Shown here: positions 1-64,000 of the stretch, piece by piece | How positions within the stretch are numbered: the stretch's first letter is position 1 | Layout: every line of letters begins with the position of its first letter | Made by a program: the position numbers and the translations under genes | Assembly: GCF_023806465.1 (NCBI RefSeq) | Contig: NZ_JAMSLS010000006.1 | Coordinates: 62,001 to 126,000 of the forward strand | Source of the DNA: Thermomicrobium sp. CFH 73360 | GTDB taxonomy: Bacteria > Chloroflexota > Chloroflexia > Thermomicrobiales > Thermomicrobiaceae | Direction: 5' to 3' | DNA length: 64,000 nucleotides | The notes under the pieces: generated by a model | What the model saw: the letters and a program-made list of their open reading frames with translations, nothing else | What the model was told of the DNA's origin: nothing | Databases searched by the model: none

Positions 1-1
1 G

Positions 2-376
2 GCGATCCGAGTCGAGAACGAGGACTTTGTCGATATGGCGACGGCGTTGAGCGGGACGGGGCCAGCCTACGTCTTTTTGATCATGGAGGCACTGATCGAC
101 GCGGGTGTTCACTTGGGATTCTCGCGGAGCGTGGCGGAGCAGCTCGTGCAGCAGACAATCTTGGGCTCGGTCCTGTTTGCGCGGGAGACCGGGAAGCACC
201 CGGCGGAGCTCCGGAACATGGTGACGACACCGGGTGGGACATCGGCGGCCGCGCTCTATGAGATGGAGCGGGGCGGACTGCGGACGGTCATTGCGCGGGC
301 AGTCTGGGCGGCCTACCGGCGGGCGAAAGAGCTGGGCGCAGGCAAACCGAACGGTGGGCCGAGTGACCTGGCGTGA
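2..376 (+). CDS. proC: Pyrroline-5-carboxylate reductase, C-terminal part (partial)
   Basis: This is the 3' end of a gene that begins before the window; the frame is open from base 2. The visible 124 residues match the dimerisation/catalytic domain of pyrroline-5-carboxylate reductase, the last step of proline synthesis (NAD(P)H-dependent reduction of pyrroline-5-carboxylate). Family hallmarks are SGTGPAYVF near the start, GKHPAELRNMVTTPGGTS in the middle and the GGLR helix that follows. The N-terminal Rossmann domain lies outside the window. An internal ATG at 35 is not a real start, because the protein upstream of it (ENEDFVD) is also family-like. The stop sits just before the convergent stop of the next gene. 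Confidence 0.93.
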   Translation, partial: AIRVENEDFVDMATALSGTGPAYVFLIMEALIDAGVHLGFSRSVAEQLVQQTILGSVLFARETGKHPAELRNMVTTPGGTSAAALYEMERGGLRTVIARAVWAAYRRAKELGAGKPNGGPSDLA

Positions 377-379
377 GGG

Positions 380-2104
380 TCACTGTGGTGCGCGCAGACT
401 CGGGATGAGCTTGACGACGCGGCCGGTGCCCGCATCGGCGACGTAAAGTGTTCCGTCGAGACCGGCGGTCATCGAGACAGGGTGCACGAGGCCACTCAGA
501 AAGGGGAACAGGTCGGCACCTTCTCCATCGGCACGAGGGACGGCACGCAGGAGGGCGCCGACCGTGTCGCGAGTGCCCCAGAAAAAGAGCGTCCCGGGAA
601 TTGGGTCAGCCCAGAGTTGGGCGGTATAGGCCAAGCCACCGAGGGGATCGAAACCGATTGGAAGTTCGAGGAACGGACGTCGGCGAGCGGTACCGGTGGT
701 CAGGTCGAGACGTTCCACCCGAGTGTGGTTGTCGCCAGAGTCGACGACAGCGAAGAGGAGCTCGCCCCAGGTGAAGAGACGAACGAGTCCGGGGGGAGCA
801 GGAACGAGGGGGAAAGCTTGGTCGTCCTGGAGGACCAACACGACTGCGGATGTTGGTGCCTCTCTGGTGGTCGCTGCCAGGTAGATGCGACCACGGTGAT
901 CCGCGACAGGAGCTCCAGCGGCCCCGGGGAGTGGGTGGATGTCGAGCGGGAGGAGTTGTGTTCGGTCGGCAATTCCATCGCCATCGTCGTCGCGGAGACG
1001 GGTGAGGCCGCGGTCGTCGGCGACATAGACCCACGGGCCAGTGGTGGCGAGTCCTCGTGGGTTGATGAAGCCGGAGGCGAAGGTTGTCAGGCGTGCAGCG
1101 CGTCCCTCAGCATCCTCGGCGGTGACAAGGAGAAGGGAGCCACCGGCAGTGAGGATGAGGAGGTTGCCGTCTGGAGCGAGCGTGAGGTCAACGGGATCAC
1201 GCACGCCCTCGAGGAAGAGTCCGGCGCGGAAGTCCTGGGGAACAGTGAGAGGCAACTCGGCGCCCGGAAGCGGAGACGGCCAAGGCTTGGAGGGATCGAC
1301 ACCATAGCGCCAGCGGTAGTAATGGCGACCGGTATTGGCGATGGTGAAGCGCTGGTCGGTGGGGAGAGAGGGGGTATAGACAAGAATGCGGCGCTCGAAG
1401 ACTTGGATCAAGGACGGGAGCGCTGTTGTGCCGCGCCGGTAATAGGCCCACACCGGTTCACTGATGGGATATCCGAACGTTTCGACCCAGGCGTCTGGTC
1501 CAAGTGGGGAACGATCGAAAAGCGCAACGGTCACGTCCGGTAGGTTGTGGCCGGTCGCTGAGACGAAACGGCCAGGGCGCACTGGGGCCGGTGCAGCGTC
1601 AGTGTGGAGTGTGCCATCGGCGGTGAGCCACTCCTGAAGTGGCCGGTTGGTCGTCGTGCGGTCGCTTGCCGGCGTTGCGACAAGGCGCGCGAGCGCGGCA
1701 TAGGTGGGAACGCGGGGGTCGGGTGAGCCGCCGTCGATGGGGAGATCTGGTGGAGGTCGGCGAGCGACGAGGTCACTGCCGAGCGCGATCTGGCCGGTGG
1801 TGAGTTCCCAGGCGAGGCGACCTTGCGTGACCAGGGTGCGGGAGGATCCAGCCTGGGCAGTGAGTTCCATACGACCGCGGTCGAAGTACTGGACGAGGCG
1901 GCGGCCGGCGGGAGCCTCGGTGTAGGGCTCGATCCGCCAGGCAAGCGGTGTTTGTCCCCAAAGGTCAAGCTGCCCGTTCTGCTGCTTGAGCCACAGTTGC
2001 TCAAAGGCAGGACTGGCGAAGGGTGGGGTGCTGGCCTCCCGAACCGGCAGGGCTGCAACGAGCGCCGTGACTGCTGCAAGGACGACAAGGGCTTGCTTCC
2101 ACAC
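380..2104 (-). CDS. Secreted protein with C-terminal beta-propeller (sorbosone dehydrogenase/NHL-like)
   Basis: Predicted 574-residue exported protein. I chose the GTG at 2104 because GGGAGG lies about 7 nt upstream and it starts directly on a signal peptide (WKQALVVLAAVTALVAALP). Longer in-frame starts would put about 60 unlikely residues before it. Roughly residues 35-270 are a region with FEQLWLKQQ and YFDRGRMEL motifs that I associate with uncharacterised Chloroflexi secreted proteins. The last 300 residues show repeated blade-like strands (DPVDLTLAPDGNLLI, NPRGLATTGPWVYVAD, HPVSMTAGLDGTLYVADAG) typical of PQQ-dependent sugar dehydrogenase or NHL six-bladed propellers. I could not identify catalytic residues, so the substrate is unknown. 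Transcribed away from the HAD/kdgK pair. Confidence 0.75.
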   Translation of the reverse strand: MWKQALVVLAAVTALVAALPVREASTPPFASPAFEQLWLKQQNGQLDLWGQTPLAWRIEPYTEAPAGRRLVQYFDRGRMELTAQAGSSRTLVTQGRLAWELTTGQIALGSDLVARRPPPDLPIDGGSPDPRVPTYAALARLVATPASDRTTTNRPLQEWLTADGTLHTDAAPAPVRPGRFVSATGHNLPDVTVALFDRSPLGPDAWVETFGYPISEPVWAYYRRGTTALPSLIQVFERRILVYTPSLPTDQRFTIANTGRHYYRWRYGVDPSKPWPSPLPGAELPLTVPQDFRAGLFLEGVRDPVDLTLAPDGNLLILTAGGSLLLVTAEDAEGRAARLTTFASGFINPRGLATTGPWVYVADDRGLTRLRDDDGDGIADRTQLLPLDIHPLPGAAGAPVADHRGRIYLAATTREAPTSAVVLVLQDDQAFPLVPAPPGLVRLFTWGELLFAVVDSGDNHTRVERLDLTTGTARRRPFLELPIGFDPLGGLAYTAQLWADPIPGTLFFWGTRDTVGALLRAVPRADGEGADLFPFLSGLVHPVSMTAGLDGTLYVADAGTGRVVKLIPSLRAPQ

Positions 2105-2621
2105 CGGCGAGCCTCCCGTGATCACTCCTCCAGAGTACCAACGAGCAGGCGGTGCACGCAGGTGCGGATTTGTGTCGAGGAGGGTGACGGTGAGGTGGTT
2201 GCTCACGACTTCCTGTGGCCGGGTAGACGACGAGAGCAAGTGGTGCTGAGCGGGGGTCAGTGACGATGGCCAGTGTTCCACTGGAGTGGATACACGGTCA
2301 CGTATGGCGTGGTCTGGGTGGAGTCCTGTGTATCAGATGGAGACGAGGCAAGAAGACGTGCAACCGCAGGAAGCATGAGGTCGGTGGTGGACTGGCGTGG
2401 TGATGGCCAGTGGAGCGGCAGGGCCGGCGAACTGGTGTTATGCGCCTTCGACCGTGACGGCTGTGCATTGCCCCTCCTGACGCGTTCACGGATCCTCGGC
2501 CCAGGTGTGACGGATAGTCAGTGGGCCAGGAGTGTACACAGTGCGCTCCCTGTCTGAACAGTTGCGTTGAGCGGCACAAGAGCCTACGATTCGACTCAAT
2601 GCATGGTGCGGAGGGTGGCAT
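2105..2621. other. Divergent intergenic region, no gene seen
   Basis: About 517 bp between divergently transcribed genes. Open frames here have no family signal and poor starts. A candidate plus-strand promoter for the HAD gene lies at its right end. I saw no RNA gene or repeat. Confidence 0.6.
2562..2590 (+). promoter_or_regulatory. Candidate promoter of the HAD-kdgK operon
   Basis: TTGCGT (2562-2567) and TACGAT (2585-2590) are separated by 17 nt. Initiation just after would give a leader of about 25 nt before the TTG start at 2622. Both hexamers deviate from consensus, so this is a modest prediction. Confidence 0.35.
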
Positions 2622-3290
2622 TTGGCTGAGCGGGCGATTGAAGCAGTCGTCTTGGACGTGTATGGGACGCTGTTCGGATTTGGGCGGCTGGTGGAACGGG
2701 CGCGGGCGATTGTTGGTGATCTGCCTCTCCTTGACCACTGGAGGACGAAGCAACTGGAACAGAGCTTTCTCCGGACAATCCTCGGAGAGTACGTCGACTT
2801 TTGGACGGTGACAGAGGAAGCACTCGACGCCGTCTGTGCGCAGCTCGAGCTGGAACTCATGCCGGAGGAACGGGAGCACCTGTTGCACGGGTGGCTGGAA
2901 CTCGACCCGTTCCCAGAAGTGTCGGGGGCGTTGGAACTCTTACGCGAGCGCGGGCTGCGCCTGGCTGTTCTCTCGAACGGGAGTCCAGCGATGCTCGAGT
3001 CGCTCCTCCAACACGCCGAACTCGATGCGCTTTTCGAGGTGGTCTTGAGTGCGGATGCGGTGCGCCGTTACAAGCCCTCGCCCGCGGTCTACGCGCTTGT
3101 GCCGGCGGCGCTCGTGGTACCGCCGGAGCGAATCCTGTTCTGCTCGGCCAATGGGTTCGATGTGGCGGGTGCGCTCCGCTTCGGCTTTCAGGTCTGCTGG
3201 GTGAACCGGGGCAATACGAAGCTCGATGCGCTCGGGAAGCAGCCACACTTCACGGTGCACTCTCTCCTGGAGCTCGTGGAGTACCTGTGA
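2622..3290 (+). CDS. HAD-superfamily hydrolase, haloacid dehalogenase type II-like
   Basis: 222-residue HAD phosphatase/dehalogenase-type protein. Motif I is LDVYGTLF (nucleophile Asp at about residue 11, with Tyr after it as in haloacid dehalogenase type II). Motif II is LSNGS (about 125), the motif III Lys lies in RRYKPSPAVY, and motif IV is in ILFCSANGFDVAGA. DVYGT with SANGFD is typical of 2-haloacid dehalogenases, but the same features occur in general phosphatases, so the substrate is open. The start is TTG at 2622, preceded by GGAGGGTGG; no in-frame ATG fits better. It is followed 11 bp later by a KDG kinase, so a role in sugar-acid phosphate metabolism is possible. Confidence 0.85.
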   Translation: MAERAIEAVVLDVYGTLFGFGRLVERARAIVGDLPLLDHWRTKQLEQSFLRTILGEYVDFWTVTEEALDAVCAQLELELMPEEREHLLHGWLELDPFPEVSGALELLRERGLRLAVLSNGSPAMLESLLQHAELDALFEVVLSADAVRRYKPSPAVYALVPAALVVPPERILFCSANGFDVAGALRFGFQVCWVNRGNTKLDALGKQPHFTVHSLLELVEYL

Positions 3291-3301
3291 GAGGGGCGGA
3301 C

Positions 3302-4264
3302 GTGCGCTGGGACATGGCGAGTTTTGGGGAGACGATGATCCGCCTCGCTGTGCCGGTCGGAGAGCGACTGGAGACAACGACTCGCCTCGACGTAGGGATC
3401 GGCGGTGCGGAAGCGAACGTGCTGGTGGCACTGGCCCGGCTTGGTCGTCGGACGGCGTGGGCATCCGTATTGCCGCGCAATCCCTTGGGAGAGCGGATCG
3501 CGCGGGAACTTGCCTGGCATGGGGTGGACACGTCACTGGTTCAGTGGGTCGAGCAGGGACGCGTGGGCGTGTACTTCCTCGACACGGGAATACCGCCGCG
3601 CCCAACGATGGTGCTCTACGACCGGGCCGGATCGGCAATAGCCGCTGTTGATCCCGAGGCGTTTCCCGTCGAGTGGACCGCAGAAACTCGCTGGCTCCAC
3701 CTGACCGGGATCACGCCGGCCTTAAGTGAAGGATGTCAGCAACTTGCGTGGAAGCTCCTCCTGCGGGCTCGAGCGTTGGGTGTTCCCGTCTCGTTCGATG
3801 TGAATTATCGGAGTCGGCTGTGGAGTAGCGAGGAAGCGGCACAGGCTCTCGCGCCGTTCTGTGCTCAGGCAACGGTCCTCTTGTGTGGTGAGGGGGACGC
3901 ACGAACGCTGTGGGGTGTCGATGGGGCACCAGAGCAGATTGTAGCTGGTCTGACCGAGCGGTTTGGTGCAGCAGTGACGGTCGTAACACTGGGCGATGGT
4001 GGAGCCATCGCCCTGACGCGCGATGGGAACCTGGTCAAGATCGGCGCACTGCCTGCCACGGTTATCGACCGGGTAGGAGCAGGAGATGCGTTTGCTGCCG
4101 GTTTTCTCCACGGTTATGTGGATGACGGCGATCTTGAGCGGGCGATGCGTTACGGAACGGCATTAGCCGCCTTGAAGCTCACGGTGCGTGGGGATCTGGC
4201 CCTCGTCACGGCTGCGGAACTCGAGGCAGCACTCCGAGATGTGCGAAGAACCATCGTGCGGTGA
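3302..4264 (+). CDS. kdgK: PfkB-family 2-keto-3-deoxygluconate kinase-like sugar kinase
   Basis: 320-residue ribokinase-family sugar kinase, probably phosphorylating 2-keto-3-deoxygluconate with ATP in Entner-Doudoroff-type sugar-acid catabolism. It opens with SFGETMIRLAVP, the usual KdgK N-terminus, then GGAEANVLVALARLGR (PfkB signature 1). It ends with DRVGAGDAFAAGFLHG (signature 2), which carries the catalytic Asp and anion hole. DVNYRSRLW at about residue 165 is also typical of KdgK. The start is GTG at 3302, 5 nt after GAGGGG; ATG 3314 is possible but badly spaced. It sits 11 bp behind the HAD gene and is likely co-transcribed. Substrate specificity within PfkB is inferred. Confidence 0.85.
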   Translation: MRWDMASFGETMIRLAVPVGERLETTTRLDVGIGGAEANVLVALARLGRRTAWASVLPRNPLGERIARELAWHGVDTSLVQWVEQGRVGVYFLDTGIPPRPTMVLYDRAGSAIAAVDPEAFPVEWTAETRWLHLTGITPALSEGCQQLAWKLLLRARALGVPVSFDVNYRSRLWSSEEAAQALAPFCAQATVLLCGEGDARTLWGVDGAPEQIVAGLTERFGAAVTVVTLGDGGAIALTRDGNLVKIGALPATVIDRVGAGDAFAAGFLHGYVDDGDLERAMRYGTALAALKLTVRGDLALVTAAELEAALRDVRRTIVR

Positions 4265-4453
4265 GGAGTCCTGCCGCGCAATGGATTGCTCTCACCAGCG
4301 GAACGCTTCATCGCACGCTGACCAGCAGAGCCTCTTGCTGCACTCGTGCATGTGGGATCTACCGACGGTACAGGCCATCGCTGGGCCGCGCCACGAGCAA
4401 CGTGGAGAATGGTGAACGGCACTGCTCTCGGCCTGAGGGTGCTATGTGAGACC

Positions 4454-4969
4454 TCAAGGATGCTCCTGGCCCTGGAAGCGTCCGGTATAGCGGGCGTGGC
4501 CGACACATTCTTCGAGGATGATCTGGCAGATGCGAATTCCCGGACGAATGGCAAGCGGGATGGGGCCAGCGTTGTTCATCTCCAGCACCTGGCGCGTACG
4601 GACCATGCCCGGCTGGATGAAGTTGGCGGTCACATGCACCATGAGCCCGACACGGGCAAACCGGCTGCGTCCCTGGATCCAACCACAGATGTAATCCGGC
4701 AACGTGAGTCGTTCTTCGGTGATGCCGAGCACTGCTTGGCCTGGGAGGAGGAGCAGGTGGTCGTCAACGGTCACGAGCTCGGTGACCTCACGGTGATCGG
4801 TGTCCTCGGTCACATGGAGAATTTCCCGGGCATGGCGGAAGAGGCGGAACTCACGACCGAGGTGGAGATCGATCGAGGCCGGACCGACCTGTGAAGGGTC
4901 GAAGGGTTCAATGACGATCTCACCCGCCTCAATGAGTCGAAGAATTTCTGGTCGCGTGAGGACGCCCAT
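4454..4969 (-). CDS. dcd: dCTP deaminase
   Basis: 171-residue Dcd, which deaminates dCTP to dUTP in thymidylate supply; a bifunctional dCTP deaminase/dUTPase cannot be excluded. Diagnostic segments are QVGPASIDLHLG near the N-terminus, the QGRSRFARVGL helix with catalytic Ser-Arg, then HVTANFIQPG and the C-terminal LEMNNAGPIPLAIRPG. The length suits the trimeric deaminase family. I start at ATG 4969 because GGAG lies 7 nt upstream; the longer frame adds 13 unconserved residues. It runs in the same direction as the amidase pair upstream, with about 90 bp between them. Confidence 0.93.
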   Translation of the reverse strand: MGVLTRPEILRLIEAGEIVIEPFDPSQVGPASIDLHLGREFRLFRHAREILHVTEDTDHREVTELVTVDDHLLLLPGQAVLGITEERLTLPDYICGWIQGRSRFARVGLMVHVTANFIQPGMVRTRQVLEMNNAGPIPLAIRPGIRICQIILEECVGHARYTGRFQGQEHP

Positions 4970-5057
4970 TATCTGGCTCCGTTCGTGACGGTCAGCTGAG
5001 TCCCACAACGCTGCGATATCTTGCCGAATCTCTCAAGGGTTGCCCAAGCTATTTGGG

Positions 5058-6362
5058 TTAGGTGAGTGGTGGCGGTGGAAGGCTGGGAAGGATACGCTCG
5101 CACCAGGCAGCGACGTGGAGGAGATGGCGGTCATGAGCGTAGCGAGTGACGAGTTGTATGGCGAGGGGGAGCCCCTCGCGTGTCAATCCGCTGGGGACGG
5201 AGATTGCCGGCGTTCCCAGGAGTGTCCAGACAGCTTGGAAGCGGCGATCACCGGTTGTTTCACGGCCTGGCGCCGGACCAGAGGCAGTGGGAAGCAGGGC
5301 CGCGTCGGCCTGGGCGAGGAAGGTGTCGAGTAGTGCTCCCAAGCGCCGGCGCAGGCGTCGCGCATGCAGGAGTGCGCCCGACGGGATCAGCTGGCCTACC
5401 TCGACTGCCGAGCGCAGGCGCGGCCCGTAGGCGTCTGGATCGCGCTCAAGCATCTGTTGGTGGAGCGCACCCATTTCGGCGAGCATGATGACGTGATGGA
5501 CAGCCAGGAGGAGTCCCACATCAACCGGCAAACGCCGCTCCTCAACGCGAGCGCCGGCCTCGCGGAAACGACGAGCCACATCTAGGACGTGCTCGGCCAC
5601 CTCCGGCTCAGCGAGTTCGAGAAAATCGACAAGGAGGAGGAGACGTGGTGGCTCGCTCAAGAGCGGAAGCTCAAGACGTTGGTGCGCGCAGAGGGCGACG
5701 TAGACGTAGGCTGCGTCTTCCACCGAGCGGATAAAGAGGCCGAGATGGTCGAGTGTCCAGGCGAGGGGGATCACGCCGTCGAGAGGAAGCCAGCCGAGGC
5801 TCGGCTTGAAACCGACGACCCCGCAGTAGGCCGCGGGGCGAAGCACAGAGCCGGCGGTCTGTGTGCCGACGGCAAGGGGGACTTGGCGGGCAGCGACAGC
5901 TGCGCCCGATCCGGAACTGGAGCCACCGGGGGTGCGTTCCGAGTTCCAGGGGTTGCGTGTCGGTGCCGGATCAGCGAACGCGAGCTGGGTGGTGTGGGTC
6001 TTGCCAAGGACAACTGCACCAAGTTCGCGGAGGCGCGCGACGATTGTCGCATCGGCCTGAGCGGGGCGATCAGCCAAGGGTGCGAAGCCGGCACGGGTCG
6101 GTAGGCCAGCGACATCGATCACATCCTTGAGGCCAACGGGAACACCGTGGAGCGGGAGGACGGTACCGCGGGTCGCGAGTCGATCAAGCCGCTCGGCCTC
6201 GCGGAGTGCGCCATCGCGATCGATCTCGGCCCAGGCCTGGAGCGTGGGTTCGGTGCGATCGATCCACTCGAGGAGCGCTTGGACGAGTTCGGTGACACTC
6301 AGTTCTCGTTGGCGGATACGGAGCGGGATCTCGCGAACAGAAAGCTGGATCAGTGCGGTCAT
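5058..6362 (-). CDS. Amidase-signature hydrolase (AtzE/GatA-like)
   Basis: 434-residue amidase-signature enzyme with a Ser-cisSer-Lys triad. The Lys is in GVPVGLKD (residue 79), the Gly/Ser-rich loop GGSSSGSGAAVAA carries the cis-Ser near 149, and the nucleophile Ser is in QTAGSVLRPA (residue 172). It hydrolyses an amide; the substrate is unknown. It is slightly short for GatA. The adjacent 67-residue gene resembles AtzG rather than GatC, so a stand-alone amidase complex is more likely than Glu-tRNA amidotransferase. Its ATG overlaps the stop of that small gene in an ATGA arrangement, implying translational coupling. Confidence 0.88.
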   Translation of the reverse strand: MTALIQLSVREIPLRIRQRELSVTELVQALLEWIDRTEPTLQAWAEIDRDGALREAERLDRLATRGTVLPLHGVPVGLKDVIDVAGLPTRAGFAPLADRPAQADATIVARLRELGAVVLGKTHTTQLAFADPAPTRNPWNSERTPGGSSSGSGAAVAARQVPLAVGTQTAGSVLRPAAYCGVVGFKPSLGWLPLDGVIPLAWTLDHLGLFIRSVEDAAYVYVALCAHQRLELPLLSEPPRLLLLVDFLELAEPEVAEHVLDVARRFREAGARVEERRLPVDVGLLLAVHHVIMLAEMGALHQQMLERDPDAYGPRLRSAVEVGQLIPSGALLHARRLRRRLGALLDTFLAQADAALLPTASGPAPGRETTGDRRFQAVWTLLGTPAISVPSGLTREGLPLAIQLVTRYAHDRHLLHVAAWCERILPSLPPPPLT

Positions 6363-6562
6363 GAGCGGTCAGCCCTTTCGATCGGGAAATCGACCGGTGA
6401 CTCAGCCTGAAAGTTGAGTGGCTCGCTGAGTACACGAGCAACGGCCTCGGCCATGGCACGGAGTTCGTCCGTGAGGACAGCGGCGCGCTCAGAACCGAAG
6501 CGGAGTTCTGCGCTCGTGCGGAGGATCGTGAACCACTGGTCGCTGATGCGTTCGGTGGCCAT
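6359..6562 (-). CDS. Small AtzG/GatC-like amidase partner
   Basis: 67-residue protein starting at ATG 6562, 8 nt after a strong [11 protein letters not shown]. Its second half (ERAAVLTDELRAMAEAVARV then ESPVDF) follows the pattern of AtzG/DUF4089 and GatC proteins: one helix, then an extended tail ending in an acidic/Pro/Phe segment. These wrap around an amidase subunit and stabilise it. The overlap with the amidase start supports a two-subunit complex. The assignment is by pattern and context; the protein is short and similarity searches may be inconclusive. Confidence 0.65.
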   Translation of the reverse strand: MATERISDQWFTILRTSAELRFGSERAAVLTDELRAMAEAVARVLSEPLNFQAESPVDFPIERADRS

Positions 6563-7104
6563 GGTCGGACTCCCTCCCACTCCACAACAACGCAGGGAGT
6601 GTGAGAGGAGAGCGGGGTGATTGTCAAGGGTGGGGGGATTCTCGCCGGCTCGCTGCCGATGATTTTCTGTGTGTAACCGCTCGCCCGGATGCATCTCATC
6701 GAAGGAGCGTGCCGAACTCCTCGACCGACGCATTCGGACGTGTTCTTCGCAGCGCCTGTCTTGCGGCCCGAAGGAGCCCCCAACGGCTCCCTTCGCTGGG
6801 TGAGGTCTCTCTTCGGAGTTGGTGCTCTGCAGCTGGTGGAACGCGTGTGTCGGCGCGGGGCACCCAGGGCGAGCTGATGTCGTGCCAAGGCAAGGGCAGA
6901 GAAGGAAACCGGTTGTGCGGTTCGCCAGCGTGAATTAAGCTATAACCTGAAGACTCTGTAGGACACAGGAGAGAGTGATAGTGGGGGAGAGCGGGCCAAG
7001 GCGCGCAGGCCCAGAGGATGAGCGCCCGATGGCAGCCCGTGGACCACCAGATCGGCAGGCGACCGAGAGTCACTTTGGCCTGACGTACGAAGAGGGGGAA
7101 AGCG
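6563..7104. other. Intergenic region upstream of the amidase pair and ligM-like gene
   Basis: About 540 bp between divergent genes. On the minus strand a TTGACA (-35-like) lies about 55-60 bp before the small amidase subunit, but without a convincing -10. An inverted repeat CACTCC (6578-6583) / GGAGTG (6596-6601) sits in its leader. On the plus strand a lone TATAAC occurs near 6941. No credible gene seen. Confidence 0.5.
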
Positions 7105-8535
7105 ATGACTGCTGCACAGGAGCTCCGGTCATTGCAGCATCTCATCGACTCGGTGCCGAATATCGTGGATTACCTCTGTGGGAACCAGAAAAGCGCGCTG
7201 ACCCCCTTTCTCACCTTGCTCCAACCATCACCCCAGGTCTTGCCCGAGTTCACCAATTGGCGGGATGAGCAGCGGTCCTGGTGGGAGTCGGTTGGGCTCT
7301 CCGACCAGTCGTTCCACATGGTGAACCTTTGGGTGCGCGGGCGCGACGCGGTGCGGCTGCTGGAGTCGCTTGGCGTCAATAGTTTCAAGACGTTTGGGCC
7401 AGGGAAAGCGAAGCAGTTTGTGGCCTGTGCGCCAAGTGGGCACATTATTGGAGACGCCATCCTGTACTGTATCGAACCAGAAACCATGCTCCTTGTTGGT
7501 GCCGATATGACAATGAACTGGATTAAGTACAACGCAGTGACAGGTGGCTTTGCTGTCGCGATCGAGGAAGACCCGCTCTTTGCGTTGAATCCGTCTGGAC
7601 AACGGACAGTGTATCGCTTTGAGATCGAAGGGCCGAACGCGACACCCTTGCTCGAAACACTGATCGGTGGGCCGATCCCGGAGATCAAGTTCTTCAACTT
7701 CGTTGAGCTCCCAATTGCTGGTCGTCCGGTGTGGGTAATGCGGCACAGTATGACCGGTTCGCCGGGGTTCGAACTCTCCGGGCCGTGGGAGGACCGAGAG
7801 ACGGTCCTCGACGCCCTCTTGGAAGCTGGGAAGCGGTTCGGTCTGCGGCGACTGGGGCCACTTGCGTACTTCACGAATGCGTTGGAGTCTGGGTGGTTCG
7901 CTGCTCCCTTGCCAGCTATCTATACCGGCGAGGAGCTCCGGCCGTACCGGGAGTGGCTGCCAGCGACCTCGGCCGAAGCCACCCGGGCGCTTGGTGGGAG
8001 CTTCTATTCGCCGAACATTGAGGACTACTATGTCACCCCTTACGAACTCGGGTATGAGCGGATGATCAAGTTCGACCACGAGTTCGTGGGCCGACCAGCC
8101 CTCGAGCAACTGCGCGAGCGACCGCGACGCCGAAAGGTGACGCTGGTCTGGAATACCGATGACGTGTTGGCCCTGATGCGTGCGGCACTTTTTGACGACG
8201 GTACACCAGCAAAATACCTTGACCTGCCAGTGGCCCAATATGCAGTGTGGAAGTACGACCAAGTGCGAAACGTGCGAGGAGAAACGATCGGGATCTCGCA
8301 GTGGACCGGATATCTCGCAACCGAGCGGCGAGTCGTTTCGCTTGGCCTGGTGCAAGAGGCAGATGCTACACCAGGGACCGAGGTGGTCGTGGTATGGGGC
8401 GAAAGCGACGGTGGGGAGCGAAGCCAGCCGTGGATCGAGCGGCACCGGCCGTTCGAAGTACGAGCGACTGTGGCTCCCGTACCGCTGAGTCGCGTGGCGC
8501 AGGAGTACTGGGCGCAGGTAAAGGGGCGTCGCTAA
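7105..8535 (+). CDS. Tetrahydrofolate-dependent O-demethylase, LigM/DesA-like (GcvT fold)
   Basis: 476 residues, aminomethyltransferase (GcvT-T) fold. It closely follows the LigM/DesA aryl-O-demethylase pattern: FTNWRDEQRSWWESV near residue 50, HMVNLWVRGRDA, AKQFVACAPSGHIIGDAI, KFFNFVELPIAG, the LESGWFAAPLPAIYTGEELR stretch, and GGSFYSPNIEDYYVTPYELG near 300. LigM moves a methyl group from vanillate to tetrahydrofolate. Length (about 470) and the C-terminal WGE-GG region also agree. The exact substrate cannot be read here: it could be methoxy-aromatics or another O-methyl compound. The start at 7105 has GAGGGGGAAAG upstream. It is monocistronic, followed by a perfect hairpin, and lies next to mycofactocin-type alcohol dehydrogenases. 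Confidence 0.85.
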   Translation: MTAAQELRSLQHLIDSVPNIVDYLCGNQKSALTPFLTLLQPSPQVLPEFTNWRDEQRSWWESVGLSDQSFHMVNLWVRGRDAVRLLESLGVNSFKTFGPGKAKQFVACAPSGHIIGDAILYCIEPETMLLVGADMTMNWIKYNAVTGGFAVAIEEDPLFALNPSGQRTVYRFEIEGPNATPLLETLIGGPIPEIKFFNFVELPIAGRPVWVMRHSMTGSPGFELSGPWEDRETVLDALLEAGKRFGLRRLGPLAYFTNALESGWFAAPLPAIYTGEELRPYREWLPATSAEATRALGGSFYSPNIEDYYVTPYELGYERMIKFDHEFVGRPALEQLRERPRRRKVTLVWNTDDVLALMRAALFDDGTPAKYLDLPVAQYAVWKYDQVRNVRGETIGISQWTGYLATERRVVSLGLVQEADATPGTEVVVVWGESDGGERSQPWIERHRPFEVRATVAPVPLSRVAQEYWAQVKGRR

Positions 8536-8545
8536 GAGGCGGTTT

Positions 8546-8576
8546 GGCAGGGGACGGTGCTTCACCGTCCCCTGCC
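8546..8576 (+). terminator. Hairpin terminator after the ligM-like gene
   Basis: A perfect 14-bp stem (8546-8559 with 8563-8576) closes a 3-nt loop, 10 bp after the stop codon. There is no long U-run, as for most hairpins in this window. The stem is strong enough to act in both directions. Confidence 0.8.
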
Positions 8577-8599
8577 AGATCCCTCACACGTTCACGGGC

Positions 8600-8794
8600 T
8601 TAGCGACATACACGGACGAGCTGCGCGTCGTTCCCACTGGTGCTGTTCTGGGTAACGATGAGAGAGCCCTCGGGAGCGAAGGCGAAGGCGGTCGGCATGA
8701 CCAGCCCGGTCAGCAGCAGTGGCGTGTCGGTGCCGTCCGGAGCGAGTACCCCAAGTGCGCCCTCGACGAGGCCTTCCTGAGCTGCAAGAAGACC
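8600..8794 (-). pseudogene. C-terminal remnant of a ScyD/NHL-type secreted propeller protein
   Basis: The last 65 or so codons before the stop at 8600 read like the end of a ScyD/ScyE or NHL-repeat protein (GVLAPDGTDTPLLLTGL, PTAFAFAPEGSLIVTQNSTSG, QLVRVCR). Upstream the frame turns into low-complexity Arg/His/Pro sequence with no signal peptide or propeller blades, and the other minus-strand frames do not obviously continue it. I read this as a decayed fragment. A short functional gene seems unlikely. Confidence 0.5.
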
Positions 8795-8882
8795 ATTGTC
8801 AGCTCGGTTCGAAGGATGGCGTGGATGATGACGGAGCGCGCCTTGGGAGCAATCTCTTCGGTTTCTCTCATGGCAGAAGAAA

Positions 8883-8918
8883 GATCGGGGCAACTCGGAT
8901 AGCCGAGCCACCCCGATC
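8883..8918 (-). terminator. Hairpin downstream of the first NDMA alcohol dehydrogenase
   Basis: Outer arms GATCGGGG (8883-8890) and CCCCGATC (8911-8918) and inner arms CTCGG/CCGAG (8894-8898, 8903-8907) form a two-part stem with a 4-nt loop. On the minus strand it lies about 85 bp after the stop at 9004 and is followed by a pyrimidine-rich TTCTTCT run. Confidence 0.6.
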
Positions 8919-9003
8919 GAGGGCCGGGTCACCTCGCGAGGAGTGTGCATGGTTGAAAGCTGGCGGAGCTTGCGACGCGATCCGCCAGTGTCAGGCGGCG
9001 TGC

Positions 9004-10122
9004 TTAGTGATCGAAGAGCAGTACGCCGCGGATAACGCGTCCTTCGACGACGTCACGATATCCCTCGTTGATCTGCTCGAGCGTATAGGTCTTCGTGACG
9101 AGTTCGTCGAGCTTAAGTTTGCCCATCCGATAAAGTTCGAGGAAGCGCGGGATATCGACCTTTGGATTGGAATGTCCGTAGATGGTTCCTACGATCTCCT
9201 TGGCGAGGAGCATGAACTCACGAGGGGTCACATCGATGTGGTCCATACCGCGGCCGGAGGCGCCAACGATAACGGTGCGACCGGCCTTGCGCGTGACTTG
9301 AGTTGCGAGCCCGACGTGCTCCGGCTTCACGTGGTCGAGGGTGAGCAGCACCTTGTCGCAACCGACACCGTTGGTGATCTCCATGATCCGCTGATAGATA
9401 TCCTCGCGCGTGGCATCAATGGTGTGTGTGGCGCCGAATTCCTTGGCCTTTTCCAGCTTCCACGCGACGCGGTCAACAGCAATCACCCGAACTGCGCCGG
9501 CAAGGACTGCACCCTGCACCGCGTTCATGCCCACGCCACCGACCCCGATCACAGCGACCGTATCACCGGGGCGGACGCCACCGCGGAACATCGCCGCACC
9601 GGCTCCGGTCGGGACAGCGCAGGCGACAAGGCAGGCCTTGTCGAGCGGGATATCGGGGTCGATCTTGACGACGGCGTCGGTCGGCGCGACTGTCCACTCG
9701 CTGAAACAACCGATCATCGCGAACTGGCCGACATCCTGACCGTCCTTGGTGTGGAGACGGAAGGTGCCGTCAAGTTGCGCCCCAAGCGTCACGTTCGCGC
9801 CGCGATCGCAGAGGACGGGGATCCCGCTCAAGCACCACCGGCACTTGCCGCAAGGTGGGATGAAGGTCAAGATGACATGGTCCCCCGGCTGAAAGTCGGT
9901 CACACCGGGGCCGACCTTCTCGACGACACCGGCTCCTTCATGGCCAGCAACGATCGGGTATCGACCCGGGCTGTCACCGGTTGCAAAGTACCAGTCGGAG
10001 TGGCAGAGACCGGTTGCGACGAGCTTGATCAGGAGTTCGCCTTGCTTGGGCTCGTCGAGTTCGAGTTCCTCAATCTCGAAGTGTTGTGTCGGCCCCCAGA
10101 GAACGGCTGCGCGGGTCTTCAC
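9004..10122 (-). CDS. NDMA-dependent (mycofactocin-associated) alcohol dehydrogenase, paralogue 1
   Basis: 372-residue zinc alcohol dehydrogenase of the class that holds its nicotinamide cofactor tightly and passes electrons to NDMA in vitro and, as established for the family, to mycofactocin in vivo. Visible features are the catalytic zinc ligands in GLCHSDW and GHEGAG, structural zinc cysteines in CGKCRWCLSGIPVLC, and the Rossmann GVGGVGMNAVQGA. The start is GTG 10122, giving VKTRAAVL, the same N-terminus as the two paralogues in this window; AAGGGG precedes it. The more distal ATG adds 7 residues. It flanks mftD and lies a few kilobases from mftA, supporting mycofactocin dependence. It is clearly diverged from paralogues 2 and 3. 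Confidence 0.9.
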   Translation of the reverse strand: MKTRAAVLWGPTQHFEIEELELDEPKQGELLIKLVATGLCHSDWYFATGDSPGRYPIVAGHEGAGVVEKVGPGVTDFQPGDHVILTFIPPCGKCRWCLSGIPVLCDRGANVTLGAQLDGTFRLHTKDGQDVGQFAMIGCFSEWTVAPTDAVVKIDPDIPLDKACLVACAVPTGAGAAMFRGGVRPGDTVAVIGVGGVGMNAVQGAVLAGAVRVIAVDRVAWKLEKAKEFGATHTIDATREDIYQRIMEITNGVGCDKVLLTLDHVKPEHVGLATQVTRKAGRTVIVGASGRGMDHIDVTPREFMLLAKEIVGTIYGHSNPKVDIPRFLELYRMGKLKLDELVTKTYTLEQINEGYRDVVEGRVIRGVLLFDH

Positions 10123-10200
10123 CGAGGTCCCCTTTCTGCCCACACGAGCGCGGCTGGTTCGGCGCAGCAGGTGAGCACGATCGCGTTCTGCACTAGGCGT

Positions 10201-10230
10201 ACGGTAACATCAGTTCTGAAGTGTCGTCAA
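10201..10230 (-). promoter_or_regulatory. Candidate promoter for alcohol dehydrogenase 1
   Basis: On the minus strand TTGACG (10230-10225) and TACCGT (10206-10201) are 18 nt apart, placing a start near 10195 and a leader of about 70 nt. The -35 is near consensus, the -10 weaker than those of the sister genes. Confidence 0.45.
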
Positions 10231-10712
10231 TGGAAGTGTTCATAATAACAGAACAGTGGAGGATTTTTCTGCATGATTTCCACTGCAGCGGCGCGATGTG
10301 CGCTGGCCCCGCGGAGGGTGTGCACCGGCGTGGACGAATCATCCCGGTTTGGGGCTGAAGATGGGGCGGAGCGCTCGGTTGGTTGTTCGCGCGCGTTGGT
10401 CTGGTTCTTGGCTCTGCGCTTGCATCCTGTTGAGGTCGGGGGACACAACGGAGAACCTCTGCCAGACTCTCTTCTGCGGAGACAGCCTCGGCTTCTTTCC
10501 CTTCGAGGTCGTCATCGTGGGGGAAGGAGCTGACGAGTCGGTGCTGGTATGACCGGGCCGACAAGGTGCTGCAGTGTTTCTGTCCATCGCAGAATCATTG
10601 CAACAGGGTGGGGGCTCCGGATCACGGTTCTTCGGACGAGTTTGGAGCCTGAAGCAGTGCCCTGTTAGAGGAGAGGGATGAGAAAGCGGGTGCTTGTGTG
10701 GAGAAGGGGGGT
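10231..10712. other. Intergenic region between dehydrogenase 1 and mftD
   Basis: About 480 bp with no convincing coding frame, RNA gene or repeat; open frames here lack family signals and SD sites. The mftD terminator hairpin follows at its right edge. Confidence 0.5.
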
Positions 10713-10744
10713 GAGCCCCGGCCCTACGTGGGGGACCGGGGCTC
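10713..10744 (-). terminator. Hairpin terminator after mftD
   Basis: GAGCCCCGG (10713-10721) pairs perfectly with CCGGGGCTC (10736-10744), directly downstream of the mftD stop at 10746. No U-tail is present. Confidence 0.7.
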
Positions 10745-10745
10745 A

Positions 10746-11975
10746 TTAGACCGGCAGCGGGTGAGCGCTCGGCTCCCGGCAGCGCCAATGGGCGACGGAA
10801 CGTGCTGGGCCGGCGATGAAGCCGGGTGGGATCACAAGGTCGCTTGGGCAGAGTTCATGGATGGAAGACTTGCCGATGCCGAGAAGGGTCTCGTCGATAC
10901 CACTGCGGAGCAGTTCCAGCACGTTGCGGACACCGGCTTCTCCGTTGGCGGCGAGCCCCCAAAGATAGGCGCGACCGATCAAGACAGCACGAGCACCCAG
11001 AGCAAGCGCTTTGACGACATCGCTCCCGCGGCGGATGCCGCCATCCAGGAGAATCTCGAGGCGGTCGCCAACAGCCTCGACGATCGTGGGAAGGACGCGA
11101 ATCGAGGCCGGTGCACCGTCGAGGTTGTTCCCACCGTGGTTAGACACGGAAATGGCGTCTGCGCCGATCTCAGCCGCGCGCCGAGCGTCGTCTGGATGCA
11201 GGATACCTTTCAGGATGAAAGGACCGTCCCACTGCTCGCGCAGCCAAGCGATGTCGGACCAGGTTGGGGATGGTGTTTGCATCCATTCGAAATACGCCTC
11301 GAAGAAAGTAGGCGGTCGCTGCCCCGGAAGCGCGAGGTTCGGCACGGTGAGATCGGGTAACCTCCTGCGCTTGAGATACTCCCACAGCCAACCGGGACGG
11401 GACAGGGCTTCGGGAGCGAGCTTGAGCATATTACGGAGCGTGAGGCGGTCGGGAATGAAGGGGCTACCCCAATCGCGGCGAGTGGCAAAGGACCAATCGA
11501 GCGTGACAACAATCCCCTTGGCACCGGCAGCCTTGGCGCGTTCCAGGATGGCGCGGATGCGCTCGCGTGTCCCAAGCCAATAGATCTGGAAGAAGGTATG
11601 CGGATTGGCAGCGACGACCTCTTCCAGCGGCTTACTGGCAAACGAACTCAGGATCATGATTGTACCGGCTGCGGCTGCGGCACGAGCGACAGCGACCTCG
11701 GCATCCGGGTGAATCGCCTGCACACCGGTCGGCGAGATGAGCACCGGGAGGGAAATCTCGAAACTGAGGACCGTCGTCGCAAGATGACGCTGTGTGGGTG
11801 CGGCGGCAACACGCGGGATGAAGCCGAGTTCGGCGAAGGCCGCAACATTGTCGCTCAGGGTGACACCGCGCTCACTCCCCGCGAGGATGGCTGCGTAGAC
11901 TGACGGGGGAAGTCGCTTCTTCGCACGACGTTGAGCCTCAGCAACCGACTCAAACCATTCACGAGTGCTCGCCAT
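10746..11975 (-). CDS. mftD: Mycofactocin biosynthesis FMN-dependent deaminase/synthase MftD
   Basis: 409-residue flavoprotein of the lactate oxidase/glycolate oxidase fold. MftD converts the MftE-released AHDP intermediate to premycofactocin by oxidative deamination. Visible motifs are PVLISPTGVQAIHPDAE, ILSSFASKPLEEV, the Lys strand FILKGILHPDDA, the catalytic His in SVSNHGGNNLDGAPAS, and the phosphate-binding DGGIRRGSDVVKALALGARAVLIGR. Members of this fold also include generic alpha-hydroxy-acid oxidases; location beside mftABCF and NDMA dehydrogenases favours MftD. The start is ATG 11975 behind GGAGGA; an upstream extension in the same frame is not protein-like. It is on the opposite strand from mftA, with a dehydrogenase between. 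Confidence 0.88.
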   Translation of the reverse strand: MASTREWFESVAEAQRRAKKRLPPSVYAAILAGSERGVTLSDNVAAFAELGFIPRVAAAPTQRHLATTVLSFEISLPVLISPTGVQAIHPDAEVAVARAAAAAGTIMILSSFASKPLEEVVAANPHTFFQIYWLGTRERIRAILERAKAAGAKGIVVTLDWSFATRRDWGSPFIPDRLTLRNMLKLAPEALSRPGWLWEYLKRRRLPDLTVPNLALPGQRPPTFFEAYFEWMQTPSPTWSDIAWLREQWDGPFILKGILHPDDARRAAEIGADAISVSNHGGNNLDGAPASIRVLPTIVEAVGDRLEILLDGGIRRGSDVVKALALGARAVLIGRAYLWGLAANGEAGVRNVLELLRSGIDETLLGIGKSSIHELCPSDLVIPPGFIAGPARSVAHWRCREPSAHPLPV

Positions 11976-12413
11976 TGCTCCTCCTGCATCGACAAAATGC
12001 TTCGTCATCCCGACGCAGCAGCGACACCGGCTACCCCGGCAGCTGAATGCGGTAGCACACGGGCACCGCGCGAAAAAGTTGCCATATGGTTCTCCATGGC
12101 GCGCGACAGCCTTGAGGGTGACCATCGAAAGACAGCAAGACTGCGGCGCAGATGCAGCCCAAACCGTGGCGTGATTGTTTCGTGAGGACGTCCGTGTGGT
12201 GCGTGGCGAGCGTACCAGGAGGTACCGGACTGGGGTCAAGCAAGAGGGGTGCCGTGAGCTCGTTCGCCGCATAACCATGGTGACCACGCTGGCTGGTGCC
12301 GACATCCGGGAGTGGGTGGGTCGGACTACCTTGGCAGATGGATCGCCCCCGACCTCTGGGCGATGCACGACCGACGGAGTAGTCAGTCGAGCTGGCTCCT
12401 GCCCGACAACAGG
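11976..12413. other. Intergenic region between mftD and dehydrogenase 2
   Basis: About 440 bp, presumably holding the mftD promoter. I found no well-spaced -35/-10 pair comparable with those of the neighbours and no credible gene. Confidence 0.5.
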
Positions 12414-12445
12414 GAGCTCCACTGGGGAGTCTCCCAGTGGAGCTC
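12414..12445 (-). terminator. Long perfect hairpin after dehydrogenase 2
   Basis: A perfect 13-bp stem (12414-12426 with 12433-12445) with a 6-nt loop lies 40 bp beyond the stop at 12485. It is likely the terminator of alcohol dehydrogenase 2 and insulates mftD. Confidence 0.75.
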
Positions 12446-12484
12446 GGTAGGAGGATTAGGAATGAACCAACTACGAGATGTTGC

Positions 12485-13600
12485 TTAGTCGAAGAGGATG
12501 ACACCGCGGATGACCCGTCCTTCCAGGAGGTCGGCGTAGCCCTGGTTGATTTCCTCGAGGCGATAGGTCTTGGTGACGAGTTCATCGAGCTTGAGGCGGC
12601 CGGCGCGGTAGAGCTGGAGGAGGTAGGGGAAGTCGACGCGGGGATTGACGTGGCCGTAGAGGGTTCCGACCACCTCCTTCCCAAGGAGCACCAAGTCAGC
12701 CGGCGGAACCTTCATGGAGTCGGTCGCGATTGGCGCCAGACCGACCACGACACAGCGACCGGCTTTGCGGGTGGCGCGGTAGGCGAGGCCGATGTGCTCG
12801 GGTTCGACGTGGCCGATGGTGACGATGGTCTTATCGGCGCCGACGCCGTTGGTGAGGTCGAGGATGCGCTGGACGGGGTCCTCGTACTGGGCGTTGATGG
12901 TGTGGGTGGCGCCGAATTCCTGGGCGGCTTCGAGCTTCCAGGGGACGAGGTCGACGGCGATGACCTTGGAGGCGCCGGCGAGGGCGGCGCCCTGGACGGC
13001 GTTCATGCCCACGCCGCCGAGGCCAAATACGGCAACCACTTCACCGGCCCGGACCTCACCGCGCTTGGCGGCGGCACCGACACCCGTGGGCACGCAACAA
13101 GAGACCAAACAGGCGCGGTCGAGTGGAATATCGGAGTCAATCTTCACGATCGCGTCGGCCGGGGCGACTGTGTACTCGCTGAAGCAGCCGATCATGGCGA
13201 ACTGGCCGACTTCTTGGCCGTCCTTCGTGCGGAGGCGGAAGGTGCCGTCGAGCTGAGCACCGATGGTTGCACCGGCGCCTCGGTCGCAGAGGACCGGGAG
13301 ACCGGTGAGGCACCAGCGGCACTTGCCACAGGGCGGGATAAAGGTGAGGAGCACATGGTCGCCAGGCTGCACTTCAGTGACACCGGGGCCGACCTTCTCA
13401 ACGATGCCGGCGCCCTCGTGGCCGGGGACAATGGGGTAGCGGGCAGGGTGATCGCCGGTCGCGAAGTGCCAGTCAGAGTGACAGATGCCGGTCGCAACCA
13501 TTTTGACGAGGACTTCTCCAGCCTTGGGTTCATCCAGTTCCAATTCTTCAACACTAAACGTCTTGGTGGGACCATGCAGCACAGCTGCCCGCGTCTTCAT
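12485..13600 (-). CDS. NDMA-dependent (mycofactocin-associated) alcohol dehydrogenase, paralogue 2
   Basis: 371-residue zinc-dependent NDMA-type alcohol dehydrogenase. Zinc ligands are in GICHSDWHF, GHEGAG and CGKCRWCLTGLPVLC; the nucleotide fold is in GLGGVGMNAVQGA. The start is ATG 13600 (MKTRAAVLHGPT) 4 nt after AAGGGGGAG. It has its own strong promoter and is divergent from mftA, only about 280 bp away, which strongly links it to mycofactocin. Two internal DNA blocks (12485-12691 and 12765-13045) are identical or differ by one base from paralogue 3, whereas the rest of the gene is clearly diverged; this is a mosaic typical of gene conversion. Confidence 0.93.
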   Translation of the reverse strand: MKTRAAVLHGPTKTFSVEELELDEPKAGEVLVKMVATGICHSDWHFATGDHPARYPIVPGHEGAGIVEKVGPGVTEVQPGDHVLLTFIPPCGKCRWCLTGLPVLCDRGAGATIGAQLDGTFRLRTKDGQEVGQFAMIGCFSEYTVAPADAIVKIDSDIPLDRACLVSCCVPTGVGAAAKRGEVRAGEVVAVFGLGGVGMNAVQGAALAGASKVIAVDLVPWKLEAAQEFGATHTINAQYEDPVQRILDLTNGVGADKTIVTIGHVEPEHIGLAYRATRKAGRCVVVGLAPIATDSMKVPPADLVLLGKEVVGTLYGHVNPRVDFPYLLQLYRAGRLKLDELVTKTYRLEEINQGYADLLEGRVIRGVILFD

Positions 13601-13681
13601 AGGCTCCCCCTTTCGCAACATCTCCGACTGACCAGAATCCTCTCATTGATTGTTGAGTGAGAGAGAACTAGTTTTGTTCAA

Positions 13682-13710
13682 AGTATAGCAGATAATCGAA
13701 TGGCTGTCAA
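13682..13710 (-). promoter_or_regulatory. Consensus promoter of dehydrogenase 2
   Basis: On the minus strand a perfect TTGACA (13710-13705) and TATACT (13687-13682) are 17 nt apart. The predicted start near 13675 gives a leader of about 75 nt before ATG 13600. Confidence 0.85.
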
Positions 13711-13788
13711 CCCTTCCGTGCACGGGCGAGAAGGGGATTCACCGACATAGGTTCCGGGTAAATAGAGACTTTCCTCGGAAGACGAGCG

Positions 13789-13817
13789 TTGACACCTTCG
13801 AGACGCCTGGATATACT
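13789..13817 (+). promoter_or_regulatory. Consensus promoter of the mftABCF operon
   Basis: TTGACA (13789-13794) and TATACT (13812-13817) are separated by 17 nt. The expected start near 13824 leaves a leader of about 55 nt before mftA. It faces away from the dehydrogenase 2 promoter, so the two could share regulation across about 80 bp. Confidence 0.88.
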
Positions 13818-13878
13818 CCGGCTGACATTCCGAACATGTTGGGTGGTTAGGGAAATGCGCGGAGAAGGGAGCGGAAAG

Positions 13879-14037
13879 ATGGAGCCGATGGTGGAGGTGC
13901 TGGTGGAGGAGCCGAAGACGGTGGTTGAGGAGCAGTCGGCTGCGACGCTCTCGGCCGAGACAGAGGAGTCAGCCGAGCAGCTGGTGGAGATGCTGCTCGC
14001 GGAGATCACGATCGACGGCATGTGCGGGGTGTACTGA
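13879..14037 (+). CDS. mftA: Mycofactocin precursor peptide MftA
   Basis: 52-residue acidic peptide whose last residues are [11 protein letters not shown], the conserved MftA core. In the known pathway MftC oxidatively decarboxylates the terminal Tyr and cross-links it to the preceding Val; the resulting dipeptide-derived unit becomes the redox cofactor. The Glu-rich leader ([14 protein letters not shown], then [14 protein letters not shown]) is the recognition part bound by MftB. I start at ATG 13879, 7 nt after GGGAG; ATG 13855 is a second option and would add 8 residues. The stop overlaps the likely mftB start, fitting coupled translation. Confidence 0.95.
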
Positions 14038-14312
14038 TCGAGTCGGTGCGCTGGGAGAACCGCACGAGGCTTGCCCGGACCGCGGCGCTCCGGCCGGAGC
14101 CGTTTGGGGCGCTGGCCTATACCTACCATGAGCGCCGATTATTCTTTATCCCGCCCTGGCTTGTTCCCTTTGTCGAGGGTACTGGGAATGAGACAATCGC
14201 CGAGGTGGCGCAGCGCCTGCGGGCAGCGGGCATCCTGCCAGAGGACGCGGGAGAAAAGATCCTGCCGCTCCTGGAGGGGCTGCGTCGCAGGGGGGTCATC
14301 GATGTGGACTGA
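14022..14312 (+). CDS. mftB: Mycofactocin peptide chaperone MftB
   Basis: Small PqqD-like RiPP recognition protein that binds the MftA leader and presents it to Mft[32 protein letters not shown] is the characteristic N-terminal beta region of MftB; the C-terminal half is helical and ends GVIDVD. The start is uncertain: GTG 14022 overlaps mftA by 16 nt without a clear SD, and GTG 14046 would give 88 residues. Position between mftA and mftC is diagnostic. Confidence 0.9.
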
Positions 14313-15399
14313 CGTGCTGCGTCGTGGGTTGAATGCGCCGATCTGCTTGACCTGGGAAATTACCTACGCCTGCAACTTCAACTGCGTGCACTGTTTGTCC
14401 TCGTCTGGCAAGCGCGCGCCCGATGAATTGACGACGGAGGAGGCCAAGCGGCTGATCGATGAGTGGGCCGCATTGCGGGTCTTCTACATCAACGTTGGGG
14501 GTGGAGAGCCGCTTGTTCGTCCTGACTTCTTCGAGCTGATGGAGTATGCAATCGCGCGCGGGATCGGCGTGAAGTTCAGTACCAATGGGAGCCTGATTGA
14601 CGAGTCTGTCGCAGACTGGATCGTGCGGACACCATATCTCGACGTCCAGATCAGTCTCGATGGGGTGACTCCAGAGGTGAATGATGCGATCCGAGGCGCA
14701 GGATCGTATGCGTTGGCACGGCGAGCGATGGAGCTCCTGGCAGCACGCCGGTTCCCCTTTAAGATCAATGTTGTGTTGACGCGACGGAACTTCGAGCAAC
14801 TCGAGGACTTCTACGCGCTCGCCAAGTCGTATGGAGCACAACTCCGGGTAACACGCCTACGACCATCGGGGCGCGGGCGCGAGGTGTGGCATGAACTCCG
14901 CTTGACCCGAGCCCAGAGTCGCCAACTGTACAGTTGGCTCGTCAATCATCCCGATGTGTTGACAGGAGACTCGTTCTTCCATCTCTCGGCGCTGGGGCGG
15001 CCGCTGGAGGGGCTGAATCTCTGCGGAGCCGGTCGGATCGTCTGTTGTGTCGATCCACGCGGTGACGTCTATGCCTGCCCCTTCGTCCTGACTGAGGAGT
15101 TCAAGGCAGGGAATGTCCGTGAGCGCTCGTTTACCGAGATCTGGCGTGATTCGCCGCTCTTCCAGCGATTACGTGAGTGGGAGGCTGGCTCAACCTGCCA
15201 AGCGTGCTCCGCGTATTCCCGCTGCCAGAGCGGGTGCTTCGCGGTGAAGTACTTCACCGGAACGCCGCTGGATGCACCAGATCCCGAGTGTGTCTTTGCG
15301 CCCGAGACTGGACCGACCGATATCGTTCTGCCGCTGCGTTTGCACCCGCGTCCGGTTCGGAGCCCACGACGGGTCGCAGTCACGCCGGCAGCGCAGTGA
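14302..15399 (+). CDS. mftC: Mycofactocin radical SAM maturase MftC
   Basis: 365-residue radical SAM/SPASM enzyme acting on the C-terminal Val-Tyr of MftA. The AdoMet cluster motif is CNFNCVHC (Cys 24, 28, 31), followed by the SAM-binding VGGGEPL and FSTNGSLID. The C-terminal SPASM region has cysteines in [22 protein letters not shown] and [14 protein letters not shown] for auxiliary clusters. The start is ATG 14302, which overlaps the mftB stop by 11 nt, with an upstream AGGGGGG. Length and motif order fit MftC. The last 30 residues are Pro/Arg-rich and probably disordered. Confidence 0.94.
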
Positions 15400-15469
15400 C
15401 CTCCGCAGTCGTCCAAGGTGAGGAGCGGAACGCTCACGGTCCTTCCACCTTGGTCGGCTCAGGTGAGCG

Positions 15470-17059
15470 GTGAGGGGCACGAAGTCATCCGTGAGAGTCC
15501 GCAGCCAAGATGACGGAGAAGCTCCACAGTGGCATCCTGACGGTGCGGTGACGATCACAGCCCGTTGTTACATCGATCCTTCTGCGCGCTGTCTCGCCCA
15601 AGGCGAGACGGTGTGGATTGTGGCCGACCGACCACTCCGCGCATGGCGAGTGCATCCCAAGGTTGGCCGCCTGCTCGAAGCACTCCGGATGAATCCGGAC
15701 GTGGAGCATGCGTTGCGGACTGTTCCAGGACTGCGACGCGAGCTGGCGCTGGAGCTCCTGGAGCGGTTCGCCGATGAGGGACTTGTGCGCTTGGAGTGGA
15801 GCGTTTCGGAGGATGTGTTGCCACCAGTAACCGTCGTGATTCCCGTGCGCAACCGGCCGCGGCAGCTCCAGGCATGTCTGGCCGCGCTGGAGCGGCTGGA
15901 TTATCCGCATGATCGGCTGGAGGTTCTCGTCGTCGATGACGCTTCGACGGACGAAACACCAGAGCGCGCTGCGGCATGGTGCGGGCGGCTCCCCCTGCGC
16001 GTGATCCGTATGCCAGTCCGCGTGGGAGCGGCTGAGTGTCGCAACCAAGGGGCTGCAGCGGCACAAGGGGAGATCGTCGCCTTCACCGATAGCGACTGTC
16101 TACCGCATCCGTACTGGTTGCAAGCACTCGTTGTGGAGTTTGTCCGCCCGAGCGTAGCAGCGGTGGGAGGTGCCGTTCTGCCGGCGGATGAGCAGAGCTG
16201 GCTTGATCGGTACGAAGCGGTGCAATCGCCGTTGACACATGGGCCAGTACCGGCCCGGGTGCGGCCGCGCGGTGCAGTGCCGTATCTGGCAACAGCGAAC
16301 GTGCTGATGCGGCGACGAGTCCTCCTCGAGTTAGGTGGCTTCGCACGTATCCATCCTGGTGAGGATGTGGATCTCATTTGGCGGCTCTGCGAGCAGGGCT
16401 GGCGGGTGCTGTACCGTCCGAATGGGGTAGTCTACCACGACCACCGTGACCGTCTTTGGCCGTTCTTGCGTCGTCGAGTGGCCTACGCGACGTCGGAAGT
16501 TGTGCTTGTCGAGCGACATCCTGCCTACCGGCATGTGCTCACCCTCCCTCTTGCCCTGCTGATGAGCGTCGGTTGGGCTTTGGCGAGCTGGCGTCGTGGA
16601 CGATGGCTCCCGGTGTTCGCGCTGCTGCCAATACTGGCGGAGCTGGTGAGTGCGATGAGAAGCGTACGGCACGCGGGAGCACCAATTGGTACTGGGCGTC
16701 TCTTACAAGGGGAACTCCGGGGAACGGCAGCAGCAGTCTATTGGGTGGGAAGAACAGTAAGTCGATACTACAGCTGGGCAGCACTGATCACCGGAGCGCT
16801 CACGCGGCGCAGGGGCGTGGGCCAGTGGCTGCTTGCCCTGGTGGTGATGAGTCTGACTGGAACAGCAGTGGTCGACTATGTCCGCAAGCGACCGCGTCTT
16901 GATCTGGTCCGCTTCGTTCTCGCGCACATACTTGACGATCTTGCGAACAACGCAGGGCTTCTGGCTGGCTGCCTACGCTACCGAACAGTGCGTCCCATGC
17001 TTGTCGCACTTTCGTTCTACCGGCCACGTGGGGCGCCACGTCGGGAGCGGAGCCGCTAG
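15470..17059 (+). CDS. mftF: Mycofactocin glycosyltransferase MftF
   Basis: 529-residue family-2 glycosyltransferase, which in characterised systems adds beta-1,4-glucose units to premycofactocin. Residues about 25-115 form the PqqD-like N-terminal region seen in MftF (VWIVADRPLRAWRVHPKVGRLLE). The GT2 domain follows: VTVVIPVRNRP near 120, VVDDASTDETP, FTDSDCLP with the metal-binding DxD, and GEDVDLIWRLCEQGW. Hydrophobic segments near 360-400 and 450 suggest membrane association. GTG 15470 is chosen; a GTG a few codons on is also possible. A 70-bp gap separates it from mftC, but it is on the same strand with no terminator between. The usual mftE is not found next to it. Confidence 0.9.
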   Translation: MRGTKSSVRVRSQDDGEAPQWHPDGAVTITARCYIDPSARCLAQGETVWIVADRPLRAWRVHPKVGRLLEALRMNPDVEHALRTVPGLRRELALELLERFADEGLVRLEWSVSEDVLPPVTVVIPVRNRPRQLQACLAALERLDYPHDRLEVLVVDDASTDETPERAAAWCGRLPLRVIRMPVRVGAAECRNQGAAAAQGEIVAFTDSDCLPHPYWLQALVVEFVRPSVAAVGGAVLPADEQSWLDRYEAVQSPLTHGPVPARVRPRGAVPYLATANVLMRRRVLLELGGFARIHPGEDVDLIWRLCEQGWRVLYRPNGVVYHDHRDRLWPFLRRRVAYATSEVVLVERHPAYRHVLTLPLALLMSVGWALASWRRGRWLPVFALLPILAELVSAMRSVRHAGAPIGTGRLLQGELRGTAAAVYWVGRTVSRYYSWAALITGALTRRRGVGQWLLALVVMSLTGTAVVDYVRKRPRLDLVRFVLAHILDDLANNAGLLAGCLRYRTVRPMLVALSFYRPRGAPRRERSR

Positions 17060-17287
17060 GTCGCGGGTACCGAGTTCACGGACCGTCGGCGCAGGTGCGT
17101 CCTGGCCAACACGCAAAGCTTGTGTGGAACCGACTTCGTCATGCGACTTCGAGCATCCCGTGGTTCTGCTCGGTCAGGACTGGGGGCGGCAGATTACTCT
17201 GTGCGCTCCCTATTGTGCCGTGGCGTCGCGCCAGCCTGCGAGACCGCGGGGGAGGTGCAACGCCACTGCCCATCACCGGAGTGTCGG

Positions 17288-18403
17288 TTAGTCGAAGAGG
17301 ATGACACCGCGGATGACCCGTCCTTCCAGGAGGTCGGCGTAGCCCTGGTTGATTTCCTCGAGGCGATAGGTCTTGGTGACGAGTTCATCGAGCTTGAGGC
17401 GGCCGGCGCGGTAGAGCTGGAGGAGGTAGGGGAAGTCGACGCGGGGATTGACGTGGCCGTAGAGGGTTCCGACCACCTCCTTCCCAAGGAGCACGAGATC
17501 TGCTGGTGGGACTTTCATCCACTCGGTGTTTTGCGGAGTAAGCCCCACCACAACTGTGCGCCCCGACTTGCGGGTGGCGCGGTAGGCGAGGCCGATGTGC
17601 TCGGGTTCGACGTGGCCGATGGTGACGATGGTCTTATCGGCGCCGACGCCGTTGGTGAGGTCGAGGATGCGCTGGACGGGGTCCTCGTACTGGGCATTGA
17701 TGGTGTGGGTGGCGCCGAATTCCTGGGCGGCTTCGAGCTTCCAGGGGACGAGGTCGACGGCGATGACCTTGGAGGCGCCGGCGAGGGCGGCGCCCTGGAC
17801 GGCGTTCATGCCCACGCCGCCGAGGCCAAATACGGCAACCACTTCACCAGGACGCACTTCGGCACGCTTTGTGGCGGCACCAAATCCTGTCGGCACACAA
17901 CAGGCAACAAGACATGCCTTGTCCAGGGGGATATCCGGCTCGACGCGGATGAGTGTCTCCACAGGAGCTACAATATACTCGCTAAAGCACCCAATGCCAG
18001 CAAGCTGTCCGACGTCCCGTCCATCCACAGTATGCAAGCGAAAAGTCCCGTCGAGCAGTGCACCGCCGGTGATGTTCGCACCACGATCACAGAGGACAGG
18101 GAGACCGGTGAGGCACCACCGGCACTTGCCGCATGAGGGAATAAATGTCAAGATGACATGGTCACCAGGCTGCACTTCAGTGACACCGGGGCCGACCTTC
18201 TCAACGATGCCGGCGCCCTCGTGACCTGTCACAATGGGATAGTTGGTTGTGAAGTCGCCGGTGGCGAAGTGCCAATCGGAGTGGCACATGCCGGTTGCCA
18301 CCATCTTGACCAGGACCTCTCCGGCTTTCGGCTCGTCAAGTTCGAGTTCTTCCACCTGGAACTGCCGAGTGGGCCCATACAAGACAGCAGCACGGGTCTT
18401 CAT
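17288..18403 (-). CDS. NDMA-dependent (mycofactocin-associated) alcohol dehydrogenase, paralogue 3
   Basis: 371 residues, same architecture as paralogue 2: MKTRAAVLYGPT start, zinc ligands in GMCHSDWHF, GHEGAG and CGKCRWCLTGLPVLC, Rossmann GLGGVGMNAVQGA. The start is ATG 18403 behind AAGGGGGA. It converges on mftF and has its own consensus promoter. The C-terminal coding DNA is shared almost base for base with paralogue 2 (17288-17494 and 17568-17848, constant offset 4803). Between the blocks and in the N-terminal half it differs, for example in the substrate region and in GALLDGTFRLHTVDG. Different regulation or substrate from paralogue 2 is likely. Confidence 0.92.
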   Translation of the reverse strand: MKTRAAVLYGPTRQFQVEELELDEPKAGEVLVKMVATGMCHSDWHFATGDFTTNYPIVTGHEGAGIVEKVGPGVTEVQPGDHVILTFIPSCGKCRWCLTGLPVLCDRGANITGGALLDGTFRLHTVDGRDVGQLAGIGCFSEYIVAPVETLIRVEPDIPLDKACLVACCVPTGFGAATKRAEVRPGEVVAVFGLGGVGMNAVQGAALAGASKVIAVDLVPWKLEAAQEFGATHTINAQYEDPVQRILDLTNGVGADKTIVTIGHVEPEHIGLAYRATRKSGRTVVVGLTPQNTEWMKVPPADLVLLGKEVVGTLYGHVNPRVDFPYLLQLYRAGRLKLDELVTKTYRLEEINQGYADLLEGRVIRGVILFD

Positions 18404-18475
18404 GTGTCCCCCTTTGCCCATAGCCGCATACCAACCTGCTCGAGATATGGATCCGACGAAGGAGACTTCTTCAGT

Positions 18476-18505
18476 ACTATAGCATCGAAAAACCGAAGCT
18501 GTCAA
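18476..18505 (-). promoter_or_regulatory. Consensus promoter of dehydrogenase 3
   Basis: On the minus strand TTGACA (18505-18500) and TATAGT (18481-18476) lie 18 nt apart, giving a leader of about 65 nt before ATG 18403. It is the third near-perfect sigma70-type promoter in this locus. Confidence 0.82.
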
Positions 18506-19024
18506 TCATGCCTTGGAGAAATCGCCTGGAAAGCTTGGAATATCCACAGTTGGTATATGCTCCATTGACGTCACAGCGAGGGTATCCTCGCGTGTGGTTT
18601 GCCCGTGTGACCGCTGATGGTTATGCGGGGGCTGTGGTCTTTCCAGCCTCACAAACTGTTACGCCTGCGGAGTCCTTGGCGACGGGTACTCCTCCTTGGC
18701 AAGGTGAAGCGCACAGAGACGCGGCACCAATGGCGTACCGGACACAGGGAGAAGAACCCTCCATGGATGTCCGCTTGGTTTGAAACTCGCTGAGTGCACT
18801 CCGCAGGCAGGGTGATTGGGCTGTCTCCTGTTGCAGCTGCGTGGCGATCTGGGATTCTTGGGCCATAGGAAACACAGCTCGACTGAGCCGCTGTGCTTGC
18901 CTACCCGACAGGAGAAGGAACATCGGATGAGCTCCTCGTGGCAGGGAATGCAGGAGGTTCTGGCATGATGCAGTGGTTTCCTCGCAGAATGAGAGCGTTG
19001 TCCGGAGAATCTTTGGCGCTCATC
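18506..19024. other. Intergenic region, no gene seen
   Basis: About 520 bp between dehydrogenase 3 and the CDGSH-Rieske gene. A 91-codon open frame at 18508 has no SD or recognisable motif and overlaps the dehydrogenase promoter, so I leave it out. Confidence 0.5.
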
Positions 19025-19055
19025 TTGCGCCCGGGCACTTCCGCAACGCTATAGT
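19025..19055 (+). promoter_or_regulatory. Candidate promoter of the CDGSH-Rieske gene
   Basis: TTGCGC (19025-19030) and TATAGT (19050-19055) with a 19-nt spacer. The -10 is good; the long spacer and weak -35 make this tentative. Leader about 40 nt. Confidence 0.4.
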
Positions 19056-19102
19056 TGCTATCAGGCTGGCGGATGACGTTGCAGAGGACCGGAGGAGGGA
19101 CG

Positions 19103-19702
19103 GTGAGCGAGGTTCGGATCACGGTTCGGCAGAATGGCCCGTACTACGTCCAAGGCCGAGTTATTCTGGTTGACCACGAGGGAAACGAGATTCCCTATGA
19201 AGGTGAAGAACTCTGGCTGTGTCGCTGTGGTGGCTCATCCAAGAAGCCGTTCTGTGACGGGACGCATAAGCGGATCGGCTTTCGTGGTGACCTTGGGGTG
19301 GAGGTGCGTCGGCGCAAAAGTGAAGTGTCAGGCGAAGGCACGGCGGCGAGCATGGCGACGACCCAGGGGGAGCGTCAGGAGAACACAGATTTCGTCGCCG
19401 TCATGCCTCTGGCCGAGGTGCCGGAGGCTACGATCGTCCGCTTTGAAGTTGACGGTGAGCCCCGCATTCTCGTGCGCTATGGCGACCGGCTGTACGCCGT
19501 GTATGGAATCTGTACCCACGAGGAAGCGGAACTGGCCGAGGGTGATCTCGAGGACGGGATTGTGTATTGCCCATTGCATGGGTCAGGGTTCGAGCTCGCT
19601 ACCGGACGTGTCGTCTCACTCCCAGCGACAGAACCGCTGCCGGTGTACGAGGTGCAAGTCCGCGACGGCATGGTGTACGTGTCGCGGCGGCCACGGGGAT
19701 GA
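19103..19702 (+). CDS. CDGSH iron-sulfur domain fused to a Rieske [2Fe-2S] domain
   Basis: 199-residue two-domain electron carrier. Residues about 1-70 are a mitoNEET-type CDGSH domain: LWLCRCGGSSKKPFCDGTHKRIGF supplies the three Cys and one His of a [2Fe-2S] cluster. After a short linker, residues about 95-199 are a Rieske ferredoxin with CTHEEAEL (Cys-x-His) and VYCPLHGSGFE (Cys-x2-His). The start is GTG 19103 immediately behind GGAGGAGGGA. Two cluster types in one small soluble protein suggest intramolecular electron transfer. A BphA4-type ferredoxin reductase lies about 2.2 kb downstream on the same strand and is a plausible partner, though the membrane-protein gene lies between them. Confidence 0.9.
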   Translation: MSEVRITVRQNGPYYVQGRVILVDHEGNEIPYEGEELWLCRCGGSSKKPFCDGTHKRIGFRGDLGVEVRRRKSEVSGEGTAASMATTQGERQENTDFVAVMPLAEVPEATIVRFEVDGEPRILVRYGDRLYAVYGICTHEEAELAEGDLEDGIVYCPLHGSGFELATGRVVSLPATEPLPVYEVQVRDGMVYVSRRPRG

Positions 19703-19919
19703 GCGAAGACACAGTGGCAGCCAAGTTGCCCCGCATCTCGGCCTGGTTTAAGGAACGAGGCAACAAGTTGCTGCCCGCTGCTTTTTAGCCTGTTCTGCCT
19801 CGGTCGGCGTGAGGGGGCTTTGCTGGGCGTGCTGTCCTAGAAGGTGGCTGGAGACCTGCCAACTCCTGCTGCCCAGAGGTGATCACAAGCTCCCCGCTGC
19901 AAGACGTAACGAAGGCAGA

Positions 19920-21530
19920 TTAGAAACTCCCGCCCGAAGCTGCGCTACCACTTGAGGCGCCGCCGCCATCGCCACTTGTATCGCTTGTTCGGCTGGACGA
20001 ACCAGACAGGAGGGTCGTCTCCACAGTCTTCCAGAATTCGTACAACAGGAGATCACCTTCGTTATCCGATACTGACTGGTCTTTCTCGAGCCAGATCGGC
20101 ACGTACCCGAGCAGATGTGCTGCGCGGAGATGAACGTCAAGGTCTTTGCGGATGCCGAGCGCGATCGCGTACGGAAGCAGCCGGTCGAGATCCAGAGTAG
20201 CGACTCGTTGGCGTGTCGCTTGCTTCACTCCCCTTATGAATCCGTGCCAGCGCATCGCTTCCTCCTTGCCCTGGCTCGTCGTCTCATGGAGCAAGTCAGC
20301 GACAACAAGCCACAGAAGGCCACTCGGAAGAAGCGCAAGAACACCGATCCCACCGGACGGGGTCTCTGCAAGCAAAAAGACCGCCAGAGCAAGGACGCCG
20401 AGCAGTAGACCGATCACGCCGGGAATCAAGAAAGCGATGCGTCGACGGCGAATGTTCGGATCGAACCAACCGCGGCGAATGAGTTCGGCACGGATCGCCT
20501 GTTGAGCGCGAGGCCAGTTTTCCCAAAGGGCGGAGCGTAGAGCCTGTACGGCCACAGGCACCTGTCCGGCAAGCGGCTTGAGGCTGTCCCAGACCACACG
20601 CTCATAGTCTGACTGGACAACCTGTGGATCCCGAAGAGCAATATGGACCAGCGGCTCGGCTGCAGCGTCTGGGAACTTTCGATGGACCAAGGCTAGCGAG
20701 CGACTCGGTAGTGTCTTGGGAACGGGCTGGAGGCTCAGCGCACCACGCCGTGCGAGATCAAAGAATGTCGCGATCATCAAGTCAAAGATGACTCGTCCCC
20801 GGACAAGTGCTCCGGCGAGCGCTGGCGCGAGATCACTTGGCGGCTCAGTCGTTGTCAGAGGAGGAGACCGTCGTGCGGGTCGTGGAATCCTCATCCACAA
20901 CACGGCTCCCCAAGCCAGAACCACGATAGTGGCAACGAACCAGATCAGGTTGAGGTTCTGATGCGCGAGGGTATCAGCCATGCGCTGGAACCAATTCCGC
21001 TGCTGGGGTGGGGGACCGACCGTAAGGTTCCGGTGAATCGCATCGAGACCCACAGCAATACCTGCCGCAAACCGACCCTCGCGCAGTGCTGGGAGCATCT
21101 CTGCGGCAATCCGATCGAGCTCGTGCTGGCGAAGAACACCGCTGCGCACATGTGCCTCGCCAGCGACAATCGCAAAGTGGCCGTGCCGCGGATCGTTTGG
21201 CTGAAGATTGAAGAGCAGCACCACGCCATCGCGCGCTCCCGGTGCGGACTGGATGCTCCAAGCATCCATGAGTACTCGGGCATCAGCCACGGTCTCCTCG
21301 AAGGACGCATCATGGAGCCGCAGATAGACGACGATTGGTGCACCGACCTGGTTGATGGCCGCGGCGCGCCGCTCAAGATCGGTTATCTCAGCTGGTGTCA
21401 AGACAGCTGCCCGATCATAGACGTATCGTCCAGGTTGGGGAGAGCCGAAGTCGTTCGCTCCGCGCGCTACCCACGGGAAGGGGATCACTACTCCGAGGAG
21501 GAGGATCAGGCCAAGAAACCAGCGACGCAC
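19920..21530 (-). CDS. Exported TPM-domain/DUF2207-type membrane protein
   Basis: 536 residues. A signal peptide (MRRWFLGLILLLGVVIPFPWVARG) is followed by a TPM domain, about residues 30-165: YVYDRAAVLTPAEITDLERRAAAI, APIVVYLRL, DGVVLLFNL. Transmembrane segments lie near 195-215 and 365-405 (two close helices). A cytosolic DUF2207-like region with LAPALAGALVRGRVIFDLMIATFFDLARRGAL lies between, and the tail is Ser/Gly-rich and low-complexity. Such proteins are called YgcG-like; their function is not established, with proposed roles in membrane protein quality or assembly. The start ATG 21530 coincides with the signal peptide. Confidence 0.82.
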   Translation of the reverse strand: MRRWFLGLILLLGVVIPFPWVARGANDFGSPQPGRYVYDRAAVLTPAEITDLERRAAAINQVGAPIVVYLRLHDASFEETVADARVLMDAWSIQSAPGARDGVVLLFNLQPNDPRHGHFAIVAGEAHVRSGVLRQHELDRIAAEMLPALREGRFAAGIAVGLDAIHRNLTVGPPPQQRNWFQRMADTLAHQNLNLIWFVATIVVLAWGAVLWMRIPRPARRSPPLTTTEPPSDLAPALAGALVRGRVIFDLMIATFFDLARRGALSLQPVPKTLPSRSLALVHRKFPDAAAEPLVHIALRDPQVVQSDYERVVWDSLKPLAGQVPVAVQALRSALWENWPRAQQAIRAELIRRGWFDPNIRRRRIAFLIPGVIGLLLGVLALAVFLLAETPSGGIGVLALLPSGLLWLVVADLLHETTSQGKEEAMRWHGFIRGVKQATRQRVATLDLDRLLPYAIALGIRKDLDVHLRAAHLLGYVPIWLEKDQSVSDNEGDLLLYEFWKTVETTLLSGSSSRTSDTSGDGGGASSGSAASGGSF

Positions 21531-21918
21531 TGCTCACCTCAAGCGACTCCGCACACACCCAATGAAGTATCAACCGCGATCTTCCTTGAGTCAACAAGGA
21601 ACACTTTCTTCACAACCACAGTGCTGCTTACCGCAAACCATGGGTAGTCTCCATCGCCTAACCGTCGTCTTCCATTGACGGAGAACGCAGGTCGTCAGTT
21701 GAGCGTCACCCAGAAGGTTGGGAACGTGCGACAATGTTCTTCCGGCGTGGAGGATGCACGATCTCCACCGCCCAAGTCTCCCTGCTAGGGCATACTGTGG
21801 GCATCGTCTGCTGCGGAGTCCCTCGGAGAAGGGGACCCTCGTCCAGGGGGGTAGCGCCGGAAACAACTGCGGTAAGTGCTGCGGAACACAGTAGTGCTCC
21901 ACAACAAGGGGTAGTGTC
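21531..21918. other. Divergent intergenic region
   Basis: About 390 bp between the TPM protein (minus) and the ferredoxin reductase (plus). No credible gene or clear promoter pair was recognised. Confidence 0.5.
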
Positions 21919-23133
21919 ATGCCTGAGACGTGCTTGGTCATCGGTGCCGGAGTTGCAGCGTTCGGCTTTGCCAATGCGATTCGTGATGCTGGATACCAGG
22001 GACGATTGATTATCGTCGGGGCAGAAGAGTCCCCCCCGTATGAGCGTCCTCCGCTGTCAAAGGCGTATCTCCTTGGGAAGAAGCACGAGGATGATCTGAT
22101 CTATCGACCACTCTCGTTCTACGAGGAACGCGGGATCACGCTTGTGCTCGGTGAACGGATTGCCTCTCTCGACCTTCAGGCGCGCTCAGCGCAGGCGGAG
22201 AGTGGAAAGACCTACCATTTCGATCAGCTGGTGCTGGCAACGGGAGCAAATCCTATCCGGTTACCGATACCAGGAGCTGAACTCCCTGGCGTGCGCGTCC
22301 TCCGGTCAATGGCTGACGCGCGAGCGTTACGCGACGACCTCCACCGCGTTGAGCGGGTATTCGTGATTGGGGGTGGGTTCATTGGCTGTGAGGTCGCAGC
22401 AAGCGCCCGGACGTTGGGGAAACAGGTGACGCTGGTCGAGACGATGCCAGTGCTGCTTGGACGAGCGTTGGGTGAGCAGATCGGGAGTGCAATCGCCCGT
22501 GTGCACGAGCGCCGCAGTGTTGTCCTGCGCTTGGGCCGGCGGGTCGAAGCGCTGGAAGGGCGGGCGCGGGTGGAACGTGCCATTCTGGACGACGGAACGG
22601 TGCTCCCGTGTGATCTTGTGGTGGTTGGAATTGGAGTTCGGCCAGCCCTGCCGGCTATCGACGGCGACCTCGAGATCGACAACGGCGTGGTGGTTGATGC
22701 GACCTGTGCCGCGAGCGCTCCAGGTGTCTGGGCGGCGGGAGACGTGGCACGTTGGTGGCATCCAACGATCCAGCGAGCCATTCGAGTGGAACACTACGAC
22801 AACGCACTGGCAATGGGAGCGGCCGTTGCCAAGGCGGTGGCAGGACAGCCAGAGCCATACGCTCCAGTGCCATCGTTCTGGTCGGATCAATACGACCTGA
22901 CCATTCAATATTACGGTTATCCTGTGGAATGGGATGAGATCATCGTCCGAGGCGATCTCGACGAGCCGGCCTTCACGGCTTTCTACTTGGCCAGTGGTCG
23001 GATTTTTGGTGCAGTAATCGTGGGGCGGCCCAAAGATATGCGGCCGGCCCGCCGACTCGTTGAGCGGTTGGCGCAGGTCGACCGAGCAGTGCTGAGTGAT
23101 CCAGAGGTCGACCTGCGCACGCTCCTTTCTTGA
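21919..23133 (+). CDS. Rieske-type ferredoxin reductase (NAD(P)H:FAD oxidoreductase)
   Basis: 404-residue FAD/NAD(P)H disulfide-reductase-fold protein of the BphA4/RhoR ferredoxin reductase type. The FAD-binding GAGVAAFGFANAIRDAGY is at the N-terminus, the PPYERPPLSKAYLLG stretch follows, and ATGANP, the NAD-binding FVIGGGFIGCEVAASA, and the second FAD motif VWAAGDVARW come later. C-terminal residues 310-404 form the interface domain (FWSDQYDLTIQYYG) typical of the ferredoxin reductases. It transfers electrons from NAD(P)H to a Rieske or ferredoxin partner; the CDGSH-Rieske protein is the obvious local candidate. No redox-active Cys pair is present, which rules out disulfide reductases. Confidence 0.9.
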   Translation: MPETCLVIGAGVAAFGFANAIRDAGYQGRLIIVGAEESPPYERPPLSKAYLLGKKHEDDLIYRPLSFYEERGITLVLGERIASLDLQARSAQAESGKTYHFDQLVLATGANPIRLPIPGAELPGVRVLRSMADARALRDDLHRVERVFVIGGGFIGCEVAASARTLGKQVTLVETMPVLLGRALGEQIGSAIARVHERRSVVLRLGRRVEALEGRARVERAILDDGTVLPCDLVVVGIGVRPALPAIDGDLEIDNGVVVDATCAASAPGVWAAGDVARWWHPTIQRAIRVEHYDNALAMGAAVAKAVAGQPEPYAPVPSFWSDQYDLTIQYYGYPVEWDEIIVRGDLDEPAFTAFYLASGRIFGAVIVGRPKDMRPARRLVERLAQVDRAVLSDPEVDLRTLLS

Positions 23134-23154
23134 CGCTGGAGAAGGTCGACGAAT

Positions 23155-23493
23155 CTAACGTGTGACCGGTAGACCGGTACGTGTCCAGGCAATCATGCCG
23201 CCGGCGAGATTGGCGACACGAGTAAAGCCTGCCTGTTGAAGGATCATAGTGGCGTAAGCGCTCCGGTTGCCGCTCCGGCAGACAAGAATAAGTTCGCGAT
23301 TCGGGTCGAGTTCGCTCAGACGGGCAGGGAGCTCGTCGAGCGGAACGAGGCGCGCTCCGGGAATGTGCCCGGCCCGCCATTCATGGGGCTCGCGCACATC
23401 GATGATGAGGGCTCCTGACTGCTGGCGAGCATGCGCTTCAGCTGGCGTGACTTCTGGTACACGAAACCGACTAAGCAGACGACCCAGCACCAT
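23155..23493 (-). CDS. Single-domain rhodanese
   Basis: 112-residue rhodanese (sulfurtransferase) with IIDVREPHEWRAGHIPGARLVPLDEL and the active-site loop VCRSGNRSA carrying the catalytic Cys that accepts persulfide sulfur. The start is ATG 23493 with GGAAGGGAG upstream. It is the last gene of the ArsR-led sulfur operon, 122 bp after the metallo-beta-lactamase gene with a hairpin between, so its expression may be attenuated relative to upstream genes. Confidence 0.9.
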   Translation of the reverse strand: MVLGRLLSRFRVPEVTPAEAHARQQSGALIIDVREPHEWRAGHIPGARLVPLDELPARLSELDPNRELILVCRSGNRSAYATMILQQAGFTRVANLAGGMIAWTRTGLPVTR

Positions 23494-23563
23494 CTTCTCC
23501 CTTCCAAACAGGGCGCACGAAGCGACACGAGCGTAGGAACCTTGGGCAGAGCATTGCCGCCGC

Positions 23564-23594
23564 TGGGGCAAGGCCCAGGCCTGACCTTGCCCCA
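23564..23594 (-). terminator. Intercistronic hairpin in the sulfur operon
   Basis: TGGGGCAAGG (23564-23573) pairs perfectly with CCTTGCCCCA (23585-23594), loop 11 nt, between the metallo-beta-lactamase and rhodanese genes. It may be a terminator with a separate downstream promoter, or a partial terminator/mRNA-stability element. Confidence 0.55.
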
Positions 23595-23615
23595 CGGCGA
23601 TCCAGTCAAGGCTCG

Positions 23616-25010
23616 TTACACGGCGACTGCAGCTCCGCGCGTGACCGGATGGCCAGCTCCACGCCAGGCGTCCATACCACCCTCCACCGACCAGACGTGT
23701 TCGAATCCATGGGCCTGGAGCAGACTTCCAGCCAGGACACTACGCGCACCAGCGCCACAGACAAAGACAACCGGACGAGTTGGATCCAAGGAGGCGAGTT
23801 CGTTCGGTAGCCGATAGAAGGGGATGTGCCGTGCCCCAGCGATGTGTCCCTCGACCCATTCGGATGACTCGCGGACATCAACGAGTTGGAGGAGTGGCTC
23901 GTTCTCCAGCCATTGGGCCAGCTTCTGAACGGTGAGCAGTGCGAGCGTTTGGTACGGGTAGCCAGCACGCTCCCACGCGGGCATTCCTCCGGCCAGGTAA
24001 CCGATGACTTGGTCATAGCCGATCACGGCCAGCATCTGGACGGCGCGGAGTGCATCCTCCTCGCGGTCGACGACCAGGACAAGCGGTCGATCGGGTGGCA
24101 CAACGAGGCCGACACGGTTCTGGAACTGGCCGCTATCCAGGGCAACCGAAATGGCCGCTGGGATGTGGCTGGCGGCAAATGCTGCTGGCGAGCGAATATC
24201 AAGGAGAACCGCACCAGCTTGCTGCAGTTCGCGCACTCGCGCTGGAGCCAGTGGCGTGGCCGAGCCGATCCGCGGAGGCTCCGCGCCACGATTGAGCTCA
24301 ACAATTCGCGCCAGGTTGGGTGGGCGCTCCGGCAAGTTCTCATTCATGAAGCGAACGAATGCCGCGCGGTCACGAATCTGTAAAGCGCGGTTATGGCGCT
24401 GCTCAAAACCGATTGTGGTACCGGTCATCCGATTGTTCACGCGGCCACAGAGCGATCCAGCCACATGACCAGGAAAAACGAGCGTTCCGGGTGGGAGTTG
24501 GAGCAGACGCTGGTGAAGGGAATCGAACAGCGCCGCTGCACCTTCAAATCCGTCGATGGCCAGGTCGGGGCGAGCGACATCGCCGACGAAGAGGGTATCA
24601 CCAGTCAGGACCAGCCACGGTTCCGGAGCCCGCGAGCGGTCGATGACGGCGATGACGATATGCTCGGGACGGTGGCCCGGCGTGTGGATGGCACGCAGCA
24701 CGACCTCACCAAGCTCGAGCTCGTCACCGTCACGGAGCGGCAGGTGCGGGTAGGCGACGCCGGCCAGTGCGGAGACAGCGATCGTCGCGCCGGTGGCAGC
24801 GGCGAGCTGGTGATGACCGGAGACGTGGTCGGCATGGTTGTGCGTCTCGACGATGTAGCGGAGCGTCAGTCCCTCGCGCTCCAAGAGGTCGAGGATCTCC
24901 TCGACCATGTCGATGCGTGGGTCGATGACGGCGGCTAGCCCCGCATCGGTGGAGCCGACGACGTAGGCGGCACAGCCGATGTCGGTGCGGAGGATCTGCT
25001 GGAAGAACAT
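23616..25010 (-). CDS. Metallo-beta-lactamase/double-rhodanese fusion (persulfide dioxygenase-like)
   Basis: 464 residues. The N-terminal 245 residues are an ETHE1-like metallo-beta-lactamase: THNHADHVSGH gives the HxHxDH metal site (His57, His59, Asp61, His62), then HTPGH and LTGDTLFVGDVARPDL. Two rhodanese domains follow (about 255-345 and 360-455). The first has a non-catalytic loop (LVLVVDREEDALRA, no Cys). The second has VFVCGAGARS with the active Cys. The family oxidises glutathione persulfide or similar persulfides to sulfite, with rhodanese moving sulfane sulfur. I start at ATG 25010 behind AAGGAGGG; an ATG 5 codons earlier lies on the SD itself. Confidence 0.9.
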   Translation of the reverse strand: MFFQQILRTDIGCAAYVVGSTDAGLAAVIDPRIDMVEEILDLLEREGLTLRYIVETHNHADHVSGHHQLAAATGATIAVSALAGVAYPHLPLRDGDELELGEVVLRAIHTPGHRPEHIVIAVIDRSRAPEPWLVLTGDTLFVGDVARPDLAIDGFEGAAALFDSLHQRLLQLPPGTLVFPGHVAGSLCGRVNNRMTGTTIGFEQRHNRALQIRDRAAFVRFMNENLPERPPNLARIVELNRGAEPPRIGSATPLAPARVRELQQAGAVLLDIRSPAAFAASHIPAAISVALDSGQFQNRVGLVVPPDRPLVLVVDREEDALRAVQMLAVIGYDQVIGYLAGGMPAWERAGYPYQTLALLTVQKLAQWLENEPLLQLVDVRESSEWVEGHIAGARHIPFYRLPNELASLDPTRPVVFVCGAGARSVLAGSLLQAHGFEHVWSVEGGMDAWRGAGHPVTRGAAVAV

Positions 25011-25021
25011 CGTTCCCTCCT

Positions 25022-25423
25022 TCACGAGGCCTCAAGTGTCTGCAAGGCACGCTGGAGCCGAGTGCGTGCTTCGGCAGCCAGCTCGTCGAGCGCGGGATTG
25101 CCGACAATGCCAAGCATGGCTTTGGGATCAGCAATTTCCACGCGGGTCTTACCATCCACTTCGCGGACGACGACATTGCAGGGGAGGAGTAGGCCAACCT
25201 CTCGCTCAGTCTCAAGCGCTCGATGGGCAAGGGGTGGATTGCAGGCACCGAGGATCACGTAGCGCTCCATGTCGAGACCAAGCTTCTGGCGCAGCGTCTC
25301 TTTGACGTCGATCGTGGTCAGGACGCCGAACCCTTCGCTCTTGAGCACCTCCTGTACCTTGGTCAACACTTCGTCGAACGGCTTCTCGAGATCGACCCCG
25401 AAGCCGTAACGACCTGTGAACAT
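25022..25423 (-). CDS. DUF302 family protein
   Basis: 133 residues. MFTGRYGFGVDLEKPFDEVLTKVQEVLKSEGFGVLTTIDVKETL and YVILGACNPPLAHRALETEREVGLLLPCNVVVRE are typical DUF302. The fold is a small alpha/beta sandwich; biochemical function is unproven. DUF302 genes frequently occur with rhodaneses, sulfide oxidation genes and metal/thiol stress genes, as here. The start is ATG 25423, 8 nt after AAGGAGG. It sits 11 bp ahead of the metallo-beta-lactamase gene, surely in the same operon. Confidence 0.9.
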   Translation of the reverse strand: MFTGRYGFGVDLEKPFDEVLTKVQEVLKSEGFGVLTTIDVKETLRQKLGLDMERYVILGACNPPLAHRALETEREVGLLLPCNVVVREVDGKTRVEIADPKAMLGIVGNPALDELAAEARTRLQRALQTLEAS

Positions 25424-25508
25424 CCTGTCAGCCTCCTTCCCATTCTGTTCGACTCGACCTCGGTTCGAGTTTGGAGCGAGCCAACGGCTCGCTTTACCAG
25501 CGGATTGC

Positions 25509-25706
25509 TCAGCCGCCGCCGGTGGAGCAGCTGGCACTGCTGCTACTGACGCCGTCAGCCGTGCGGGCGGCGAAGGCCGAGAGCAGGCGCTCCGTCTCAT
25601 CTGCACCGCAGTTGGGGCAGACGATCGGCTGCGCGGCCTGCGAGAGCCGGATGAGCTTCTCGAAGCGATAGCCACACCGTTGGCAACGATACTCATAGAT
25701 TGGCAC
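25509..25706 (-). CDS. FmdB-type zinc-ribbon protein
   Basis: 65 residues: PIYEYRCQRCGYRFEKL then PIVCPNCGADETERLLSAFA, the FmdB/CxxC-CxxC putative regulatory zinc ribbon, followed by a Ser/Gly-rich tail. The start is GTG 25706, 6 nt after GGAGGTGA. Proteins of this type may bind metal or nucleic acid; their role is unknown. It lies 5 bp behind the ArsR gene. Confidence 0.88.
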   Translation of the reverse strand: MPIYEYRCQRCGYRFEKLIRLSQAAQPIVCPNCGADETERLLSAFAARTADGVSSSSASCSTGGG

Positions 25707-25711
25707 CGATC

Positions 25712-26065
25712 TCACCTCCGTTCACTGAGGACTGACTCGGCGAGTTCTCCCTGGCGGAGCAGCTGATCGAGCAAGAGCGAGCGGGTCAGGTGACAGGCCT
25801 CCAGGATGCGAGAATCAGTCAGCGAGTAGTGCATCTCGGTTCCGACCCGCTGGGCATGGACAAGACCACGCTGACGCAACACCGCGAGATGCTGGCTGAT
25901 CTTGGCCTGTCGCTGCCCGGTGGCTTGGGCAAGTTCCTTGACCGCCTTTGGCCCCTCTCCGAGAAGCTCGATCAGCTCGATACGGGTTGGATCGGCGAGT
26001 ACTTGGCAGAGCATCGCCTGCAGGCGATAGAGCTCGCGCCGGCGCTCGTGTTCATCGAGATACAA
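25712..26065 (-). CDS. ArsR-family transcriptional regulator of the sulfur operon
   Basis: 117-residue winged helix protein: MLCQVLADPTRIELIELLGEGPKAVKELAQATGQRQAKISQHLAVLRQRGLVHAQRVGTEMHYSLTD. The recognition helix is about residues 50-65. It has two Cys, near residue 20 and in ILEACHL near 92. Persulfide sensors of the BigR/SqrR type also use two cysteines, but the N-terminal Cys here is not in the same helix position, so sensing chemistry is uncertain. TTG 26065 is chosen, about 9 nt after AAGGAGGG. As first gene of the operon, with a palindrome over its own promoter, it probably represses the operon until sulfide/persulfide or another thiophile appears. Confidence 0.9.
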   Translation of the reverse strand: MYLDEHERRRELYRLQAMLCQVLADPTRIELIELLGEGPKAVKELAQATGQRQAKISQHLAVLRQRGLVHAQRVGTEMHYSLTDSRILEACHLTRSLLLDQLLRQGELAESVLSERR

Positions 26066-26093
26066 GGGGTAACCCTCCTTCCGAGGCTTCCTG

Positions 26094-26139
26094 TATTCGA
26101 ATGCGCGAATATTCTAATGCCTGGAGGGCCATTGTGCAA
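26094..26139 (-). promoter_or_regulatory. Sulfur-operon promoter with overlapping palindromic operator
   Basis: On the minus strand TTGCAC (26139-26134) and TAGAAT (26116-26111) are 17 nt apart. Starting inside the -10 and covering the expected start site is an inverted repeat TATTCG (26094-26099) / CGAATA (26106-26111) with a 6-nt spacer. The geometry suits an ArsR-family dimer blocking RNA polymerase, and the ArsR gene follows directly. Confidence 0.75.
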
Positions 26140-26788
26140 GGGGATGCAAGTTCCGTGCGGGAGACGCGTTGATCGAGCACAAAGGCGCTGCGGAGCGCTG
26201 TGCGTCATCGTGGTTCCATCGGAGGAAGGACGATGCGTGCGTTACCTGGAGCGTGAGGTGATTGCAGATGAGAGACAGAGGGGGTCTGGCATGGAATCGC
26301 GGCTTGCAAATGACGAGAGATCCTCATGCTGTATCGGGTCGTGGCACGTGATTGCAGAGCGAGGAGGTACGCCCCTTCACCTCACAGAGGAGCTACCTTT
26401 TGGTGTCGATTAGGCATACCAGGACGCTGAGGTACCCATACACGCGTCTCGGTAGCGGATGATCCAGTCCATCCCGCAGGCTGGTCATCCTGAAGGACGA
26501 ACGGTCATACCTGTTGAGGACGGGGTGGCCCTTGTGGGCCCCGAGGGGGACCTACCCTGCTAGTACCGTGAACGCTCTTGAGCACGGGGTGGGCAACCTC
26601 TCCGGTAGGGAGCTCGAGGACGGGTAGAGAAAGTGGCTGGGCAGTGCCCTCCTGAGGAGCCGAAGGACCTGTGGTGGCGCCGGTGCAGAGGCGAACGAGC
26701 ACCGCGTGCCCGAGCGCGAAGTTTGCTGCTTCTTCGCTGGAAGAGTGCCAGGACATGGACTCCCATGTGGGCGCGGGTGCTTCTCGCA
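26140..26788. other. Intergenic region, no gene seen
   Basis: About 650 bp. Open frames lack SD sites and family signals. Between 26515 and 26625 the phrase GAGGACGGG or GAGCACGGG recurs three times with flanking similarity, a weak degenerate repeat. Nothing else was recognised. Confidence 0.45.
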
Positions 26789-27961
26789 TTAGGCTTTCAC
26801 GCGCCGCTTCTCCGGATCGACAAAGGGAATCGGGACAACCCGGGCGGCACGCCAGCCCTCAGCCGTCAGTACCTCAAGCTCGCTCCCCAATTGTGCGTGT
26901 GACGAGGGAACGCGCGCGAACCCAATAACCTGGCCGACCCGGGGAGACCAGCAGGCTGATGTGACGTGACCAAGCGGCTCGTCTCCGCCCGGCTGGTGGA
27001 CAGGGAGCGGCTCAAGCAGCAGACCGTCCCGCAGGTCGTTTGGTGGATCGCCGTCGAGGATGAAACCGACCACCTTGCACGAAGGTCCTTCGCTGGCGAT
27101 CTGTATCAGTGCCTCGCGTCCGACGAACCGCGGCTTCCGGAGATTGACCATCCACTCGTAGCCGGTCAGTTCATAGGGATTCGTTTCCAGCGTCATATCA
27201 ATGCCGTAGGAGAAAATGCCGGCCTCAATGCGGCGGATGTGGCTCGGCGCTGCGACACGGAGACCGAAGGGTTTTCCCACAGTCACAACGTGCTCCCAGA
27301 ACCGTGGCCCGGAGCGGCTTCCATCGAGCGGCATCAACTCGTAGCCGAGTTCACCGGAGAAGCCGGTTCGTGTGACCACAACCTCGAACTCGCCAATTCT
27401 CGCGCGGGCGACGTGATAATAAGGAAGCTCCGCGAGGGATGGGCCGCCAAGAGCTGCGATGACCTCGCGGGCGCGTGGCCCACGGATCTGCAGCGGGGCG
27501 GTGTCCACTGGCCGAATGGTGACATCGAGTTGTGTCGCTGCCGCGAGGGCGCGAAGCCAGAGCAGGAGGTCGCTGTCTGAGGGCATGAGCCAGAACATGT
27601 CCTCAGCGAGACGAACAACGACCGGATCGTTGACGATGCCCCCATGCTGGTCGGTGACGAAGACATAGCGGCATTCACCGACCGAACACCGGGTCAGATC
27701 GCGGGTCGTTGCCCAATCGAGGAGTGCGAACGCGTCGGGCCCACTGACCTCGAGCGGGATTTCGGTGCCGATATCCCAGAGGACGACGCCGTGGACGAGT
27801 GCCCAGTACTCGTCGAGCGGATCAGTATAGAGGGCCGGCAAGAGGCGACGATGGAAGACTGCATAGGCGCGGGGCTGGAAGCGGGAGGATGCAGGAAAGT
27901 AGAGCGAGGTCCCCGTGCGGAGGGAGCGGAGAACGGGACGTGTTGGGAGAGGATCATCCAT
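26789..27961 (-). CDS. GcvT/DmdA-like folate-dependent methyltransferase or demethylase
   Basis: 390 residues, GcvT-T fold. The pattern is closer to DMSP demethylase DmdA than to glycine-cleavage T protein: VLWDIGTEIPLEVSGPDA, TTRDLTRCSVGECRYVFVTDQHGGIVNDPVVVRLAED, SDSDLLLWLRALA, then FGLRVAAPSHIRRIEAGIFSYGIDMT and NPYE. Such enzymes move a methyl or methylene group to tetrahydrofolate. The substrate cannot be assigned from sequence; dimethylglycine/sarcosine-type substrates are alternatives. The start is ATG 27961, 7 nt after AGAGGAG. It is divergent from an MHS transporter and may share its regulatory region. Confidence 0.8.
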   Translation of the reverse strand: MDDPLPTRPVLRSLRTGTSLYFPASSRFQPRAYAVFHRRLLPALYTDPLDEYWALVHGVVLWDIGTEIPLEVSGPDAFALLDWATTRDLTRCSVGECRYVFVTDQHGGIVNDPVVVRLAEDMFWLMPSDSDLLLWLRALAAATQLDVTIRPVDTAPLQIRGPRAREVIAALGGPSLAELPYYHVARARIGEFEVVVTRTGFSGELGYELMPLDGSRSGPRFWEHVVTVGKPFGLRVAAPSHIRRIEAGIFSYGIDMTLETNPYELTGYEWMVNLRKPRFVGREALIQIASEGPSCKVVGFILDGDPPNDLRDGLLLEPLPVHQPGGDEPLGHVTSACWSPRVGQVIGFARVPSSHAQLGSELEVLTAEGWRAARVVPIPFVDPEKRRVKA

Positions 27962-28524
27962 CAGCCAGCTCCTCTGGGTACCAACGAAGCCACGGTGAGA
28001 ACAGAGCATAACAATTGTGGCAGAGGATCCGGTCGGTCGCAGGTCGCTGACCGCACGACCAGACGTGAGGAAGGTGTGGTTGAGCGAGCAGGGGGTTCAT
28101 CTTGGGTTCGTCACGTGGTAGACCTTGACGGCTAAGGCGACATGTGGTACCGATATGCGTCGCCAGAAGCGGTTGGCGGTCTTGTGCATGGTTGATGCCG
28201 ACAGTGATGCGTGAAGGCCGACGAGTGAATCGCCACCAGCCCTATCCGGTTGCCCCGTGCCCGACAATGAACGGTGTCTTTGCGCTTTGGCCGCGGATCT
28301 GTGAGTGTTCCCGCTGAACAACTGAGTCCCCGCTTGACAGCGGCTGAACTTGCGTTCCATGTGAGGTAGGTCGCATGGCGGGGAAGCCATGATCAATGTC
28401 GGAGAGCAACACACATTGTCCAGACAGCGTTCGATCTGTAGGGTGATCGAAAGATCCGCCCAACAGGTGGCTGACAGAGGACACTGGAGGGAATCGCGTA
28501 TTTTCTGCCGAAGGGGAAAGGGAG
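27962..28524. other. Divergent regulatory region, no gene seen
   Basis: About 560 bp between the GcvT-like gene and the transporter. It contains TTGACA at about 28333 and TTGTCC/TAGGGT near 28416-28445 on the plus strand, none convincing as a full promoter. No riboswitch-like fold was recognised by eye. Confidence 0.4.
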
Positions 28525-29874
28525 ATGGCAACAGCGATTGAGCGAAACCGAGGATACCTGGCGTTCGTGATCGGTGCCTCGACGGTTGGTTCGGCGATCG
28601 AGTGGTACGACTTTTATATCTTTGGAAGTTTGGCGGCCATCCTGGCGACACATTTCTTCGCCAAGGACCATCCAGTCGCAGCGCTCCTGAATACAATCGC
28701 GATCTTCACAATCGGGTTCCTCTTCCGTCCGCTTGGGGCGATTGTGTTCGGCTGGTATGGGGACAAGATCGGACGAAAGCGGGTGTTCATCCTCACGTTG
28801 CTCGGGATGGGACTAGGCACGGCACTGATCGGCGTGATACCGAGCTATGCGACCATCGGGGTGCTGGCACCGATTCTGGTCTTCCTCCTGCGGGTGATCC
28901 AGGGGCTCAGCGTCGGCGGTGAGTGGGGCGGCGCGCTGACCTACGTGGCGGAGCATGCGCCGGATGGCAAGCGCGGTCTCTATACAGGGCTCTTAAGCCC
29001 GGCGGCGATCTACGGACTGCTCATGTCGTTCCTCGTGGTCCTGAGCGTGCGGACGGCCCTTGGTGAGGAGACGTTCCGGGCCTGGGGGTGGCGGATCCCC
29101 TTCCTGTTGTCACTCGTGCTGGTGCTGATCTCCCTCTATGTGCGGCTGCGTTTGCAGGAAACCCCGATGTTTGCAGAACTCAAGGCCCGTCGGGCAGTAG
29201 TGAAGAACCCGCTCAAAGTGACCTTTACCGGTGAGAACTTGCGGCGGGTGTTCATCGCCGCAGCAGTGTCCTTTGGACAGGCAGTTGCCTGGTACACGGC
29301 GATCTTTTGGGCGCTCTTCTTCCTGCAGACGGCACAGAAGCTTGACTTGATTACCACCTACAAAATTCTGCTCCCCGGATTGATCCTCGCGCCGGTGCTG
29401 CACGTCTTCATGGGTTGGCTGTCCGATTCAATCGGCCGCAAGCCGATCGTGCTGACCGGCTTTGCCCTGGCAATCGTGGGGTTCTACCCACTCTATACTC
29501 TGCTCGGGCGGTTTGCTCAGAAGGACAACGTGCAGTACTGGCCGGCGGCTCTCACGGTGATTGTGATGATGCTGATTCCCGCGATGGTCTGGGGACCGCT
29601 TCCGGCGCTGCTTGCGGAATACTTCCCGACGCGGGTACGCTACACCTCGCTTGGTGTGGTGCAGAACGCGGCGAACGGGTGGGGCGGCGGCCTGGTGCCG
29701 TACGTGACGACCTGGATTCAGACCGCGACAGGGAACTTGATGTGGGCACTCGTTTACCCGATCGCCTTGCCACTGCTCGGGTTGATCATTGGACTGCTCT
29801 TCTTGCCCGAGACGGCACGCCACCGGCTGTGGGAGCAGCCAGGACCGGCGATGGCAGCCGGGGACGGAGAATAA
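28525..29874 (+). CDS. MHS-family (ProP-like) metabolite:H+ symporter
   Basis: 449-residue major-facilitator transporter with 12 predicted helices. MHS hallmarks are IEWYDFYIFGSLAAILATHFF in helix 1, FLFRPLGAIVFGWYGDKIGRKRVF (loop 2-3 signature), RVIQGLSVGGEWGGAL in helix 4 and the second signature GWLSDSIGRKPIVL. The family carries organic acids, betaine/proline/ectoine-type solutes and related compounds with protons. The start ATG 28525 follows GGGGAAAGGGAG. It is first in a run with an acyl-CoA ligase, O-acetylhomoserine sulfhydrylase and crotonase, so it likely imports the acid or betaine that this cluster uses. A terminator hairpin separates it from the ligase. Confidence 0.88.
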   Translation: MATAIERNRGYLAFVIGASTVGSAIEWYDFYIFGSLAAILATHFFAKDHPVAALLNTIAIFTIGFLFRPLGAIVFGWYGDKIGRKRVFILTLLGMGLGTALIGVIPSYATIGVLAPILVFLLRVIQGLSVGGEWGGALTYVAEHAPDGKRGLYTGLLSPAAIYGLLMSFLVVLSVRTALGEETFRAWGWRIPFLLSLVLVLISLYVRLRLQETPMFAELKARRAVVKNPLKVTFTGENLRRVFIAAAVSFGQAVAWYTAIFWALFFLQTAQKLDLITTYKILLPGLILAPVLHVFMGWLSDSIGRKPIVLTGFALAIVGFYPLYTLLGRFAQKDNVQYWPAALTVIVMMLIPAMVWGPLPALLAEYFPTRVRYTSLGVVQNAANGWGGGLVPYVTTWIQTATGNLMWALVYPIALPLLGLIIGLLFLPETARHRLWEQPGPAMAAGDGE

Positions 29875-29898
29875 GTCAGGATACTCGCGCGGTATCAT

Positions 29899-29929
29899 CC
29901 GGTGAGGAGCGTAGACAGCTCCTCACCGG
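29899..29929 (+). terminator. Hairpin after the MHS transporter
   Basis: CCGGTGAGGAGC (29899-29910) pairs perfectly with GCTCCTCACCGG (29918-29929), 7-nt loop, followed by a pyrimidine-rich stretch. It separates the transporter from the ligase operon, or attenuates read-through. Confidence 0.75.
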
Positions 29930-29967
29930 TGTTGCCTCTTCAGTCCCAGCTAGAAAGGGGGAAAGGC

Positions 29968-31650
29968 ATGCAGATTGAGACCAAGCCCCTCTTCCAGCAA
30001 CTCTGGTCACGGCCACAGTGGGAAGGATTGCCACCGTACCGGTCGCTCCTCACACCGCTCATGCTGCTGGAGCGGACGCTGCACGTCTTTCCAGAGAAGG
30101 TGGGAGTGGTGGACGGTGATCGGCGGTTGACATATCGAGAGTTCGGGGCGCGGGTGTATCGCCTGGCGAGTGCACTGCGCGGCCGCGGGCTCGAGGTGGG
30201 TGATCGGGTGGCGGTGCTCTGCCGCAATAGCCTCGAGGCGCTGGAGGCGCACTTCGCTGTGCCACAGATGGGCGGCATTCTGGTGCCGATCAACGTGCGG
30301 CTGACGAGCGAGGAGATCCGCTACATCCTCGACCACTCTGGTGCCCGGGCGCTCATTCTGGATGGCGCGCTGAGCGGGCTGGTCGAGCCGATCCGGGATG
30401 CGTTGCCAGAACTCCGCCTCATCATTTGGACCGACATCGACAGTCGGCATGGTGAGGGAGCGCCGAAGCAGCCCGCGTTTGCCGATGTGACCTACGAGGA
30501 CCTGCTGCGCGAAGGCTCACCGGAGCCATCAGTGTATCCGCTGCAGGATGAAGAAGAAGTCCTCAGTATCAACTACACGAGCGGTACAACGGGTCGACCA
30601 AAGGGTGTTATGGTCACCCATCGGGGAGCCTATCTCAACGCGTTGGGGGAGATCATCGAAGCGCGCCTGGTGCCGGAGAGCGCCTATCTGTGGACGCTCC
30701 CGATGTTCCACTGCAACGGCTGGTACTTCCCCTACGCCGTGACAGGGGTCGGAGCGACGCATGTGGTGATCCCGAAGGTGGAGCCGGCACGGATTTTCCA
30801 GCTGATCGAGTCGGAAGGGGTGACGCACTTCTGCGGGGCACCGACCGTGCTCATCATGCTCCTCCAAGGACGACCGAGCCCGGACTACCGGTTCCCACGT
30901 CCGCTCACTGTGTTGACGGCGGCGGCACCGCCGGCACCAGCGACGATCGCACAGATGGAGGCAATGGGAGCACAGATCGTCCATGTGTACGGGTTGACCG
31001 AGACCTATGGCCCACATACCGTCTGTGAGTGGCACAGTGAGTGGGACGAGCTCCCGCTCGAGGAGCGGGCACGGTTGAAGGCGCGACAGGGCGTGGGATA
31101 CATCCACGCGCCGGAACTCCGTGTGGTGGACGAGGAGATGCGTGATGTGCCGGCCGATGGGCAGACGCTTGGCGAGGTCGTGATGCGCGGGAACAACGTG
31201 ATGAAGGGCTACTACCGTGACGAGGCAGCGACCGCCAAGGCGTTTGCGGGGGGCTGGTTCCATTCAGGAGACCTGGCAGTTGTGCACCCAGACGGGTACA
31301 TCGAGCTGCGTGACCGGAAGAAGGACATCATCATCAGTGGTGGGGAGAACATCTCGACCATTGAGGTGGAACGTGCGCTGTATCAGCACCCGGCGGTACT
31401 TGAGTGCGCCGTTATTGGCATCCCGGATGAGAAGTGGGGTGAGGTACCCAAGGCATTCGTGGTGCTGAAGCCGGGCATGCAGGTGACGCCTGAGGAACTG
31501 ATCGCCTTTTGTCGGGAGCGCCTGGCACACTTTAAGTGCCCGAAGCGGGTCGAGCTGGTGGACAGCCTGCCCAAGACCTCAACGGGTAAGATCCAGAAAT
31601 TTGTCCTGCGCGAGCGGGAGTGGGCCGGATACGAGAAGCGGATCCACTGA
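29968..31650 (+). CDS. AMP-forming acyl-CoA ligase (medium-chain/DmdB-like)
   Basis: 560-residue adenylate-forming enzyme that activates a carboxylic acid to its CoA thioester. P-loop motif YTSGTTGRPKG (near 205), YGLTETYG (near 335), GWFHSGDLAVV and RKKDIIISGGENIS are all present, as is the catalytic Lys in KTSTGKIQK near the C-terminus. The size and fold match the group containing medium-chain ligases and methylmercaptopropionate-CoA ligase DmdB; substrate is not decidable from motifs. The start is ATG 29968 after AAAGGGGGAAAG. It is followed 21 bp later by the sulfhydrylase gene. Confidence 0.9.
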   Translation: MQIETKPLFQQLWSRPQWEGLPPYRSLLTPLMLLERTLHVFPEKVGVVDGDRRLTYREFGARVYRLASALRGRGLEVGDRVAVLCRNSLEALEAHFAVPQMGGILVPINVRLTSEEIRYILDHSGARALILDGALSGLVEPIRDALPELRLIIWTDIDSRHGEGAPKQPAFADVTYEDLLREGSPEPSVYPLQDEEEVLSINYTSGTTGRPKGVMVTHRGAYLNALGEIIEARLVPESAYLWTLPMFHCNGWYFPYAVTGVGATHVVIPKVEPARIFQLIESEGVTHFCGAPTVLIMLLQGRPSPDYRFPRPLTVLTAAAPPAPATIAQMEAMGAQIVHVYGLTETYGPHTVCEWHSEWDELPLEERARLKARQGVGYIHAPELRVVDEEMRDVPADGQTLGEVVMRGNNVMKGYYRDEAATAKAFAGGWFHSGDLAVVHPDGYIELRDRKKDIIISGGENISTIEVERALYQHPAVLECAVIGIPDEKWGEVPKAFVVLKPGMQVTPEELIAFCRERLAHFKCPKRVELVDSLPKTSTGKIQKFVLREREWAGYEKRIH

Positions 31651-33555
<1,905 letters not shown>

Positions 33556-33596
33556 GCGCGGCTGATCGGTCGCGTGACAGCGGAAGGAGGCGACCA

Positions 33597-34391
33597 ATGA
33601 CCGCGATAGAGCTCGGAACAAATCGGCATGTTCTGTCCGAGGTGCGGGATGGCATCGCGGTCGTGACGATGAACCGGCCGGAGAAACGGAATGCCCTCTC
33701 GGTGGAGCATATGGAGGAGCTGACAGAAGCCTTCCGGCGGATTGGTGAGGAGCGCGACATCGCGGTGGCAATCCTCCGCGGTGCCGGGCCGGTCTTCTGT
33801 GCTGGACACGACCTGAATGAGCTGGCGACGTGCGATGCCCGCACGGCGCGCCACATCTTCCAGACGTGTACGACATTGATGGAGACAATCCGGTCGATTC
33901 CGCAGCCGGTGATTGCCCAGGTGCACGGAGTGGCAACGGCGGCGGGGTTTCAGCTGGCAGCGACCTGTGACCTGATTGTTGCAGCGGCTGGTACACGCTT
34001 TCAGACGCCGGGTGTCAAGATCGGGCTCTTCTGCTCGACACCGATGGTGGCGGTCAGTCGCGTGCTGCCGCCTAAGAAGACCTTGGAGCTGCTCCTCACC
34101 GGTGATGCGATAACTGCCGAGGAGGGGGAACGGCTCGGGATGGTGAACCGGGTGGTGCCGCTGGAGGAGCTGGAGCAGGCGACTTGGGAGCTGGCGGAGA
34201 AGATCCGGTCGGCAAGCCGGTATGTGGTGGGAATTGGCAAGCAGGCGTTCTACCGGCAACTAGCGCTTCCGGAGCACCTGGCCTACGCCTACGCGATGGA
34301 AGTGATGACGCTGAACGCGCTGGCGGAGGATGCGCGGGAAGGGATCTGCGCCTTCCTGGAGAAGCGCCAGCCGGAGTGGCGCAACGCGTGA
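33597..34391 (+). CDS. ECHDC3-like crotonase-fold protein lacking the usual catalytic Glu pair
   Basis: 264-residue crotonase-superfamily protein. Oxyanion-hole regions are FCAGHDLNEL and HGVATAAGFQLAATCDL; GVKIGLFCSTPMVAVSR and AFLEKRQPEW are features of the ECHDC3-like branch. The two glutamates used by enoyl-CoA hydratase are not conserved: the first site reads AAGFQL with Gln instead of Glu, the second reads PGVKIGLF with Gly. A hydratase or DmdD-type reaction is therefore doubtful; hydrolysis, isomerisation or a non-hydratase role is possible. The start ATG 33597 follows GGAAGGAGG. It is the last gene of the ligase operon. Confidence 0.85.
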   Translation: MTAIELGTNRHVLSEVRDGIAVVTMNRPEKRNALSVEHMEELTEAFRRIGEERDIAVAILRGAGPVFCAGHDLNELATCDARTARHIFQTCTTLMETIRSIPQPVIAQVHGVATAAGFQLAATCDLIVAAAGTRFQTPGVKIGLFCSTPMVAVSRVLPPKKTLELLLTGDAITAEEGERLGMVNRVVPLEELEQATWELAEKIRSASRYVVGIGKQAFYRQLALPEHLAYAYAMEVMTLNALAEDAREGICAFLEKRQPEWRNA

Positions 34392-34452
34392 AAAGCGTGC
34401 CATCGTGCCAAGGCGTCAAGGCACGTTGAATGCCCGTAAGATGCGCCACTGC

Positions 34453-34492
34453 GCGCCAGGCGACCCTGGGTGGTCACCTGGGGCGCCTTTTT
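34453..34492 (+). terminator. Rho-independent terminator of the ligase-sulfhydrylase-crotonase operon
   Basis: Arms from GCGCC (34453) to GGCGC with a 2-nt bulge and one mismatch surround a GGTCACC-containing inner stem and are followed by TTTTT (34488-34492). It is one of the few hairpins in the window with a real U-run. Confidence 0.8.
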
Positions 34493-35180
34493 GAACACAG
34501 CGGTGGCCGGAGTGCTCGGAGAGGCTGGCCAAGAGTTCGCCGAGGGCGCGCTGGCGGAACTGGTGAGTGTGTTAGGTATCCCTTGAGGAACGCTGAAGTA
34601 AGGCGTCGCTGGCGTTTGGTTGTGTCATTCCTCGAGACGGGGAAGCTGTTGCACATTCTGCGAGGGCAGCAGCACACGTGTGCTGCTGTATCTCTCTGCG
34701 GTGGCAGAGTGGGTACCAGCTGAAAGAGCCAGGTTCGCCGTGCCTCCTGGGCGGCAGGACGCGATGGGGCATGCGCTCCGTGTGTTTCGTGCCTTTCGCC
34801 TCGCGCGTCTTCGTGATCGGAGTGTTCGTCCCTTGGGCCACACCGACGAAGATGTCTGAATTCCGCGGAGTGGCGTTGCGGGCGGTGCCGGCCTTGCGCG
34901 GCGCTGCGGAAGACGCAGGGCGGCGTACTCCTCCGCGCCGTGCTGAGAGGGAGAACCATGTGGGCTGAACCTCATCGTTCCGCTTTTCATGTCGGACAGT
35001 GGAGGGCCTAATGGGGATGCCAATGACAGGGGGCGAACAGTCTCGTGTGACGAACAGCCGCCGTCTCATCCGTCCTCGGAGAACCCGCGCAGCGTGTCGT
35101 GCAGAGGGATGGTGCCGCTGTTGCTCCGCGGAGAGTGACCGGCTGGAGGATGACATCGCGCGGCGGTCGGTCCTGAGGGG
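34493..35180. other. Long intergenic region
   Basis: About 690 bp with no convincing gene on either strand. It contains a 22-bp perfect palindrome (separate entry). I looked for tRNA-like and riboswitch-like patterns and saw none. Confidence 0.5.
34667..34688. repeat. 22-bp perfect palindrome
   Basis: The half site CAGCAGCACAC is followed directly by its exact complement GTGTGCTGCTG, with no spacer. Function unknown: a strong regulator site or a cruciform/terminator are options. It is not adjacent to a gene start, being about 280 bp past the crotonase stop and about 660 bp before the next gene. Confidence 0.7.
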
Positions 35181-35209
35181 TTGACAGCGAGGCACGGAGA
35201 GGTTAGACT
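35181..35209 (+). promoter_or_regulatory. Promoter of the small-protein/PATAN operon
   Basis: TTGACA (35181-35186), 17-nt spacer, TAGACT (35204-35209). Initiation near 35216 gives a leader of about 115 nt before the first small gene. Confidence 0.75.
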
Positions 35210-35330
35210 GGTCGCGTACGTACTGGTGTACATTCACACTTCGGTGCAGCGCAGTGCTTTGGGACAAAAGGCCTACGGTTCTTGTTCTTGTCCCCGCCGA
35301 GAATGAGAGTGTAGGCGGCAAGACGGTGGG

Positions 35331-35594
35331 ATGGTGGAAGTGAGCGGCATGGTGGTCAGCGAGCGGCTCGTTGGGACATGGCCGATAACAATTTTTCGCG
35401 ACCCGTGCAGTGTAGGGGAGCGGCCGCGCTGGGTGGCTGTGGCGTGTGAGCCGACGCAGCTTCCGCGGGAGGCAGCCAACTCGTGCTTGGTGCTGCAGTA
35501 CTGGCGGAAGCAACTCCATTGTCCGCCGGTGGCGGAAGGAGAGACCCCAGATGCGGCCTTAGCGAATCTCCTGGCAGCGCTGAACGGGGGGTAG
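35331..35594 (+). CDS. Small protein of unknown function
   Basis: 87 residues from ATG 35331, or 81 from ATG 35349; neither has a strong SD. Contains VSERLVGTWPITIFRDP, VAVACEPTQLPREAANSCLVLQYWRKQ and TPDAALANLLAALNG. I do not recognise the family. Support for it being real is position directly behind a good promoter and 39 bp ahead of another small gene in the same direction. A Trp/Tyr-rich middle suggests a compact beta fold, but this is speculative. Confidence 0.5.
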   Translation: MVEVSGMVVSERLVGTWPITIFRDPCSVGERPRWVAVACEPTQLPREAANSCLVLQYWRKQLHCPPVAEGETPDAALANLLAALNGG

Positions 35595-35633
35595 GAAGGC
35601 TGAGTTGCTCAGCCACGCGAGGAGGGTGGAGCC

Positions 35634-35990
35634 ATGAGTGATTACCGTGAAGCAGTGGCGATCGTTCTCAATGCAGTGCGCTCCGCTGGCCTCCCGTTGA
35701 CCGGGTGGTGTCTTGAGCGTGATCGAGTGCACTTCCTCCTGACAGGTGGTCAGGACATCGCAATACCGTTGGAGCGACTGCTCGGTGGCTCACCAAGCAC
35801 GGTGGTTGCAGAGCTCCTCAATGCGATCGGCTGGCGGACGACACCAGTGACGGTACGACCGATGGAGGAGATCGTTGAGTTGGCGCCACAGCAGCTGGCA
35901 CGCTTGCGGTTTCTGCACTGGTTGGTGAGCACCGGCCGGCTGCTCGGGGATACTGAACGACCACATGCTGAGTACGCAACGGCATCGTGA
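35634..35990 (+). CDS. Small protein of unknown function
   Basis: 118 residues with a good start (ATG 35634, 6 nt after GAGGAGGGTGG). Predicted to be helix plus strands: REAVAIVLNAVRSAGLPLTGWCLERDRVHFLLTGG, then LLGGSPSTVVAELLNAIGW and LAPQQLARLRFLHWLV. No family recognised and no signal peptide. It is followed by a second unknown protein and a PATAN protein, so a role in the same signalling or surface process is possible. Confidence 0.65.
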   Translation: MSDYREAVAIVLNAVRSAGLPLTGWCLERDRVHFLLTGGQDIAIPLERLLGGSPSTVVAELLNAIGWRTTPVTVRPMEEIVELAPQQLARLRFLHWLVSTGRLLGDTERPHAEYATAS

Positions 35991-36052
35991 TTGGCTTGCC
36001 TCTCAAGCTCCCATTGCCTGTATGCTCGTGGGGGCAGAGAGGTGGAGAGCGG

Positions 36053-36487
36053 TTGAGCGAACGTGCACACCAGGCGCAGGGCTTGTCGGTCGATCCAGAA
36101 GTTGAGCAGCTGCGGCTGCAGGTGCGGCGTGCGTTGGAGTCGTTTTCTGAACATGCCCCGTGTCGCACGTTTCCCGTACCGGCGCGGCTTCTCGCACTCC
36201 GCACGATGCACAAGATTCAGCGTTGGCTCGTCATCGTGAAGGAGCCGGAGTGGCTGCGCGGCTTGGCGACAATGTGCAGGCGGCTCTTGGAGTTCCCGGA
36301 GGTTCTCAATTGCCGAATCGAATGGATCGATGGGCATTCGGTACACGTTGCACTCATGACGACAGGGCTCGAGCGGGAGGTCGTGCGTGCGCTCATCGAG
36401 CGACGGCTGACGGAGAGCGGTTGTCCTGCGCCGTTCGAGCTCGTCGCACGCGGGAAAGTGGCGCAGGACGATGCCGATCTACGGTGA
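36053..36487 (+). CDS. Protein of unknown function preceding a PATAN protein
   Basis: 144 residues from TTG 36053, chosen for the AGGTGGAG SD 5 nt upstream; a GTG at 35987 overlapping the previous stop would add 22 less plausible residues. Contains EVEQLRLQVRRALESFSEH, MHKIQRWLVIVKEPEWLRGLATMCRRLLEFPEVLNCRIEW and GHSVHVALMTTGLEREVVRALIERRL. Alpha/beta character; family not recognised. Its 3' end overlaps the PATAN gene by 17 nt, implying translational coupling and a shared function. Confidence 0.7.
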   Translation: MSERAHQAQGLSVDPEVEQLRLQVRRALESFSEHAPCRTFPVPARLLALRTMHKIQRWLVIVKEPEWLRGLATMCRRLLEFPEVLNCRIEWIDGHSVHVALMTTGLEREVVRALIERRLTESGCPAPFELVARGKVAQDDADLR

Positions 36488-37190
36488 TCTGAGCGATTTG
36501 CCCTTGCACCTCCTCCTGCAGGCATTGACGCGTGCTGGCCAGACGGGGCGGCTCGTGCTCCGGACGCATACTGAAGAGGTGACACTCCTGTTCGACCGTG
36601 GGCGGGTTGCGGCTGTATCCAGTAGCGATGTACAGCTGCGGATGGGACAGATCCTTCTGCAGTTGGGCGAGATCAGTGAGGATCAGCTCGAGCAGGCGCT
36701 GGCGCTGCAGACAGTGGCACCAGGACGACGGCTCGGGGAGCTCTTGATGCGGCTAGGATTCGTGACGCACCAACAAGTGAAACGTGCCCTCGCGAACCAG
36801 TTCGAAGAGGTGCTGGTCCGCGTGTTGACGGCGCCGGACGCAACATTCGTCTTTCTTCCTGAGCCGGTACTCCTCCCCAGCGACGAGACAGTGCTCGACG
36901 ATGCACCAATGACAAAGCTCATCCTGAACGCAATTCGCCGGGCAGATGAGGCAGCTCTCCACCCCAGGCGAACATCGTCGTCTGGGGTCCCCTTTGCACC
37001 GATCGCGCTGGTGAGCCAGGTTCTCGATCGCTCGGCACTGGATCGGCTCACTCACGAGGAGCGCGAGGTGCTCATTGCACTCTTGGAAGGGAGCCAGACG
37101 GTTCGGCAGGTGGTGCAGGCCACCGGGCTCAGCTGTTCCCGCGTGCGGGAGATTGTGGAACGACTGCGAACGCTCGGGCTGGTGCGTTGA
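36471..37190 (+). CDS. PATAN (DUF4388) domain protein with C-terminal winged helix
   Basis: 239 residues. It begins YGDLSDLPLHLLLQALTRAGQTGRLVLRT, the DUF4388/PATAN opening, then LLFDRGRVAAVSS, LGELLMRLGFVTHQQVKRALANQFEEVLVRVLTAPDATFVFLPEP. The last 45 residues (LTHEEREVLIALLEGSQTVRQVVQATGLSCSRVREIVERLRTLGLVR) look like a winged helix. PATAN proteins are adaptors in motility, chemosensory or two-component systems; specific role unknown. A second, longer PATAN protein lies at 46123. Confidence 0.88.
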   Translation: MPIYGDLSDLPLHLLLQALTRAGQTGRLVLRTHTEEVTLLFDRGRVAAVSSSDVQLRMGQILLQLGEISEDQLEQALALQTVAPGRRLGELLMRLGFVTHQQVKRALANQFEEVLVRVLTAPDATFVFLPEPVLLPSDETVLDDAPMTKLILNAIRRADEAALHPRRTSSSGVPFAPIALVSQVLDRSALDRLTHEEREVLIALLEGSQTVRQVVQATGLSCSRVREIVERLRTLGLVR

Positions 37191-37202
37191 GCGGGCCGAT
37201 CG

Positions 37203-37239
37203 CACTGCTCTGGCAGCTTGGAGGGCTGCCAAGGCAGTG
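37203..37239 (+). terminator. Hairpin terminator after the PATAN operon
   Basis: Arms CACTGC (37203-37208) plus TGGCAGC (37211-37217) pair with GCTGCCA (37225-37231) plus GCAGTG (37234-37239), with a 2-nt internal mismatch and 7-nt loop, 12 bp after the stop. Confidence 0.75.
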
Positions 37240-37437
37240 AACGTGTTTCTCTGGGGATGGCTATGGCGAGAGGAACTCCGTCACGTTCGACTGTATTCGT
37301 ATCGTGCTGACGCAGTCGGAAGAGAGACTGAGGCGAGAGAGTCACCTTTCCCCGCAGTGACAAGGGAGCGCAGCGGCGAGACACGTGACCGTCAGCCAGT
37401 GCTCCGGTGAGACGCGTCTCTCGCCTGAGACCGTCTC

Positions 37438-38781
37438 CTATCCACGTAAGAGCACGACCCCGAGGAGGGGTGCACCAGCGCGCTCAAGTTGCTCTTTCGC
37501 CTGCTGGGCGGCCGTCCGCGGTGTCACGCCGCTCCGGATGACCAGCAGAACCCCCTCGACGAGACCGGCGAGGGCAAGTGCCTCACCGTAGCTCGGGAGC
37601 GGCGCGGTATGGAAGATCACGCGATCTCCCAGCTCCTGGAGAAGGGTCAGGCGTTCGCCGGTTAGCGAGCGACTCAAAAGGTCGGCAGGGTTGGTTGCTG
37701 CTGGAAGGTGACCAGCAGGAAGGAGGCTTAGCGTAGGAAGTGACGTTCCATACACCGGCGCTGGTCGCTGGTCGGAGTTTCCGAGCCATTCGGCTAAGCC
37801 GATCGAGACAGTCTCCCTTGCCAATGTCTGCAGCGAGGGATGACGGAGGTCTGCATCGACGAGGAGGACACGCTCGCCAGCGACGGCCGAGGCGGCAGCG
37901 AGGTTTGCGGCCACGCTTGCAGAGTCAGCAGAACTCCGGCCAACGCCGCAGACGAGGATCGTGCGCGGGGGGAGTGATTCGTTCGATCGACGAAGGACAG
38001 CCCGCAGGGTGCGATAGGCCTCGGCCGCCGGCGAGAGTGGTGCCTCAACAACAATCAGGTCTGCCATGTTCTCCTCCACGCGTGATGAACGCCGGTTTCG
38101 AAATCCAGGAACTTCAGCCACAACTGGGAGCCCCAGCGCACGCGATGTCTCGCGCGCCGTGCGGAGGACATCCTCGAAGTATTCGATACCGAAGGTCACA
38201 AGGACACCAAAAACGAGGCCGAGCACGAGTCCCGCAGCCGTGTTCAACCGTGTGCGTGGGCCGATCGGGGTGCTCGGTGGTGATGGGGTGTCGAGTTTGA
38301 CAACGGCGACTGTCCCTTGAATACGCTGGCCGAGGGGGTCACGGAACTGCTCGAGGATGCGCTGGTTTTCGGCAATGGATTGGGCGACAAAGGCATCGGC
38401 AAGGGCGTTTGCCACGCGTGCGGCCCGTTCAGGATCGGTATCAGTCACCACGAGCTGAACTACATTGCTGTCCTGGTTTCGGGCAAGGGCAAGGCTCCCA
38501 AGCACCTGGCCAGGGTCGTCATTGAGGCCGGCTTGGCGCAATGCACGGGCAACAAAGTCACTGGTGCGGATCAAGTCTTGGTAGGACGCAAGCCGGTTCT
38601 TGGCATAGAGGTCGAGCCAGTAGTCAGGCGGTTGAGCAACAGCCATGAGCCGAACGCTGACTTGGTAGGTAGGTGGCTGGGTGCGACTGTAGCCATAAGC
38701 GACCAGGGCTGCTGCCACTCCGGCCAACAGAACGATCCACCAGCGTCGGAGGACGATTGCCAGGTATTCCTCAGGACGCAC
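37438..38781 (-). CDS. Wzz/BY-kinase-like exopolysaccharide protein with degenerate P-loop
   Basis: 447 residues. The N-terminal Wzz part (EEYLAIVLRRWWIVLLAGVAAALVAYGYS, then NTAAGLVLGLVFGVLVTFGIEYFEDVL near 205) flanks a periplasmic loop. The C-terminal cytoplasmic part resembles bacterial tyrosine kinase CapB/Wze: PAAEAYRTLRAVL, ILVCGVGRSSADSASVAANLAAA, LLVDADLRHPSL. The Walker A site has lost GEGKS/T and its Lys (reads GRSSADSA), while Walker A' (VDAD) remains, and no Tyr-rich tail is present. It is therefore probably a non-kinase chain-length regulator. GTG 38781 follows AGGAGGAAG and overlaps the upstream gene by 11 nt. Confidence 0.85.
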   Translation of the reverse strand: MRPEEYLAIVLRRWWIVLLAGVAAALVAYGYSRTQPPTYQVSVRLMAVAQPPDYWLDLYAKNRLASYQDLIRTSDFVARALRQAGLNDDPGQVLGSLALARNQDSNVVQLVVTDTDPERAARVANALADAFVAQSIAENQRILEQFRDPLGQRIQGTVAVVKLDTPSPPSTPIGPRTRLNTAAGLVLGLVFGVLVTFGIEYFEDVLRTARETSRALGLPVVAEVPGFRNRRSSRVEENMADLIVVEAPLSPAAEAYRTLRAVLRRSNESLPPRTILVCGVGRSSADSASVAANLAAASAVAGERVLLVDADLRHPSLQTLARETVSIGLAEWLGNSDQRPAPVYGTSLPTLSLLPAGHLPAATNPADLLSRSLTGERLTLLQELGDRVIFHTAPLPSYGEALALAGLVEGVLLVIRSGVTPRTAAQQAKEQLERAGAPLLGVVLLRG

Positions 38782-39481
38782 GGCGCTTCCTCCTCGGCGA
38801 CATCGGGACAACGGCGAGCACGGGGAGACCAAGTGCGTGCCGGACGTCTTCCGGGGAGTGCAAGGTATCGGCAAGGTAATCAGCCAGGAAAGCAAGGAAG
38901 ATTCCGACCGCAAGCGCGAGCACGAGCTGGATCGCCCAAATCAGGCGAGCGCGAGTGATATCCGCGACAGCACCATGAGGTGCCTCGATAACTTGGACGA
39001 TCGCTTCGCGTTGCGGATCGGAGAATCCGAAGTACTGCGTGCCGCGCTCGCGCAGCCGCTCCACTGCGGCGGTGGCAATCGCCACCGCTCGCGAGGCGTC
39101 CGGTGAGGTCACGGTGAGGAGGAGGGCGCGGTTGCGTCGCGTCACCGTGATACTCCCCTGTACTTCGCCTGGTTCGACTGGGGTGCCCAGAAGTTCGCTC
39201 GCCCGCTGGGCAACATCGCTGGCAAAGACGTTGCCGCGAACAACCTCCGTGAAGTCATCAACAGTATATTCGTTTGTCAAGTAAAGATAGTACTCGTCGT
39301 AGCGGTACACATCGCGGGGTGCCTCCTGCGGCAGACGTGTGACGATGACAGCGGCAGTGGCGGTGTAGTGCGGCCGATACTGGAGCGCTTGGACGAGAAT
39401 GGCGAGGAAGGCGAGGCCGGGAACGAGCGCCACCAGCCAGCGGCGACGCCAAAGGACGGCGAGGTACGCTCTCAGTTCCAC
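38771..39481 (-). CDS. Wzz-type polysaccharide chain-length determinant
   Basis: 236 residues: a transmembrane helix at 12-33 (RRRWLVALVPGLAFLAILVQAL), an extracytoplasmic region with EEYYLYLTNEYTVDDFTEVVRGNVFA, ending in LIWAIQLVLALAVGIFLAFLADYLADTL (TM2) and a basic tail. It lacks a kinase domain, so it pairs with the following Wzz/kinase-like gene. It starts with GTG 39481, overlapping the glycosyltransferase stop by 10 nt. Confidence 0.85.
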   Translation of the reverse strand: MELRAYLAVLWRRRWLVALVPGLAFLAILVQALQYRPHYTATAAVIVTRLPQEAPRDVYRYDEYYLYLTNEYTVDDFTEVVRGNVFASDVAQRASELLGTPVEPGEVQGSITVTRRNRALLLTVTSPDASRAVAIATAAVERLRERGTQYFGFSDPQREAIVQVIEAPHGAVADITRARLIWAIQLVLALAVGIFLAFLADYLADTLHSPEDVRHALGLPVLAVVPMSPRRKRRAS

Positions 39482-40608
39482 GGGGCGAAGACCTCCTCTC
39501 TCCGGCGAGTGACGCCTTTGGCGGCGAGTTGCGTTTCCACAAAGGCCATGAACTCTGCCCGAAAGCGTTCCGGGCGAAAGCGCTCAGCGTGGGTACGGAT
39601 GGTCACGGGATCAAAGTGCAGGTGGTCGAAGCGGCGGAGCGCCGCAAGGAGTGAATCGACGGTCTGTTCGGGGAAAAGAAGGCCAGTCACGCCATCGATC
39701 ACCGTCTCAAGGGCGCCACCCCGGGCCAAAGCGATGGCGGGGCGACCAGCCGCTTGCACTTCGACCTGAGCGATGCCGAAATCGTCCTCAGCTGGGAAAA
39801 TCGCTGCTCGGCAACGGGCGTAGAGGGCGAACTTCTCGTCGTCAGAAACGCTCCCCAGAAACTGGACGGTCGGTCCAGCAAGACGCTCCAAGGCCAGGCG
39901 AGCGCGACCGTCACCGACGATCTTGAGGGGTAGGCGTAAGGTGTTCGCTGCCTCGATAACAAGGTCGAGACGCTTATAGTGCACGAGCCGGGAGACGACG
40001 AGGAAATACTCGCTGACTTCTTCGGGCGGCACGATGTGCGCACGGTCAACCGCGACCGGTGGATGGATGACTGTCGAGTCGCGTCCCCAGAAGCGCCGGA
40101 CACGATCTGCGACTGTGCGGGAGTTGACCGCAATCGCATCAATCCGTTGTGCTGTGCGCCGATCCCACCGGCGAAGCCAGGCCATGAATGGTGGAAGGAG
40201 GCGCTGGAGCAGGGGAGAGAGTTCTTCGCGGGCCGCGTACTCTGGGAAGTTCCAGGCAAAGCGCATCGGGCTGTGACAATAGCAGATGTGGAGCGTGCCA
40301 GCAGGGACACGCACGGCCTTGGCAAACGCACTCGAGGAGCTGATGACGAGATCGGCTTGGTTCAGGCGGAGTTGCGAGAAGGCGAGCGGATAGAGCGGAA
40401 GGTAGCGCTGATGGCGACGGTGGATGCCGGGCAGGTGCTGGAGCCATGTCGTGCGGATATTCCAGGAACGATAGAAGCTCGGGAGTTGTTCCGGGGCATA
40501 CATCGAGGTGTAGACGGGCGCATCCGGGAAGAGCTCGTGGAGGATCTCGAGCACACGCTCGGCACCACCGTATTGGTTCAAGTAGTCGTGAACGATCGCA
40601 GCCCGCAC
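39472..40608 (-). CDS. Family 4 glycosyltransferase (WbaZ-like)
   Basis: 378-residue GT-B transferase. The N-terminus AAIVHDYLNQYGGAERVLEILHELFPDAPVYTSMY is typical of WbaZ-type mannosyl/glycosyltransferases. YCHSPMRFAWN, then VNSRTVADRVRRFWGRDSTVIHPPV, FLVVSRLVHYKRLDLVIEA and the donor site PAEDDFGIAQVEVQAAGRPAIALARGGALETV follow. The start is GTG 40608, 6 nt after GGAGGTGGAG; an upstream ATG at 40647 has no such site. It probably adds a sugar to the undecaprenyl-linked repeat begun by the transferase at 41809. Confidence 0.88.
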   Translation of the reverse strand: MRAAIVHDYLNQYGGAERVLEILHELFPDAPVYTSMYAPEQLPSFYRSWNIRTTWLQHLPGIHRRHQRYLPLYPLAFSQLRLNQADLVISSSSAFAKAVRVPAGTLHICYCHSPMRFAWNFPEYAAREELSPLLQRLLPPFMAWLRRWDRRTAQRIDAIAVNSRTVADRVRRFWGRDSTVIHPPVAVDRAHIVPPEEVSEYFLVVSRLVHYKRLDLVIEAANTLRLPLKIVGDGRARLALERLAGPTVQFLGSVSDDEKFALYARCRAAIFPAEDDFGIAQVEVQAAGRPAIALARGGALETVIDGVTGLLFPEQTVDSLLAALRRFDHLHFDPVTIRTHAERFRPERFRAEFMAFVETQLAAKGVTRRREEVFAPWN

Positions 40609-40683
40609 GATGCGCTCCACCTCCAACCCCAGCCCATGATAGCGCATGGAGCATGGGGCGGAGGTGAGCGCAGTCTCTCCAGG

Positions 40684-40866
40684 TCAGGCGAGGGGATCGG
40701 GCTGCTCGGCGACCCAGGTGCCGAGACGGACAATGATCTTCCCGAATCGGAGACGCCAATTGCGCGGGGACGATGAGAGAGCAGCTGCTCGTCGGTGAGC
40801 AGCAGCGGCAGATTCAAAGTCTCGTCTTCGAAGGGCAGCGAGTCGTTCGTCAATCCACGGGGTCAT
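40684..40866 (-). CDS. Small basic protein of unknown function
   Basis: 60 residues from ATG 40866, 6 nt after GGAAGGAG. MTPWIDERLAALRRRDFESAAAAH, then SPRNWRLRFGKIIVRLGTWVAEQ: two basic amphipathic helices. Family not recognised. The SD and position inside the polysaccharide cluster support it, but short length leaves doubt. Confidence 0.5.
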   Translation of the reverse strand: MTPWIDERLAALRRRDFESAAAAHRRAAALSSSPRNWRLRFGKIIVRLGTWVAEQPDPLA

Positions 40867-40928
40867 GGGAACTCCTTCCGCCGAGCTCGTCACCCCTTGA
40901 CAAGCCAGGCTCCTCTTCCGCAACTCGC

Positions 40929-40945
40929 ACAAGTGTGTCACTTGT
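40929..40945. promoter_or_regulatory. Perfect inverted repeat, candidate operator
   Basis: ACAAGTG, 3-nt spacer TGT, CACTTGT, about 65 bp upstream of the small gene starting at 40866 and inside the 360-bp gap between the GNAT gene and the rest of the polysaccharide cluster. The rest of that gap shows no gene. Size and symmetry fit a dimeric regulator site. Confidence 0.5.
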
Positions 40946-41227
40946 CATGTGCTCACGTTGTGACTATTTTGGAGCCTTCCGTTGCTCAGTGTGAGAAACG
41001 CAACCTTCCACGCTCGATAAATATGTGTTCGTGTGGGACTCCTCTGCGCGGTGCGCGCTGGCCATGGAGTCCGTTTCTCCTCTCACCGTAGTCGCGGTCA
41101 ACGCCAGTGCTCGGACTTGGATGGAACTCTGTCGCGGGGTCGTGTTTGGAGGTGGCTGTGTGGTCTAGAGGACGGCCGAGATAACGCGCACGGCTATTGG
41201 AACCGTGGTCCAAAGTTGGGAGAGCTG

Positions 41228-41791
41228 CTACTCCACGAACGTGTAGCGCATGATGGGGCGTGTTGGGCTCTGGCGCGCTACTTCAACGAATCCCAGTTCC
41301 CGAAGGACCCGTGCGAGACCAAGGCAGAGCTGTGTCGGCGGGAGGTGCCCCTCACGATCGATCGGGTAGGCTTCAACCGCTGGTGCGCCGGCAGCCTGGG
41401 CGTAGGCGAGGGCGCCACGGAGGAGAGGACGGAGGAGTCCACGACCGCGGTATGCGCGGGCAATGTAGAGGCAGACCAGGGACCACACCGGTGTCTGATC
41501 GATCGCGGCACGTTGACGCGAACGTGCCAGGCGGGGGTAGAAACGACGCGGGCCGAGTGCGCACCAGGCAACGGGTTCGTTGTCCAGGTATCCCAGAATA
41601 CCGGGGGGTGGGCCAGCGACGACGCGCTGGTGGAGGAGAGTCCGGCGCTCGGCAGGTGAGCGCTGTTGAAACTCTCGCCCGGTCAGCCAGTACCACGTAC
41701 ACCAGCAATTGCTGAATGCGCCATTCGGCCCGAACAGCCGCTCGAGGTCGTCCCACCGTTCAGGGGTGACAGGAACAATATGAAGATCCAT
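41228..41791 (-). CDS. GNAT-family N-acetyltransferase
   Basis: 187 residues. LHIVPVTPERWDDLERLFG begins the fold. VWSLVCLYIARAYRGRGLLRPLLRGALAYAQAAGA is the acetyl-CoA binding segment (R-x-x-G-x-G/L variant: RAYRGRGL). A Cys/Trp-rich SNCWCTWYWLTGREF lies near residue 27, as in a group of small-molecule GNATs. Acceptor unknown. The start is ambiguous between ATG 41791 and ATG 41803; neither has a clear SD. It ends the first segment of the polysaccharide cluster. Confidence 0.82.
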   Translation of the reverse strand: MDLHIVPVTPERWDDLERLFGPNGAFSNCWCTWYWLTGREFQQRSPAERRTLLHQRVVAGPPPGILGYLDNEPVAWCALGPRRFYPRLARSRQRAAIDQTPVWSLVCLYIARAYRGRGLLRPLLRGALAYAQAAGAPAVEAYPIDREGHLPPTQLCLGLARVLRELGFVEVARQSPTRPIMRYTFVE

Positions 41792-41808
41792 CACAATCTG
41801 CATCCCGG

Positions 41809-43341
41809 CTAATACGCACCACGACCGGTTAAGACAACTGGGACAGTTCGCAGGATGACTTTGAGATCAAGCCAGGGGGACCAGTTTTCGACGTAATAGA
41901 GATCGAGGCGAACCATCTCGTCAAAGGTGAGGTCACTGCGCCCGTTGACCTGCCAGAGGCCGGTGAGCCCTGGAGTGACAAGCAGGCGTTGCAGGTGCCA
42001 GTCCTGGTATTCGGCCACCTCTTCTGGGACGGGTGGGCGCGGACCAACGACGCTCATTTCGCCCTTCAGGACGTTGAAGAACTGCGGGAGCTCGTCGAGA
42101 CTTGTGCGGCGGAGAAACCGACCGACGCGGGTCACGCGGGGATCATCACGCAGTTTGAAGAGCAGGGCGCTGCGCCCCGTTGCACGTCGCAGCGCTTCCT
42201 GCTGCCGGTCGGCTCCGTCGACCATGGAGCGGAACTTGTAAAGGGTGAACGGTTTTCCACCCTTACCGATACGAGTCTGGCGGAAGAGGACCGGGCCAGG
42301 TGAGTCGAGCTTAATAGCAAGAGCAATAAGCAGCATGAGGGGGGCAGCGAGGACAAGGACTATCGTGGCAATGGCGAGGTCCATTGAGCGCTTGATCCAC
42401 CAGTTCCAGCCCCGGAGGCGACTCTCCTTGATACCGATGAGTGGGAGGCCGGCAACTTCACTGATCTGGACACGGTCAAGAGCGAGTTCAAAAAGATCAG
42501 GGACGAGGGAGAACGCGATATCCAGCTCGCGACACTGCTCAACGACTTCTAAAACCCGGTCGTGATGGGCGGGCGGGAGCGCAACGATCACCTCATCGAC
42601 CTGCGTCGAGCGGAAGCGGTCGACCGCTTCGTCCAAGGTACCAAGATACGGTGGCTGGATGACGCCGCGCTCGGTGCCGAGCGCGAGGGGCTCGAGGGGG
42701 GGCTCGAGATCAATATAGCCGAGGACTCGGTAACCAAGGCGTGGATGGTTGTACAGATACTGCATGATGCGGCGAGCGGCGGGCCCGGAGCCGATGACCA
42801 CCACCCGGTCGACTCCCCGTTCATGGGCCCAGAGCCAGGCACGAATCCACCGTCCGACGAGCCGTTGCGTGACCAGCAGTCCAATCGCGAGGATCCACGC
42901 GTAGATGAAAATCAGACGGGAGGGAGAGAAGCGAGAGAGGAAGCTATACAGGATGACGAGTGCCATCGCCGTTGTCACCCCGCTGGCGATGATCGAGGCC
43001 TCGTCCAGGAAGCTGGTCCAACGGGGGAGCCGGTAGAGACCACGGACGGTCAGGATGAGCAGTGCCAGCACAACAAAGAGCGCCGTCCGACCGACGAAGG
43101 CGCTGAATGGTTGGATGAAACCAGACGGAACGTCCCCGCCAAGTTCCCACGTATATCGGATCTCATAAGCAAACCAAAAGGCGAGTGCCAGCAGTGTGCC
43201 GTCGAGCGCTGCTTGAACGAGACGAGGCAGCCACGTGCGCTGCCAAGAACGACGTCGACGCGTGGTGCGAGTGTCCTCGCTTGTCTGAACTCCCAATCCC
43301 GCTTCCCTTTCGCCGTGCGCTGCCGCCGCGTCGTTGTCCAT
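41809..43341 (-). CDS. Polyprenyl-phosphate sugar-1-phosphate transferase (WbaP/CpsE-like)
   Basis: 510 residues. Four or five N-terminal TM helices (about 40-60, 80-100, 115-135, 145-165), a CoA-binding-like Rossmann region ([20 protein letters not shown]) and a C-terminal catalytic domain. That domain carries [88 protein letters not shown] and the [30 protein letters not shown] ending. It initiates exopolysaccharide repeat synthesis by loading a sugar phosphate on undecaprenyl phosphate at the inner membrane. First gene of the cluster. Confidence 0.93.
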
Positions 43342-44208
43342 CGTGCCCCCCAGGCAACGCGCTGCACGGGCGTAGTATAACCGACGCCTCCGGTTCGCTA
43401 GGACCAGCTGGCGAGCTTCGCCTGGAGACGGTCATGCGCACGAGCGGGCATGATGTCCGGAGAGGCTTTGAACGCTGTGTCACCTCGGCAACAACGTTGC
43501 AGGGGTCTTCTCCACATCACGGCGTTGCTCGTTCCGCACGTCCCTTCTCGGGTATGGGGCAGGATCTTTCCCACGGAGACGGCATACGGGGCCGAGCAGG
43601 AGCCCTCCCTGGTTGAGTGGCAGGGCAGGCCTTTCCGCCCGCGTCTCCATGCCGTGCGAACAGAGCGCTCTGCGTGTTCTGTCGATGGTCTCTCGTATGG
43701 CGAACTTGGGCCAGTCGACCAGCAGAACGAGAGCAGGCTGCGACGGTGAGCCTGCTTGCGCCCGGGTGAGACGTCCCAGAGCGGCTTCAGCCGGCGCCCA
43801 GTTTGATGGAGAGTGTGGGCCATCCTACTGGAGAATGCGAAAACCCTCACTCCGGGGTGCAGTTGTCCGGCATTGGCCGACGTGTCCGTGGGGTTGCGCA
43901 ATGGATGGCGAGTTGGGTGCACCTGGTCAAGGAGCGCTCGTCAGGCGTCTTGTGGACCTTGCTCTGCTGAGGGGCGGAGTAAGCCACTGAGAGCTTGGAC
44001 CGGAACAGACCCGGTCACCCAAAAGACGCTGCGAGGAACAGATTGAGCTGCCGCAGCGAACTAGTGGTGTTGCGCAGGTAGTCCAGTCTAATGGGAAACC
44101 GGGTGGCGTGTCACAATCGGTCACCAGCAGGGCGTAGGAGGGCACGGGGAGCAGTGTAGGATTGACCGGGAGCGTGCCAGAACCAGGCGAGGAAACGAGG
44201 AGCGGAGG
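43342..44208. other. Long divergent intergenic region
   Basis: About 870 bp. On the minus strand TATACT (43379-43374) could be the -10 for the polysaccharide cluster, but no good -35 is present. An inverted repeat AGCAGGCT (43732-43739) / AGCCTGCT (43749-43756) occurs. No gene with motif or SD support was found on either strand. Confidence 0.45.
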
Positions 44209-45114
44209 ATGGAACGACTCTGGGCGCCGTGGCGGTTGCGGTACGTCGAGGGGGAAGTGCGGCACCGCGGGTGCATCTTCTGCGAGAAACCTGCAGCTGG
44301 TGACGATGTCCGCGAGCTGATTCTGCTCCGGGGAGCGCGGGCCTACCTTATCATGAATCTTTTTCCGTATAATACCGGTCACGCGATGGCTGTGCCCTTT
44401 CAGCACGTGGCAGACCTTGCTGAGCTCGACCGGGAGACAACGGCGGAACTGTTCGAGCTCGTGACGTGGCTTACGGTCGCCCAGCGGCGGGCGCTACGCT
44501 GCGATGGGTTCAACGTGGGACTGAACCTGGGAGCCGTTGCCGGTGCCGGGATCAGCGATCACCTGCATGTGCACATTGTGCCGCGGTGGCAAGGTGATGC
44601 GAATTTCATGCCGATCCTTGCCAACACGATGGTGATTCCAGAACTCATCCCGGTGACCTACGCCAAGCTGCGGGCGGAATTAGAGGTTTCGAGCTTTGGG
44701 CGTGCCGAGGGCGTCGTGCCGCAGGCGGGAGCAATCGTCTGGCTACCTGACGAGGGGAAACTGGCATTGCGGCGAGCGGCCGATGGCACGATTGTGCTGC
44801 CGAAAGGGCACATTGAGCCGGGCGAGGCTGCGTATCGAGCGGCGCTTCGCGAAGTTGCAGAAGAGCAGGGGCTAGTGGGGGAGGTCATCGGCTGGGGCGG
44901 GGTCTTGGAGTTCGCTGCCGGGGGGCGTCCGCGCCGCGTGGCGTATCTCCTCGTGCAGGCGCGGCCAGGTGCCGATTTCGAGCGGCATGTGGGTCATGAC
45001 ACGCTCCTGTTCGAGCCGAGTGAGGCAGTTGAGGCGTTAACGCATGAGGACACGCGTCGGTTGGTGATCAAGACGCTGCAACGGTTCGGGATTCCGGTGG
45101 TAATGCGGTCATGA
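44209..45114 (+). CDS. HIT-domain/Nudix-domain fusion hydrolase
   Basis: 301 residues joining two nucleotide hydrolase folds. Residues 1-155 are a HIT domain: RGCIFCEKPA, LFPYNTGHAMAVPFQHVADL and the triad HLHVHIVPRW (HxHxHxx). Residues about 165-295 are Nudix with the box GHIEPGEAAYRAALREVAEEQGL matching G-x5-E-x7-R-E-x2-E-E-x-G. It probably cleaves dinucleoside polyphosphates or other nucleoside diphosphate derivatives, with both domains on related substrates. The start is ATG 44209 behind GAGGAGCGGAGG. Its stop overlaps the next ATG by 4 nt (ATGA). Confidence 0.92.
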   Translation: MERLWAPWRLRYVEGEVRHRGCIFCEKPAAGDDVRELILLRGARAYLIMNLFPYNTGHAMAVPFQHVADLAELDRETTAELFELVTWLTVAQRRALRCDGFNVGLNLGAVAGAGISDHLHVHIVPRWQGDANFMPILANTMVIPELIPVTYAKLRAELEVSSFGRAEGVVPQAGAIVWLPDEGKLALRRAADGTIVLPKGHIEPGEAAYRAALREVAEEQGLVGEVIGWGGVLEFAAGGRPRRVAYLLVQARPGADFERHVGHDTLLFEPSEAVEALTHEDTRRLVIKTLQRFGIPVVMRS

Positions 45115-46130
45115 GACGGCGTTCCCTGGTGACGACTATGGTGGTGACCGTCCTCCTTGTGCTTGGGGTGCCCTTCAGCCGCTCCATCGCTGTACCGCCG
45201 GCGGTCTGCCTTGCTGTGGGGGATTCACTGGCAGCCGGGATCGGCAGTACGCTGCCGCGGGAACGCAGCGCGGCAGCGATTCTCTGCCAGTGGAGCGGGG
45301 AGTTCTTCGGTGAGCGGACAGAGCTGGTGAGTATCGCTGTCCCTGGAGAGCGAACCAACTCCTTCCGCACTGAAGGCCAGCTCGACCGACTGCGCGAAAC
45401 CGTGGAAGCAGCACAGCGGCGCGGCAGCACAATCCGCTTTGTCCTCGTGAGCTTGGGTGGGAACGATCTTCTGGCTCTCCAGAACGCGAACGAGAGTGAG
45501 CGAGACCGTGCCTTCGCGGAGTTCCAGACGAACATTGGCGAAGCTCTCGCTGCGATCCGTCGGACCGTTGGTGAGGTGCCGCTCTTGGTACTGACACTGT
45601 ACGATCCGACCGAGGGGGATCCGGGAGCCGAGCGTAGCGAAAGCTGGTGGGTGGCACAGTTCAATAGCGAGCTCCGTACCCAGGCGAACGCAGTGGGGGC
45701 GTCGGTGGTCGATCTGGAGAGTCTGTTCCGCGGACACAGCGCGGAGTGGACCTGGTGGCCGGTCGATGTGCATCCGACGAACGAGGGCTATGAGGCGATT
45801 GCACGAGCGGCCTGGAAAGCGCTCGGGCGGGATCAGGAGGCGCCGCAGATCCGGATCGAGCGACCGCGGGATGGAGCGCAGGTGGATCGTCGGTACCTTA
45901 CCGTCCGGGTACGCGTGACGGATGCGGGTGGGGTTGAACGTGTGAGCGTGTGGGTGGACGGCCAGGAAGTCGGTACGCTCGATCCATTGTCCGAGCGCGA
46001 TGAGTGGATCACACTGTGGGAGACACCATGGCCGACGGCGGGGCCGCCGATCACTCTGGAAGTGCGAGCGAAGGATCGCGCGGGGAACGAAGGTCGGGCA
46101 GCGGTCCGGTTGGAGCGTTTCAGTGAGTGA
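45111..46130 (+). CDS. Secreted SGNH/GDSL hydrolase with C-terminal Ig-like domain
   Basis: 339 residues. Signal peptide MRRRSLVTTMVVTVLLVLGVPF, then the SGNH blocks: AVGDSLAAGIG (Ser), VSLGGNDLLAL (Gly/Asn), and DVHPTNEG (Asp, His). The last 90 residues (IRIERPRDGAQVDRRYLTVRVRVTDAGG, VWVDGQEV, LEVRAKDRAGNEG) are an Ig-like/bacterial fibronectin-type repeat. It likely hydrolyses an ester (lipid or acetylated carbohydrate) outside the cell. Overlap with the HIT-Nudix gene and the PATAN gene suggests one transcript. Confidence 0.88.
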   Translation: MRRRSLVTTMVVTVLLVLGVPFSRSIAVPPAVCLAVGDSLAAGIGSTLPRERSAAAILCQWSGEFFGERTELVSIAVPGERTNSFRTEGQLDRLRETVEAAQRRGSTIRFVLVSLGGNDLLALQNANESERDRAFAEFQTNIGEALAAIRRTVGEVPLLVLTLYDPTEGDPGAERSESWWVAQFNSELRTQANAVGASVVDLESLFRGHSAEWTWWPVDVHPTNEGYEAIARAAWKALGRDQEAPQIRIERPRDGAQVDRRYLTVRVRVTDAGGVERVSVWVDGQEVGTLDPLSERDEWITLWETPWPTAGPPITLEVRAKDRAGNEGRAAVRLERFSE

Positions 46131-47274
46131 GACGAGGCCCGATCCAACCGTAGAGCACACGGTGGATGACACGCCGGACTTGGAAGGGCGGTTGGGAGCG
46201 TTCACGCTCTCCGACCTCTTGCAGATGCTCGGCTACACGCACAAGACAGGCACACTCACCCTGATCCAGGGCTGGAACACACGGACAATCACTTTCGAGC
46301 AGGGGCGGATCACCTATGTGGCGGCAGGGTCGCGTCTCCCGACATTACCAGAGCTTTTGGTGCGTGCTGGCCGATTACCGGCGAGGAAGCTCGAGGAGCT
46401 GAGCGCAGAAGAGTCAGACGAGGGGCGGTTACTGACCCGGCTCGTGCGCGAGGAGAAAATAACGGCGGAAGAGATCCAGCGGTGCCGGGAGCAGCAGCTC
46501 GAGATTGCGATCTACACGCTGTTCCTTTGGCGGAACTGCCGTTTCGCATTCCGCGCGAATGTCTGCCAGTACGAGGACGGTATTCCGATCACGGTCGACA
46601 GCCTCCAGCTTGTCCTGGAAGGAACGCGCCGTGTCGACGAGTGGATCCAGCTCAGCCCGGTGATTCCCTCTGTCTCGATGATCTTCCGGAAGCGTGGGCC
46701 GGTGCGACCATTGCCCGTGGAGTTAGCAACGATGTATGAGCTCGTGGACGGGCAACGCGATGTGGCGACGATCGCACGCGAAGCTGGATGGACACAGTTC
46801 GAAACTGCGCGAGCACTCTACCAGCTGCACCAGCTGGGCATGGTCGAGGCGGTTCCGCCGAACCGAGCCAAGATCATCGAACTCTTCACACTGGCTGTGG
46901 AATCGATCTACCTCAAGCTTGTCCTCTATGACTATCCGCGGGTTGCGCTGGAGTTTGAGCAGCAGCTGAATCGCTTTGCGCGGCAGCACGGGTTGCGGGT
47001 GCGCATGGCTGCCGGGCGCGTGATTAAGACCGATCGTGAGACGCGGTTGAGTTCAACCGAGCTCATTGACCTGTACAAGCTGTTCATTGCGATCCAGAAC
47101 AACAAGTTTCAGAAACTGTTCGATCCGACAATCGCACGAGGGTTGATGGAGGGGCTCTACCGGCACGTTGATCCGGAACTGCAGCAGATGCTCCGGATGT
47201 ACGAGTTCTACCAGATTGAAGGCCTCTTCCCGCGCCGGGTGCAGCGACCGGTCGAACAGCGCCTCGAGCAGTGA
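46123..47274 (+). CDS. PATAN (DUF4388) domain regulatory protein
   Basis: 383 residues from GTG 46123, 8 nt after TTGGAG and overlapping the SGNH stop. Residues about 20-185 are PATAN: LEGRLGAFTLSDLLQMLGYTHKTGTLTLIQG, ITFEQGRITYVAAGSRLPTLPELLVRAG, EEIQRCREQQLEIAIYTLFLWRNCRFAF. Then a winged-helix-like part (MYELVDGQRDVATIAREAGWTQFETARALYQLHQLGMV) and a helical C-terminal 120 residues of unknown type. A likely signalling adaptor, related to the product at 36471 but with an extra domain. Confidence 0.85.
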   Translation: MSETRPDPTVEHTVDDTPDLEGRLGAFTLSDLLQMLGYTHKTGTLTLIQGWNTRTITFEQGRITYVAAGSRLPTLPELLVRAGRLPARKLEELSAEESDEGRLLTRLVREEKITAEEIQRCREQQLEIAIYTLFLWRNCRFAFRANVCQYEDGIPITVDSLQLVLEGTRRVDEWIQLSPVIPSVSMIFRKRGPVRPLPVELATMYELVDGQRDVATIAREAGWTQFETARALYQLHQLGMVEAVPPNRAKIIELFTLAVESIYLKLVLYDYPRVALEFEQQLNRFARQHGLRVRMAAGRVIKTDRETRLSSTELIDLYKLFIAIQNNKFQKLFDPTIARGLMEGLYRHVDPELQQMLRMYEFYQIEGLFPRRVQRPVEQRLEQ

Positions 47275-47299
47275 AAACACACCACAAGCACAGGAGATT

Positions 47300-48511
47300 T
47301 CACGCTCTCCGCCCTGGATAGACCTCGAGCGCAGCAGCGAGCAGGGATGCGGCGTGCTCGAGGACAGCCTCGGACTCAACGAGGGCGAGGCGGATAGCTT
47401 GCTGTCCACAGCCAGGAGTGGCATAGAAGCCGCGAAGGGGAGCAACCATCACCGTTTCACCACCGAGCGCGAAGTCGGTGAGGAGCCACGCGGCAAAACG
47501 CTCCGCGTCATCAACCGGGAGTTCAGCGACGAGATAGAGCGCACCCGCTGGCGGGATCGGGCGAACGCCGGGGATCTGCCGCAACGCGGCGAGCATCGTG
47601 TCACGACGCCGTCGGTAGGTTGTGACGACCTCGACGATGTAGCGCTCCGGCGCATCGAGCGCGGCCATGGCGGCGAGTTGTGCGACGAGGGGAAGCGAGA
47701 GGCGTAGTTCGGCCAGCGATGCCGCCGCCGCGGTGACGTCGCGGTTTCGGCTAATCAGAGCACCAATGCGAAGTCCGCACGCGTTGAAGCGCTTGGAAAT
47801 ACTGTCGATGACGATGGCATGGCCATCGAGCCCTGGCATTTCCAGTGCGCTGGGCGCGCGTGTACCGCTGAAGACGAGCTCGCGGTACGTCTCGTCACTG
47901 TAAAAGAACAGGTTGTACGCGATCGCCAGCTCAGCGAGAGCCTGAAAGGCTGCACGATCATACAGTGTTCCAGTGGGGTTCGAGGGACTACAGAGGAGAA
48001 TACCTCGCGTGCGCGGGGAAATGCGTGGACGGACGGCTTCGGGAGAGATCGGACCATAGCGGTCAGGGCTGGGTACCGGCACGAGTTCGACGCCGGCGGC
48101 AGTCAGGATACCCTGGTAGGGTGCATAGAACGGCTCGGGCACGAGCACCTGGTCGCCAGGATCCGTGGTGGCGAGGATAGCAAGCCAGAGCGCTTCGCTT
48201 GCCCCACCGGTCACCACGACTTCCTCCGGGTTGATCAACAGGCCAACCCGTTGGTAGTACCGCACCCAGGCAGCAATGAGGTCGGGAATCCCGCGTGACG
48301 GGGTATAGGTCGGTCGCTGGCTGGCCGCCGCTGCGATTGCAGCACTGACGCCGGGTGGGGGAGGGAGATCGGGTTGGCCAATGTTGAGATGAATCACGCG
48401 GATACCGCGCGCTTTGGCTGCATCGGCGAGGGGAACAAGACCACGAATCGGAGATGGCGGAATCGCTTGCGCGCGGGTCGAGACGTTCGGTGCGACTGTT
48501 CGCTGGACCAT
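47300..48511 (-). CDS. PLP-dependent class I/II aminotransferase
   Basis: 403 residues. VIHLNIGQPDLPPPP, YTPSRGIPDLIAAW, VVTGGASEALWLAILATTDPGDQVLVPEPFYAPY, LLCSPSNPTGTLYDR, FFYSDETYRELVF and the PLP Lys in DSISKRFNACGLRIG are those of the aspartate aminotransferase superfamily. SKRFNACG differs from the usual SKTYAMTG of AspC, and resembles a subgroup of uncertain amino acid specificity. The start is ATG 48511, 5 nt after GGGGGAGG. Divergent from the CUAEP radical SAM gene. Confidence 0.9.
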   Translation of the reverse strand: MVQRTVAPNVSTRAQAIPPSPIRGLVPLADAAKARGIRVIHLNIGQPDLPPPPGVSAAIAAAASQRPTYTPSRGIPDLIAAWVRYYQRVGLLINPEEVVVTGGASEALWLAILATTDPGDQVLVPEPFYAPYQGILTAAGVELVPVPSPDRYGPISPEAVRPRISPRTRGILLCSPSNPTGTLYDRAAFQALAELAIAYNLFFYSDETYRELVFSGTRAPSALEMPGLDGHAIVIDSISKRFNACGLRIGALISRNRDVTAAAASLAELRLSLPLVAQLAAMAALDAPERYIVEVVTTYRRRRDTMLAALRQIPGVRPIPPAGALYLVAELPVDDAERFAAWLLTDFALGGETVMVAPLRGFYATPGCGQQAIRLALVESEAVLEHAASLLAAALEVYPGRRA

Positions 48512-48778
48512 TGTGCCTCCCCCACCCAACGACACGTACGGCCCACCAGTGTAGCACTCATGTGTGACGCAGTGCGAGCGTCTTTTCGAGATACCGGAAC
48601 GGCGGGAGGCAAGGGGCTCGGGGAATGACGAAGGGGGAAGCAGAGAAGCCTTGCTGCCAAGCCCTGGTGCACCAGGGGCTGGTTGCCGTTCAGGGAGAGT
48701 CGGCAGAGAGCATCACCGGAGCCGCGTCGCGTGCTACGCTTGCAAAGGATGGCAAACGCTCCCGCGGAGGGTGATCCG

Positions 48779-50251
48779 GTGCGTGTTCGAGCGGAGGTCG
48801 CGGACACGACAGGGCGCGACCTGCACGAGCCTGGTGCAATCCTTCTCCTCTCTTGTTACGAGCTCGGCCACCAGCCGCTGAGTCTCGCCATGCCGCTTGC
48901 CTACCTGCGAGTAGCGGGATACCACCCGCTGGCGATTGACACGGCGGTACAGGAGCTCCCCGCGGCGGCGATCAAGCGAGCAAGGCTCGTGGCCATCTCC
49001 GTCCCGATGCACACTGCCCTCCGTTTGGGTGTGGGGCTTGGCGAGCGCATCCGGGCCGTGAATCCTGGGGTGCACCTCTGCTACTACGGCCTCTATGCCT
49101 GGTTAAACCGTGACTATCTGCTCCGAGAACTCGCCGATAGTGTGATCGGCGGTGAGATCGAGGTACCCCTCTTAGGCCTGGTTCAGGCGCTGGAGCGCGG
49201 TGGGCCAGTCACAGTGCCCGGGGTTGTGACGCGGGAGCAATCGTCTGCGCCAGCGCTCGTCCGCGTTGGTTTTCCAGTTCCAGCTCGCGACGTTCTGCCA
49301 CCACCGCGCCACTACGCGCATCTGATCATCAATGGCCAGGTCGTGCCGGCAGGATACACAGAGGCAACCCGTGGGTGTCATCATACCTGCGCACATTGCC
49401 CCGTCGTGCCAATCTACCGTGGACGGTTTTTTGCCATCCCACGCCAAGTGGTCCTCGCGGATATCCGGCAGCAGGTGGCCAACGGTGTCCGGCACATCAC
49501 CTTTGGTGATCCTGACTTCTTGAACGGGCCGACCCATAGCCTGCGCATCTGCCGTGCGTTGCACGAGGAGTTCCCGGACGTGACCTTTGATTTCACAGCG
49601 CGGATCGAGCACATCGTCCAACATCGGAACCTGATGCCGGAGTTTCGGCGGCTCGGCTGCGTTTTCGTCGTCTCGGCGGTCGAGCTTCTCAGCGACCGGG
49701 CACTCAAGGCGATCCGGAAGGGTCACTCGCGGGCCGACGTGCTTGAAGCGCTTCGCGTCTGCGACGACGCGGGCATCGCGCTGCGACCCTCGCTCTTGCT
49801 GTTCACTCCCTGGACAACCCTGGGGGACTACCTGGAGCTTCTGGAGTTCATTGAGGAAGAGGAGCTGATCGAGCACGTTGATCCGGTCCATCTTTCTATT
49901 CGCTTGCTCATCCCGCCAGGCTCGGCGCTGCTGGAGGTCCCAGAACTCCGGCCGTACTTGGGACCGCTAGATGAGGCGAACTTCACTTATACCTGGCGGC
50001 ATCCAGACCCGCGGATGGACGAACTCCAGCAGGCTGTCGCCGAGCTTGCGGAGCGGGCGACGCGGGAGGGCTGGGATCCCTATACCACCTTTGCGGCGAT
50101 ACGCGCACTGGCCTGGGAGACTGCTGGAAAGCAGCCACCCAGTGAGCCGCCGCGACGTCGACGGAAGCGACCGTCCCCACCGCGGCTCACCGAATCATGG
50201 TTCTGCTGAGCGGAGCCGCTCGCGGACCCGGTGGGTCCTGCAGAATCCTAA
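48779..50251 (+). CDS. CUAEP-tail radical SAM selenoprotein (UGA at 50207 read as selenocysteine)
   Basis: Read through the in-frame TGA at 50207-50209 this is 490 residues; conventional reading stops after Cys 476. The N-terminal 160 residues resemble a B12-binding-type domain (ILLLSCYELGHQPLSLAMPLAYLRVAGYHP, LVAISVPMHTALRLG). The radical SAM motif is CHHTCAHC (Cys 200, 204, 207), followed by VLADIRQQVANGVRHITFGDPDFLNGP. The C-terminus is LTESWFC-UGA-AEP and continues in frame for 13 codons to TAA at 50249. From memory, the CUAEP/CCAEP-tail radical SAM family has exactly this Cys-Sec/Cys-Ala-Glu-Pro tail. A SECIS-like hairpin follows the UGA. The start is GTG 48779, 7 nt after GGAGGG. Substrate unknown. 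Confidence 0.87.
50222..50241 (+). promoter_or_regulatory. SECIS-like hairpin for selenocysteine insertion
   Basis: Starting 12 nt after the UGA, GGACCC (50224-50229) pairs with GGGTCC (50233-50238) around a 3-nt GGU loop. A single U at 50239 bulges before a basal GC:GC pair. The loop begins 20 nt after the UGA. A GU-containing apical loop, a bulged U and this distance match bacterial SECIS elements read by SelB. Confidence 0.75.
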
Positions 50252-50264
50252 GGAGGGTCGCAAG

Positions 50265-51536
50265 TCAACGAGGCGAATGATCGTGCCCACTCGCCTTGTC
50301 GGTCAGTGGGATGAGCAGGAGCGATGCAATCAGCGCGGTGAACGCGAGAGCGAGAAACAGTGAAGTGCCGGTGACGAGACCAGGGACGAGTCCCCCGAGG
50401 ATTCCGCCAACCGAGCCAACACCGTTGACGATGCCCACCGCGATTGCAGCCTGTGCTCCACCGGCTTCGGCGGCTGCGACGCCAACGATTAACGACTCCG
50501 CGGCATAGAGGGTGATACCGAGCGCGAGGAGGACGAGCGCGATCAGCCACCAACGTTGAGTCCGTGCCGCAACAGGGAAGAGAAGAAGGGCCACGGTACA
50601 GCCGAGTAAGGCAAAGACAGCAGGCCGGACGCGGTGTCCCCCAAAGAGTCGATCCGAGATCGTGCCAGCGAGGAGTGGGCCGGCCAGGCCGGCGAGCCCG
50701 AGCAGTCCAGCGATCGCCGTCGCGACGCCGGCGGCGATGAAGGGTAGGGCGTCGCGGACAAGCACTGGTGCCCAGAAGACGGTCGCATAAATAACCGGCT
50801 TGAGGAGAAAATCGGCACCGCTGAGGAACCAGAGTGAACGACTACGGAGGAGCGCGAGAGCTTGTCTCTCACTGGCTCGCAGATGCTGGCTCGCCCGATC
50901 CGGTGCGAACCAGACGCGCAGCCACAGTGTGTAGGCGACGGCGACGAAGAGTGCGATCATCCCGCCCGCAAGCGGTGCGGCGCGCCACTGGCCGATGACC
51001 GAGTACGCGAACCAACCGAGAAGGACAGGAGCAGCAAGCGCCCCGAAGGCATAGCTCGTGCTGAGGATCCCGAATGCGACGCCACGCCGCTGCGGCGGAG
51101 TATGTTGTGCGACATCACTACAGACTGCGGCCCAGCCGGTGGCTTGTGCGGCACCTTGGATGAGGAGCGCGGCCAGCAGCAGCCAGGCGGTGGGCGTCGC
51201 AGCGAGAAGCAGTGATGCCGCGCAGGCGGTCAGGAGTCCGAGGGTGACTAGTCTGCGCGGGCCCACGCGGTCGGTGAGGGCGCCGGCCACGAACTGACCG
51301 GCGGCGTAGACGGCGAGGAAGAGCGCGTCGGCGACGCCGAGAAAGACACGCGAGAGGCCGAGGGTCGGGTCGGCCAGGAGTCCGAGTTTACTGGCGGCGA
51401 AGGCGAGGCGCGGAAAGTAGAAGGCAGCATAGGCCAGCCAGCTGGCGGCGAGGACGTGATTGGGGTGGGGTTGGAGTTTGGACGGCTCGTCGTCAGCAGG
51501 GGGCACGCGAGACTGCCGTGTCGGGCGGAGCTGCAC
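50265..51536 (-). CDS. Major facilitator transporter (OPA/hexose-phosphate-like)
   Basis: 423 residues with about 12 helices. ASWLAYAAFYFPRLAFAASKLGLL, YAAGQFVAGALTDRVGPRRLVTLGLL (MFS loop 2-3 signature DRVGPRR), IQGAAQATGWAAVCSDVAQHTPPQRRGVAFGILSTSYAFG and GTISDRLFGGHRVRP are features of the organophosphate:phosphate antiporter branch. Substrate not decidable. It starts at ATG 51536 and converges on the CUAEP gene with 13 bp between ends. Confidence 0.85.
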   Translation of the reverse strand: MQLRPTRQSRVPPADDEPSKLQPHPNHVLAASWLAYAAFYFPRLAFAASKLGLLADPTLGLSRVFLGVADALFLAVYAAGQFVAGALTDRVGPRRLVTLGLLTACAASLLLAATPTAWLLLAALLIQGAAQATGWAAVCSDVAQHTPPQRRGVAFGILSTSYAFGALAAPVLLGWFAYSVIGQWRAAPLAGGMIALFVAVAYTLWLRVWFAPDRASQHLRASERQALALLRSRSLWFLSGADFLLKPVIYATVFWAPVLVRDALPFIAAGVATAIAGLLGLAGLAGPLLAGTISDRLFGGHRVRPAVFALLGCTVALLLFPVAARTQRWWLIALVLLALGITLYAAESLIVGVAAAEAGGAQAAIAVGIVNGVGSVGGILGGLVPGLVTGTSLFLALAFTALIASLLLIPLTDKASGHDHSPR

Positions 51537-51766
51537 GCAACCTCCTCCTCATCCCAGCGTACAGTAGTCCACCATTCGGCGATCCTCAAGCCGGAGGAGC
51601 GGTGCGGAACGTCGACGGAGAGGGCGGGCCCGGATAAGACGACTCGAGCAGAACCAGGGGGTGCAGACGTCTCAGGAGCAGGGACGGAGCGGCTCACGGG
51701 CGATCGAGTGCTTCCCGCGGTACTACCAGAGGCCACGACGTGTCTGCAGCCTGGATGGATAGTGGC

Positions 51767-51805
51767 GAGCTCGGTGGCAACGCAGCGGACGTCACCACCG
51801 AGCTC
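51767..51805 (-). terminator. Hairpin after the first ThDP enzyme gene
   Basis: GAGCTCGGTGG (51767-51777) pairs perfectly with CCACCGAGCTC (51795-51805), 17-nt loop, 8 bp beyond the stop at 51814. Confidence 0.75.
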
Positions 51806-51813
51806 CCACTGTC

Positions 51814-53583
51814 TTAGGGCCTGGCGAGGATGACATCGAGCACAGCTGACTGGCCGTCCCGGACGTGGGCGAGTGCACGCCGCAGCGCGGGGAGGATTTG
51901 ATCCGGTTCCTCAACGCGCTCGCCGTATGCATCGACCGACTGAGCGAGGAGATCAAAACGTGGGGTGGGCGCGAGTTCGATACCGACGAACTCGCCGGTC
52001 TTGACGGAGTATCCCTCCGGATATGCTGCGACGAGTGGGCGCTTGGTGGCGTTATAACAGGCGTTGTTCACAATTACGACGAGGATGGGTGCCTTGGCCT
52101 GCCGTGCGATCCACAGACTCGCCTCGGGGACGCCGAAAAGGAAGGAGCCGTCGCCGATCAAGCCGAGCACGGTGCGGTCCGGAGCGGCCAGCTTGGCTCC
52201 GATTGCCGCGCCGAGCCCCCAGCCGAGACCAGATCCCCCGCTCTGGTACCAGCTTCCGTAGGTTGTGGACTGGATCTGGCAGAAGAGCGGGACCTGGCTC
52301 GTGATCGCTTCGTCGATGACAAGGAGTTCCGGGTTTTCACGCCGGAATTCCTCGAGGCAGTAGCCAAGCCATTCGACGGTGATCGGGCGGGTAGTGGCCT
52401 GAGCAGCAGCGCGTTGCCGCCACTCGGCGCGTCGGGCGGCCGAGGCGGCGGCGAGACGCTGACGGCGCTCTTCGATTCGCCGACGGTCTGCTTTGGTCAG
52501 CAGATCGCGGGCGGCAGCGGCAAGAGCCGGCAGGGCTGCGCCGGTATCGGCGCGGATTGGGAGATCAACCGGGAAGCTCCACAGCGGGATGCGCTCCTTG
52601 ACGGGATCCAGGTCGATCTGGATGACCGTGGCATCCGCGGGGAGCGGTGTTCGCGTTGGGATGTATGGCACATCGTGGTCAAGGATCAGGACAACGTCGG
52701 CTTCAGCAAGGCCATGCTCAAGTCCATAGTTGTAGCCCTGGTGCAAGGGGTGGTCAGCTGGGAAGTTGGCGCGTGTCCGCCACTCGACGACCGGAAGGGC
52801 AAGGAGTTCGGCGAGTTCGAGAAGCCCGTCCCACCCAGCACGGGAGCGGCCGCTTGCGGCGGTGAGGACCAGGGGACGCTCGGCGCGGACGAGGAGCTCG
52901 GCGGCCTGGCGGAGAAGGTCAGGATCGCCAGCACCAAGGCGAGCCGGCGGGAAGCGGCGGGGGTCGGGGATGCGCACACGCTCGACCCGTTCCATGATCA
53001 CCTCGCGTGGCAAGGTGAGGTAGACCGGGCCAGGAGGATCGCTCTCCGCAATCTGGTAGGCGCGGGTAACGACCTCGGCGACTTGGTCAGGGCGGCGGAG
53101 TTCATAGTCCCACTTCACGTAGTTGCGGACAATGCCGTGTTGATCGAGCTGCTCCTGCAACCAGTGGATGTAGCCGTCGCGGGTTCCACGAACGCTGGGG
53201 TCGGTGGTGTAGGGGGCGCGTCCAGCACTGAGGAGGACGGCGGCGCGGCCACGCTGGGCGTTATGCACCATCGCTCCCAGGTTTTGTGTCCCGACATCAA
53301 CATGGACCAGGACGGCTTGTGGCCGGCCAGAGACCGCGTAGTAGCCGTGCGCGGCCGCGAGTGCTGGAACCTCGAAGGGGCACAGGACGACCTGCGGTGC
53401 TGGCTGCCCAAGTGCGCGGCGCTTGGCGATCGCTTCTTGGATCGGGAAGGTATCGGTGCCGGGGTTGAGGAAGAGGTAGGAGACACCGTGCGCGAGGAGC
53501 GCCTCGACGTACGCTTCGGCGATCTCGACATGATGGAGTTCGCGTGTTCCTGGTGCCGGGGCCACTTCGACCCGTTCAGCCAT
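51814..53583 (-). CDS. ThDP-dependent acetolactate synthase-like enzyme
   Basis: 589 residues. The N-terminal PYR domain has YVEALLAHGVSYLFLNPGTDTFPIQEAIA and CPFEVPALAAAHGYYAVSGRP (catalytic Glu in the FEVPA strand). The central domain is VLTAASGRSRAGWDGLLELAELLALPVVEWR. The PP domain has the ThDP motif GDGSFLFGVPEASLWIARQAKAPILVVIVNNACYN (GDG-x-NN). The overall form fits the acetolactate synthase/benzoylformate decarboxylase/oxalyl-CoA group; there is no regulatory subunit nearby, so branched-chain synthesis is unlikely. The start is ATG 53583 behind AGGAGG. Divergent from a second ThDP enzyme. Confidence 0.88.
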   Translation of the reverse strand: MAERVEVAPAPGTRELHHVEIAEAYVEALLAHGVSYLFLNPGTDTFPIQEAIAKRRALGQPAPQVVLCPFEVPALAAAHGYYAVSGRPQAVLVHVDVGTQNLGAMVHNAQRGRAAVLLSAGRAPYTTDPSVRGTRDGYIHWLQEQLDQHGIVRNYVKWDYELRRPDQVAEVVTRAYQIAESDPPGPVYLTLPREVIMERVERVRIPDPRRFPPARLGAGDPDLLRQAAELLVRAERPLVLTAASGRSRAGWDGLLELAELLALPVVEWRTRANFPADHPLHQGYNYGLEHGLAEADVVLILDHDVPYIPTRTPLPADATVIQIDLDPVKERIPLWSFPVDLPIRADTGAALPALAAAARDLLTKADRRRIEERRQRLAAASAARRAEWRQRAAAQATTRPITVEWLGYCLEEFRRENPELLVIDEAITSQVPLFCQIQSTTYGSWYQSGGSGLGWGLGAAIGAKLAAPDRTVLGLIGDGSFLFGVPEASLWIARQAKAPILVVIVNNACYNATKRPLVAAYPEGYSVKTGEFVGIELAPTPRFDLLAQSVDAYGERVEEPDQILPALRRALAHVRDGQSAVLDVILARP

Positions 53584-53812
53584 CTGAATCCTCCTGTGAC
53601 GCATGCCGTCTCGTGGCACGCCAAGTGTACGGCTGGGCGACCGGCTCGACGAGGCACACGTTCAGTAGAGCTGAACCGCCGCATCGCTTGGCGGATTGGG
53701 GCGAGGAAGCTCCCGAGGAACCGAATCGGCTCTGACGGTGCAGACAGCGGGTTCGGAGGGTGTCTCCACGCTCGGGCGGCGGGACATGCAGTCGAGGGCC
53801 CTCATCCCCGCG

Positions 53813-53901
53813 GTCTTTTCCCTGCGGATGAGGCCAACTGAATAGCGTGCCTGGCAACGCGCCTACCGTGCACGTCTTTTCCCTGCGGATGCGGCCGACT
53901 G
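53813..53901. repeat. Pair of 28-bp direct repeats
   Basis: Copies at 53813-53840 and 53874-53901 share GTCTTTTCCCTGCGGATG followed by a GGCC-ACTG-type end, with 2 differences. Start-to-start distance is 61 bp, about six helical turns. They lie in the divergent promoter region of the two ThDP enzymes and may bind a regulator. No gene is seen between 53584 and 54038. Confidence 0.6.
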
Positions 53902-54038
53902 TGTGCGGGGGTAAGTGGTCCAGTGGTGATCCAGTGGTGAGGAGTGTTGGGGAGGGCGCGAGTAGCTTCATCGTTGAGGTGAGGGTGAGGGCGTCGTACA
54001 CTGGCAGTTGCGTGTGACTGGAGCGGAAGGGGACTGCT

Positions 54039-55661
54039 ATGCCGACTGTGGCGGAGGTGGTTGCGCGGGAACTCCGGTCAGCTGGAGTAGACCGGGCGTT
54101 TGGGCTGCCGGGTGGCGAGGTGTTAGTCCTCCTCGACGCCTTGCGACGGGCTGGAATCTCCTTCACGCTCTGCCGGCATGAAGCCGTCGCCGGTACGGCG
54201 GCTGCAGTGTACGGGAAACTCCGTCGCACAGCTGGGGTAGCTGTCGCAACGCTCGGTCCCGGTGCAGCCAACCTGATGCTGCCGCTCGCCAATGCTTGGC
54301 TGGATCGAGAGCCACTCTTGGCGATCACTGCCGATCTCCCTGTGAGTTGGCCGGTGAGCCACACGCACCAGCGCCTGCCCCTCCACGAGGTGTACCGTCC
54401 GATTGTCAAGCATGTAGAGGCGGTCACGCCGCTCGACCCGCAGTCTGCGGTGCAGCGGGCTCTTTGGGCCTGCACCAGCGAACCACAGGGGCCGGCGTAC
54501 CTCACGCTCTCCGCTGAAGATGCGGTGCAGCCGGCATCGTTCCTCCACGAGGGTGGACACCCCACAGCCCCAGTATTGACTGGGCAGGAGGAGAACGCCC
54601 GCCGTGCCGCGCACGAGCTCGCCCAACGACTCGCCGCCGCCGAACGACCACTGGTCATTGTTGGGCTTGGTGTGCGCCCGGAACGGGCACCACTGCTCCG
54701 GCAGTGGCTGCGGTCATGGCGGTTGCCCGTCGCGGTAACCCCGAAGGCCAAGGGCCTAATCGATGAGCACGATGAGGCCACAGACTTCGTCGGCGTGGTT
54801 GGTGGCATGGCGATTGATGACCTGATGATGGAGGCGGTTCAGCGGGCTGACCTGATTGTCGGGTTTGGCTTCGATCCGGTTGAGGTGGACAAGACCTGGC
54901 ATGCCCACTTGCCGATTGTCTGGGTGCTGGAGTCGGCGCAGGCCACGGGCGTGCTGCCGCGCCGTGAGTTGATCGTGGCTGATCATGGAGCGTTGCTGGC
55001 GGCGCTGGATGAGCTCGCGCCACCACGTGTCTGGGAGCGGCCGTTCCAGGATGTACAGGTGGAGCGGAAGGCGATTGCCGCCGGCCGGAGTCGAGCGCCG
55101 GCGCAAGGACTGGCGCCAGTGCGGATCGTCTCCGTGTTCGCGAACACCCTCCCGCCGGAGACGATCGTCACCACCGATGTCGGCTCACACAAGTATCTGT
55201 TTGGCCAGTTCTGGCCGAGTCGGTACCCGGAAACGTTCTGGATGTCGAATGGGCTCTCAGGGATGGGGTATGGGTTAGCGGCAGCGATCGGAGCGAAGTT
55301 GGCGCGGCCGGAGGTACCGGTTCTGGCAGTACTTGGGGATGGTGGTTTCTCCATGGTCTGCCAGGAGCTGGAAACAGCGCGGCGGGTCGGCGCGCCGGTG
55401 ATGGTGCTGGTCATCGCTGACTGCTCATATTCGTTGATCCGGATCGGGCAGGAGAACCGTGGGCTGCCGCGCTACGGCGTCGACTTCGAACCGATCGACA
55501 GCGTGCAGGTCGCCCGGGCCTGTGGCTGCGAGGGGGTGGTGGCGCGGACGGCTGAGGAGCTTGCGGCAGCGGCCGAGCAAGCGTTGGCGGTGACTCGCGC
55601 AGGGGTACCGTTTGTGATTGAAGTCCCGCTTGATGCCGAGGCCTACCGCCCGATCGTGTGA
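54039..55661 (+). CDS. ThDP-dependent acetolactate synthase-like enzyme
   Basis: 540 residues. PTVAEVVARELRSAGVDRAFGLPGGEVLVLLDALRRAG and CRHEAVAGTAAAVYGKLRRTAGVAVATLGPGAANLMLPLANAW give the PYR domain with the catalytic Glu in RHEAVAG. The ThDP motif GDGGFSMVCQELETARRVGAPVMVLVIADCSYS has Asp-Cys where most have Asn-Asn/Asp-Asn. Similar in layout to its divergent neighbour but clearly a different subfamily. It may act on 2-keto acids. The start ATG 54039 has GGAAGGGGA upstream. Confidence 0.87.
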   Translation: MPTVAEVVARELRSAGVDRAFGLPGGEVLVLLDALRRAGISFTLCRHEAVAGTAAAVYGKLRRTAGVAVATLGPGAANLMLPLANAWLDREPLLAITADLPVSWPVSHTHQRLPLHEVYRPIVKHVEAVTPLDPQSAVQRALWACTSEPQGPAYLTLSAEDAVQPASFLHEGGHPTAPVLTGQEENARRAAHELAQRLAAAERPLVIVGLGVRPERAPLLRQWLRSWRLPVAVTPKAKGLIDEHDEATDFVGVVGGMAIDDLMMEAVQRADLIVGFGFDPVEVDKTWHAHLPIVWVLESAQATGVLPRRELIVADHGALLAALDELAPPRVWERPFQDVQVERKAIAAGRSRAPAQGLAPVRIVSVFANTLPPETIVTTDVGSHKYLFGQFWPSRYPETFWMSNGLSGMGYGLAAAIGAKLARPEVPVLAVLGDGGFSMVCQELETARRVGAPVMVLVIADCSYSLIRIGQENRGLPRYGVDFEPIDSVQVARACGCEGVVARTAEELAAAAEQALAVTRAGVPFVIEVPLDAEAYRPIV

Positions 55662-55799
55662 CCGTGCGCATTCCGACAGTGCTCTTGCCTTCAATGAGGC
55701 AGCGGCTCGACCGCCTGGTCGCCAATGGCCAGTATGGCCTCGCCATTGTGCTACTTCGGCGTGACAGCTGGGAAGCTGTGGCTGATACGGCGGAGGCGG

Positions 55800-56594
55800 T
55801 CACCGCCAGCAGGGCTGTGTCCAGGGGCCGAGTTCGCGGCGCTTGAGCTGGGCACTGAGCCCATACTGACGGGCGACTCGGCACATCTGGGACTTGGTCA
55901 CGCCGTTCTCCACGTACTCGATGGCGAAGACAGGCTTGCCGGCGCGGCGGAACGGAGCGGTGAGGTGGCACCAGCCCTCAGCGACACAGCTTTCGACCAG
56001 AATCCAGTCGAAGTGGGCGACGAGCTCCGAGGCTTGCTCGGCATCGTTCTTGAGGCCAATGGCAAGACCGCGCGCATGGGCTTCAGCGGCAAGCCAGCGG
56101 TTGAAGCGGAGCTGGTCGTCCGCCGTGAGCGGGAAACCGGTCTCATTCTGATAGCCGTTGAGGTTGTCGGGGTCGACGCCGTCGAACCCTTTGGCACGGC
56201 AGAGGTCGAGGCGAGCGCGGAGGATCGGTGCCAGGAGGTCGAGAAGACGGATATCGACCCACCGTTCGCCTGGCCAACCCTCGTATTCGTTGCCGAGTAC
56301 CTCCGGGGGATAGGCTGCAGCATCGGGGCGCCAGTCTTCCCAGGCACCGGCATTAAGGTAGCAGACCACACGCTTGCCTTGCCGTTTGAGGCGAGTGACT
56401 GTTGCAGGATCAGTGTCGAAGAGGTCGAGGAAGACCACCTGGGCGTCACGAGGGACGGTGAGGTCCCCAGTGAACTGGATGTGCCAGCGAAGTTGGCCGC
56501 GCGGCTGCCACCAGCGCGGTGTTGCGGCTGCTTGGGGGAGTGAACTGCTGAACAGGAGCGCGAGCGTGAGACAGAGCGTCAGCATGCGGCGCAT
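55800..56594 (-). CDS. Secreted GH114-like glycoside hydrolase (endo-alpha-1,4-polygalactosaminidase family)
   Basis: 264 residues from ATG 56594 behind AGGAGAAGGGA; signal peptide MRRMLTLCLTLALLFSSSLPQAAA. GH114/TM1410 motifs are WHIQFTGDLTV, VVFLDLFDTDPATV, RVVCYLNAGAWEDWRPDAAAYP, KGFDGVDPDNLNGYQNETGF (catalytic Asp region) and DWILVESC (Glu). The enzyme degrades galactosamine-rich exopolysaccharide. It could remodel the cell's own capsule or attack other biofilms. It converges on the ThDP gene. Confidence 0.88.
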   Translation of the reverse strand: MRRMLTLCLTLALLFSSSLPQAAATPRWWQPRGQLRWHIQFTGDLTVPRDAQVVFLDLFDTDPATVTRLKRQGKRVVCYLNAGAWEDWRPDAAAYPPEVLGNEYEGWPGERWVDIRLLDLLAPILRARLDLCRAKGFDGVDPDNLNGYQNETGFPLTADDQLRFNRWLAAEAHARGLAIGLKNDAEQASELVAHFDWILVESCVAEGWCHLTAPFRRAGKPVFAIEYVENGVTKSQMCRVARQYGLSAQLKRRELGPWTQPCWR

Positions 56595-56949
56595 TGGTGA
56601 TCCCTTCTCCTGCATCGCCGGGTGGCACCGGACGCTCAGTACTCTCAATGTGTTATTCGGCAGAAGAGGACTCGCCGTCAAGTGAAAACCATGGCGATGC
56701 TGTGATGGCGCACCCTGAATGCGACAAAGGGCGGGCCAGTTGCGGGTTTGCCTCTCAGGCGCCGCTCGACACTGCGGGGACAATGCGCTATGGTCAGCGT
56801 ATCTCGCGGCGGTGAAGAAGGCGAGCTCCACAAGGAGGTGTTTTGTAGGGGGGCTCGGAAGGTCCAGAGGAGACTCGAGTCGTACCCTGTCGAGCCAGAG
56901 GCTTTCTCCCGACTATTGTCGCTAGCGCATGCGGGAAGGAGTGTCAACC

Positions 56950-58050
56950 ATGGTGATCGCGCAAGCAGCGGTAGTTGAGCGACCGCACGGGCCGTTCGTC
57001 GTCGAGGAGGTCGAGCTGGAGGAGCCGCGCGAAGACGAAGTGCTCGTCCGGATTGTCAGTGCAGGGATCTGCCACACCGACCTGATCGTCCGCGACCAGT
57101 GGTACCCGGTGCCGCTACCGGCAGTGCTCGGGCACGAGGGAGCGGGTGTAGTGGAACGCGTCGGCGCACGGGTGCGGAAGGTGGCCCCGGGCGATCACGT
57201 AGTGCTGACCTTCCGTTCCTGTGGCGAATGTCACCACTGTCTCCGTGGCAAGCCGGCCTACTGTGTGCAGCTTTTCCCGCTCAACTTCGGTGGGCGCCGA
57301 CCGGACGGTACTAGCCCGATTCGCTGGCGCGGCCAACCGATTACCGGGATGTTCTTTGCCCAGTCATCGTTTGCCACCTACGCGGTGGCGCACGAGCGCA
57401 ACGTGGTCAAAGTACCCAAGGATGTACCACTGGAGCTCTTGGGGCCGCTCGGCTGCGGGGTGCAGACGGGCGCTGGCGCAGTCTTCAACTCGCTACGTCC
57501 ACCGGCTGGGAGCTCTATCGCCATCTTCGGCACCGGCTCGGTGGGGCTCAGCGCACTGCTCGCTGCGCGTGCCGTGGGCTGCACCACGATCATCGGGGTC
57601 GATATCAACCCGGGCCGACTCGAGGTGGCTCGCGAGCTCGGCGCCACGCACGTCATCGACGCGCGGACGAGCGATCCGGTTGAAGAGATCCGGCGAATCA
57701 CTGGCTACGGCGTGCAGTACAGTATCGAAACGACGGCAAATCCCAAAGTCTTCCGTCAAGCGGTAGATTGCCTGGATCAACTTGGTGTCTGTGGGCTGAT
57801 CGGCGCTGCGCCGCTGGGCGCCGAGGTGGCATTGGACATGGGGACGATGCTCTTTGGTCGCATGGTGCGCGGGATCATTGAAGGGGACAGCGTCCCTGAG
57901 CTCTTCATCCCAGAGATGATCGCACTCTACCAGCAGGGGAAGTTCCCCTTCGATCGCCTGATCACCTTCTACCCCTTTGCAGCGATCCAGCAGGCAGCCG
58001 AGGATTCCGAGGCCGGACGCGTGGTCAAGCCGGTATTGCGGTTTGACTGA
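56950..58050 (+). CDS. Zinc-dependent alcohol dehydrogenase (aryl-alcohol type)
   Basis: 366 residues. Catalytic zinc ligands in AGICHTDLIV and LGHEGAGVVERVG, structural cysteines in CGECHHCLRGKPAYC, Rossmann FGTGSVGLSALLAARAVG followed by VDINPGRLEVARELGATHVID. This belongs to the aryl/benzyl-alcohol dehydrogenase branch, distinct from the three NDMA-type paralogues. The start is ATG 56950, 8 nt after GGAAGGAG, in preference to ATG 56929 with no SD. Confidence 0.9.
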   Translation: MVIAQAAVVERPHGPFVVEEVELEEPREDEVLVRIVSAGICHTDLIVRDQWYPVPLPAVLGHEGAGVVERVGARVRKVAPGDHVVLTFRSCGECHHCLRGKPAYCVQLFPLNFGGRRPDGTSPIRWRGQPITGMFFAQSSFATYAVAHERNVVKVPKDVPLELLGPLGCGVQTGAGAVFNSLRPPAGSSIAIFGTGSVGLSALLAARAVGCTTIIGVDINPGRLEVARELGATHVIDARTSDPVEEIRRITGYGVQYSIETTANPKVFRQAVDCLDQLGVCGLIGAAPLGAEVALDMGTMLFGRMVRGIIEGDSVPELFIPEMIALYQQGKFPFDRLITFYPFAAIQQAAEDSEAGRVVKPVLRFD

Positions 58051-58245
58051 GCGGGCAACCAACAAGCGTGTGCACGCGTACCCCGTCGGGCGAGCATCAC
58101 CACTGCCCGTGCCGGTGAGCAAGGCCTCGCAGGATCCTTGGTCGCTACGATACGGGCTTCGACCGCGTGCGAATGGCGCTCCTGCGAAGGCCTCACCGCG
58201 TGTTCCACGCCTCGGTGCGGAAGCGCTGCCCGCGGCGCCGCGCAG

Positions 58246-61200
58246 TCATGGCAGGGGTCCAAAGACCTCCGGATGCTCGGCGAACTGCTCGAGAAGCGGC
58301 CGGTCGTAGCGCAGGACGATGACGCGGTAGCCACGGCGGAGCAGGTTGCAACGGGTTTCTTTGTCCAGCTTCCGGACCCGTGGCTCGTCGTGGTGGGGAC
58401 CGTCGATAAAGACAAGAATATTCGGGCGGTAGAAGAAATCAGCCCGGCAACGTGGCTCCTCGATGACCTTCTGCGCCTCATCCGGCAAGCGAAGGTCGTG
58501 CTCGTAGAGTTCCGTAACGACGTCACGTTCGAGCGAGGACTCGCATCGGGTGAGGAGCCAGTCGCGGTGCTCCTCACGAGACCGGGTGCCATGCCGGAGT
58601 TGCACTCGGCAAGTGGTCAGCTGCTGCAAGAGATCGCGGACGGCGAAGCGGTCGAGGAAACGCAAGTCGCGTGCCGAACTGTAGGTGAGCAGGCATTCTG
58701 AGCAGGCTCCGTCGCAGTCGGCTCGCTCCGTCTCAGGAGTGAAGTGACAGAGCCGGAGCGCTTCGCGTGCGACCTCCGCGAGTGCGTTGCCTTCTTCGAC
58801 CAGTCGACGGAGGACACCGAGGCCGCCTTCGGCTTCCTCAAGGAAGAGGAGCGCCAGATGATCCCCGTCGCCGACCTCAGCCGTGCCGAGCTCCGTCTCC
58901 TCGAGTTGGAAAGCCTCGGCAAGCCCGCGGTGCAGCGCGACGCGGAGGGTCGTGCGTACCACGGGATTGTCGCGGAGCGTCGGATCGAGGAGGCGGAGGA
59001 GCAGCAGGTTACGGGTCTCCTGGACGGCAAGTGCCAAGCGACTGACATGTTGTGGTGTGGAGGCACGACGAGAAGTCCGCGCTTTGGAACGCTCCTCACC
59101 CATGACCTCGCCAGTCGCAAGGTCGATGAGAAAGTCCGGCTCGCTCTGAGCGCGCCACCCGCGGTTGAGGGTCAGAAGCGTGGCCGCGGGGGCGTACCGG
59201 AGAGCTAGGAGAGGGGTGCCGTCATCTGCCAAGACGTCGGCTTCGAGGAGCCGTGGGCTCGACTCGACAGCCGTGAAACGGAAGGCGAGCTCGCGGGTAT
59301 ACCCGGCCAGTTGCCGCTCCTCCTCGTTACAGGTAATCCGCTCGCGACGTTCCAAGCGGACATTTGGCATCTCGAGCAGCGAAACGTGCTCTGCGTTTGC
59401 TCCGGAGAGTTCCAGGCCGCAGGAGGAGCAGCGGTCGTCCTGCAGCTCGGCCCAGGCGGAGCAGCGACGACACAGCTTGCGGCGCACGATGCGCTGCTCA
59501 AGCGACCCGGCGCCGATGGGGACGAAGAAGCGGGCGAACTGCCACTTTGCCCCTTCGTGGTAGACCGTGGCGCCGGGAGCAAACTCGGTGATGGCCAGGA
59601 AGCGTGGCCGGGCGATGAATTCTCCTGCTCCGCGTGGGACCCAGGCCCGGACGGGGAGCGCCGGAAAGTTGTAGCCGGGGAGGAACTCCTCAGTCGCCAA
59701 GTAGCGGTACGGGTAGAAGTCACTCTCCTCCCGTGCCACCTCGACTTGGAGTAGGAGGTTGCGCTGGCGCAGTGCCTCCTCCTGCTGGCGGCGGGCCGCC
59801 TCCTGCTGATCGCGGGAATGGGAGCGCAAGAGCACCTGCTGCGCGCTCTCGAGCTGTTCAAAGGCGGCACGGTAAAGCTCGCGCCAGCGGTCGAAGGCAC
59901 GGTCGAACCGTTCAGCAGCAGAATCGAGCAGTTGTTCGATCCAGCGCTCGGTGAACCAGCCCGTCCGCTCCAGTTCGGCGCGGTCATCGGCGGTGAGTAC
60001 GCGTTGGATCCGCTGGAGTAAGCGTTGTCGTTGGCTGGGTGCGAGCTGGAGCTGGGCACGGACGTTATCGAAGAGTGGGAGTTCCGGGAGACGATCGATA
60101 TCGATCACGCTGTTGACCGAATCCCGTAACGTCAAGCCGGTCTCGGAGAGCCATTCAGCGAGGAAGTGAGTGCGCAAGAGCGTCTCGTTGGCGAGGTCAA
60201 GGCGTGGGGCGCGGACGGCGCCGGCAACCATCTCCTCCCGGTGACGGAAGAAGTACTGGTCATGGCTGTGGAGGGCGCCACAGAAGGTGATGATCAGGCC
60301 GGGCTGTCCTTGGCGGCCAGCGCGGCCGCTGCGCTGAGCGTAGTTGGCGGGAGTTGGCGGGACATTGCGCAAGTGCACCAGGTCGAGGTCGGCAATATCG
60401 ATCCCGAGTTCCATGGTTGGTGAGCAGACGAGATAGGGGAGGCGGCGACCGAGCGTGGGGTCACGCTTATCCTCCTCAGTCCAGCGGAAGCGGCGTTCGC
60501 GGCGCTGGCGTTCGCCGGGTGCCACCACTTGTGCGGTGTGCTCGCGTGCCTCGAGCGCGGCGAGCTCGGCGGCTGCCTCCTGATAGAAGCGCTGGAAAAA
60601 CGCATTGGCCCGCCGCTCCTCCTCGCTGAGCTGTGTGCGTTCCCGCACAAGGTCGATGACAGGCGTTCCGTCACCGCGGCACCAGCGGAGTGCAGTATGG
60701 CGGAGGCGGATGGCAAGGGTGCCGTTGTCCTGCTCTCGTCGCTCGATCAGGCCGTGGCGTGCCAGTCGGTCCAGGAGCGCGGGGAGGAGCTCCGTGTAGG
60801 CGGTCGCGTCCAGGTTGAGTGTGCGGGTAAGGAAGCGGCCGAGTGGGGTAGATCGGGCCAAGCTGCGTGCGTCCTCGTCGTCGCTGGTTGGGGCAGGCCA
60901 GACAAAGGTGGTGGCGCGGCGTAGACCGCCTTGGCTGGGATCAATCCCCCAGAACTCGTTCAAAAGGTCTGTGGCGCGGCGGAAGAGTCGGCGCTGCTGG
61001 TCCTCGTCGGCGAGGATCGGCGCGTCGATGGCCAAAGCGCGGCGGAGGTGGTCGAGCACCGCACGGAGCAGGCGCTCGCGCTGGCTGGCAGAGAGTGCGG
61101 CCATGGGAGGTACCGCGGCCCACTCCGCATCGTCAGCGGAAAGTTCCGCAAGACCTCGATAGTCGAGGCGCAAGAGGCCGACATCCTCGAGGTTGGGCAG

Positions 61201-63309
61201 GGCGACACGCCAGCCGCGACGGAGGTCTTCATAGAGGCGATATTCCGTGAGGTCGTAGAAGCACGTGCGGACATCCTGCGCCGCTGGACTGTTGGAGACG
61301 AGGTCGTGCTGCTTGGCATAGTCGGCGAGCGTGAGCCCCATGTGGCGGACGACCGCTTCGGCTACCTCCTCGAAGGGGAGCGGCGAGCGTTCTTGGAGCG
61401 CCGAATAGAGTGCCGAACGGAGGACTGCGACGTGGACAAAGTCGTTGAAGTGCCCAGCTTGGAGCGAGGCGTCCTGCCGACTATCGGTGAAGGTGAGCAA
61501 CTTATCGCGGCTACCGATCGCGCGGGCGTGACGGAGGAGGGAGACGGCGAGGATGGTCGTTGCTGAGCTTCGTCCCTCGCTGGCGAGGTAGGTGAGGCGC
61601 TGGTACTCTCCTTCGCGCCGCCCGTACCAGGTGCCGCAGGAAAGGCAGAGCCAGAACCGCTCGGTCTGGAGCCAGGCGGGGTAGGCGCCTTCAACTCCAT
61701 GGTTGGTGAGCCGGCCGTCCGGGAAAACCGAGACGCGCTGCGGGACGCGGTCGCGCCAAGTGCGTCGGAGCTGACCCCGGGCGTCACGCCAGTCGTCTGG
61801 CAGCTGCTCAAGCGACCACTCGGGGACAGCCTCGGCGAGGACGAGGTAGCCGACGAGCGCTCCAGCCTCGTCGAGCACGAGGCCAGGTGGAGAGGGTTCG
61901 AGCCGGTCGCCACGCAAGAGGACGCGGTAATACTCCTGACCGCACACGCGGCAGAAGGCGAGCGGGTAGCGTGGATGGCTGCCGCTGGCGCGCGGCTCGG
62001 TGGCAAAGCGACGCTCGGGAGACGGCTCCAATGTCGCGTAGAGGGCGTGGCTTTGGGAGATAAACTGGTGCAGCTTGAAGGCAAAGAGTGGCTGGCCGTC
62101 CGGTCCCCGCAGCTGGGCAGCCGTTTCCAGGAGTTCCTGGAGGCGGGCGCGGCAGGTCGCCGCGTCGAGACCAGTCTCCGTTGCTAAGTCGTGCGCAACA
62201 TCGCTCAGAGTCCGTGGTGGTCGGCGACGCAGCGACCCGTCTGGCTGCCGTTCCACGCCGAGCGCTTGTTCCAGCCAACAGGCGAGTGGGTGGCTCCGGA
62301 GCGCGTCCGGCTCCTTGGGGGGTGGGGCAGCAAGTGCCGCGGTGAGTTCGCTGCCGGTCGGCACAGTTCCGGTGGTGACCAGCTCGAGCGTCTCCTCGAT
62401 GATGTCGTTGGGATCAATCCGGTGGCCAAAGAAGCGGGAAGCGAAGTCGGCAACGACCTGACGACGCTCGGCAGCGGTTGCGTCGCGGTGGGCGACAAGG
62501 GTGGCGCTCGTCCCGATGTGGACAACGCGCGGGCGTTCGAGCCGAGCCCGGAGGCGGCGGACGAGGAGGGCAACGTCTGCACCTTGCCGACCGCGGTAGG
62601 TGTGGAGTTCATCGAAGACGAGGACGAAGGGCGCGCGGGCAGTGGGCCGGGGCGCGACGAGTGGTGCGTCTTCAGGACGGTCGAGCAAGAGTTCGGCCAT
62701 GACGTAGTTGGTGAGGAGGAGGTGGGGTGGGTTCTGGCGGATTTCAGCCCGTTCCTCTTGCGGTGTCTCACCAGTGTACCGGGCGAAGCGCAAAGGGAAG
62801 GGGCGGCCAGTGCGCTGTTCGTAGCGCGTGCGGAGCTCGGTCAGCGCGTGAAACTGGGAGTTCACGAGGGCATTCATCGGGTAGACGACGAGGGCAAAGG
62901 GACCGGGCTCGTCTGGGAAGCGGACGGCGAGGTCAACGATGGGGATGAAGTAGCAGTAGCTTTTCCCGGAGCCGGTGCCGGAGGTGACGACGACGCTGCG
63001 GCCGTCCTGGACCGCACGGATCGCTTCCACCTGGTGGGTGAAGAGGCGTAAGGGAGTACCGTCAGGACGGCGGAAGATCTGGGCAGTGGTCTCGTGCAAG
63101 AGCCCCTGGCGGACCAGTTCATCGACCGTGGCATCTCGCTGGTAGGCCGGCGAGAGCTGGACGAGTGGTTCCGGCCAGAGGTGCTGCTGGTCGAGCAGGA
63201 GGCGGCGGATCTCCTGCTGGATACGTGGGTCGCGGGCGATGACGAAGGCGTGGATGAAGTCCTGATAGTCCTGGAGGACGCGGCGGTGGAGTTCGAACAC
63301 CGACGACAT
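58246..63309 (-). CDS. Giant DEAH helicase with DUF1998-like region and C-terminal nuclease-like domain
   Basis: 1687 residues. Superfamily 2 helicase: Walker A TSGTGSGKS (109-117), Walker B DELH (233-236) in FDELHTYRGRQGADVALL, GTSAT, then a long insert with zinc-finger-like CRVCGQEYY and CLSCGTWYG. RecA2 motifs are CSPTMELGIDIADLDLVHLRNVPPTPANYAQRSGRAGRQGQPGL. A further CRRCSAWAEL/CSSCGLE ribbon precedes a DUF1998/MZB-like region ending DCDGACSECLLTYSS. The last 95 residues (ESSLERDVVTELYEHDLRLP, RADFFYRPNILVFIDGPHHDE) look like a PD-(D/E)XK/Vsr-DUF559 nuclease. It could be a defence helicase related to DruE or DISARM proteins, or a repair helicase; no partner genes are visible inside the window. 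Confidence 0.85.
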   Translation of the reverse strand: MSSVFELHRRVLQDYQDFIHAFVIARDPRIQQEIRRLLLDQQHLWPEPLVQLSPAYQRDATVDELVRQGLLHETTAQIFRRPDGTPLRLFTHQVEAIRAVQDGRSVVVTSGTGSGKSYCYFIPIVDLAVRFPDEPGPFALVVYPMNALVNSQFHALTELRTRYEQRTGRPFPLRFARYTGETPQEERAEIRQNPPHLLLTNYVMAELLLDRPEDAPLVAPRPTARAPFVLVFDELHTYRGRQGADVALLVRRLRARLERPRVVHIGTSATLVAHRDATAAERRQVVADFASRFFGHRIDPNDIIEETLELVTTGTVPTGSELTAALAAPPPKEPDALRSHPLACWLEQALGVERQPDGSLRRRPPRTLSDVAHDLATETGLDAATCRARLQELLETAAQLRGPDGQPLFAFKLHQFISQSHALYATLEPSPERRFATEPRASGSHPRYPLAFCRVCGQEYYRVLLRGDRLEPSPPGLVLDEAGALVGYLVLAEAVPEWSLEQLPDDWRDARGQLRRTWRDRVPQRVSVFPDGRLTNHGVEGAYPAWLQTERFWLCLSCGTWYGRREGEYQRLTYLASEGRSSATTILAVSLLRHARAIGSRDKLLTFTDSRQDASLQAGHFNDFVHVAVLRSALYSALQERSPLPFEEVAEAVVRHMGLTLADYAKQHDLVSNSPAAQDVRTCFYDLTEYRLYEDLRRGWRVALPNLEDVGLLRLDYRGLAELSADDAEWAAVPPMAALSASQRERLLRAVLDHLRRALAIDAPILADEDQQRRLFRRATDLLNEFWGIDPSQGGLRRATTFVWPAPTSDDEDARSLARSTPLGRFLTRTLNLDATAYTELLPALLDRLARHGLIERREQDNGTLAIRLRHTALRWCRGDGTPVIDLVRERTQLSEEERRANAFFQRFYQEAAAELAALEAREHTAQVVAPGERQRRERRFRWTEEDKRDPTLGRRLPYLVCSPTMELGIDIADLDLVHLRNVPPTPANYAQRSGRAGRQGQPGLIITFCGALHSHDQYFFRHREEMVAGAVRAPRLDLANETLLRTHFLAEWLSETGLTLRDSVNSVIDIDRLPELPLFDNVRAQLQLAPSQRQRLLQRIQRVLTADDRAELERTGWFTERWIEQLLDSAAERFDRAFDRWRELYRAAFEQLESAQQVLLRSHSRDQQEAARRQQEEALRQRNLLLQVEVAREESDFYPYRYLATEEFLPGYNFPALPVRAWVPRGAGEFIARPRFLAITEFAPGATVYHEGAKWQFARFFVPIGAGSLEQRIVRRKLCRRCSAWAELQDDRCSSCGLELSGANAEHVSLLEMPNVRLERRERITCNEEERQLAGYTRELAFRFTAVESSPRLLEADVLADDGTPLLALRYAPAATLLTLNRGWRAQSEPDFLIDLATGEVMGEERSKARTSRRASTPQHVSRLALAVQETRNLLLLRLLDPTLRDNPVVRTTLRVALHRGLAEAFQLEETELGTAEVGDGDHLALLFLEEAEGGLGVLRRLVEEGNALAEVAREALRLCHFTPETERADCDGACSECLLTYSSARDLRFLDRFAVRDLLQQLTTCRVQLRHGTRSREEHRDWLLTRCESSLERDVVTELYEHDLRLPDEAQKVIEEPRCRADFFYRPNILVFIDGPHHDEPRVRKLDKETRCNLLRRGYRVIVLRYDRPLLEQFAEHPEVFGPLP

Positions 63310-64000
63310 CGGGCGGCTGTCCCCTCCTCAGGAACTCCACTCCTCAGGTTCGCAGGTCGGTGGGAACGCAGGTGTTCCCGGGAATCCGAGTAGCGTTCAG
63401 AGGGGAGTATACCGGCTGCGTGGGAGGGGCGCACGGAGGTACTTGCCGCACCCTCTGCCTCCCGCTCGACATGGGAGAGAGAACAGGAAGAGGTGGTGTC
63501 ATCCTGCTGTAGGGGCGCGATGCATCGCGCCCGCACCCTGGGGTGCGCACCGAACGCCGATTTGGTGAGGGTCGGCGTTCTGCCGGAGGTCATCCGAGAC
63601 GGGCCGGTGGTCATCGGCGTGCTGCCAATCGATTACCGTGCCATGCGGAGCGCCGGGCGATGCCCGCATCACCTCTACTGGGGACGATCAGCGTTCGTGA
63701 ACCCATGGTACGGACCCGGCGGACTCCGCTCCCCCGGTCCTCGGGGGCAGCACGGCCTGAAGAACCCGCCCCGGGGCCGCCGTCACGTCGACTGTGTTCG
63801 GGCGGGATCTACCGTCGATCGGTCGTCTAGTCGGGTAGGGTGTGGTGCCCGTCGCTCCTAAACTGCAGGGATAGATGATGCATGCCTCGTCCCGACCGAA
63901 CGGACGGCGGACGAGCTGCTCCACCGGCGAGGGGGGCGCTGTGGCGCCGAGTACGCATCGGAGACACGAGAATGGTGCTCGGTACGGAGACCGTATCGGC
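63310..64000. other. Gene-free end of the window
   Basis: About 690 bp upstream of the helicase with no supported gene. It holds the palindromic element at 63513 and a smaller one (CGGGC-GAT-GCCCG at 63654-63666). The sequence between looks like decayed repeat rather than coding DNA. Confidence 0.5.
63513..63532. repeat. REP/MITE-like 20-bp perfect palindrome
   Basis: The half-site GGGCGCGATG is followed directly by its complement CATCGCGCCC, preceded by TGTAGG. Similar GC-rich palindromes beginning GTAGGGGCG are, from general experience, dispersed intergenic repeats in Chloroflexi genomes. Only this copy is in the window. Confidence 0.55.

Follow-up and report, generated by a model that had tools for sequence, protein, structure and literature searches.

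A mycofactocin locus with three zinc alcohol dehydrogenases and no MftE orthologue in Thermomicrobium

We analyzed a 64,000-nucleotide stretch of DNA (hereafter the window; contig C35:62001-126000) from a 3.06 Mb draft Thermomicrobium genome with a completeness of 99.67%. Positions 9004-18403 of the window hold a mycofactocin (mft) locus of eight genes (Table 1). ADH_A, MftD, and ADH_B lie on the minus strand at one side, MftA, MftB, MftC, and MftF on the plus strand in the middle, and ADH_C on the minus strand beyond them. Gene families were called by NCBIfam scores against curated cut-offs, with Pfam models added for MftA and for the domains of MftC. All eight proteins exceed the cut-off of their respective NCBIfam model. 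An earlier note on this DNA had described these same genes, including the IDGMCGVY ending of MftA, the CNFNCVHC motif of MftC, and three interleaved zinc alcohol dehydrogenases, and both the assignments and the layout hold at the positions it gave. Gene identities, family assignments, order, and conservation can be read directly from the sequence.

Table 1. Genes of the mycofactocin locus, with window positions and bit scores against curated cut-offs.
Gene	Position	Strand	Evidence and remarks
ADH_A, NDMA-dependent zinc alcohol dehydrogenase	9004..10143	-	TIGR03989 546 bits, cut-off 440; found in HR28 and G122
MftD, pre-mycofactocin synthase (FMN)	10746..11972	-	TIGR03966 709 bits, cut-off 471
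ADH_B, NDMA-dependent zinc alcohol dehydrogenase	12485..13621	-	TIGR03989 575 bits, cut-off 440
MftA precursor peptide	13855..14037	+	TIGR03969 29.7 bits, cut-off 25; PF23709 36.6, cut-off 27
MftB, precursor-binding chaperone (start uncertain)	14022..14312	+	TIGR03967 48.7 bits, cut-off 33
MftC, radical SAM/SPASM maturase (CNFNCVHC)	14302..15399	+	TIGR03962 639 bits, cut-off 265
MftF glycosyltransferase	15470..17059	+	TIGR03965 532 bits, cut-off 280
ADH_C, NDMA-dependent zinc alcohol dehydrogenase	17288..18403	-	TIGR03989 563 bits, cut-off 440; not found here in G122

The precursor peptide MftA terminates in IDGMCGVY, which includes the invariant CGVY of mycofactocin precursors, and it exceeds the cut-off of both models used. 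The core is kept in Thermomicrobium, Sphaerobacter, and other phyla, and is unchanged in every mft relative with a detected CGVY terminus except one. A Syntrophomonadaceae genome encodes, close to an MftC relative, an MftA-like peptide with an altered core (EITVDCICGVY; L025 9872-10006). The start of MftA is either the ATG at 13855 or that at 13876. The start of MftD was set by the profile match, which begins at residue 153 of a longer open reading frame. MftC carries both the Radical_SAM and SPASM domains, and its ATG at 14302 overlaps the 3' end of MftB.

Contigs C2 and C13 of the draft are 100% identical sub-copies of C35, and the draft genome is therefore partly redundant. An extra MftC match arises from these redundant contigs, so we reject a second mft copy in this genome. 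Four dehydrogenases exceed the TIGR03989 cut-off, comprising the three at the locus and one on contig C34. No short-chain dehydrogenase (SDR) scores above its cut-off in this genome.

MftC is most similar to that of bacterium HR28 (97% identity) and Thermomicrobium sp. SKW109 (86%), followed by a Sphaerobacter metagenome-assembled genome (79%). The host proposed in the earlier note, a thermophilic member of the Chloroflexota, agrees with these nearest relatives, with thermophily taken from the genus. The locus is kept in HR28 (genome G119) and, in altered form, in two further genomes of the genus (G122 and SKW109, G123). These similarities place the organism in Thermomicrobium or very near it. 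In G122, ADH_C is missing at the corresponding place. The SKW109 contig begins inside ADH_B, and ADH_A and MftD therefore fall off that contig. MftA, MftB, MftC, and MftF are intact and conserved in at least three other Thermomicrobium genomes, and MftD in two of these.

The non-actinobacterial setting, which the earlier note had singled out as useful, is already on record. The founding description of mycofactocin lists Thermomicrobium roseum and Sphaerobacter thermophilus as organisms outside the actinobacteria that have the system, and it depicts the T. roseum cluster together with zinc dehydrogenases; its tally for T. roseum is five zinc dehydrogenases of TIGR03989 and zero SDRs (Haft 2011, PMC3023750). 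Thus, the locus described here is a further member of a published case: the host is of the same genus or nearly so, with the MftA, MftC, and MftF set and zinc dehydrogenases of TIGR03989 within the cluster or close to it. The part of that account available to us does not discuss the missing MftE in this lineage or the gene conversion described below. The mycobacterial cluster with MftG (PMC11778925) likewise combines MftA, B, C, D, and F with nicotinoprotein dehydrogenases, whereas the Thermomicrobium locus lacks an MftE orthologue and MftG, and its cluster dehydrogenases are of the zinc type only. Sphaerobacter-type loci (G114 and G113) share MftB, C, F, and D, the same MftA core, and a TIGR03989 dehydrogenase, but they have one such enzyme rather than two or three, and other flanks. 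Loci from another family in the same class (L118 2179-19867 and similar) have MftA, B, and C with the same core motif. In contrast to the compact Thermomicrobium arrangement, these are spread out and carry an MftE above cut-off, a mycofactocin-coupled SDR, two OYE-type flavoenzymes, and ETF alpha, FixC-like, and MftM-like genes.

Several other genes of the window were also characterized. A GcvT-fold protein (7105-8535) has the syringate and vanillate O-demethylases as its nearest families, at 527 bits (cut-off 800) and 489 bits (cut-off 580), respectively, and its gene adjoins the mft locus in HR28 and G122 too. Further along, a gene group at 26789-34391 encodes a GcvT-like demethylase whose best model is the DMSP demethylase (253 bits against a cut-off of 410), together with an MFS transporter, an acyl-CoA ligase, an O-acetylhomoserine sulfhydrylase/CoA-binding fusion, and an enoyl-CoA hydratase. 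This group resembles a set of the DMSP-demethylation type and is a candidate only. A minus-strand tRNA-Arg (ccg) at 34328-34409 overlaps the end of the enoyl-CoA hydratase open reading frame (33597-34391). Near the end of the window, a 1687-residue open reading frame (58246-63309) contains a DEAD-box domain and a helicase C-terminal domain and matches no NCBIfam model at the threshold applied.

Mft-positive genomes, of Thermomicrobium and of the Sphaerobacter type alike, contain dehydrogenases that exceed the TIGR03989 cut-off. Within the family, three genomes without an over-cut-off MftC still have such an enzyme (G120, G121, and G112); G120 and G121 are only 62% and 54% complete, and the G112 dehydrogenase adjoins MftD on a 3.2 kb contig. 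The 99%-complete genome G124, which is without MftC, has no dehydrogenase above the TIGR03989 cut-off. This co-occurrence supports the proposal, made in the earlier note, that these dehydrogenases need mycofactocin, although it falls short of proof. A further zinc dehydrogenase in the window (56929-58050) scores 254 bits with the class III model and 250 bits with TIGR03989, below both cut-offs.

We find that two of the three dehydrogenases at the locus are uneven in their similarity. ADH_B and ADH_C differ at 162 of 591 bases over codons 1-197, at 1 of 249 over codons 198-280, and at 0 of 201 over codons 313-379. ADH_B is thus nearly identical to ADH_C over approximately 12485-13045, with the exception of one patch at codons about 286-310 that contains 31 differing sites. 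No donor for the divergent ADH_C patch was found among the other dehydrogenases compared. The homogenised tract runs from codon 192 to the stop codon. Its boundary lies just before GLGGVG (residues 200-205), where alignment to human class I alcohol dehydrogenase places the start of the nucleotide-binding fold. HR28 has the same boundary, and base 576 is the site of the last N-terminal difference in each of the two genomes. In SKW109, in which ADH_B is truncated, there is only one difference beyond the boundary region, as far as the gene is assembled.

Comparison of this genome with HR28 separates the two halves of the genes. With the patch left out, the C-terminal part has 18 sites with a pattern shared by the paralogues of one species and 0 with a pattern shared by orthologues, while the N-terminal part has 2 and 141, respectively (Fisher's exact test, P about 6e-22). 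Because of these opposed site patterns, gene conversion after the species split best explains the homogenised second halves of ADH_B and ADH_C. An assembly error could also generate near-identity, and the draft contigs do break within sequence common to the two genes (window 13395, 17311, and 18198). We consider this source very improbable, because the shared tract is present in three separately assembled genomes, each with its own substitutions common to both copies. In addition, the two genes in the window still differ at the 31 sites of the patch. Under gene conversion, divergent N-terminal catalytic halves joined to a shared coenzyme-binding and C-terminal half would fit enzymes that have one cofactor partner and different substrates, a selective reason that we infer.

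The step at which mycofactocin is released from its precursor has no evident counterpart to MftE here. The MftE model has one match in the genome, a creatininase-family protein just outside the window (C35:60704-61420), 10 kb upstream of ADH_A, whose score of 133 bits is below the cut-off of 172. The Pfam creatininase model finds this single protein as well, and one each in G119, G122, G123, and the mft-negative G124, the 99%-complete sister genome without MftC. We built a tree of 22 creatininase sequences, including over-cut-off MftE proteins of another family of the class. The Thermomicrobium protein groups with proteins from mft-negative genomes, outside the MftE clade (support 100/99). This placement and its occurrence in mft-negative genomes lead us to reject it as an orthologous MftE. 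Thus, by the MftE and Pfam creatininase models and the tree, there is no MftE orthologue in this 99.7%-complete genome, and either the single creatininase or another peptidase would carry out the release.

The first of these options, in which the creatininase now performs the MftE step and so completes the pathway as a non-orthologous member of that fold family, is a serious possibility that falls somewhat below even odds. The protein is the sole creatininase-family member of the genome, retains the EQHG, GHGGN, and HACE-type positions conserved across the aligned creatininases, and shares a contig with the mft locus, as it also does in mft-positive G119 and G122. Against this, it scores below the MftE cut-off, falls outside the MftE clade, and is also kept where mft is lacking, both within the genus and in sister genera. 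The families of MftD, MftE, and the TetR regulator are not present in all mft species (Haft 2011, PMC3023750). Since MftE is not universal, the locus remains within the mycofactocin family despite its absence.

The re-oxidation of the cofactor also has no recognisable gene. With TIGR03970 as the MftG model, this genome gave no match at E ≤ 0.001, and no protein exceeded the cut-off in the 21 genomes searched. The mycofactocin OYE2 and ETF alpha models have no over-cut-off match in Thermomicrobium or Sphaerobacter. MftG is present in 75% of mft organisms (PMC11778925), which places the Thermomicrobium lineage among the remaining quarter.

The window does encode a CDGSH-Rieske fusion protein (19055-19702) and a dioxygenase-type ferredoxin reductase (21919-23133), and such a pair might serve as an electron exit for reduced mycofactocin. 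Their closest homologues (79% identity or more) are found only in the four mft-positive Thermomicrobium genomes, and in G122 mftF, the Rieske gene, and the reductase gene are consecutive on the same strand. But the two genes also sit next to each other in relatives that lack mft, G115 among them, and the pair is therefore not specific to mycofactocin. The Rieske homologue of Sphaerobacter is far from the mft locus, and the best families of the two proteins, below cut-off, are the ferredoxin and reductase components of ring dioxygenases. We therefore reject this role as highly unlikely.

With neither an MftE orthologue nor MftG, the pathway as known from mycobacteria is incomplete here. The earlier description of the locus as a useful compact non-actinobacterial version of the system is thus right as to the core genes, which are real, but two of the steps have no recognisable gene. 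The joint absence of MftE and MftG could reflect a decaying pathway in which mycofactocin is no longer made and the dehydrogenases work otherwise. We regard decay as a very slim prospect, given the conservation of intact MftA, B, C, F, and D within the genus, the association of the dehydrogenases with the mft locus, and the incomplete distribution of MftE and MftG among mft genomes at large (PMC3023750; PMC11778925).

We conclude that the locus probably encodes a working mycofactocin pathway of the established type (probability roughly 0.85), by analogy with chemistry established in actinobacteria. MftB would bind MftA, and MftC would decarboxylate and cyclise its C-terminal Val-Tyr, as in actinobacterial work. 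After its release, the cyclised dipeptide would be oxidised by MftD and then glycosylated by MftF. The resulting mycofactocin would re-oxidise the NADH held inside the three zinc nicotinoprotein alcohol dehydrogenases encoded alongside, and several alcohols may be oxidised through this carrier. The papers we found report no mycofactocin biochemistry from Thermomicrobium, and both the substrates and the dependence on the carrier at this locus are inferred. The observation made in the earlier note is therefore real and correctly identified, and its interpretation is broadly right, for a locus of a kind already known. The absence of an MftE orthologue, the absence of a recognisable oxidase, and the concerted evolution of ADH_B and ADH_C go beyond it.

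These features could be parts of one arrangement, in which core release and cofactor re-oxidation in Thermomicrobium fall to a peptidase and an oxidase different from the known ones, and the carrier-docking halves of the dehydrogenases are held identical by gene conversion while their substrate halves diverge. We offer this combined proposal tentatively and think it rather unlikely as a whole. Conversion is confined to the coenzyme-binding and C-terminal region, which hints at a possible binding site for a shared partner there. Thermomicrobium is thus a place to ask how the mycofactocin core is freed when MftE is absent, and how the cofactor is re-oxidised when there is no MftG.

Follow-up and report, generated by a model that had tools for sequence, protein, structure and literature searches.

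Radical SAM families with a C-terminal Cys-Cys or Cys-Sec pair

The CUAEP/CCAEP-tail radical SAM (seleno)proteins are described by the NCBIfam model NF040546 and, although modelled by NCBI, are biochemically uncharacterised. The term "CUAEP" was absent from the papers searched (Haft and Tolstoy 2025, which lies outside this search, might mention it), and NF040546 goes unnamed in the main text of a 2026 review devoted to the selenoproteome of prokaryotes (PMC13188914). This review contains other radical SAM selenoproteins, TIGR04167 and TrsS (NF045646), which likewise combine a radical SAM enzyme with Sec but belong to separate families with other Sec motifs. The bacterial SECIS model given there comprises an apical loop of 3–9 nt with a G within the first two positions, a stem of 4–16 bp, a spacing of 16–37 nt and a minimum free energy of −7.5 kcal/mol or lower (PMC13188914). 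Among characterised families, the nearest in sequence is ArsL (NF040542), a radical SAM protein of arsinothricin biosynthesis that moves a 3-amino-3-carboxypropyl group from SAM to arsenic (PMC8552651, PMC12159101).

The gene studied here lies in a 64,000-nucleotide stretch of the genome of the heat-loving bacterium Thermomicrobium sp. CFH 73360, referred to as the window. The original prediction, made from the DNA letters, had placed its product in the radical SAM family with a CUAEP or CCAEP tail, and the search of family models identified this family as NF040546: the protein scored 761.5 bits (cut-off 500), with the match spanning residues 21–486 of the protein and positions 1–467 of the 468 positions of the profile. 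Because the match extends over the whole profile, the window protein is a further member of an already known family, and both the family and the view that it contains selenoproteins date from earlier work. The full-length match includes the C-Sec-A-E-P tail; apart from the loop and bulge of the Thermomicrobium SECIS, nothing distinguishes the protein from the family. NF040546 matches over the cut-off were found in 92 of 400 Chloroflexota genomes, the phylum being assigned from those loci that carry a name. Given the known family, selenoprotein status is unsurprising, and the interest of the locus rests on a conserved association of three enzymes.

Reading frame and C-terminal tail

The features of the gene are listed in Table 1. 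The frame runs from the GTG start to ...TESWFC and the UGA, continues with 13 codons (AEPLADPVGPAES) and closes with TAA at 50249–50251. The tail codons are TGC, TGA, GCG GAG CCG (Ala-Glu-Pro), ten more codons and TAA, so that the predicted protein tail reads FCUAEPLADPVGPAES. This is the frame that had been described originally. It had also been claimed that routine annotation would cut the protein 14 residues short and lose the Cys-Sec pair; a stop at the UGA does drop Sec477 together with the 13 residues that follow, but Cys476 of the pair is retained. Such a truncation is found in the reference strain T. roseum DSM 5159, whose ortholog (78.5% identity) is located on a 918-kb plasmid: its record carries the NF040546 family name, yet the CDS in the PLSDB table still ends exactly at the UGA. 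The annotated start of this ortholog is within one codon of the position matching the GTG of the window gene. The window protein also matched the radical SAM domain PF04055, with Cys200, Cys204 and Cys207 forming its CX3CX2C motif.

Table 1. Features of the CUAEP-tail radical SAM gene and their positions in the window.
Feature	Position	Strand	Description and basis
Gene for the predicted CUAEP-tail radical SAM selenoprotein	48779..50251	+	GTG start, TAA stop, 490 aa, Sec477; NF040546 and PF04055 matches, homologue alignment, AlphaFold model
GGAGGG, Shine-Dalgarno-like	48766..48771	+	7 nt upstream of GTG 48779; read from sequence
Radical SAM CX3CX2C motif, Cys200/Cys204/Cys207	49376..49399	+	Invariant in 65 homologues and four ArsL/RCCLKC proteins
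C-Sec-A-E-P tail motif, residues 476-480	50204..50218	+	Invariant in 65 aligned homologues except Cys/Sec at 477
In-frame UGA, predicted to be read as selenocysteine	50207..50209	+	66 UGA versus 23 Cys-codon homologues; Sec machinery in genome
Candidate bacterial SECIS hairpin	50222..50241	+	8-bp stem, bulged U50239, GGU loop; fold and covariation in relatives

The gene was present in two copies in the assembly. A second contig (C2, 45,335 bases) was 100% identical over its full length to window positions 18199–63533. Since the identity extends over all 45,335 bases, the second copy was attributed to redundancy of the assembly, and the genes of this segment probably appear twice for this reason and not through duplication.

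Decoding of the in-frame UGA

The machinery for selenocysteine insertion was found in the genome. A tRNA-Sec was detected at 74.7 bits and was classified by ARAGORN as tRNA-SeC with the anticodon tca (UCA), and matches over the respective cut-offs were obtained for selA (542 bits), selB (362 bits) and selD (359 bits). All four genes named in the original prediction as a check on Sec decoding (selA, selB, selC and selD) are thus present. Comparison of distinct homologous tails from the fetched loci revealed UGA at codon 477 in 66 tails (one of them truncated at the edge of its contig) and TGC or TGT in 23, always followed by Ala-Glu. When 65 full proteins were aligned, Cys476, Ala478, Glu479 and Pro480 were invariant and position 477 was occupied only by Cys or Sec; every one of these proteins carried C-(C/Sec)-A-E-P and none stopped at the Cys. 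Homologues with UGA and with Cys codons are spread over many phyla. At least five changes between the Sec and Cys states were found on the protein tree, where Nitrospirota, Thermogemmatispora, Dictyobacter and an Ignavibacteriales genome are among those with the Cys form.

The hairpin downstream of the UGA was recovered exactly as described at the outset, with a GGU apical loop (50230–50232), a bulged U at 50239 and a beginning 12 nt past the UGA. The loop begins 20 nt downstream of the UGA, and the fold energy of 50221–50241 is −11.4 kcal/mol. The loop, the 8-bp stem, the spacing and the energy all lie within the published constraints (PMC13188914), in line with the earlier expectation of a SECIS just after the Sec codon. 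Compared with shuffled sequences, the single-sequence fold was modest (z = −1.95), and an Rfam search of 50100–50350 gave no match to a SECIS family. The stem covaries in the relatives: 46 cells with compensatory changes were counted where shuffles gave 19.6 ± 3.3, and pairing was seen in 88% of cells, versus at most 59% in slid versions of the stem. The six inner stem pairs were 87% paired in the Sec forms and 50% in the Cys forms, and a fold of −7.5 kcal/mol or lower was reached by 56 of 63 Sec forms versus 5 of 23 Cys forms. It is this covariation, rather than the single-sequence fold, that carries the evidence for the predicted SECIS. The Thermomicrobium group differs slightly: its loop reads CGGUG rather than AGUUG, and its stem has a bulged base.

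UGA is also an ordinary stop codon in this region, where TGA terminates 10 of 13 neighbouring genes, and the T. roseum CDS closes at the same codon. True termination, with a protein ending at Cys476 and an untranslated tail, is nevertheless very improbable, in view of the AEP found downstream in all 65 aligned homologues, the 23 homologues in which the frame continues through TGC or TGT, the stem covariation that is seen beside UGA and absent beside Cys codons, and the full Sec machinery of the genome. Insertion of Cys or some other amino acid at the UGA, for example via an allo-tRNA, appears still more remote. Cys would be tolerated at position 477, since it stands there in 23 homologues, but a tRNA-Sec with the UCA anticodon, selA and selB are encoded in the genome, and the SECIS-like hairpin is kept in the UGA forms and decayed in the Cys forms. 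The comparative evidence from the machinery, the homologues and the stem upholds the initial proposal: the UGA at 50207 is very probably decoded as selenocysteine, and the resulting enzyme would have 490 residues, the last of them being Cys476-Sec477-Ala-Glu-Pro and ten more. SelB together with Sec-tRNA-Sec would read this codon, directed by the hairpin at 50222–50241.

An association with selA was considered as a special signal and rejected; selA was found in 78 of 80 genomes bearing the radical SAM gene, yet 320 of the phylum's 400 genomes have it as well, as do genomes with Cys forms. The selD gene of the window genome (L134:1144-2283, + strand) is itself predicted to encode a Sec protein, with the in-frame TGA in ASCAG-U-AGK. 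The Cys-form proteins of Thermogemmatispora (L061:2573-2717, L062:9368-9509, L071 and L073) have a long extra tail with an additional Cys-Cys pair close to the end (e.g., SSDCCGVGH), perhaps replacing Sec.

Structural model and comparison with ArsL

The AlphaFold model of the protein (pLDDT 92.2) consists of an N-terminal domain of alternating strands and helices, the radical SAM core and subsequent helices. Residues 471–480 of the tail were modelled at a pLDDT of about 65, which leaves the position of the tail relative to the active site uncertain in the model. The closest solved folds were the diol dehydratase AprD4 (PDB entry 6fd2; Z 27.9, rmsd 3.5 over 414 residues, 21% identity) and then B12-type radical SAM enzymes. 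The alignment with AprD4 stops at model residue 453, short of the Cys-Sec tail.

ArsL was the second-best family for the window protein, with 321 bits against a cut-off of 450. Both have the CX3CX2C motif and a vicinal Cys pair near the C-terminus, at 33–37% identity; beyond the cluster cysteines this pair is the sole cysteine feature common to ArsL and the window family, and Cys26 is invariant in the latter but not in ArsL. ArsL terminates in RCCLKC, whereas the window protein carries C-Sec-A-E-P in place of RCCLKC; the two pairs align only across a long gap, and their correspondence is no more than suggestive. None of the four ArsL proteins compared contained Sec. ArsL genes are located in arsenic clusters, whereas the window gene lies outside any such cluster. 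The conserved neighbours of the radical SAM loci include no arsenic genes, and arsenic itself is therefore unsupported.

Clusters with an ArsL-type RCCLKC tail carry an uncharacterised ATP-grasp gene (L162, L164 and L165; Priestia, Pantoea and Alicyclobacillus plasmids). The terms "arsinothricin" and "ATP-grasp" did not occur together in any of the papers searched. The MFS gene beside the window gene was considered as a counterpart of the ArsL-cluster transporter and rejected, its similarity to the MFS proteins of those clusters being weak and partial.

Association with an ATP-grasp ligase and a formyltransferase

One orthologous ATP-grasp protein (42–96% identical), composed of Pfam ATP-grasp_4 and an L-amino acid ligase C-terminal domain, is encoded next to the radical SAM gene in 33 of 80 loci (25 of 58 sequence groups), drawn from several phyla. 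Across 400 Chloroflexota genomes, the ligase was found in 96 of the 98 genomes bearing the radical SAM gene (NF040546 score over about 400 bits) versus 34 of the 302 others (Fisher p about 3e-60, uncorrected for shared ancestry). The radical SAM gene stands without the ligase in two genomes, G188 and G266, both of them bins that are incomplete and fragmented. A dedicated formyltransferase was separated by score (203–470 bits versus at most 178 for the rest); of the 67 genomes among the 400 that have it, 65 also bear the radical SAM gene. The three genes are adjacent on one strand in G150, G118, G134, G230 and G086. In the window genome the ligase (C38:49888-51111) and the formyltransferase (C38:48603-49478) are neighbours, distant from the window.

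Because of this co-occurrence and these operons, the radical SAM enzyme, the ATP-grasp ligase and, in the Thermomicrobium lineage, the 10-formyl-THF-type formyltransferase are likely to act in one pathway. The association with the ligase and formyltransferase is new as far as the papers searched go. The near-obligate link to the ligase and the partial link to the formyltransferase place an orphan enzyme in a testable pathway of three genes, and the association points to a small-molecule pathway not yet known. It is independent of the window gene's own neighbours, which encode an aminotransferase, the MFS transporter and thiamine-diphosphate enzymes and are partly common to T. roseum.

In the 34 genomes with a ligase ortholog and no NF040546 match over about 400 bits (e.g., L158, L159 and L160), another radical enzyme may be present or the bins may be incomplete. 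The ATP-grasp partner was also considered as a second selenoprotein and rejected; in the eight examined, the in-frame TGA or TAG codons indicated in some genomes were ordinary terminal stops that the search had run past.

Possible chemistry of the Cys-Sec pair

The catalytic or metal/thiol-binding role first suggested for the Cys-Sec pair is putative. From the comparison with ArsL, we infer a substrate, a radical species and a role for the pair. The [4Fe-4S] cluster would cleave SAM to a 3-amino-3-carboxypropyl radical, as in ArsL, and the radical group would be transferred to a soft atom (metalloid or chalcogen) held by Cys476-Sec477. The ATP-grasp ligase might then couple the resulting new amino acid to a second one, and the formyltransferase would N-formylate the ligated product. 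An ArsL-like transfer to an atom held by the pair is favoured here because ArsL is the nearest characterised family and because of the Cys pair, the chemistry of ArsL and the ATP-grasp gene in ArsL clusters. It is tentative, with a probability well below even: the ArsL cut-off is missed, the conserved neighbours include no arsenic genes, the best fold match is AprD4, the tail is placed with low confidence in the model, and the ATP-grasp proteins of the ArsL clusters are only about 21–27% identical to the ligase linked to the radical SAM gene. If the comparison is true, it would give a reason for selenium at the C-terminus of a radical enzyme.

Vicinal Cys-Sec pairs are suited to redox work. 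With Sec equally inserted, the enzyme might use ordinary 5'-deoxyadenosyl-radical chemistry, such as AprD4-like H abstraction or B12-type methyl transfer, in which the pair would quench the product radical through an H atom or electron and the ligase and formyltransferase would finish the product. Such a role fits the pair, AprD4 (Z 27.9) and the B12-type enzymes are the nearest solved folds, and the probability of this chemistry falls just short of even. It is opposed by the 3-amino-3-carboxypropyl route of ArsL, the nearest characterised family in sequence (PMC8552651, PMC12159101); in summed likelihood it is at least equal to the ArsL-like transfer because many different reactions are pooled in it. 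A tail that served solely as a metal or thiol relay, maturing or repairing the enzyme's own cluster, is improbable. NifU/Nfu-type genes adjoin the radical SAM gene in several non-Chloroflexota loci, but this linkage is confined to some phyla whereas the tail is kept in all. Under the ArsL-like transfer, the CUAEP enzymes could be selenium-dependent 3-amino-3-carboxypropyl transferases which, with the ligase and the formyltransferase, make a widespread organo-element compound of Chloroflexota, peptide-like and N-formylated, while Nitrospirota, Planctomycetota and other phyla would have variants of the pathway; this wider proposal is speculative and, taken as a whole, rather unlikely.

In other phyla, DUF169 or Nfu genes are found beside the radical SAM gene; in Nitrospirota and Planctomycetota loci, DUF169 (COG2043) genes lie immediately downstream of it (L080:9543-10280 and L099:9447-10142). 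The ligase and formyltransferase genes at L153:4559-7217 (− strand) and on C38 of the window genome are near genes named, from their sequences, as S-adenosylmethionine synthetase, adenosylhomocysteinase and methylthioribose-1-phosphate isomerase, which are functions of the SAM cycle and of methylthioadenosine salvage.
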